Below are positions 1 to 32,515 of a DNA stretch of 32,515 bases, piece after piece. The notes under the pieces are model-generated. The model was not told where the DNA came from. It was given only the letters and a program-made list of their open reading frames with translations, and made no database searches. The position numbers were made by a program, and so were the translations under genes. Origin of the DNA: a virus; the IMG/VR virus record IMGVR_UViG_3300028859_000044, positions 1 to 32,515 of that record. One strand, given 5' to 3'. Each line of letters opens with the position of its first letter. The first letter of the stretch is position 1.

Positions 1-1647
1 ACTTCCAATTGAATTACTTTGAAAATTACTTCCAATTGAATTATTTTGAAAATTACTTCCAATTGTGTTCATTGTAAAATTACTTCCAATTGAATTATTA
101 CTAATAAAATTACTTCCAATTGAATTATCATAAAAATAACTTCCAATTGAATTATCATAAAAATAACTTTCAATAGTGTTACTTTGAAAATAATTACCAA
201 TAGTGTTACTTTGAAAATAATTACCAATAGTGTTACTTTGAAACCTACTTCCAATTGTGTTATAACCACCGTTATAACCAAAATAACTTCCAATTGTGTT
301 AGTACCAAAATAACTTCCAATTGTATTAGTACCAAAATAACTTCCAATTAAATTATTGTTAGAATTACTTCCAATTGAATTATAATTAAAATAACTTCCT
401 ATTGTATTATAATTAAAATAACTTCCAATTGAATTATAATAAAAATTAATTCCAATTGAATTACTTTGAAAATTACTTCCAATTGAATTACTTTGAAAAT
501 TACTTCCAATTGAATTATAATAAAAATTACTTCCAATTGAATTATAATAAAAATTACTTCCAATTGAATTACTTTGAAAATTACTTCCAATTGAATTACT
601 TTGAAAATTACTTCCAATATTATTTTTGCTAAAATAACTTCCGAAAATAACATTATTAGAATCATTCATTAAATCAGTTTCAGATAAATCTGGAATTTCA
701 ATTATATTTGAATATGATGTATCATAATAAGACCAATCACTCCACATATTATAGTCTACATATTCACTTGTACATGGAATATTTATATATCCAATGTTCC
801 AATTATTTTCACTATTACTTACATAACTCAAATTATTCCATTCAAATATTTTCCACACATTTTCATTATCAGTAGATGGATTAACATTAATTACATTATT
901 AGATAAACAAACATATATAATTGTATTATCTGTTGTAACTACATTATTTTTATTATAAGTTGTACCTGAATCCCACATATTAGTTACATCAATCTGCCAT
1001 CTACGAAACTTAACGTTTCTAAAATCAAATGGTATATCATTATTTTGTAATGTATCAATTCTTCTATAAATATAGCCTTTTGTACATCCAGGAACGTTAT
1101 CTTGATTGTTATTCCAATCGTAATAAATAACATCTTGATTCCATAATGAAGAATATGATTCTGGCTTTAAAGTATTAGTTGAACTTGCAGTTACTAATAA
1201 AGGTTCTATAGGACCAGTATATAAATAATCATAAACATCTGTTCCATAATCCCATACGTTAGGTGTAGTGTTTGTAGCGAAAAATGGAACTCCGTCTGCT
1301 ACATAACCTACATTACTAAAGTCATCTCCTGATGTCAATGTAGGTATTGTATATTGAATGCCTATTTGTAACGTACCGTCACTATACGAATTTTGGCTTG
1401 CGTTTGGTATAACATGAACCGTTTGGTAATCTGTAATTAGATATAATTCTCCATTTGTTAATCCACTATTATTGATTAATGTTGTTAAACCACTATATGT
1501 TACATTAGTAACTCCACCCCCACCAGTTGTGCCTGAAAATTCGTATACTTCATTGAAATTATTATTTATTTTAATAAATGAATTTCTTAAATTGTCGCCA
1601 GTTCCATCATTTGGAGATGATCCAATATTAATTAGTTGTTTGCTCAT
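1..1647 (-). CDS. Long phage fibre/adhesin-like protein with 9-residue repeats (3' end outside window)
   Basis: Open for 549 codons from the ATG at 1647 to the window edge, where it is cut. It starts MSKQLINIGSSPNDGTGDNLR, an N-terminal style common in phage tail-fibre or baseplate-attached proteins. Residues 1 to about 345 are a non-repetitive Trp/Tyr/Asn-rich head. The rest is a run of 9-residue repeats (NSIGSNFQS, NTIGSYFNY and variants), probably a beta-solenoid or trimeric shaft. The N-terminal DNA is almost identical to that of the gene at 3305-4960, so the two are recent paralogues that differ mainly after residue ~285 and in repeat number. An A/T-rich promoter-like box (TATATATAA) lies just upstream. 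Structural role inferred; receptor unknown. Confidence 0.75.
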   Translation of the reverse strand, partial: MSKQLINIGSSPNDGTGDNLRNSFIKINNNFNEVYEFSGTTGGGGVTNVTYSGLTTLINNSGLTNGELYLITDYQTVHVIPNASQNSYSDGTLQIGIQYTIPTLTSGDDFSNVGYVADGVPFFATNTTPNVWDYGTDVYDYLYTGPIEPLLVTASSTNTLKPESYSSLWNQDVIYYDWNNNQDNVPGCTKGYIYRRIDTLQNNDIPFDFRNVKFRRWQIDVTNMWDSGTTYNKNNVVTTDNTIIYVCLSNNVINVNPSTDNENVWKIFEWNNLSYVSNSENNWNIGYINIPCTSEYVDYNMWSDWSYYDTSYSNIIEIPDLSETDLMNDSNNVIFGSYFSKNNIGSNFQSNSIGSNFQSNSIGSNFYYNSIGSNFYYNSIGSNFQSNSIGSNFQSNSIGINFYYNSIGSYFNYNTIGSYFNYNSIGSNSNNNLIGSYFGTNTIGSYFGTNTIGSYFGYNGGYNTIGSRFQSNTIGNYFQSNTIGNYFQSNTIESYFYDNSIGSYFYDNSIGSNFISNNSIGSNFTMNTIGSNFQNNSIGSNFQSNSIGS

Positions 1648-1690
1648 TTTTTATTTATTATTTTTTATTATATATAAAAAAATAATAAAT

Positions 1691-1724
1691 AAAAAAAGTA
1701 GATTTTAAAAAATCTACTTTTTTT
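1691..1724. terminator. Intrinsic terminator, bidirectional
   Basis: A perfect 15-bp stem (AAAAAAAGTAGATTT pairing with its complement) and a 4-nt loop, with T-runs on both strands. It lies upstream of the fibre gene starting at 1647 and insulates it from the leftward gene at 1741-2064, whose transcript it would end. Confidence 0.8.
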
Positions 1725-1740
1725 ATAATATTGAAAATAT

Positions 1741-2064
1741 TTATTTTCTTTTAAATCTACTCTTTATTCTATAAATTATATTTGGTTTATTCCTATATTC
1801 TGGTTTATATTTATTCATATCTATAATGTTATTAAAATCTAAAAAAATATCATCTTTCATTACCTCAATATTAAATTTGTAAATTTTAATTTGAATTAAT
1901 ACACAAGATAATTGAATGATTATAAATATCCATGCGATTAATCTTAATGTATTATTATTTGTAATCGCTGCAATAATATTAAATATAATTGATATTATAC
2001 AACAAAAATAATTAATTAAAACATAAGTAGGCTGTTTTTTTATAAAAACTAAAATTTTCTTCAT
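1741..2064 (-). CDS. Small two-helix membrane protein of unknown function
   Basis: A 107-residue protein starting MKKILVFIKKQPTYVLI. Two hydrophobic segments (about residues 17-37 and 41-60: INYFCCIISIIFNIIAAI and LIAWIFIIIQLSCVLIQI) predict a membrane hairpin. A polar, Lys/Asp-rich C-terminal half ends SRFKRK. It is flanked by strong hairpin terminators on both sides (1691-1724 and 2117-2142), so it is probably a single-gene transcript. No family recognised; the start resembles, but does not match, the MKxIKxFE tag. Superinfection-exclusion or holin-type roles are possible for such phage proteins but nothing here shows one. Confidence 0.6.
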   Translation of the reverse strand: MKKILVFIKKQPTYVLINYFCCIISIIFNIIAAITNNNTLRLIAWIFIIIQLSCVLIQIKIYKFNIEVMKDDIFLDFNNIIDMNKYKPEYRNKPNIIYRIKSRFKRK

Positions 2065-2116
2065 AATCTTATTTATTTTTACAAATATACTAATTAAATT
2101 TCATATAAAAAAATAA

Positions 2117-2142
2117 AAGATAGATAATTTATTATCTATCTT
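2117..2142. terminator. Hairpin terminator
   Basis: AAGATAGATAA, loop TTTA, then the exact complement TTATCTATCTT. It stands between the decayed SH3-like gene (2238-2619) and the membrane-protein gene (1741-2064), both leftward. Confidence 0.7.
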
Positions 2143-2237
2143 AATTTTGTTGATTCTTTATGATCAACTATGCTTTCTTGGCTTAAAAAAAGTTTATATT
2201 GGCAAATTAATAATATTAATTTATATAACTATTTTAA

Positions 2238-2619
2238 TTATAAGTTGAATTTATTTGAATTTATTAAATATTCTAAATCTTCTTTTTTTTTCAGAATAAT
2301 CAAATATTGATTTATAATAAAATTGTTTTATGTAAAAGAAACCATTGGAAAGTGTATACTTTTTAATTGTACTTTATTGTTTTTGTATATAATTACCATC
2401 TTTAGTCTTTTTGAAAAATGTTTCAATTTCATATGGAATATTATCATATCTAATATATATATTGTTTTTGTACCATAATCAATATTAATATTAATATTAA
2501 TATTAATATTATCTATAATTCCTATAGTATTTTCTATAAAATATTTTAATTTTGTTAATAAATCATGACTACCACCATAATCATAATTATAACTACCTAC
2601 TACATAATCGCCTACTTTA
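2238..2619 (-). pseudogene. Decayed SH3-like KVGDYV-family cassette gene
   Basis: Read leftward, the DNA encodes KVGDYVVGSYNYDYGG, later NTIGIIDN, a run of (NI) from a TAATAT microsatellite, then YIRYDNIPYEIETFF. It hits a stop at 2374-2376. Downstream, a second frame gives DYSEKKEDLEYLINSNKFNL and a stop at 2238, with a run of nine A residues marking a likely frameshift. These are the core, the NxIGxI block, the YDNIP block and the KFNL tail of the family intact at 23610, 26978 and 27292. The N-terminal tag and ATG are missing, replaced by the 3' end of the gene at 2622. It shows that such cassettes also reached the structural-gene region and decayed there. Confidence 0.7.
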
Positions 2620-2621
2620 TA

Positions 2622-3209
2622 TTAAAATATTATTTTATTTATTTTATTATTTATTTTATAATTAATAAATCCAGTAACAATAATAGTAGATATAATATTT
2701 GATAACGTAGATGTTGTTGTTGTCAATCCAGATAATTCAGTTGTTGATGTTGTTGTCAATCCAGATAATTCAGTTGTTGATGTTGTTGTCAATCCAGATA
2801 ATTCAGTTGTTGATGTTGTTGTTGTCAATCCAGATAATTCAGTTGTTGATGTTGTTGTCAATCCAGATAATTCAGTTGTTGATGTTGTTGTTGTCAATCC
2901 AGATAATTCAGTTGTTGATGTTGTTGTTGTCAATCCAGTTATATAATCAATAGAAACCGCAGCAGCTATAAATTGATATGTATCTCCTGTATTTGTTAAT
3001 ATAGGTTTTTTATCGTTGTATGTTTTTACTGCTATTGCGATATCTGCAGGATTAACTGTATTACCAGATGCAATTAATGATAAAATATTATTTTTTGCTA
3101 ATGTATCTCCACTATTTGTGCTGGATAATATTTTTTTCTGATCTTCTGTTGGAAATACTCTATCTTTTGGTATCCAAACTCCTTCGCTTAATGATATTAA
3201 ATTTGTCAT
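2622..3209 (-). CDS. Low-complexity structural-type protein with TTTSTTELSGL repeats
   Basis: A 195-residue protein. Its N-terminal ~90 residues (MTNLISLSEGVWIPKDRVFP...) are non-repetitive. The opening resembles the MTNIQLASEDWV start of the fibre proteins at 5087 and 7336, which suggests a shared attachment peptide. From about residue 91 come seven Thr/Ser-rich units (GLTTTTSTTELS, 11 or 12 residues each), then a short hydrophobic and basic tail. The 33/36-bp DNA repeat is nearly identical between copies, so copy number is likely to vary by slippage or recombination. Possibly a flexible or glycosylated virion decoration; no domain recognised. Confidence 0.6.
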   Translation of the reverse strand: MTNLISLSEGVWIPKDRVFPTEDQKKILSSTNSGDTLAKNNILSLIASGNTVNPADIAIAVKTYNDKKPILTNTGDTYQFIAAAVSIDYITGLTTTTSTTELSGLTTTTSTTELSGLTTTSTTELSGLTTTTSTTELSGLTTTSTTELSGLTTTSTTELSGLTTTTSTLSNIISTIIVTGFINYKINNKINKIIF

Positions 3210-3270
3210 ATGATTATTTTTATTTCTATATATAAAATTATAATTATAAATAAAATATAAATAAAAAATT

Positions 3271-3294
3271 CTTAGTTAAAAATATTTAACTGAG
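3271..3294. terminator. Hairpin terminator downstream of the 3305-4960 fibre gene
   Basis: CTTAGTTAAA, loop AATA, TTTAACTGAG (one G-T pair), followed by a T-run on the + strand and preceded by A-rich sequence, so it can act in both directions. Confidence 0.7.
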
Positions 3295-3304
3295 TCTTTT
3301 TATT

Positions 3305-4960
3305 TTATGCATTTGCATCAACTATTGTCATTTTATCATATATGAGCCTTTTAGATGCATCTGAGGCAATAAATAATTCCTTGCTATAATTATTATATAC
3401 ATAATTTGCGGAAGTAAAATCTATACCAGAAAAACCATCACAAATAGTGTTCATTGTAAAATTACTTGCAATTGTGTTCATTGTAAAATTACTTCCAATT
3501 AAATTACTTTGAAAACTACTTCCAATAGAATTATAATAAAAATTACTTCCAATTGAGTTAATAGAAAAATTACTTCCAATTGAGTTAATATTAAAATTAC
3601 TTCCAATGGTGTTAGGACCAAAATTACTTCCAATTGAATTATCATTAAAACTACTTCCAATTGAATTATTTTGAAAATTACTTCCAATTGAATTACTTTG
3701 AAAATTACTTCCAATTGAATTATTATTAAAACTACTTCCAATTGAATTACTTAGAAAACTACTTCCAATTGAATTATTATTAAAATTACTTCCAATTGAG
3801 TTACTATTAAAATAACTTCCAATTAAATTATAATAAATATTACTTCCAATTGAATTATTTTGAAAATTACTTCCAATTGAATTAATTTGAAAATAACTTC
3901 CAATTGAATTATTATTAAAATTACTTCCAATTGAGTTACTATTAAAATAACTTCCGAAAATAACATTATTAAAACCAGTCATTAAATCAGTATCAGATAA
4001 ATCTAGAATTTCGATTATATTTGAATATGATGTATCATAATAAGACCAATCACTCCACATATTATAATCAGTATATCCAGTTGAGCATAATATTTGAGTA
4101 TTTCCAATATTCCAAGATTCCGATGATGTACTAACATAACTCAAATTATTCCATTCAAATAATTTCCACACATTTTCATTATCAGTAGATGGATTAACAT
4201 TAATTACATTATTAGATAAACAAACATATATAACTGTATTATCTGTTGTAACTACATTATTTTGATTATATGTTGTTACAGAATCCCATATATTAGTTAC
4301 ATCAATCTGCCATCTACGAAACTTAACGTTTCTAAAATCAAATGGTATATCATTATTTTGTAATGTATCAATTCTTCTATAAATATAGCCTTTTGTACAT
4401 CCAGGAACGTTATCTTGATTGTTATTCCAATCGTAATAAATAACATCTTGATTCCATAATGAAGAATATGATTCTGGCTTTAAAGTATTAGTTGAACTTG
4501 CAGTTACTAATAAAGGTTCTATAGGACCAGTATATAAATAATCATAAACATCTGTTCCATAATCCCATACGTTAGGTGTAGTGTTTGTAGCGAAAAATGG
4601 AACTCCGTCTGCTACATAACCTACATTACTAAAGTCATCTCCTGATGTCAATGTAGGTATTGTATATTGAATGCCTATTTGTAACGTACCGTCACTATAC
4701 GAATTTTGGCTTGCGTTTGGTATAACATGAACCGTTTGGTAATCTGTAATTAGATATAATTCTCCATTTGTTAATCCACTATTATTGATTAATGTTGTTA
4801 AACCACTATATGTTACATTAGTAACTCCACCCCCACCAGTTGTGCCTGAAAATTCGTATACTTCATTGAAATTATTATTTATTTTAATAAATGAATTTCT
4901 TAAATTGTCGCCAGTTCCATCATTTGGAGATGTTCCAATATTAATTAGTTGTTTGCTCAT
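3305..4960 (-). CDS. Long phage fibre/adhesin-like protein with 9-residue NSIGSNF repeats
   Basis: A 551-residue complete paralogue of the gene at 1-1647. Residues 1 to ~285 are the nearly invariant Trp/Tyr/Asn-rich head (MSKQLINIGTSPNDGTG...). A divergent patch follows (about 290-310, SSESWNIGNTQILCS), then about 20 units of NSIGSNFNN, NSIGSYFQI and similar. A C-terminal cap ends ELFIASDASKRLIYDKMTIVDANA (written as two pieces: ELFIASDASKRL and IYDKMTIVDANA). The cap is the part missing from the cut copy at the window edge. Such regular 9-residue Ser/Asn/Gly/Ile/Phe repeats fit a beta-solenoid or trimeric shaft. The tandem pair could offer alternative receptor-binding tips, an inference from paralogy. 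Confidence 0.75.
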   Translation of the reverse strand: MSKQLINIGTSPNDGTGDNLRNSFIKINNNFNEVYEFSGTTGGGGVTNVTYSGLTTLINNSGLTNGELYLITDYQTVHVIPNASQNSYSDGTLQIGIQYTIPTLTSGDDFSNVGYVADGVPFFATNTTPNVWDYGTDVYDYLYTGPIEPLLVTASSTNTLKPESYSSLWNQDVIYYDWNNNQDNVPGCTKGYIYRRIDTLQNNDIPFDFRNVKFRRWQIDVTNIWDSVTTYNQNNVVTTDNTVIYVCLSNNVINVNPSTDNENVWKLFEWNNLSYVSTSSESWNIGNTQILCSTGYTDYNMWSDWSYYDTSYSNIIEILDLSDTDLMTGFNNVIFGSYFNSNSIGSNFNNNSIGSYFQINSIGSNFQNNSIGSNIYYNLIGSYFNSNSIGSNFNNNSIGSSFLSNSIGSSFNNNSIGSNFQSNSIGSNFQNNSIGSSFNDNSIGSNFGPNTIGSNFNINSIGSNFSINSIGSNFYYNSIGSSFQSNLIGSNFTMNTIASNFTMNTICDGFSGIDFTSANYVYNNYSKELFIASDASKRLIYDKMTIVDANA

Positions 4961-5086
4961 TTTTATTTATTATTTTTATTATTTTTATTATTATTTTTAT
5001 TATAAATAAAATTATAATTATAAATAAATTAATATAAAAAATATTTATATTAAAATTATTTTATGCTATTTTTAACCTGCTGGTAT

Positions 5087-6034
5087 TTAATATACTATTT
5101 TTAAAGAACCTGTTGTTGTATATAACTGTCCAACTGTTAATCCAGATGAAATTGCAGTAGCATTATCAGGATATTCAATCAAGGACTTAAAATCAACTGC
5201 GTTTACATAAATCATTTCTGATAAAATAGGTTGAATATGAGTAGGATCAGGTATAATGTAAGGTGAATTTACCTCCCTAGTTGATTTTAAAATATTCCCT
5301 GCTATTGAATTTGTCTCGTTAATATAGTTAATTAAATCAGAAATATCAGAACTTTGAGGTACTGAAAAAGTACTACCAGTCATAATAAAACCTCTTGAAT
5401 CTGGTATAACGTGAAAGTTATAAAGTAATCCATATATTTTTTCTGGTATTATAGTTGGCATACCGTCAAACGATTGAAATACATAACGACCCTGTCCATC
5501 ATCATCACCAAAAGTTAATATAGAATCTCCATTTGAATAAAATTTAGTGTATAAATTTTCTCTTAACCATATTTTATTATTAATTTTAGTTCCAGAATAA
5601 ATGTGTCCTTCATAATCAGAATACGCATCATTTATAATTGTTCCATCTGTTAATAATAATTCATCTATAGTAGCATCTCTTAACAATCTAATGGAATACC
5701 CTCCAAATTTTCCATGATTATTAGTTAAATACATTGAAGTATATGAAGCATATAATGAATACCTTGTTGCAGTAGTACTATCTTGTTCAGTAGAAGTCCA
5801 AAAAAAACCTCCTCCTCCAATTATATTTGTTGGACCAGTACCAAAACTTCCATCAGCATTACTATAACCATTACCAAATAATGATAAATTAAAATTATCA
5901 GTACCATAGACAGAAGGGTTACCACTATCATTCCATCTTGGATGTACAGTGGTAGCAGCTGTAAAACCAGTTGCATTTTCCCATGTTTTACCACTATTAA
6001 CCCAATCTTCACTTGCTAATTGTATATTTATCAT
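5087..6034 (-). CDS. FISUMP-domain (Fibrobacter major paralogous) fibre-like protein
   Basis: 315 residues from the ATG at 6034 (MINIQLASEDWVNSGKTW). An upstream in-frame ATG at 6073 is rejected because the start then matches the paralogue at 7336. It contains FFWTSTEQDSTTATRYSLYA and GGYSIRLLRD, typical of the FISUMP/Fib_succ_major family, then a second partial unit (NNKIWLRENLYTKFYSNGD, YGLLYNFHVIPD). The last ~60 residues (MIYVNAVDFKSLIEYPDNA, TAISSGLTVGQLYTTTGSLK) are nearly identical to the 7336 protein and match a phage structural C-terminal style. Probable virion surface protein; the ligand is unknown. Confidence 0.75.
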   Translation of the reverse strand: MINIQLASEDWVNSGKTWENATGFTAATTVHPRWNDSGNPSVYGTDNFNLSLFGNGYSNADGSFGTGPTNIIGGGGFFWTSTEQDSTTATRYSLYASYTSMYLTNNHGKFGGYSIRLLRDATIDELLLTDGTIINDAYSDYEGHIYSGTKINNKIWLRENLYTKFYSNGDSILTFGDDDGQGRYVFQSFDGMPTIIPEKIYGLLYNFHVIPDSRGFIMTGSTFSVPQSSDISDLINYINETNSIAGNILKSTREVNSPYIIPDPTHIQPILSEMIYVNAVDFKSLIEYPDNATAISSGLTVGQLYTTTGSLKIVY

Positions 6035-6159
6035 AATTAGTTTATTTTTTATATTATATATAAAAAATATCATTCATTTTTTATTAAAAAATAAACAATA
6101 TACTCATTATAAATAAAAATATTTTTAAATCAGATGAATATATTATTATATATAGTGAT

Positions 6160-6462
6160 ATGAATGGAATATATAAACCACCAAGAGTAGGAGTGAATCA
6201 ATATGGTAATAATGTATCTACTATTAAACAACCAATAGATTTTAAATATCTAATAAATCTAAATATTAATAGTATTATAAATTTTGATAATGGTACAGAT
6301 GAATTGAAAGATAACGGAGCAATAATACTACCAAGACACTATCATATATTTGTTGGAACTAAAGATGATGAACTAAAACTTAAACCATACGAATATGACC
6401 AATATAGAATTGTAGTAACTACCCATAAAGATATTATAATGAGTATAGATTCTTTAGGATAA
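6160..6462 (+). CDS. Small protein of unknown function
   Basis: A 100-residue protein (MNGIYKPPRVGVNQYGNN...), the only rightward gene among the leftward structural genes. The box ATTATTATATATAG lies about 10 nt before the start, like the other A/T boxes here. No membrane segment or recognised domain; the composition is that of a small mixed alpha/beta protein. A strong hairpin (6474-6526) ends it and separates it from the convergent gene at 6545. Confidence 0.6.
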   Translation: MNGIYKPPRVGVNQYGNNVSTIKQPIDFKYLINLNINSIINFDNGTDELKDNGAIILPRHYHIFVGTKDDELKLKPYEYDQYRIVVTTHKDIIMSIDSLG

Positions 6463-6473
6463 TCATAGTCATA

Positions 6474-6526
6474 AAAAATGGTATGAAATAATCACCTTTA
6501 TAGGGTTTATATTGCATACCATTTTT
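6474..6526. terminator. Bidirectional terminator between convergent genes
   Basis: AAAAATGGTATG at 6474-6485 pairs exactly with CATACCATTTTT at 6515-6526. The 29-nt insert carries a weak inner stem. Located between the ends of 6160-6462 (+) and 6545-6886 (-). Confidence 0.75.
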
Positions 6527-6544
6527 ATATAGATAATTATATTT

Positions 6545-6886
6545 TTATAAACTGAAACAGTCATCGAAATCATCTAACTCATCAATATCTATTTCGTCAC
6601 AACCATTATTCTTATCAATACTATTATTCTTATCAATACTATTATAATAAAAATCTTCAGCATTACTATCTGATATATCAAATAAATCACCATCAAATGA
6701 ATCACCACAAAAATCTAACTCTATTTTTTTAGTTAGTTGCATTGGTATCATAGTTGAAGTAGAATTAGTAACAGAACCTTGTTCTTGTATTTCTTCTAAC
6801 TTTCTTCTACGAATATATTGCTCCAAACTCTTAATATCAATAAAAGCTAAAATATCATCTATGTCAATATTTACATTTAATTTCAT
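6545..6886 (-). CDS. Acidic small protein of unknown function
   Basis: A 113-residue protein starting MKLNVNIDIDDILAFIDIK. Residues ~15-40 form a charged helix (SLEQYIRRRKLEEIQEQG). The C-terminal half is strongly acidic (DFCGDSFDGDLFDISDS, DEIDIDELDDFDDCF), with a direct duplication NSIDKN-NSIDKN near residue 85. Acidic tails of this sort occur in phage DNA-mimic or scaffold-type proteins, but there is no specific match. Leftward, downstream of the hairpins at 6920-6994. Confidence 0.6.
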   Translation of the reverse strand: MKLNVNIDIDDILAFIDIKSLEQYIRRRKLEEIQEQGSVTNSTSTMIPMQLTKKIELDFCGDSFDGDLFDISDSNAEDFYYNSIDKNNSIDKNNGCDEIDIDELDDFDDCFSL

Positions 6887-6919
6887 ATGTTTAATTTTTT
6901 ATTCTTTATTTTAATCCTA

Positions 6920-6948
6920 AAAAGCTATCACTTTACATGATAGCTTTT
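6920..6948. terminator. Hairpin terminator
   Basis: AAAAGCTATCA, loop CTTTACA, exact complement TGATAGCTTTT. It separates the leftward genes 7000-7215 and 6545-6886. Confidence 0.75.
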
Positions 6949-6963
6949 ATCCCTGGCGAGGAA

Positions 6964-6994
6964 GTTATATGATTATCCAAAGGTTTCATATAAC
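6964..6994. other. Second hairpin without T-run
   Basis: GTTATATGA, 13-nt loop, TCATATAAC, next to the G+C-rich patch CCCTGGCGAGGAAG. It lies directly behind the stop of 7000-7215 and beside the terminator at 6920. It may be part of a small structured 3' end; there is no U-tract, so it is not a terminator on its own. Confidence 0.4.
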
Positions 6995-6999
6995 CGTTA

Positions 7000-7215
7000 T
7001 TAATTTGAAACACAATTTTTTAAATTATTCTCTCTAATATCATCAATAGAATTTTGATAATCTTTTAATTTGCTATCAAATTTATTATACAACTCTATAA
7101 GATGTTCATCTTCAATGTTATCACGTTTTAAAGTATTAAACGCTTTTCCAATATCATCTCTGGCTTCAGTTAATAACAAAATTTCTTTCTCTAATAATTC
7201 AATTGTTTCTGTCAT
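7000..7215 (-). CDS. Small coiled-coil protein
   Basis: A 71-residue, highly charged, helical protein (MTETIELLEKEILLLTEARD...) with heptad-like Leu/Ile spacing over residues 4-65. The box TTACATTATATATAATAC precedes the start. No family recognised. Its 3' end runs into the paired hairpins at 6920-6994. Confidence 0.6.
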   Translation of the reverse strand: MTETIELLEKEILLLTEARDDIGKAFNTLKRDNIEDEHLIELYNKFDSKLKDYQNSIDDIRENNLKNCVSN

Positions 7216-7335
7216 GTGTATTATATATAATGTAAATAAAAAAGTTTTTAAATACTAGTTAATAATATTTAATTTTTGATATTTTATTAATTCTTCATAT
7301 ACTGTCAATATTCAAATCATATAATGCAAAATTTT

Positions 7336-8205
7336 TTAAGGTGCTATTGAATATACTATTTTTAAAGAACCTGTTGTTGTATATAACTGTCCAGCTGTTA
7401 ATCCAGCTGAAATTGCAGTCGCATTATCAGGATATTCAACCAAAGACTTAAAATCAACTGCGTTTACATAAATCATTTTTGATAAAATAGGCTCAATATG
7501 AGTAAGATCAGTTACTGTTACAATGTCATAAACATTACTTTCGTCGTTATTGTAAGCGCAAACTGCCCCTACCGTGCCGCTAAAATCTGAAAGGATAGGA
7601 TCACCATTTTGATAATGAGTTACTGCAAGGTTTTGTTGTAACCATACTTGTGTTCCAATTGTTACTGAGTGATAGGTATCTCCATCAATTATTATATCTC
7701 CTTCATTAGTTGAGTTATCTTTAATTAGGCGAATAGAATAACCTTCTTGCATTGAACCTCCTTGATTATTTGAGACATTTAAAACTTCTGCCCATGGCTG
7801 TCCTTCGTTTACTCTAAATATAGGAACTTCTGTATTATCTCCAATTAAAAATGAATTACTTGATGTTTGATAAAATCCCTGTGAATTAATACTAATGGAG
7901 AAATGAGTAGAGGGAACTACCATTCTTCCACCTGAAAATAAATCAAATTGATATATATTACTACCTGTATTATTTAATTTATCACCTGCCGTACCTAAAC
8001 TCCCAACTTCGACAAAATCAATTAAAGTTTGCCATTCAGTCTGACTTGGTACGTGCCACCCAACAGGTGCAATATCTCTTACATCAGTTGCAGCATACCA
8101 ATTATAAAGTCTACCGTATTTAATAGATTTTACTGTATTAACAACATTTTCCCATGTTTTACCACTATTAACCCAATCTTCACTTGCTAATTGTATATTT
8201 GTCAT
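7336..8205 (-). CDS. FISUMP-domain (Fibrobacter major paralogous) fibre-like protein
   Basis: A 289-residue protein. It starts MTNIQLASEDWVNSGKTWEN, the same attachment-like N-terminus as 5087. The first ~155 residues are a canonical FISUMP unit: YGRLYNWYAATD, APVGWHVPSQTEWQTLIDFV, GYSIRLIKD. A second unit begins DGDTYHSVTIGTQVWLQQNL. The C-terminal block MIYVNAVDFKSLVEYPDNA is shared with 5087. The box TTAATTAATATATAATAA precedes the start. Between its stop and 7215 are ~120 bases with no gene. Probable virion protein; the FISUMP fold is known from surface proteins of Bacteroidota and Fibrobacter. Confidence 0.8.
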   Translation of the reverse strand: MTNIQLASEDWVNSGKTWENVVNTVKSIKYGRLYNWYAATDVRDIAPVGWHVPSQTEWQTLIDFVEVGSLGTAGDKLNNTGSNIYQFDLFSGGRMVVPSTHFSISINSQGFYQTSSNSFLIGDNTEVPIFRVNEGQPWAEVLNVSNNQGGSMQEGYSIRLIKDNSTNEGDIIIDGDTYHSVTIGTQVWLQQNLAVTHYQNGDPILSDFSGTVGAVCAYNNDESNVYDIVTVTDLTHIEPILSKMIYVNAVDFKSLVEYPDNATAISAGLTAGQLYTTTGSLKIVYSIAP

Positions 8206-8304
8206 TTAAAATATTATTTTTTTATTATATATTAATTATTAAAAATATAAAAATGATAACTAATAATTTTGATATAAAAGTTTTATTATTTAAATTATTT
8301 TTTG

Positions 8305-8312
8305 TACCTTTG
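8305..8312 (+). promoter_or_regulatory. Bacteroidota-type -7 box TACCTTTG
   Basis: Matches the Bacteroidota -7 consensus TAnnTTTG and lies 18 nt before the ATG at 8331. The same box at the same distance precedes other first-in-operon genes of this family (21481, 24523, 30533, and 29913 on the minus strand). Confidence 0.65.
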
Positions 8313-8330
8313 TTGATTAAATAATATAAT

Positions 8331-8741
8331 ATGACTAACGAAGAATTAAGCGATTGGTTTTTAACTAAATTAAATTTATGCTATCAAATTATTAGTGATA
8401 AATTTCCTAATAGAATATTTTGGATTTATGATTATCAATATATTAGGAAAAATAAATTGTGTGAGTTAAATAATAAAAAAATAACCGCACCTACTAAAAT
8501 TAAAGGACATTGTTTATTCGAACAAGACACAAAAAATAAAGTTTTATTTTGTGATTATTATGAAATATGGTCATTTTATTCAAAAAATTATATTACTAAT
8601 AATTTCCTTTCTATTCGATCATATCTTGAGCATATATTGGACTCTAATATCGATTTACACGAATATAAAGTTGATATTATTACAGGAATAGATATTTTAA
8701 AAATATGTTCTGAAATTGAACTTAAAATGTACTATGAATAA
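8331..8741 (+). CDS. CLFEQD-family protein, paralogue 1 (no array)
   Basis: 136 residues. Family blocks: NEELSDWFLTKLNLCY (1-18), RIFWIYDYQYIRKNKLCELN (~30-50), GHCLFEQDTKNKVLFCDYYE (~62-82), IWSFYSKNYITNN. The family is not recognised; it has conserved Cys in NSCY, KLC, GxCLFEQD and WCDY positions and many aromatics, with no membrane segment. This first copy is divergent, its tail (ILDSNIDLHEYKV) lacks the [12 protein letters not shown] repeat, and it heads a same-strand run of six intact paralogues and one broken one. Host-type promoter upstream suggests early expression. Confidence 0.7.
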   Translation: MTNEELSDWFLTKLNLCYQIISDKFPNRIFWIYDYQYIRKNKLCELNNKKITAPTKIKGHCLFEQDTKNKVLFCDYYEIWSFYSKNYITNNFLSIRSYLEHILDSNIDLHEYKVDIITGIDILKICSEIELKMYYE

Positions 8742-9129
8742 AGAACAAATGAGTAGCTGGTTTATTAATAAACTTAATTCTTGTTATCCCGTTAAACACG
8801 AAGATATACCTGATTCTATTTTTTGGATGAATGATGATAAAATTATACGCAAAATAAAATTGTGTAAACTAAATAATCAAAAAATAAATAATATTAAAGT
8901 TAAAGGTAAATGCTTATTCGAACAAAATATTAAATATAGATTATTTATATGTGATTATAATGAAATATGGAAAGTACTTGAAAATAACTACTCTTCTTAT
9001 TATAATAATATTCAATATTTTGTATCTGATATAATAAATAATGAAAATAATGTATATACTGTAATGTCACAATCGTTAACATCTATATTATTTGTAGATA
9101 AATCAAAATTAAAATATGACGCCTATTAG
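8734..9129 (+). CDS. CLFEQD-family protein, paralogue 2 (no array)
   Basis: 131 residues from the ATG at 8734 (MNKEQMSSWFINKLNSCYPV), chosen because it aligns with the family start; an upstream ATG at 8716 would add six unrelated residues. It overlaps the previous gene by 8 nt, implying translational coupling. Blocks [40 protein letters not shown] and IWKVLENNYSS are present. The C-terminus reads DIINNENNVYTVMSQS, where the last part resembles a degraded, single NVYTP unit. Confidence 0.7.
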   Translation: MNKEQMSSWFINKLNSCYPVKHEDIPDSIFWMNDDKIIRKIKLCKLNNQKINNIKVKGKCLFEQNIKYRLFICDYNEIWKVLENNYSSYYNNIQYFVSDIINNENNVYTVMSQSLTSILFVDKSKLKYDAY

Positions 9130-9178
9130 CAAAATCTAACTGGAAAGTATTGTTTTAAAAATAATAATTTTAAATTGT

Positions 9179-9358
9179 ATGAATACAAATCAAACAAAAA
9201 ATTGACTAATTAATCAATTAAATTTATGCTACATATTGAAAAATTTAAAAAATACTGATATATTATTTTTGATTTATGATGATAAATTTATTAGAACCCT
9301 TAAAAAATACGATAGTGATTGTATTTATAAATTTGATGAATATCTTTCTTTTTTTTAA
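9179..9358 (+). pseudogene. Broken CLFEQD-family gene
   Basis: From ATG at 9179 the frame gives MNTNQTKN, stop, LINQLNLCYILKNLKN, then LFLIYDDKFIRTLKKYDSD and ends at 9358. The in-frame TGA sits where intact copies have the Trp of WF (TGG to TGA). The CLFEQD and WCDY blocks are deleted; the C-terminal remnant is KFDEYLSFF. It fills most of the 307-bp gap between paralogues 2 and 3. Confidence 0.7.
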
Positions 9359-9436
9359 TTTAACAGATTATTTAAAAAATCCTATATATTAAACACAATA
9401 CTATTGAATACTAACTTAACTAATAAAAAATAATTT

Positions 9437-10045
9437 ATGACTAAAAATATGAATAACGAAGAATTAAGCTATTGGTTTATAAATAAAATATCATCTTGCT
9501 ATCCTGTCAAACCTATTATAAATAATAAATATATATTCTGGTACTACGATGACCAATTTATTAGAAAAATTAAAATTGGTAAAATAAATAAACAAAAAGT
9601 AAATAATCCTAAAGAAATTAATGGTTTTTGTTTATTCGAACAAGATATCATAAATAAAGAAATATGCTTTGACTATAATGAAATCTGGTCAGTTTTTTAT
9701 GAAAATTATTCAAATAACTTTGAAGATATTCAATTCCTTATGATTGATGCATTAAAATCAACAGAATTTAAATCATTCACACCAGTTAAATATATGAGTA
9801 TGAGTATGAGCGTGCTTACAAAAAAAGAAAAAAATCAAATTAAAACAAAAATAAAAATTATATTATCTAAAAATCAATTAAAACAAAAATTAAAATTAAA
9901 AGAAAAAAAGAAAAAAAATATGTTAATATTACCATCATATTATTTTAAATTCACTAAATTAAAATTATCACAATACATGTTTAGCGAATTCGCTGAAGTA
10001 GGAGTAGATCAAGAAAATTATTCAGAAATTTATATACCTAATTAA
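9437..10045 (+). CDS. CLFEQD-family protein, paralogue 3, with Lys-rich tail
   Basis: 202 residues from 9437; an alternative start at 9449 (MNNEELSYWF) aligns better with the family. The core blocks YIFWYYDDQFIRKIKIGKIN, GFCLFEQDIINKEICFDYNE and IWSVFYENYS are followed by ALKSTEFKSFTPVKY, a degraded equivalent of the LNVYTP unit. An extra tail follows, with a Lys/Ile/Leu-rich low-complexity stretch (~130-165, KLKLKEKKKKNMLIL). The tail may be a former array overrun by A-rich slippage, but this is a guess. Confidence 0.65.
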   Translation: MTKNMNNEELSYWFINKISSCYPVKPIINNKYIFWYYDDQFIRKIKIGKINKQKVNNPKEINGFCLFEQDIINKEICFDYNEIWSVFYENYSNNFEDIQFLMIDALKSTEFKSFTPVKYMSMSMSVLTKKEKNQIKTKIKIILSKNQLKQKLKLKEKKKKNMLILPSYYFKFTKLKLSQYMFSEFAEVGVDQENYSEIYIPN

Positions 10046-10128
10046 AATTATAAATCATTAATTATTAAATATTAAATACAATACTATTGAAGACGCATTC
10101 CTAATTATAAATTTAAAATATATGAGAT

Positions 10129-11716
<1,588 letters not shown>

Positions 11717-11728
11717 GCCAATTCTTTA

Positions 11729-11800
11729 TTAGAATAATCTAATGATATTTTTATTAAAATAATCTGATGCTATTCTTTCAATGTATTTTATATATTTCAT
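11729..11800 (-). CDS. Tag-only minigene
   Basis: ATG at 11800, 23 codons (MKYIKYIERIASDYFNKNI + IRLF), stop at 11729. It begins with the cassette tag MKYIKxxE, directly behind the stop of 11802-12140 through the junction AACATATAATATGAAATAT. It has no domain after the tag. Probably a remnant of a cassette whose body was lost, at the end of a leftward operon; translation is unproven. Confidence 0.45.
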   Translation of the reverse strand: MKYIKYIERIASDYFNKNIIRLF

Positions 11801-11801
11801 A

Positions 11802-12140
11802 TTATATGTTTTTGTTAATATCTCCTATAAGAATTTTATATACTATTATCATATCATTATCACTTACAGTATCTTTATATTTATTAACTATATTTATTAA
11901 CCTATTTTTTAATTTTGCTTCATCTACTGATAAATTTACTGTCGAATAATTTTGTTCTACAATAACATCATTTAAAATGTTTCTTAACATTTCATGATTA
12001 GAAAATTTTTGTGCTGATTTATACTTATTGAAATCATTAATAAATTCATCTAATTCTTTTTCAAAATCACTTGTTTCATTACCTGTGTACCAACTTTTAA
12101 ATTCTATGATAAAGTTATCAAAATATTTTAATTTTTTCAT
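11802..12140 (-). CDS. Tagged cassette protein, helical
   Basis: 112 residues, N-terminal tag MKKLKYFDNFI. Helical and charged; the region NYSTVNLSVDEAKLKNRLIN / IVNKYKDTVSDNDMIIVYKI is recognisably similar to residues ~80-125 of the fusion protein at 16392, so this is the stand-alone form of that protein's N-terminal module. It ends NKNI, a variant of the KFNI tail. The box TTTAATATATAAG before its ATG is made of the last codons and stop of the upstream gene (12153-12851). Confidence 0.65.
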   Translation of the reverse strand: MKKLKYFDNFIIEFKSWYTGNETSDFEKELDEFINDFNKYKSAQKFSNHEMLRNILNDVIVEQNYSTVNLSVDEAKLKNRLINIVNKYKDTVSDNDMIIVYKILIGDINKNI

Positions 12141-12152
12141 AGTTTTTTATTC

Positions 12153-12851
12153 TTATATATTAAATTGATTAGCATAATATTTTATAGGATTATTTATTTT
12201 TAACCATTCATTATACCATAACCTATATCCTTCTATATCACGATAAGGTAATTTATTACCACTACAATTTAATTCGACTACTGAATCAGGTAATTCAGGT
12301 AACTCACCCAAATCATTATCACTACAATTTAATTCTTCTAATGTATCAGGAATTTTCGGTAAAAATTTTAAGTTATTATCTGAACAGTCTAAAAACTCTA
12401 ATTTATTAGGTAAATCAGGTAATTCATATAATTCATTTCCTATGCAGTATAATTCTATTAATGATTTAGGTAATATAGGTAATTTTTTTAATGTATTATT
12501 TGAACAATGCAAATCTATTAAAGTATCTGGCAATTTTCCTAATATATATAAATCATCTTCACAACAAGATAAATATTCTAATTTATCTGGCAATTTAGGT
12601 AATTTTCCTAATACATTATTCGAACATGCTAATTTTTTTAATGTATTCGGTAATTTAGGTAAAGAAAGTAATATATTATCCCAGCAATATAACTCTATTA
12701 AATTTTTTGGTAACTCTGGTAACTTTCTTAAATTATTCGAATGACAAGATAATATAGTTAGTGTAACTGCTAACTCAGGTAATTCATATAAATCTTGTTC
12801 TGATAAATCTAATTTTGTTATTGCATTTTCAAAGTATTTAATATATTTCAT
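12153..12851 (-). CDS. Tagged LPxLP leucine-rich repeat protein
   Basis: 232 residues: tag MKYIKYFENAITKLD, then about nine units of ~21 residues (LPELPKNLIELYCWDNILLS type) and the cap LPYRDIEGYRLWYNEWLKIN, tail YYANQFNI. The unit LPxLPxxLxxLxCxxNxL is the bacterial LPX-type LRR also seen in YopM/IpaH effectors, a protein-binding solenoid. Cys occupies the position before the Asn ladder in most units. No catalytic domain follows. Transcription starts are suggested by TTTTTAATATATATT ahead of the ATG. Confidence 0.8.
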   Translation of the reverse strand: MKYIKYFENAITKLDLSEQDLYELPELAVTLTILSCHSNNLRKLPELPKNLIELYCWDNILLSLPKLPNTLKKLACSNNVLGKLPKLPDKLEYLSCCEDDLYILGKLPDTLIDLHCSNNTLKKLPILPKSLIELYCIGNELYELPDLPNKLEFLDCSDNNLKFLPKIPDTLEELNCSDNDLGELPELPDSVVELNCSGNKLPYRDIEGYRLWYNEWLKINNPIKYYANQFNI

Positions 12852-12890
12852 ACTATTTTTTATAATATATATTAAAAATTAAATTATAAA

Positions 12891-12917
12891 AAAAGAAGAA
12901 CCTATTGTCCTTCTTTT
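12891..12917. terminator. Hairpin terminator
   Basis: AAAAGAAGAA, loop CCTATTG, TCCTTCTTTT (one mismatch). Behind it, up to 13044, a frame reads VKLEIYAKNLTWKNLN, a remnant of the C-terminal end of the 13045/26242 family (KLEIEMNAKKFNI). Confidence 0.55.
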
Positions 12918-13044
12918 AAATTAAAATATTCATTTTTTATAGCTATACATTCCTTTCTCATTATTATAACGAGAAGTACTATTTAAATTTTTCCATGTCA
13001 AATTTTTTGCGTAAATTTCTAATTTCACATTTTTTTATTTTTTT

Positions 13045-13449
13045 TTATATATTGAAATTTTTAGCTGCTCTTACTATCTCAAATGTTCCATTTTTTACTT
13101 GCTTAATATATATACTAAGATCTTTTTTTAAATCTTTTAATAACTGTAATATTTCTCTATAAATTTTTTTATCATCACTATCACTCATTTCATCCTTTAT
13201 TTCAATTATCCTATCCTTTAAATCAATAATATCCCAATCATATGTAACTATAAAATTATAATCACGAGTTAAACATATCCTATATATTTCTCCTCCTTGA
13301 TAAGGGTCTTGATATTCCTCTAAAACTTCTATATCATCATAAATAGAATCTAAAGGAAGATCTTCTATAGAATCTACACCTAAATCATCACTAGTTAATA
13401 TTAATCCTTTATTCAATTTATTCTCATATAATTTAAATGCTGTTATCAT
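13045..13449 (-). CDS. Tagged cassette protein, 'YxIxLTxDYNFIV' family
   Basis: 134 residues, tag MITAFKLYENKLNKGLILTS. Family signature YRICLTRDYNFIVTYDWDII (~residues 57-76), followed by a long charged helix and NGTFEIVRAAKNFNI. Homologues in this window are 26242-26658 and the C-terminal half of 16392-17228. Function not recognised. Tail NFNI plus stop gives TTTCAATATATAA, a weak version of the junction box. Confidence 0.65.
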   Translation of the reverse strand: MITAFKLYENKLNKGLILTSDDLGVDSIEDLPLDSIYDDIEVLEEYQDPYQGGEIYRICLTRDYNFIVTYDWDIIDLKDRIIEIKDEMSDSDDKKIYREILQLLKDLKKDLSIYIKQVKNGTFEIVRAAKNFNI

Positions 13450-13467
13450 TTACTTCTGATTTTTTAT

Positions 13468-13546
13468 TGTAATGCTATATATTAATTAAAATATCTTATT
13501 TTTTTTATACTTCCCATTTTCATTATTGTAATGCTATATATTAATT
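13468..13546 (-). promoter_or_regulatory. Duplicated upstream element TGTAATGCTATATATTAATT
   Basis: Two copies (13468-13487 and 13527-13546), read on the minus strand as AATTAATATATAGCATTACA, upstream of the gene starting at 13449. Further copies lie at 14641, 17799, 17846, 18485 and 18533, always upstream of leftward tagged genes. Contains the A/T box TTAATATATA. Likely a phage promoter or translation-initiation element; activity is inferred. Confidence 0.55.
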
Positions 13547-13567
13547 AAAATATCTTATTTTTTATTA

Positions 13568-14626
13568 TTACATATTAAAGTTACCAATATCATGTAATAC
13601 TTCCCATTCATTATATAACTCTGGAAAATCTTTTTTAATTATTTTTTTATTTTCATCAGTTAATAAATCAAATGGATAATTATCAGAGAATATTTTTAGC
13701 ATAAATTTATTTTTATTTTTATCAGATAATAAATCAATTTGAGTTTTTCCAATTTCTATATTAGGAACTTTCAATATTTTTTCTATGAATCCTATAATAT
13801 TAGTTTTACAAGCTATTAATATCGCTGTTATACCAATAGAATTCGAATTATTTATAGTTTCTTGATGCTCTTTAGAATTTAATATATTATTAACAATACC
13901 TTGATATTTTGATACTATATCATAATCAAAATATTTTGATATTTCAAGTTTTTTTGCTAAGTTTTTTACACAATCTAAATTCAAAGAGGCTTGTGATTTT
14001 TTATTTTTAAATCTATAAATTATTTTTTTTGTATTTTTATCTAATTCATAATATTGATTAAATGTATATAATAATTTCATCAAAATAGTATTATCAATAA
14101 TAGTATTATCAATATCATTTTCTTTTTCATTAAAGTTATCAGCCTGATAAATACCAATATTATATGGATCGAAAATATAATAAAAGAAATTTGATATATC
14201 TTTCTTTATACTATTCCAATCTATTTCTTTACGATTATTATCTTCTTTATCATATTCATTTATATTAAATAACATAATATCTAAATTAATACAACCATTA
14301 GAACAAGTTGGAAATCTATCAAACTCATAACCATGCGTATTGCAATCTCTATCATCACTAAATTCTATATGCATTTTAATACCTAAATATATAATATCAA
14401 ATTCTGCAGCTTTTAAATAAGTATGCAATGTATACTTTGTTCTATAATCATTATACTTTGTTCTATAATCATTATATTTATATTTAATTGTATTATTTTT
14501 ATATGCATCATCAATACTTGTTGTTGATATATAATTTTTTAATTTATCTGATATTAAATCTACTAAACCGTCTACTTTGTTATTGTTAAGCGTATTAAAC
14601 TCTTCAAATAATTTTATACTTTTCAT
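13568..14626 (-). CDS. Tagged cassette protein, large, ankyrin-like C-terminus
   Basis: 352 residues, the longest tagged protein: tag MKSIKLFEEFNTLNNNK. Residues ~50-75 hold a perfect tandem duplication (YNDYRTK twice), and ~170 another (DNTIIDNTI). A Cys-containing middle (THGYEFDRFPTCSNGCINLD) may bind metal. Residues ~265-300 (SIGITAILIACKTNIIGFIE) resemble one ankyrin-type helix pair. It ends DIGNFNM, a variant of the KFNI tail. No enzyme family recognised. One TGTAATGCTATATATTAATT copy lies upstream at 14641-14660. Confidence 0.65.
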   Translation of the reverse strand: MKSIKLFEEFNTLNNNKVDGLVDLISDKLKNYISTTSIDDAYKNNTIKYKYNDYRTKYNDYRTKYTLHTYLKAAEFDIIYLGIKMHIEFSDDRDCNTHGYEFDRFPTCSNGCINLDIMLFNINEYDKEDNNRKEIDWNSIKKDISNFFYYIFDPYNIGIYQADNFNEKENDIDNTIIDNTILMKLLYTFNQYYELDKNTKKIIYRFKNKKSQASLNLDCVKNLAKKLEISKYFDYDIVSKYQGIVNNILNSKEHQETINNSNSIGITAILIACKTNIIGFIEKILKVPNIEIGKTQIDLLSDKNKNKFMLKIFSDNYPFDLLTDENKKIIKKDFPELYNEWEVLHDIGNFNM

Positions 14627-14640
14627 AATTTTATTTTTTT

Positions 14641-14660
14641 TGTAATGCTATATATTAATT
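14641..14660 (-). promoter_or_regulatory. Upstream element TGTAATGCTATATATTAATT
   Basis: Single copy, immediately 5' of the leftward gene starting at 14626; identical to the copies at 13468 and 13527. Confidence 0.5.
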
Positions 14661-14769
14661 AAAATATCTTATTTTTTTATACGAATATTAATGCTATGTA
14701 AAATAACCTAACTATTAAAGACGCGTCACTAAATAAAAATATCTGGTGAAAATCCTTAAAAATTTTTCC

Positions 14770-15130
14770 CGAAAAAATTTTTTAAATTTGATTCCTAACT
14801 AATTTATACAGTATATTAAACTATATCCAAAATTTTGAAATATATCTATAAAAAAACTCACAAAATACTCTAAAAATTTTTCCAAAAAAAAAATTGAAAT
14901 TCAAAATATATGACAAAATTACTTAAAAATTTTTCCAAAAAAAAAAATTCAAACTCAAATTTATTATAAATTTATTCTGAGTAAAATACTCTAAAAATTT
15001 TTCCAAAAAAAAAAATTCAAATTTGATATAATAATTCTTAAAAAAAAATTCAAACTTGATATAACAATTCATGAGAAATTTTTTCCAAAAAAAAAATTCA
15101 AACTTGATATAACAATTCATGAGAAATTTC
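14770..15130. repeat. Degenerate A-tract tandem repeats
   Basis: Four to five irregular copies of a unit made of AAAAATTTTTCC, a run of 8-11 A, TTCAAACTTGATATAA and, at the right end, CAATTCATGAGAAATTT. Open frames through it (e.g. 14923-15150 minus) only translate the repeats and are not genes. Phased A-tracts of this kind bend DNA and often mark origins or regulatory regions. Confidence 0.6.
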
Positions 15131-15159
15131 ATGGGATTAAATGTTAACAAATATTAACA

Positions 15160-15720
15160 ATTTTCGCCATGGCTGCCCTATACCTGTCTATACACCCTAT
15201 ACACGCAAGTCGTTCAACACCATCTCCAAGTCTACTACACAAGTGTTCATGAACATCCGACTGAAGTGTTCATTCGTGTTAACACTTAGTAAGTAGTCAT
15301 AGACTTTTGCGCGTCATGTTCTCCGACAAATGTTCATGAACTTCTTCGCTCCCTCTCTTCATGAACAATCTCGTGAAGAAGTCTATAAAAATTCACAATA
15401 GTTCTCTCATAGCTATCAGATACCTTAGCAGCACTAATTTATATTGATACCAGATACCATCCAGTGGGTAGCACCCCAGTAGTGCCCACATCATGGTGAA
15501 TAGTACTCATATCACAAGGTAGATATAAGTATATCATAGTAATAACTATTCATAGTATTATAATCAATGACATCAGTATAGTTATATGTATAAACTTATG
15601 AGTATAATAATCTACTGTATAGTATATGTATATACATATAAAGATATACTGTGTAGTGTATAGATAATAATACTATGAGTAGTGTAGATGTTAGTGTAGT
15701 GATCAATCAGTCTATGTGTA
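15160..15720. other. Non-coding palindrome-rich region, relatively G+C-rich
   Basis: No gene on either strand. Base composition is clearly less A+T-rich than the surroundings. It holds TGTTCATGAACA at 15244-15255, TGTTCATGAAC at 15331 and TTCATGAAC near 15359; an inverted pair ATAGACTT (15299) / AAGTCTAT (15379); GAACTTCTTC facing GAAGAAGTC; and a G+C-rich stem GTGGG...CCCAC near 15465. From ~15500 the sequence becomes an A/T/G mix of TATAGT-type words. Candidate replication origin or packaging/recombination site. Confidence 0.5.
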
Positions 15721-15724
15721 TAGA

Positions 15725-16038
15725 AAATGTCTATGACATTTGTGTGGACGTGTTGTCCTTATGATTGTCCTTATGATTGTCCTTATGATATGTTAAGGTA
15801 AATGTCTATGACATTTGTGTGGACGTGTTGTCCTTATGATTGTCCTTATGATTGTCCTTATGATTGTCCTTATGATTGTCCTTATGATTGTCCTTATGAT
15901 TGTCCTTATGATTGTCCTTATGATTGTCCTTATGATTGTCCTTATGATATGTTAAGGTAAATGTTTATGACATTTGCATGTAAGTATTGTCCTTATGATT
16001 GTCCTTATGATATGTTAAGGTAAATGTCTATGACATTT
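15725..16038. repeat. Higher-order repeat: palindrome plus (TGTCCTTATGAT)n
   Basis: Four copies of the palindrome AAATGTCTATGACATTT (15725, 15800, 15959 with one change, 16022). The first three are followed by a short linker (GTGTGGACGTGT or a variant) and perfect 12-bp tandem repeats TGTCCTTATGAT: 3 copies at 15754-15789, 10 at 15829-15948, 2 at 15988-16011. Each block ends ATGTTAAGGTA before the next palindrome. Iteron-like; the copy numbers suggest slippage. No coding potential. Confidence 0.8.
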
Positions 16039-16131
16039 ATGTGGACACGTGTGTACATATATTAAGTTATATATAATGGTAAGCACACATATGTTATAAT
16101 ATGTGGTCGCATTGTTATTATTTATATGTTA

Positions 16132-16210
16132 AACTTCTTAGTGTTGTTAATTACTTCTGGATGATGTATGGATATACCTATCTATTTTAGAAGTGTTTAA
16201 TATGTTTCAT
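16132..16210 (-). pseudogene. Collapsed LRR-type cassette remnant
   Basis: Starts ATG at 16210 in the 4-nt overlap with the gene at 16207-16395 and reads MKHIKHF before a stop (16187). Shortly after, another frame gives HHPEVINNTKKFNI and stops at 16132. The tag and the tail match those of LRR cassettes (compare YPEVKMSKQFNL at 24414), but the whole LRR body is gone. It marks the border between cassette genes and the non-coding repeat locus. Confidence 0.6.
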
Positions 16211-16395
16211 AGGTTAAATTTATTAGTCATTGAATTAAAGTACCATTCTTTATATCCATCAAGGTTACCATATGGTAAATAATTATCGTTACAATATAAT
16301 GTTTTTAATGAGTCAGGTAATTTTGGTAGTTCAGTTAATTCTTTATTAGAATAGAATATGAAGTCTACTTTTTCGAAGTGTTTAATATATTTCAT
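16207..16395 (-). CDS. Minimal tagged LRR protein
   Basis: 62 residues: tag MKYIKHFEKVDF, about one and a half LPX repeats (LTELPKLPDSLKTLYCNDN), cap LPYGNLDGYKEWYF, tail NKFNL. It is the smallest member of the LRR family, with the ends conserved and nearly all central units lost, as unequal recombination between units would produce. ATGA overlap with the gene upstream (16392). Confidence 0.65.
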   Translation of the reverse strand: MKYIKHFEKVDFIFYSNKELTELPKLPDSLKTLYCNDNYLPYGNLDGYKEWYFNSMTNKFNL

Positions 16396-17228
16396 AGGTT
16401 AAATTTATTTGCATTCATTTCTATTTTTAATTCTCCGTTTTTAGCTTTTTTTATATAATCATTAAGCTTATTTTTTACTTCTAATATTATTTTTATACGA
16501 TCTGTTATAATTTTTATTTCACCAGAATACATAGTACTACCAAATTGATTTTTTTGATTACCTTTTTCGTCATGATGATCAGGATTAAAATTCATTTTAT
16601 AATATCTTTTCATACTACGTATCATAGAATCTAAATCAATAATTTCATTATCTTTTGCAACTATAAAATTATAATCAGGAGTTAACCATATTTTATATTG
16701 CCATTGTCCTATCTGTGTTCCCCCAAAATTTATACTTTGTGGATCAACATCAGATGTATATAATAATTTTAAATCATAATTTAAATCTGTTATTGTTTCA
16801 AATTTACTAAGTCCCAAATTTTTTTTAGTTAAAACTAATCCGTTATTTATATTTTTGTCATATATTTTATAACTCATTATTATATGTTCCATATCCATTG
16901 TACTTAATATATTTCGATATTTATAATATAATTTTTCAAGTGTTTTATATAAATTTAATTTTTCTGTAGATAAATTTGAAGTCGAATTATAATGATTTAA
17001 TATATCATAAAAAAATGTTCTAACATCATTTATTATAGAATCTTCTTTTATAGTATGCTTAATATAGTTATTAGATAATTTTGATGAACTATTTGGTATA
17101 TTTTTTGATTTTTCATAATTATTTATATCTTTATACTCATCTATTATTTTACATATTTCATATTCGAATTTTGTAATATCATTATTACTTTCATATATAA
17201 ATTTAATAAAATCTTTAATTTTTCTCAT
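16392..17228 (-). CDS. Fusion of two tagged cassette proteins
   Basis: 278 residues. Start MRKIKDFIKFIYESNN (tag variant). Residues ~80-120 match the 11802 protein (NLSTEKLNLYKTLEKL). Then HIIMSYKIYDKNINNGLVLT (~113-133) matches the N-terminal tag and first residues of 13045/26242 (MITAFKLYENKLNKGLILT), so the second gene's tag now lies inside the protein. The rest is that family: YKIWLTPDYNFIVAKDNEII, long helix, NGELKIEMNANKFNL. Loss of the stop/start junction between two adjacent cassettes explains it. Confidence 0.7.
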   Translation of the reverse strand: MRKIKDFIKFIYESNNDITKFEYEICKIIDEYKDINNYEKSKNIPNSSSKLSNNYIKHTIKEDSIINDVRTFFYDILNHYNSTSNLSTEKLNLYKTLEKLYYKYRNILSTMDMEHIIMSYKIYDKNINNGLVLTKKNLGLSKFETITDLNYDLKLLYTSDVDPQSINFGGTQIGQWQYKIWLTPDYNFIVAKDNEIIDLDSMIRSMKRYYKMNFNPDHHDEKGNQKNQFGSTMYSGEIKIITDRIKIILEVKNKLNDYIKKAKNGELKIEMNANKFNL

Positions 17229-17329
17229 ATGATATATTATATTAATTATTTTTTTATTTATCTCACTATTAAAATTTATTACTCTTATATATTAATTATT
17301 TTTTTTATTTATCTCACTTAACATATAAC

Positions 17330-17362
17330 AAAAAATGTGAACCTTATCAGTTCACATTTTTT
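17330..17362. terminator. Bidirectional terminator, 13-bp perfect stem
   Basis: AAAAAATGTGAAC, loop CTTATCA, GTTCACATTTTTT. Ends the leftward ankyrin gene at 17420. An exact reverse-complement copy lies at 18006-18038. Confidence 0.85.
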
Positions 17363-17419
17363 ATATTAATGTCAATATTAATTAGTCTCCTAAAACACTA
17401 TGGTGAACATTACCAAAAA

Positions 17420-17779
17420 TTAAATGTTTATGTGGTATTTATCTTTAGCTCCATATTCTCTTAATAAAAGCAAAATAGCTGCAGATCCTGATGACAAAGC
17501 ATAATCAGTAGGAGTATAACCTTGTTCATCTTCTTCATTGACATCAGCACCAAGTTTAATTAAATCTTCTACTGCTTTTATATCTTGATGTTTAATTGCA
17601 TCTATTAATTCAGTTGAACCATTTTCTGGGCCAGCACCAGATACTCTATTTTTATGATATTTATAATCATATTCTGAATCAGTATTAAAACCAGCAATGT
17701 TTTCTCTGTTTTTATAAGCATAATCATATTCTGAATCAGTATCAGTATTAAAATCTTCAAACGTTTTTAATTTTTTCAT
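17420..17779 (-). CDS. Tagged ankyrin-repeat protein, copy 1
   Basis: 119 residues: tag MKKLKTFEDFNTDTD, an imperfect internal duplication (SEYDYAYKNREN / SEYDYKYHKNRV), then about two ankyrin repeats (GSTELIDAIKHQDIKAVEDL; GYTPTDYALSSGSAAILLLL). It is a near-identical duplicate of 18057-18467 up to residue ~90. The C-terminus here was replaced (KDKYHINI), and the old end (ATTAGTCTCCTAAAACACTA) survives as untranslated sequence at 17380-17402. Ankyrin repeats mediate protein binding; partner unknown. Confidence 0.75.
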   Translation of the reverse strand: MKKLKTFEDFNTDTDSEYDYAYKNRENIAGFNTDSEYDYKYHKNRVSGAGPENGSTELIDAIKHQDIKAVEDLIKLGADVNEEDEQGYTPTDYALSSGSAAILLLLREYGAKDKYHINI

Positions 17780-17798
17780 ATTTTTAATTTTTTTTTTT

Positions 17799-17865
17799 TG
17801 TAATGTTATATATTAATTAAAATATATTATTTTTTATTTTTTTTTTGTAATGCTATATATTAATT
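17799..17865 (-). promoter_or_regulatory. Two copies of the TGTAATGYTATATATTAATT element
   Basis: 17799-17818 and 17846-17865, just upstream of the ankyrin gene starting at 17779. Followed at ~17880 by TTTATTTACCGAACATTATTGTGGTG, written in two parts TTTATTTACCGAACATT and ATTGTGGTG, a copy of the outer edge of the giant palindrome at 18566. Confidence 0.5.
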
Positions 17866-17971
17866 AAAAAAATTCATTTTTTATTTACCGAACATTATTG
17901 TGGTGTATCAAATTTATTAACATTATAAGAATATAAGATTAATGGTACCAGAAGAAATTTAAATATTTAAA

Positions 17972-18004
17972 ATGAGTAAACTCACTAACAAATTTAACAT
18001 ATAA
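17972..18004 (+). other. Tail remnant reading MSKLTNKFNI on the plus strand
   Basis: ATG AGT AAA CTC then ACTAACAAATTTAACATATAA gives NKFNI plus stop, the cassette tail, in the opposite orientation to the neighbouring genes. Too short to be a gene; it marks a former plus-strand cassette border. Confidence 0.35.
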
Positions 18005-18005
18005 C

Positions 18006-18038
18006 AAAAAATGTGAACTGATAAGGTTCACATTTTTT
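18006..18038. terminator. Bidirectional terminator, inverted copy of 17330-17362
   Basis: AAAAAATGTGAAC, loop TGATAAG, GTTCACATTTTTT. Stem as in the 17330 copy, loop exactly reverse-complemented, while the flanks on both sides are direct duplicates. Confidence 0.85.
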
Positions 18039-18056
18039 ATTTAATGTCAATATTAA

Positions 18057-18467
18057 TTAGTCTCCTAAAACACTATGGTGAATATTACTAGAATAATGAG
18101 AATGTCCATAACCAGTATTAGCACCACCATCTATTAATAATTTCTTTATAGCAAAATAAGTATCATCATTAATATCGGTTAACCAATCAATAGCAGTTTT
18201 ACCTTGTTTATCTTCTTCATCTACATAAGCGCCAAGTTTAATTAACTCTTTTACTGCTTCTATATCTTTATGTTTAACTGCATCTATTAATTCAGTTGAA
18301 CCATTTTCTGGGCCAGCACCAGATACTCTATTTTTATGATATTTATAATCATATTCTGAATCAGTATCAGTATTAAAACCAGCAATGTTTTCTCTGTTTT
18401 TATAAGCATAATCATATTCTGAATCAGTATCAGTATTAAAATCTTCAAACGTTTTTAATTTTTTCAT
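18057..18467 (-). CDS. Tagged ankyrin-repeat protein, copy 2
   Basis: 136 residues: tag MKKLKTFEDFNTDTDSEY, ankyrin units GSTELIDAVKHKDIEAVKEL and GKTAIDWLTDINDDTYFAIK, ending SNIHHSVLGD. It retains the original C-terminus whose DNA is left untranslated in copy 1. The ankyrin start, promoter elements and terminator are all duplicated, giving a ~0.7-kb tandem unit (compare 17330-17880). No KFNI tail, unlike most tagged genes. Confidence 0.75.
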   Translation of the reverse strand: MKKLKTFEDFNTDTDSEYDYAYKNRENIAGFNTDTDSEYDYKYHKNRVSGAGPENGSTELIDAVKHKDIEAVKELIKLGAYVDEEDKQGKTAIDWLTDINDDTYFAIKKLLIDGGANTGYGHSHYSSNIHHSVLGD

Positions 18468-18484
18468 ATTTTTAATTTTTTTTT

Positions 18485-18552
18485 TGTAATGTTATATATT
18501 AATTAAAAAAATTCATTTTTTAATTTTTTTTTTGTAATGCTATATATTAATT
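18485..18552 (-). promoter_or_regulatory. Two copies of the TGTAATGYTATATATTAATT element
   Basis: 18485-18504 and 18533-18552, upstream of the ankyrin gene starting at 18467, matching the pair at 17799-17865. Confidence 0.5.
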
Positions 18553-18565
18553 AAAAAAATTCATT

Positions 18566-19233
18566 TTTTATTTACCGAACATTACTGTGGTGACTTCAAT
18601 AATTTAACAAAAATTAACTCAAATATATTAGGTAGAATGAATATAAAGCGTTATCTTTGTCTTGATAACATGGACGTAGGATCATGGAGCCCGAGAGCGG
18701 GGTAATACGTAAATGTTAAAAAACTTCTTATTACTTAATGTTAACTTAACAATATACAAATCATTAACAGTTATAGCAGGAAATTAGTATTATACATAAT
18801 ATGTTATTATGCGATTTATGTTAATACATTTATAAATCATTGATACATAGTTATTTAAAATTGAATAATTATATGCATTTTATATACCGTATTAACATCT
18901 ATAATTATGCGTTAATACTGTATATTTCCTGTATATCATTGTAAGTATTTGATTTAAAAGGTGTTGTACATTTGTAAAGAGTTAAATACTTAACAAGTTT
19001 AAAAAGTGTAGGTTAAAACAGTTAAAGTTATAACATTTAAAAATATGTGTTAACATCTACGTAATGCCCCGCTTTGGAGAATATACTCCAGTCATTACAC
19101 TGTCAATCACAATACAAAGATAATACTTTATATTGATTCTACCTAATAATATGTAGTTAAATATCATTAAATCTTTTATAAGTTAAGTATTGTTAATTTT
19201 AACATATCACCACAGTAATATTCGGTAAATAAA
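18566..19233. other. ~670-bp imperfect giant palindrome, no gene
   Basis: Outer ends: TTTACCGAACATTACTGTGG near 18571 faces CCACAGTAATATTCGGTAAA near 19210. Next: ATTAGGTAGAATGAATATAA (~18627) faces the complement of ATATTGATTCTACCTAATAA (~19130). Next: GAGAGCGGGGTAATACGTAA (~18693) faces ACGTAATGCCCCGCTTTGG (~19058). Innermost: GCAGGAAATTAGTATTATAC (~18777) faces GTATATTTCCTGTATATC (~18917). Both arms carry TATCTTTG pointing inward. The arms are 70-85% similar by eye, so the whole could fold as one long hairpin. Candidate MITE-like element, replication origin or paired non-coding RNAs. Confidence 0.65.
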
Positions 19234-19264
19234 TTTTAATATATATGAATAAAAAAAATATAAT

Positions 19265-20707
19265 ATGAGTGATATAATATATTTGGCAAGTGAAGAATGG
19301 GTGACTAATATAATTAGTGGATTAACTGGTCCTACTGGTTCTACTACTGGATTTGATGGTATTGGTACTCAATATTTAAGTGTATTTGGAAAAAGTGATC
19401 CTAACACAAATGGAATAGAATTACAGAATGTATATAATGTTGCAAAGGCTTTAGTGCCTACATTATATAATCAAGTTAATATAATTATATATCCTGGATA
19501 TTATGGAATGTCTTCTAAGTTAATATTAGATACTCCGTATATAAATTTAATATCATCTACTGGAAATATAGATGTTGAAATAGGCTATGATGGTACTAGT
19601 GTAAATTCAGATTATATTACATTATATGGAATCAAATTTCAAGATGGTGGAATAACTATTAATGGAAGCTACCCAAATTTATATATTGAAAATTGTGATC
19701 TTTTTGAAGGAAATATATCAAATACAGGCAGAGAACTTTCAGGAACATTTAAAAATATTAGTGGAAATTCTAATTTGTTTAATGGCTATTCTAAATATTC
19801 TGGAATATTTGAAAATATAGATATGGTAGGTGGACCAATTTTTGGTGGAAGTAACGATGCAGAATTTTCTGGTATATTTAAAAATATAACGATTGGTGGG
19901 GGTGGATCGTTACAAGGAAATATATTCTCAGGTACTTTTAATAATATATCAATAATAAATAATGCGGAAGGATTTAATGGAACTCTTTTTTCTGGTACAT
20001 TTAGCGATATATCTACTTATGTTGGTTTTTATGCCCCATATTGGTCTACTGGAACTACTGAATATAGTGGAACTTTTGATAATATAGTTGGGACTTCTTC
20101 TATTTTTATTTCTAGTTCTAATTATTCTGGTATATTTAAAAATATAAAATCTCCAGTTGCATTTGAATCTGGAAATTATACAGGTGAATTTTTTGATTGC
20201 ATAATAGACAATGGATTTAATAGTAATAATTTAGGAGGACAATATTATAATTGTGTAACTCAAGGCGGATTTAATGGTACTATGTATGGTACGTGTTACA
20301 ATTGTATTGGTAATTTTAGTAGTGTTCAATCAGGAGCAATATTATATAATTGTGTAGGTGCTGGTTCTATTAACGTACAATCAGGAGCAACATTATATAA
20401 TTGTGTAGGTGTTAATTCTTTTAATGATGCAACATTATATAATTGTATTGATGGTAATGGTAAAATTATTGGTGGACCAACAATTAGTGGAGTTTATTAT
20501 CAAGAAGTGACAGGTGTTACTTCAGTGACAGTTTCATTAGATTCACCATTAAATAATACTGGATATACTATAAATATAACACCAGCATCATTAGATTCAG
20601 CTATTCAATATTATATAACTAATTTAACATTGTCTAGTTTTGATATTATATATGTGAGTACTATAACTGGTATAATTTCATTTTATTGGATTATAAATAA
20701 GTCATAA
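19265..20707 (+). CDS. Right-handed beta-helix phage fibre/spike-like protein
   Basis: 480 residues. Start MSDIIYLASEEWVTNIISG shares the LASExWV attachment motif with 5087 and 7336. A short collagen-like GPTGST follows, then a pectate-lyase-type beta-helix: NVYNVAKALVPTLYNQVNII, LYIENCDLFEGNIS, repeated SGTFKNIS / SGIFKNI units, and later ATLYNCVG turns (~345-400). The C-terminal ~75 residues (VTSVTVSLDSPLNNTGYTIN) form a separate cap. Such proteins are typical trimeric tail spikes or fibres; no catalytic site is recognisable. Upstream lies the giant palindrome; downstream a strong terminator. Confidence 0.75.
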   Translation: MSDIIYLASEEWVTNIISGLTGPTGSTTGFDGIGTQYLSVFGKSDPNTNGIELQNVYNVAKALVPTLYNQVNIIIYPGYYGMSSKLILDTPYINLISSTGNIDVEIGYDGTSVNSDYITLYGIKFQDGGITINGSYPNLYIENCDLFEGNISNTGRELSGTFKNISGNSNLFNGYSKYSGIFENIDMVGGPIFGGSNDAEFSGIFKNITIGGGGSLQGNIFSGTFNNISIINNAEGFNGTLFSGTFSDISTYVGFYAPYWSTGTTEYSGTFDNIVGTSSIFISSSNYSGIFKNIKSPVAFESGNYTGEFFDCIIDNGFNSNNLGGQYYNCVTQGGFNGTMYGTCYNCIGNFSSVQSGAILYNCVGAGSINVQSGATLYNCVGVNSFNDATLYNCIDGNGKIIGGPTISGVYYQEVTGVTSVTVSLDSPLNNTGYTINITPASLDSAIQYYITNLTLSSFDIIYVSTITGIISFYWIINKS

Positions 20708-20727
20708 TTATTTAAAAAATGTAATTA

Positions 20728-20759
20728 AAAACTCAGTTAAAATTAATTAACTGAGTTTT
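20728..20759. terminator. Terminator after the beta-helix gene
   Basis: AAAACTCAGTTAA, loop AATTAA, TTAACTGAGTTTT: a 13-bp perfect stem. The inner sequence resembles that of the 3271-3294 terminator behind the other fibre gene. Confidence 0.85.
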
Positions 20760-20763
20760 TAAT

Positions 20764-20775
20764 TTTAATATATAA
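20764..20775 (+). promoter_or_regulatory. A/T box TTTAATATATAA before a tagged gene
   Basis: It lies 4 nt before the ATG at 20780, directly after a terminator, so it must serve the new transcript or its translation start. The same 12-mer, or nearly the same, precedes 27760 and 23610 and is encoded by the KFNI-stop codons of many upstream genes. Confidence 0.6.
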
Positions 20776-20779
20776 CTGC

Positions 20780-21058
20780 ATGAAATATATTAAAGAATTT
20801 GAAAGTAATACTGATAAATATGTAATAGTAACAGATGGTAAAAGAGGATTAGCCGTAGCTATTGATTGTGAAAGTGATCTACAACCTTTTCGTTATATAC
20901 CAGCTATTAATGGCCGTCCAGTTAAAACATATACATTAAAAGAAGCTAAAAAAGCAATATCTAAATTTATTATAGAATATAATAATACGTATAAATTTAG
21001 AATTATGCCAATAGATGATATCAATTTATTAATAAATGTAAATAAATTTAACCTATGA
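20780..21058 (+). CDS. Tagged cassette protein
   Basis: 92 residues: tag MKYIKEFESNTDKYVIV, body with TDGKRGLAVAIDCESDLQPF and a helical YTLKEAKKAISKFIIEYNN, tail NVNKFNL. Resembles a compact alpha/beta domain; no family recognised. ATGA overlap with the next gene through AAATTTAACCTATGAAATAT. Confidence 0.65.
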   Translation: MKYIKEFESNTDKYVIVTDGKRGLAVAIDCESDLQPFRYIPAINGRPVKTYTLKEAKKAISKFIIEYNNTYKFRIMPIDDINLLINVNKFNL

Positions 21059-21327
21059 AATATATTAAAAAATTTGAAGATATATATTTAAGTGATAGTA
21101 AATATAAAGTAGGAGATTATGTTATATCAACTACTAAATACAATAGAAATAAAAGTAATATAAAAGGTATCATATATGAAATTAAATATAATAAACGTAA
21201 TAATTTTTTCGTCTATTATATAAAAGAATATATATCATTTTTAGAAGAAGATGATTTAAGATTAATGACTCCAGATGAAATAGAACAATATGAACTTGAA
21301 AAATTAACTGATAAATTTAATATTTAA
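21055..21327 (+). CDS. Tagged SH3-like KVGDYV-family protein
   Basis: 90 residues: tag MKYIKKFEDIYLSDSKYKVG, then KVGDYVISTTKYN and IKGIIYEIKYN, a divergent member of the SH3-like family found at 23610, 26655-27603 and 28798-29480. The usual YDNIP and YWSKNKEEL blocks are replaced by YYIKEYISFLEEDDLRLM. Tail LTDKFNI. Second gene of a two-gene operon. Confidence 0.65.
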   Translation: MKYIKKFEDIYLSDSKYKVGDYVISTTKYNRNKSNIKGIIYEIKYNKRNNFFVYYIKEYISFLEEDDLRLMTPDEIEQYELEKLTDKFNI

Positions 21328-21330
21328 TAA

Positions 21331-21440
21331 GTTCGGTCAGGGAGAAAATGAACTTTTTTTAAAATGTCTAATATTTAATCAATATTAGACATTTTAAATT
21401 TCTAATAAATTTATTCAAAGTTCGGTCAGGGTGAAAGTGA
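21331..21440 (+). promoter_or_regulatory. Paired motif GTTCGGTCAGGGwGAAA, copies 1 and 2, around a hairpin
   Basis: GTTCGGTCAGGGAGAAAATG at 21331 and GTTCGGTCAGGGTGAAAGTG at 21420, 89 bp apart. Between them a perfect stem AATGTCTAATATT / AATATTAGACATT (about 21361-21393) looks like a terminator for 21055-21327. A related pair at 23390/23478 is 88 bp apart. G-rich and conserved against an A/T background, so probably functional: regulatory site, small RNA or recombination edge. Confidence 0.5.
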
Positions 21441-21480
21441 TATTTTTATTGATTTATACTAAATATTCAATCTATTTTAC

Positions 21481-21488
21481 TATCTTTG
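21481..21488 (+). promoter_or_regulatory. Bacteroidota-type -7 box TATCTTTG
   Basis: 20 nt before the ATG at 21509; same context (TATCTTTGTAAATTAAAT) as at 24523. Confidence 0.7.
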
Positions 21489-21496
21489 TAAATTAA

Positions 21497-22303
<807 letters not shown>

Positions 22304-22334
22304 ATAAAATTATTTTGAAATATAAATGTTGATA

Positions 22335-22622
22335 TTATATATTAAATTGTTTAGCATTATTTCTTATTATATAATCATCAATATCTTTTGATGTGGCTTT
22401 TCTTATTATTAAAGATCTTGGTAATTATATATGATTTATTATCCTTATTTATATCAGTTATTAACCATTTACCTGTGATAAATTGAAGTATTTTACCAAC
22501 CTTTTTATCTTGAGAAAATTCGTTATTTTCAGTATTAAAATAATAATCATATAATACAATATTACCTATACTTGGATTATATTTGTTGATTTTATTATCT
22601 TCAAATGCTCTTCTTTTTTTAT
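22335..22622 (-). pseudogene. Decayed tagged SH3-like cassette gene
   Basis: The junction AAATTTAACATAT is followed by AAAAAAAGAAGAGCATTTGA, i.e. MKKRRAFED with the G of the ATG deleted. The body reads YNPSIGNIVLYDYYFN, DKKVGKILQFITGKWLITDI, then a frameshift near YIITK after which KATSKDIDDYIIRN, NAKQFNI and a stop at 22335 follow. Two lesions (start, frame), tag and tail still readable. It makes up most of the 22304-22618 gap. Confidence 0.65.
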
Positions 22623-22937
22623 ATGTTAAATTTATTTGTTTGTAATATTAATTCTAATTCTTCTTTATTTTTACTCCAATATTCTATATCATCACGTTTA
22701 AATAATATTACATTTATATTGTTTATTTTTTTATCAAATATATCAGCAGGTATATTATCATATGTTATTGCATAAGGATAATATCTCGGTATATAATCAT
22801 TACGAATAATCTTACCTATTTTATTTTTAATAAAATTACCTTCATGAGTAGTATGACCGACCTTGATTGCAAATAACATAATCCCCTATTTCTGGGTTAT
22901 CTTCATTCATTTCATATAATCTAAAATTTGTTATCAT
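22619..22937 (-). pseudogene. Tagged SH3-like KVGDYV-family gene with one frameshift
   Basis: Original ATG at 22937: MITNFRLYEMNEDNPEIGDY then VICNQGRSYYS and a stop in the wrong frame. The rest of the family (NFIKNKIGKIIRNDYIPRYY, YAITYDNIPADIFD, KRDDIEYWSKNKEELELILQ, TNKFNI) continues in the next frame, open from 22879 to 22619. One indel near 22845-22865 explains it. It may be expressed as the C-terminal part only or be inactive. TTAATATATAAATG stands 5 nt before the start. Confidence 0.7.
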
Positions 22938-22979
22938 ACATTTATATATTAATATATTTTTATTAAAAATCACCTTGTG

Positions 22980-23389
22980 AATTTTAATTAAATTGTGTAT
23001 GTTATTTTAACTGTCATTTTGTCATAGTTAATAATAGTTATCTATCTGTATATCAATTAGTTATCTTTAAAAAAAGTTAATTAGTTGATTAGTAATTGAT
23101 TAACTTCAAATTTAGGCGTATTATTTTAGATCGTTAAAAAAAGTGTGGACCACCCTTACTGGTTCATGTTTTTATTTTTACTTTTTAATATATTAATATT
23201 TAATTTATACAGTAAAAATAATGATTACAACATATATTACTCATATTTCAATCAAATTTGCACATTTATAGTATAAATTTATCAGTATATTTTTGCTCTT
23301 TTTTTATAATATTAATAAATTTGTTTATTTATCTGGTTATCAAATGATTGTATCATTTTAAATGATATTTGAATAATTTAGTATATAAA
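22980..23389. other. Intergenic region without a gene
   Basis: No credible frame on either strand. A stem with one wobble around GGACCA CCCTTAC TGGTTC (~23143-23162) flanked by AAAAA and TTTTT could be a terminator. TTTAATATATTAATATT at ~23190 resembles the A/T box but no start follows. Confidence 0.4.
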
Positions 23390-23498
23390 GTTTAGTGAGG
23401 GAGAAAGTAAGTTTTTTATAAATATCTGATAGGTGTTGTATATTAAGGATTTTCAAATTATGATAAATATTTTGGAAGTTTAGTGGGGGAGAAAGTGA
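23390..23498 (+). promoter_or_regulatory. Paired motif GTTTAGTGrGGGAGAAAGT, copies 3 and 4
   Basis: GTTTAGTGAGGGAGAAAGTA at 23390 and GTTTAGTGGGGGAGAAAGTG at 23478, 88 bp apart, related to the pair at 21331/21420. Each copy is followed at once by T-runs. Lies ~110 bp upstream of the tagged gene at 23610. Confidence 0.5.
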
Positions 23499-23594
23499 TA
23501 TTTTTTGAAAAAATCTTGAAAAGGCATGAAAAAACATGATATGGTTGGTATGCGTCTTCAGTTGTGTTGGCTTGATTTTTTAAGTAAATATAAA

Positions 23595-23605
23595 TTAATA
23601 TATAA
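23595..23605 (+). promoter_or_regulatory. A/T box TTAATATATAA
   Basis: 4 nt (GAGT) before the ATG at 23610; it decides the start, since an in-frame ATG at 23526 would add 28 residues before the tag. Confidence 0.55.
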
Positions 23606-23609
23606 GAGT

Positions 23610-23906
23610 ATGAAATTTATAAAAATGTTTGAGTATAATGAGGATAAGCCAAAGGTAGGAGATTATGTTATATGTTTACATGGTGTTTCTAAGGAAGAAA
23701 CTAAATTTCTTCATGATAAGATAGGTAAGATAATTAGGTATTATGGTACTATGGCTTTTGATTATGGAATATATTATGACAATATACCTTTAGGATTATG
23801 TACTGGTAGAGATGAAATAGCACTTCGTGGTATGGATATTAGTTATTGGAGTAATGATAGAGAAGAATTAGAGATGATACTTAATGCAAATAAATTTAAC
23901 ATATAA
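23610..23906 (+). CDS. Tagged SH3-like KVGDYV-family protein
   Basis: 98 residues from 23610: tag MKFIKMFEYNEDKPKVGDYV, then ICLHGVSKEETKF, HDKIGKIIRYYG, YGIYYDNIPLGLC, DISYWSNDREELEMILNANK and KFNI. Typical member: an SH3/KOW-like barrel start (KVGDYVIC), a GKI strand, the YDNIP block and a C-terminal helix before the tail. It is followed two bases later by the LRR gene at 23908. Confidence 0.7.
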   Translation: MKFIKMFEYNEDKPKVGDYVICLHGVSKEETKFLHDKIGKIIRYYGTMAFDYGIYYDNIPLGLCTGRDEIALRGMDISYWSNDREELEMILNANKFNI

Positions 23907-23907
23907 T

Positions 23908-24414
23908 ATGAAGTATATAAAGAAGTTTGAGAGTATTACAACATTATTAAATTGTTCAAATAGACAATTAACTGAGTTACCAGAGTTATTTTATGGATTA
24001 GAAAAATTATATTGTAGTTTTAATGATTTAACTGAGTTACCTGAGTTACCTGAGACTTTACTTGAATTATTTTGTTCTAATAATAATTTACCTGAGTTAC
24101 CTGAGTTACCTAAAAAATTAACGATATTATTATGTAATAATAATAATATAATTGAATTACCTGAATTACCTGATACATTAGATCAATTATATTGTGAAGG
24201 AAATGATTTAACTGAACTACCTGAATTACCTAATAAATTACGAAGATTAGATTGTAGTAATAATAATTTAAGTAAATTACCGATTTTACCTGAATCATTA
24301 GTAGAATTAAATTGTAAATTATGTAATTTACCTTATAAAGATTTGGATGGATATAATGAATGGTTTGATAAAACTTATCCAGAGGTAAAAATGTCTAAAC
24401 AATTTAACCTATAA
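23908..24414 (+). CDS. Tagged LPxLP leucine-rich repeat protein
   Basis: 168 residues from 23908 (MKYIKKFESITTLLNCSNRQ); an in-frame ATG at 23884 lies inside the upstream gene and is rejected. About six LPX units (LTELPELPETLLELFCSNNN), cap LPYKDLDGYNEWFDKTYPEV, tail MSKQFNL. Leu-Pro-Glu-Leu-Pro is encoded by a nearly uniform TTACCTGAGTTACCT word, favouring unit gain and loss. Confidence 0.8.
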   Translation: MKYIKKFESITTLLNCSNRQLTELPELFYGLEKLYCSFNDLTELPELPETLLELFCSNNNLPELPELPKKLTILLCNNNNIIELPELPDTLDQLYCEGNDLTELPELPNKLRRLDCSNNNLSKLPILPESLVELNCKLCNLPYKDLDGYNEWFDKTYPEVKMSKQFNL

Positions 24415-24522
24415 ATTAAATAACTTAAACATTTTAATAATTTTACTTAAAGTTAAGTTATGAAGATAGTAATATTTATGAATAATATAATATCATTTTA
24501 CCTATTATTGAAATATTTTTAT

Positions 24523-24530
24523 TATCTTTG
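24523..24530 (+). promoter_or_regulatory. Bacteroidota-type -7 box TATCTTTG
   Basis: 18 nt before the ATG at 24549. Confidence 0.7.
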
Positions 24531-24533
24531 TAA

Positions 24534-26142
<1,609 letters not shown>

Positions 26143-26171
26143 AAAAAGAAGAACTAAATGTACTTCTTTTT
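26143..26171. terminator. Bidirectional terminator between convergent runs
   Basis: AAAAAGAAG, 11-nt loop, CTTCTTTTT, just after the stop at 26142. Confidence 0.75.
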
Positions 26172-26188
26172 ATTTTTAAATATTTCTA

Positions 26189-26245
26189 TTAATTCTTTCT
26201 AACCTGTTTCTTATAATGATCTTTAAATGTTTTTATATATTTCAT
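26189..26245 (-). CDS. Tag-only minigene
   Basis: ATG at 26245 in a 4-nt overlap with the stop of 26242-26658; 18 codons (MKYIKTFKDHYKKQVRKN), stop at 26189. It carries only the tag and a short basic end. Its end (YKKQVRKN) resembles the end of the remnant at 27616 (YNKNKVRNN). It is last in the leftward operon, like 11729-11800. Probably a cassette stump; could be a translated micropeptide. Confidence 0.45.
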   Translation of the reverse strand: MKYIKTFKDHYKKQVRKN

Positions 26246-26658
26246 ATGTTAAATTTTTTAGCATTCATTTCTATCTCTAATTTTCCATTTTTAGCTTTTT
26301 TTATATAATTAGTAAGCTCATTTTTTACTTCTTTTAATATACTTAAAATTTCTATATAATATTCTTTTGTGTCACCGTATGTATCATAACCTAATTTAAT
26401 AAGTTCTTTATATCTATTTTTTCTATTAATTATTACAGAATCTAAATTAATAATATAATTATCTACTGTAACTATAAAATTATAATCAGGAGTTAACCAT
26501 ATTTTATATGAGTCTGATCCTTGACCTGGTTCAGGGATTGATGTATATAAAAGTTTTATATCATAATCTAAATCTTTTATATTATAAACTGGCAATTCTT
26601 CACATAATACCAAACCCTTATTTGATACATTCTCATACAATTTAAATTTTGTTATCAT
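26242..26658 (-). CDS. Tagged cassette protein, 'YxIxLTxDYNFIV' family
   Basis: 138 residues: tag MITKFKLYENVSNKGLVLCE, YDIKLLYTSIPEPG, YKIWLTPDYNFIVTVDNYII, a long helix with YYIEILSILKEVKNELTNYI and NGKLEIEMNAKKFNI. Same family as 13045 and the C-terminal half of 16392; the tag form MITxFKLYE is shared with 13045 and with its three upstream neighbours. ATGA overlap upstream with 26655. Confidence 0.7.
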   Translation of the reverse strand: MITKFKLYENVSNKGLVLCEELPVYNIKDLDYDIKLLYTSIPEPGQGSDSYKIWLTPDYNFIVTVDNYIINLDSVIINRKNRYKELIKLGYDTYGDTKEYYIEILSILKEVKNELTNYIKKAKNGKLEIEMNAKKFNI

Positions 26659-26981
26659 ATATTAAATTTATTTGCTTGCAATATTTGTTCTAATTCTTTT
26701 TTATCTTTACTCCAATATAATATATCTTCAGAGTTAGTATAATAATTATTATCACCTTCTAAATTAGTATAATAATTAATATTACCTCCAAATTTATAAT
26801 TATAATTTATTGTGTATTTATATGTAGAATCATAATTTATTATCTTACCTATATTATTAATTACAGCGTTTCTGAAAAGTTTATGAGATCCAATTAAAAA
26901 TTTACCGCCGCAAATGACATAGTCACCAACTTCAGGCACTCCATCATTAAGTTTTTCATATAATTTAAAATTTGTTATCAT
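26655..26981 (-). CDS. Tagged SH3-like KVGDYV-family protein
   Basis: 108 residues: tag MITNFKLYEKLNDGVPEVGD, VGDYVICGGKFLIGS, NNIGKIINYD, with a local duplication (INYYTNLEGDNNYYTNSED) in place of the YDNIP block, then ILYWSKDKKELEQILQANKF and the KFNI tail. The duplicated segment suggests recent slippage. One of three consecutive paralogues (26655-27603). Confidence 0.7.
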   Translation of the reverse strand: MITNFKLYEKLNDGVPEVGDYVICGGKFLIGSHKLFRNAVINNIGKIINYDSTYKYTINYNYKFGGNINYYTNLEGDNNYYTNSEDILYWSKDKKELEQILQANKFNI

Positions 26982-27295
26982 AGATTAAATTTATTTGCTT
27001 GCAACATTTGTTCTAATTCTTCTTTATTTTCAGACCAATATATTATATTGTTTCTTTTAACTCCGATAGTTCTTTTTCCTTTAATTATATTATCATATAA
27101 TCTATCTGGTATGTTATCATATGTTATAGCATGAGTATATATCTTATCATAATTTATATTAAGAATTTTACCTATTTTATTTTTAAAAAAATTATCATGA
27201 TTATTATTTTCATGATCGCTACAAATGACATAGTCACCTATATTTGGAGCACCATTATCATTAAGTTTTTCATATAATTTAAAATTTGTTATCAT
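26978..27295 (-). CDS. Tagged SH3-like KVGDYV-family protein
   Basis: 105 residues: tag MITNFKLYEKLNDNGAPNIG, GDYVICSDHENNNHDNF, NKIGKILNINYDK, HAITYDNIPDRLYDNIIKGK, NIIYWSENKEELEQMLQANK, FNL. 4-nt overlaps (ATGA) on both sides; the junction AAATTTAATCTATGATAACA shows how a KFNL end and an MITNF start share bases. Confidence 0.7.
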   Translation of the reverse strand: MITNFKLYEKLNDNGAPNIGDYVICSDHENNNHDNFFKNKIGKILNINYDKIYTHAITYDNIPDRLYDNIIKGKRTIGVKRNNIIYWSENKEELEQMLQANKFNL

Positions 27296-27603
27296 AGATT
27301 AAATTTATTTGTTTGTAATATGGCTTCTAATTCTTCTTTATCCTTACTCCAATATAATATGTCTTTACGTTTAAATAATATAGTAGCAATTTTATTAACT
27401 CTACGATCAATTAAACTATCTGGTATATTATCATATGTTATATAATAAGGATAATAATTACTTTTATCATCTTTAAGAATTTTACCTATATTATTTTCTA
27501 CAAATTCATCACTACTAAAGTCACTTTTTGAACAAATGACATAGTCACCTACTTCAGGCATTCCATCATTAAGTTTTTCATATAATTTAAAATTTGTTAT
27601 CAT
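27292..27603 (-). CDS. Tagged SH3-like KVGDYV-family protein, first of a four-gene operon
   Basis: 103 residues: tag MITNFKLYEKLNDGMPEVGD, YVICSKSDFSSDEF, NNIGKILKDD, YYITYDNIPDSLIDRRVNK, DILYWSKDKEELEAILQTNK, FNL. Its tag-proximal DNA is nearly identical to that of the two following genes, consistent with tandem duplication followed by divergence of the middle. The operon reads 27603 to 26189. Confidence 0.7.
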   Translation of the reverse strand: MITNFKLYEKLNDGMPEVGDYVICSKSDFSSDEFVENNIGKILKDDKSNYYPYYITYDNIPDSLIDRRVNKIATILFKRKDILYWSKDKEELEAILQTNKFNL

Positions 27604-27615
27604 AATATTTCATAT

Positions 27616-27702
27616 TTAGTTATTTCTAACTTTATTTTTATTATAGCTATCAGCTAAATCAGATAAAAATTCGCCGTATCTAGATAAAGCGTTTATTACA
27701 TT
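27616..27702 (-). pseudogene. Headless cassette remnant
   Basis: A minus-strand frame without a usable start reads NVINALSRYGEFLSDLADSY then NKNKVRNN and a stop at 27616. An in-frame TAA lies just before. Its end resembles that of the minigene at 26189. Possibly the body of a tagged gene that lost its tag. Confidence 0.35.
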
Positions 27703-27743
27703 TTCTTATTTTATATATTAATTTAATTTTTTAAATTTAATTT

Positions 27744-27755
27744 TTTAATATATAA
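27744..27755 (+). promoter_or_regulatory. A/T box TTTAATATATAA
   Basis: 4 nt before the ATG at 27760, at a divergent intergenic region with no upstream plus-strand gene. Identical to 20764-20775. Confidence 0.6.
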
Positions 27756-27759
27756 CCAT

Positions 27760-28440
27760 ATGAAATATTTGAAAAAATTTGAATATATAACATCAAAGGT
27801 AATAGATTATATTAATAAAGGATTAACTGAGTTACCTGAGTTACCAAGTTCATTAAAAGAATTGACTTGTTATTGGAATACGTTAACTAAGTTACCTGAG
27901 TTACCATACGAGTTAGAATATTTATATTGTTATGATAATATTTTAAAATCATTACCTGAATTACCAAATACATTAAAAGAAGTATATTGTTATAATAATA
28001 TTTTAACTGAATTACCAAAATTACCAGGTTCATTAAAAGAATTATGCTGTGGTATTAATTTTTTAACTAATTTACCAGAGTTACCAAAATCATTAGAAAT
28101 ATTATATTGTGAAGATAATAATTTAACTAAATTGCCAGAGTTAAATGACTCATTAATAAAAATAAATTGTTCTAGTAATAAATTAATAAATTTACCTAAA
28201 TTACCCAATACATTAAAAGTATTAATTTGTTCTAATAATTATTTAACTGAGTTGCCTAAATTACCTGATAATTTAGAAAAACTAGAATTATATGAAAATA
28301 ATTTAAGTGAGTTACCTAAGTTACCTGAGTCATTAAAATATTTAAGTTGTGAAGGTAACAATTTACCTTATGATAATTTGAAAGAATATAAAGAATGGTT
28401 ATATAAAAATCACAAGGAATATATAAAAAATTTAGCATGA
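27760..28440 (+). CDS. Tagged LPxLP leucine-rich repeat protein
   Basis: 226 residues: tag MKYLKKFEYITSKVIDYINK, about nine LPX units (LTELPELPSSLKELTCYWNT; LPELPNTLKEVYCYNNILTE), cap LPYDNLKEYKEWLYKNHKEY, end IKNLA. The KFNI/L tail is missing and the next start follows only five bases later, so tail loss can be tolerated. Cys precedes the Asn ladder in almost every unit. Probable intracellular protein-binding solenoid. Confidence 0.8.
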   Translation: MKYLKKFEYITSKVIDYINKGLTELPELPSSLKELTCYWNTLTKLPELPYELEYLYCYDNILKSLPELPNTLKEVYCYNNILTELPKLPGSLKELCCGINFLTNLPELPKSLEILYCEDNNLTKLPELNDSLIKINCSSNKLINLPKLPNTLKVLICSNNYLTELPKLPDNLEKLELYENNLSELPKLPESLKYLSCEGNNLPYDNLKEYKEWLYKNHKEYIKNLA

Positions 28441-28444
28441 ATTA

Positions 28445-28801
28445 ATGAAATATATAAAGAAGTTTGAAAAAATCAGTTTAGAAACATTTTTCAGAAAATT
28501 GGAAACATTTTTCAATGAAATTAAACTAAAAAATCATAAAACTAAAACATATAAAAATCCATATACTGTTCAAATATATTATAATGAATTTGGTATATTT
28601 ACTGTAGAAGATCAGATTATGTTTTATGAAAATAATGGAGAAGAACTATATCCATCATTAAATAGTTATATTGCGAGTAAAATACCTGGATCAGATGATA
28701 AATATTTAAATTTATATGATAAACAGAATAATCCAAATTATGTTATGTTTAGTAAAGAAGAATATGAATTATTTAAATATACAAATAAATTTAACATATG
28801 A
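28445..28801 (+). CDS. Tagged cassette protein, unknown
   Basis: 118 residues: tag MKYIKKFEKISLETFFRK with an immediate duplication (LETFFRK / LETFFNE), middle YTVQIYYNEFGIFTVEDQIM, end KEEYELFKYTNKFNI. No family recognised. Four-base ATGA overlap with 28798 through AAATTTAACATATGAAAATA. Confidence 0.65.
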   Translation: MKYIKKFEKISLETFFRKLETFFNEIKLKNHKTKTYKNPYTVQIYYNEFGIFTVEDQIMFYENNGEELYPSLNSYIASKIPGSDDKYLNLYDKQNNPNYVMFSKEEYELFKYTNKFNI

Positions 28802-29118
28802 AAATATTAAAATTTAATGAGAATTCAAATAAAAATGAGCCAAAAGTTGGTGATTATGTTATATGCTATTATTCAGATAATGATGTTGTCAATGATACTA
28901 TCAATAATAAAATTGGTATTATAGTTAAAATTAATTATGATAATAATTATCCATTTAAAGTTAAATATAATATTTCGTATAGGGATAGATCAATAACTAG
29001 AGAATTTAAATTAAAAAATTCTAATAGTTTTGAATTTAATAGAAGTGAAATAATACATTTTAGTGAAGATAAAGATGAATTAGAAATAATATTAAACTCA
29101 AATAAATTTAACATATGA
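28798..29118 (+). CDS. Tagged SH3-like KVGDYV-family protein
   Basis: 106 residues: tag MKILKFNENSNKNEPKVGDY, VICYYSDNDVV, NKIGIIVKINYDNNYPFKVK, FNRSEIIHFSEDKDELEIIL, NSNKFNI. The YDNIP block is replaced by YNISYRDRSIT. ATGA overlaps on both sides within the operon 27760-29480. Confidence 0.7.
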   Translation: MKILKFNENSNKNEPKVGDYVICYYSDNDVVNDTINNKIGIIVKINYDNNYPFKVKYNISYRDRSITREFKLKNSNSFEFNRSEIIHFSEDKDELEIILNSNKFNI

Positions 29119-29480
29119 AGTACTTGAAAAGATTTGAAATGAATGAAAATAAAATAGATGTTGATGATTATGTAATATTGAATGATGATATTGATTATCA
29201 AAGTTTAGATGGTAATAATCTAAGAGATTATTTAAATTCTCATATAGGTAAAATATATAGAATAAGAACCCGAAGTAGAAATGATAAAATCATTCCAATA
29301 TATGATATAGAATATAAAAATGCACCTGATGATATAAGAAAATTCTTAAGTTTTACTATCAATGATGATTTTTCTGAGAGTTATCTTGAACGGAGTAGAG
29401 ATGCTTATGAAATCAAATATTGGAGTAAGAATAAAGAAGAATTAGAATTAATATTAAAATCAAATAAATTTAATATTTAA
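29115..29480 (+). CDS. Tagged SH3-like KVGDYV-family protein, longer variant
   Basis: 121 residues: tag MKYLKRFEMNENKIDVDDYV (VGDYV has become VDDYV), SHIGKIYRIRTRSRNDKIIP, YDIEYKNAPDDIRKF, YEIKYWSKNKEELELILKSN, KFNI. Last gene of the operon; its 3' end overlaps by 11 bases the convergent CLFEQD gene at 29470-29895. Confidence 0.7.
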   Translation: MKYLKRFEMNENKIDVDDYVILNDDIDYQSLDGNNLRDYLNSHIGKIYRIRTRSRNDKIIPIYDIEYKNAPDDIRKFLSFTINDDFSESYLERSRDAYEIKYWSKNKEELELILKSNKFNI

Positions 29481-29895
29481 TCGAATATTCTGAATAATCT
29501 GTCTCTAGATGATATATATTTAGCGTATTTATTTTAAATTTTTCAGTATTTTGTAATAATTTTGTAATAAATATTTTTATATCATAATTAAGATCATGAT
29601 CACTTATTAGATTTTTTTGAAAAAATAACCATATTTCTTTATAATTGCACCATAAATATTTACTCTCCAAATCTTGTTCAAATAATATAATTTCTTTAAT
29701 ATCTTTAATTGATTTAATTTTTATTGAAGTTAATTTAGAAGGTAATGTGATATTATTTAATTTATTTAATTTAAGTTTTCTAACATATTTTTTATCATAT
29801 ACCCAAAAAATATTATGTTTACAATCATCACATTTAACTGGATAACAGGAATTAAATTTATCATAGAACCATATTGTTAATTCTTCATCTGTCAT
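29470..29895 (-). CDS. Divergent CLFEQD-family protein, minus strand, array-less
   Basis: 141 residues, the only intact family member on the minus strand: [40 protein letters not shown], an insertion (SKLTSIKIKSIKDIKE), IILFEQDLESKYLWCNYKEI, WLFFQKNL. The end (LLQNTEKFKINTLNIYHLE) is a non-repeated equivalent of the [12 protein letters not shown] region, which supports the view that the array repeat grew out of the ordinary C-terminus. Confidence 0.7.
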   Translation of the reverse strand: MTDEELTIWFYDKFNSCYPVKCDDCKHNIFWVYDKKYVRKLKLNKLNNITLPSKLTSIKIKSIKDIKEIILFEQDLESKYLWCNYKEIWLFFQKNLISDHDLNYDIKIFITKLLQNTEKFKINTLNIYHLETDYSEYSIKY

Positions 29896-29912
29896 ATTTA
29901 TAATTTATTTTA

Positions 29913-29920
29913 CAAATATA
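29913..29920 (-). promoter_or_regulatory. Bacteroidota-type -7 box TATATTTG
   Basis: Minus strand, 17 nt before the ATG at 29895. Confidence 0.6.
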
Positions 29921-29946
29921 ATCATTTTAAATTAAATATTATTATT

Positions 29947-30456
29947 TTATATGTTAAATTTTTCAGCGTCAATTATTTCTGGATAAGTTTTAGCAAACCA
30001 CACTCTATATTCTTCTAAATTAGTAAAAGGAATATCTTTATCAGGACAATATATAGATATTAATGATTCTGGTAAGATTATTAATTTATTAGTCAACGTA
30101 TGAAAATCAAAAGATAAATATTCTAATCCTTCAGGTAAAATAGGTAATTCTGTTAAATTATTATCATAACAAGCTAATTTTTCTAATGTTTTTGGTAATT
30201 TTGGTAATTTAGTTAATTTATTTCCTACACAATATAATTCTATTAATCCACTTGGTAATTCTGGTAGTTCAGTTAATTTATTCGCCATGCATTGTAATTC
30301 TATTAATTCACTTGGTAATTCTGGTAGTTCAGATAAAAAATTACCAGAGCAATATAATTTTTTTAAGTTTTTTGATAACTTTGGCAATTTAGTTAATTTT
30401 AAATATGCGTAAGATAATGTTGCTTCTATGCGTTCAAAGTATTTAATATATTTCAT
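29947..30456 (-). CDS. Tagged LPxLP leucine-rich repeat protein
   Basis: 169 residues: tag MKYIKYFERIEATLSYAYLK, five to six LPX units (LSELPELPSELIELQCMANK; LTELPELPSGLIELYCVGNK), a divergent unit (FDFHTLTNKLIILPESLISI), cap IPFTNLEEYRVWFAKTYPEI, tail DAEKFNI. TTTAATATATAGCTAT precedes the ATG. Confidence 0.8.
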   Translation of the reverse strand: MKYIKYFERIEATLSYAYLKLTKLPKLSKNLKKLYCSGNFLSELPELPSELIELQCMANKLTELPELPSGLIELYCVGNKLTKLPKLPKTLEKLACYDNNLTELPILPEGLEYLSFDFHTLTNKLIILPESLISIYCPDKDIPFTNLEEYRVWFAKTYPEIIDAEKFNI

Positions 30457-30532
30457 ATAGCTATATATTAAATTTTTAGTTATTAATATTACTAAATAAA
30501 TATAAAAATGTTGGTATATAAAATTATTTTAG

Positions 30533-30540
30533 TATCTTTG
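30533..30540 (+). promoter_or_regulatory. Bacteroidota-type -7 box TATCTTTG
   Basis: 19 nt before the ATG at 30560. Confidence 0.7.
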
Positions 30541-30553
30541 CTAATTAATTTAA

Positions 30554-31177
<624 letters not shown>

Positions 31178-31188
31178 ATTATTATTAA

Positions 31189-32515
<1,327 letters not shown>

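Follow-up and report, generated by a model that had tools for sequence, protein, structure and literature searches.

Protein cassettes with shared ends in viral DNA: exchange at coding junctions and a predicted role as capsid cargo

The DNA analysed in this study, 32,515 nucleotides from the virus record IMGVR_UViG_3300028859_000044 (positions 1 to 32,515; referred to at its full length as the window), carries a large set of genes whose products share a short N-terminal peptide (tag) and a C-terminal tail around unrelated bodies. These genes behave as exchangeable cassettes, and they probably encode cargo delivered by the capsid of a huge phage with a T4-type head.

Shared ends in the window and in related phages

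At 26655-27603 on the minus strand, three tandem genes encode SH3-like proteins of 108, 105 and 103 aa (26655-26981, 26978-27295 and 27292-27603), all beginning with MITNFKLYEKLND (MITNFKLYE) and ending with NKFNI in the first and NKFNL in the other two. Neighbours overlap by 4 bp (ATGA), the middle gene on both sides. A 39-bp repeat of the tag DNA (ATGATAACAAATTTTAAATTATATGAAAAACTTAATGAT), which is exact and a putative recombination substrate, lies on the same strand at 27565-27603 (copy 1), 27257-27295 (copy 2) and 26943-26981 (copy 3). The adjacent cassette (MITKFKLYE...KKFNI, 138 aa; 26242-26658, minus strand) has an unrelated body and the tag kind of its three neighbours.

ORF calls on both strands between 11.8 and 30.5 kb gave 21 open genes with a recognisable tag and one broken gene, close to the about 19 genes with unrelated bodies that the sequence-only reading had counted. 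Its further claim that the ends stay fixed was borne out for the sharing of ends, whereas strict fixity was not found, as several tag kinds occur and vary with neighbourhood. Shared ends were present on four LRR genes and a short LRR remnant, two ankyrin genes, SH3-like genes and several bodies of unknown type. The tail motif [KNQRSG][FY]N[ILMV] formed the C-terminus of 18 of the 52 window ORFs, compared with 0.04 expected by chance as estimated from internal 4-mers of ORFs.

LRR cassettes with both ends are MKYIKYFE...NQFNI (232 aa; 12153-12851, minus strand), MKYIKKFE...KQFNL (168 aa; 23908-24414, plus), MKYIKYFE...EKFNI (169 aa; 29947-30456, minus) and the short MKYIKHFE...NKFNL (62 aa; 16207-16395, minus). 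Further SH3-like cassettes on the plus strand are MKFIKMFE...NKFNI (98 aa; 23610-23906), MKILKFNE...NKFNI (106 aa; 28798-29118), MKYLKRFE...NKFNI (121 aa; 29115-29480) and, assigned by body clustering, MKYIKKFE...DKFNI (90 aa; 21055-21327). Also on the plus strand are MKYIKEFE...NKFNL (92 aa; 20780-21058) and MKYIKKFE...NKFNI with an unknown body (118 aa; 28445-28801). The body family of 26242-26658 recurs on the minus strand in MITAFKLYE...KNFNI (134 aa; 13045-13449) and in MRKIKDFIKFIYES...NKFNL (278 aa; 16392-17228), whose start resembles the T4 CTS. Variant tails were found in two minus-strand genes, the ankyrin cassette MKKLKTFEDF...HINI (119 aa; 17420-17779) and MKSIKLFEEF...NFNM (352 aa; 13568-14626). 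The tail is absent from three tag genes: it has been lost from an ankyrin cassette MKKLKTFEDF (136 aa; 18057-18467, minus) and an LRR cassette MKYLKKFE (226 aa; 27760-28440, plus), and the third is the tag-like gene MKKLKYFDNF (112 aa; 11802-12140, minus). In the broken SH3-like gene (22619-22973, minus), the tag MITNFRLYE lies in another frame than the body, and the NKFNI tail is kept.

Other repeats were also seen in the window. TTTTGTAATGCTATATATTAATTA or its complement occurs in seven copies at 13465-18553, on the minus strand just upstream of tag operons, and looks like a shared promoter element; the operon starts below these copies lie at 13449, 14626, 17779 and 18467. At 15741-16023, 12-bp repeats (TTGTCCTTATGA) form an array whose flank is repeated as well. 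A 36-nt repeat (CTGTCAGACACTACYAAATTAAATGTATATACACC) is present in more than 35 copies (10908-11716, 21815-22276, 24855-25210, 25517-25680, 30866-31160, 31507-31735 and 32037-32395) with unrelated 30-nt inserts in between (mean GC 34%, some 50%), its arrays lying downstream of several copies of one gene family. Its geometry is CRISPR-like, or it represents in-frame 22-aa repeats with a variable 10-mer; one insert shares 28 of its 30 bases with a gene of the related genome G002 (L135, minus strand) in the same reading sense.

For the spread of the system, viral contigs were scanned for DNA coding for MKYxKxFE-type starts, which gave at least 117 stretches; among the matches listed, many came from contigs of 180-350 kb. 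Tag genes of class A have no tail and often continue FExF..E (F/Y10 in 96 of 128, E13 in 49 of 128), and those of class B, the class of the window, have no such extension and end [AST][NKDE]K[FY]N[IL]. In class B records, the tail motif stood at the end of 82 of 418 ORFs in G002, 103 of 563 in G001 and 43 of 388 in G009 (0.3-0.5 expected in each), compared with 0-1 ORFs in the control phages G008, G017 and G018, which bear tags without the tail system. Further tags seen together with the tail were MKIKRFNE, MKTYLQYIKEA, MKNFIEFINES and MKTYQQFNE. In bacterial genomes, a scan for the tail-tag junction pattern found no arrays and only single, isolated matches that are probably due to chance; thus, there was no sign of a host-genome system. 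Among the open papers searched, which leave out most subscription journals, none describes this system.

For comparison of the bodies, the ends of 298 tail genes from seven records were trimmed, giving 97 body groups of which 65 were singletons. The largest group comprises 96 members with an SH3-like barrel (AlphaFold2 pLDDT 85), the model of which had weak matches in the PDB (best E 0.01), mainly to PsaE and Sm/Lsm barrels. An iterated SH3-like profile was discarded after it had kept growing and finally matched unrelated tag proteins via the tag alone; because of this drift, tree and clusters were built with the ends trimmed. Among 94 representatives, ankyrin (12) and LRR (2) models accounted for nearly all Pfam matches, and a PADLOC scan of 94 tail proteins yielded mainly ankyrin-type models, which is of little meaning. 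In both structure models obtained, the bodies were folded and the tag (pLDDT 55 and <50) and tail (56 and 67) were least certain, as is expected if the end peptides are exposed.

Dovetailed junctions and exchange of cassettes

Consecutive tail genes overlapped by 4 bp (ATGA) in 41 of 55 pairs in G002 and in 51 of 73 in G001, compared with 25 of 271 and 38 of 354 other gene pairs, respectively. The overlap with the next gene explains the A-ending last codons, terminal isoleucine in G002 tail genes being encoded by ATA in 38 of 38 cases. For the tail asparagine, AAC was used in 42 of 82 G002 tail genes compared with 0 of 37 others at the same position (G001: 51 of 103 and 6 of 52), and this silent preference shows an extra nucleotide-level constraint or homogenisation. 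Untagged SH3-like tandem arrays of G002 (L126-L137; 58313-62214, 180862-182910 and 201219-203016; MKKQNINVGDKLLCK; MFKVGDKVVCID) are also interlocked: many consecutive genes overlap by about 7-28 nt, the C-terminus being the next start in another frame, and the last gene loses the shared C-terminal end.

The concentration of 4-bp overlaps at tail-gene pairs, the AAC bias together with the invariable ATA, and the C-termini of the untagged arrays would all be understandable if the ends were expression signals, with the tail-stop/start-tag DNA serving translational coupling or initiation and the shared peptides arising as by-products. We regard this explanation as quite improbable. Of the 82 G002 tail genes, 20 lack a nearby same-strand follower and keep the tail all the same, and the tail residues vary conservatively (F/Y, I/L/V/M) by different codons, so that the peptide itself is also kept. 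Since tail genes without a follower keep their tail and the last genes of the untagged arrays lose theirs, the comparison argues for a protein-level role of KFNI/KFNL. Also, phage PAU and the class A phages retain the tag pattern in other sequence contexts.

The sequence-only reading had regarded the genes as exchangeable cassettes, and this was supported from several sides. The same body was found with different ends: no fewer than three kinds of tag occur in the 96-member SH3-like family, and at a single orthologous locus (G002 #158 / G001 #378), both flanks align and the tag alone differs (MKYIKEYE vs MITKFKIFE). The same locus was also found with different bodies: whole genes have been gained, lost or replaced between orthologous neighbours of G001 and G002, for example by a three-gene insertion, and where G002 has one LRR gene, G001 has three genes unrelated to it. 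Identity at several replaced junctions was ~86% up to the tail and ~90% over tail, stop and tag, and it fell to ~33%, the background level, immediately beyond the tag, compared with 67-90% throughout at control junctions; similarity thus ends at the tail-tag junction. A comparison of G002 with G003/G005 was uninformative, these phages being nearly identical.

Bodies, tags and tails do not follow one phylogeny. On the poorly resolved tree of SH3-like bodies, the last tail residue required 29 changes compared with a shuffled mean of 30.0 (no signal) and the tag kind 20 compared with 25.1 (weak signal). Adjacent genes with unrelated bodies had the same tag kind in 65 of 94 pairs compared with 40.4 after shuffling (0/2000), and no clear neighbourhood effect was found for tag position 4 (I/L) or the last tail residue. 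In ortholog pairs, the terminal codon (ATA/TTA) was concordant in 18 of 39 cases, compared with 338 of 423 for silent ATA/ATT in the same bodies (P=1e-5). For the choice between AAC and AAT in the tail, agreement among orthologs fell short of significance (P=0.15) in a small sample, and it was therefore not used as proof of exchange.

The sibling contig L318 is identical to the window over 14025-27296 (13,272 bp, no mismatch) and 99.94% identical in the 9.5 kb before 14025. Identity stops at 27296, next to copy 2 of the tag repeat, and the window has one extra cassette, 27292-27603, which is flanked by exact 39-bp tag repeats (27565-27603 and 27257-27295). Upstream of this cassette, a tag gene (MKHIKNINEF..., 111 aa) is intact in L318 and reduced to a 3' remnant in the window (27604-27706, minus strand). 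The difference, which lies within the stretch 26655-27603 singled out by the sequence-only reading, is one cassette gained or lost by putative recombination between tags, an assembly error being possible as L318 ends 269 bp beyond.

Ordinary divergence of paralogues from one ancestral gene, with the ends kept by selection and no exchange, would agree with the residual signal of tag kind on the SH3-like tree and with the finding that most orthologous G001/G002 loci keep the same body. It is hardly credible given that the folds are unrelated (LRR solenoid, SH3 barrel, ankyrin), that tags follow neighbourhood and not body, and that cassettes were seen to be replaced, a tag to be swapped on orthologous bodies and a single cassette to be gained or lost between tag repeats; the L318 difference contradicts it, unless due to assembly error.

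As for the mechanism of exchange, junction identities, the L318 difference and the 39-bp repeats place the exchange boundaries in short shared sequence. No hairpin was found at tail-tag junctions, where folding was no better than in shuffles (z -0.96 to 1.28), and the tyrosine recombinase PF00589, detected in 14 of 14 controls, was not found in eight tail-bearing records, which are fragments. A RecA/UvsX-type recombinase is present in G012 and G009 and was not found in the six other fragments. Since neither integrase nor hairpin was found, homologous recombination at tail-tag junctions is the likely mechanism; the exchange shows as a pattern at these junctions, and the enzyme is inferred.

The tag, head modules and the predicted role

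In T4, the internal proteins IPII and IPIII begin with MKTYQEFIAE and IPI with MKTFKEF; their bodies are unrelated, and they share no tail. IPII and IPIII have ~32 nt of tag DNA in common, beyond which they are unrelated. According to mutational work, the T4 tag acts in targeting mainly via residues 4 and 7 and in processing via residues 8 and 10 (PMC9026906). A short N-terminal peptide common to otherwise unrelated proteins, a feature of T4-type internal proteins, is present here as well, and in MKYIKxFE the hydrophobic residue 4 (I/L4) and the aromatic residue 7 (F/Y7) match the T4 targeting residues (Y4 and F7 in IPIII). All 143 strict tail-bearing members (MK[YH][IL]KxFE) except one with V4 have I/L4 and F/Y7, both of which the strict pattern itself requires; in MITxFKLYE and MKIKRFNE, the key residues are shifted by one. 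The prohead-protease site [IL]xE after the tag was not enriched in tail-bearing genes, with 9 of 125 (7%) compared with 157 of 906 untagged genes (17%); in the tail-less class, it was found in 31 of 128. Because of this lack of enrichment, the tail-bearing genes are not classed as T4 CTS proteins. By analogy, it is nevertheless rather probable that their products work like them, a function of the tag that the sequence-only reading had not proposed.

Gene positions also link the tags to the head. The T4-like contig G017 has the order portal (PF07230), tag gene, protease (PF03420), tag gene and capsid (PF07068). Among tail-bearing contigs, L280, L285 and L287 have T4-type portal, core protease and Gp23 capsid genes (the portal in L287). 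In L280 and L285, the two contigs on which this positional link rests for tail-bearing phages, a gene with tag and tail directly precedes the prohead protease, followed by the capsid gene, in L280 with one opposite-strand gene between; L285 and the tail genes of L033 lie on one contig. Most tail genes lie outside the head module, in operons scattered genome-wide on both strands. Among the 295 genes of phage PAU, 20 begin with MKT[LI]xxLYE or a near variant of it. They are clustered around head genes, and their tags mark four of five records named internal capsid protein as well as the named scaffold (P=7.5e-5; the basis of naming is unstated in the record). The PAU internal capsid protein gp70 has no tag.

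For identification of the phage group, tblastn of tag proteins of the window and of G002/L104 against annotated phages gave no match, and only structural proteins and one class A family formed bridges to known phages. Searches for PF03420 and PF07230 in large tail-bearing contigs were negative because these are probably fragments without head module, and the head module of tail-bearing phages was reached via the capsid protein of LR756501. In G002, one structural protein (1144 aa) has matches in the 735-kb LR756501 (41% over 97%) and also in 634-642-kb phages and in Lak, Tenacibaculum and Sphingomonas (PAU) phages. The window has gene families in common with G002 and no head gene within it. 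From these relatives, we infer that it comes from a huge phage, kin of the 735-kb and Lak megaphages, whose head is of T4 type, and that it is a fragment of its genome. LR756501 carries MIKKF[KR][LI]FE tags, with no tail within the stretches read.

Further features were seen in these records. In LR756501.1 at ~221.5-223.7 kb (L198), small tandem genes with unrelated starts have the C-terminus KLIDKMLNE in common and form another shared-end family. At ~474.3-476.3 and 482.1 kb (L197), several short proteins contain DPYGEE[DI]WD soon after the tag (MIKKFRIFENDELDPYGEEIWD), which is possibly an extra signal in the 735-kb phage. In the window, 3305-4960 and 5087-8205 encode an NSIGSNF-repeat protein, likely a beta-solenoid fibre, and also two proteins with fibrobacter-type C-terminal domains as in Bacteroidota phages.

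Taken as capsid cargo, the system would operate as follows. By analogy and gene position, the first ~8-9 residues (MKYIKxFE, MITxFKLYE or MKIKRFNE) may attach their protein to the prohead core. As cargo, the unrelated bodies (SH3-like barrels, ankyrin and LRR repeats, unknown folds) would be carried in the head and most likely be ejected with the DNA to act on the host or its defences, and the last four residues (KFNI/KFNL) are a putative second shared handle. The last codon and stop A-TGA overlap the next ATG, so that a near-identical junction of ~40 bp joins consecutive cassettes; homologous recombination between such junctions would duplicate, delete and swap bodies with frame and ends preserved. 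Against capsid cargo speak the lack of enrichment of [IL]xE, the up to 100 cargo genes per genome, far above the three of T4, the unstated basis of the PAU annotation with its untagged gp70, and the small number of tail-bearing contigs, two, behind the head-position link. A more specific version, which we put forward tentatively and hold to be possible at less than even chances, is a two-ended cargo standard: an N-terminal capsid-targeting and a C-terminal docking peptide on up to a fifth of the genes, whose interlocking A-TGA cassettes recombine freely and would thereby provide one huge-phage clade with a shufflable library of co-packaged effectors.

Alternatively, the ends could be intracellular sorting, docking or degradation signals of early host-takeover or anti-defence factors, directed to one partner of host or phage origin, to the membrane or to a replication compartment. 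The scattering of the operons over the genome and both strands, the fast-evolving bodies mostly without Pfam match, the short amphipathic helix that the tag could form (H4-11 in the model) and a tail without known counterpart in T4 internal proteins agree with this. We consider it unlikely, as matching tags occupy the prohead-core positions in the T4-type head modules of two phage groups and are also present on the proteins of PAU annotated as internal capsid proteins.

Should the tag be a packaging label, as the capsid-cargo reading predicts, a short pattern would point to the proteins that hundreds of uncultured huge phages are likely to inject; most of these proteins have no recognisable domain, and hypothetical proteins would thus be listed as candidate anti-defence effectors. 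In the dovetailed coding ends, one sequence would then clearly have been shaped for two uses, as protein signal and as recombination substrate, and these ends would reveal a route to quick renewal of the effector set of a phage. Thereby, the purpose of most accessory genes in such phages becomes testable.

Comparison with known systems

The T4 proteins IPI, IPII, IPIII and Alt with their CTS are similar in having a short N-terminal peptide on unrelated bodies, which begins M-K and is hydrophobic at position 4 and aromatic at position 7, and T4-type portal, protease and capsid genes occur in the related phages. Unlike the three internal proteins of T4, there are tens to ~100 genes per genome here, with a second, C-terminal shared end and dovetailed tandem arrays; [IL]xE is not enriched in the tail-bearing genes, and packaging of their products is a prediction. 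The internal capsid proteins of Sphingomonas (Sphingobacterium) phage PAU have MKTISKLYE-type tags, close to MITNFKLYE of the window, and their genes are clustered around those for portal, protease, scaffold and capsid, whereas they number 20, several with an LNEAS-type extension, and have no KFNI tail.

With respect to exchange, Arbiol et al. in 2010 reportedly described mobile regulatory cassettes of T4-type phages (PeSLs), in which short intergenic repeats promote the exchange of variable genes by homologous recombination. In contrast to those promoter/stem-loop elements, the repeats here are the coding ends of proteins. Integron gene cassettes likewise form arrays of exchangeable small genes with common ends; here, the common ends lie inside reading frames, with neither a junction hairpin nor, in eight tail-bearing records, a tyrosine recombinase, and the cassettes are not integron-like. 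A related arrangement occurs in the same phages: the untagged SH3-like arrays (G002, 58.3-62.2, 180.9-182.9 and 201.2-203.0 kb) also combine a variable middle with shared interlocking ends and have a VGDxhxC motif, whereas their C-terminus merely reads the following gene's start in a second frame and disappears in the last gene.
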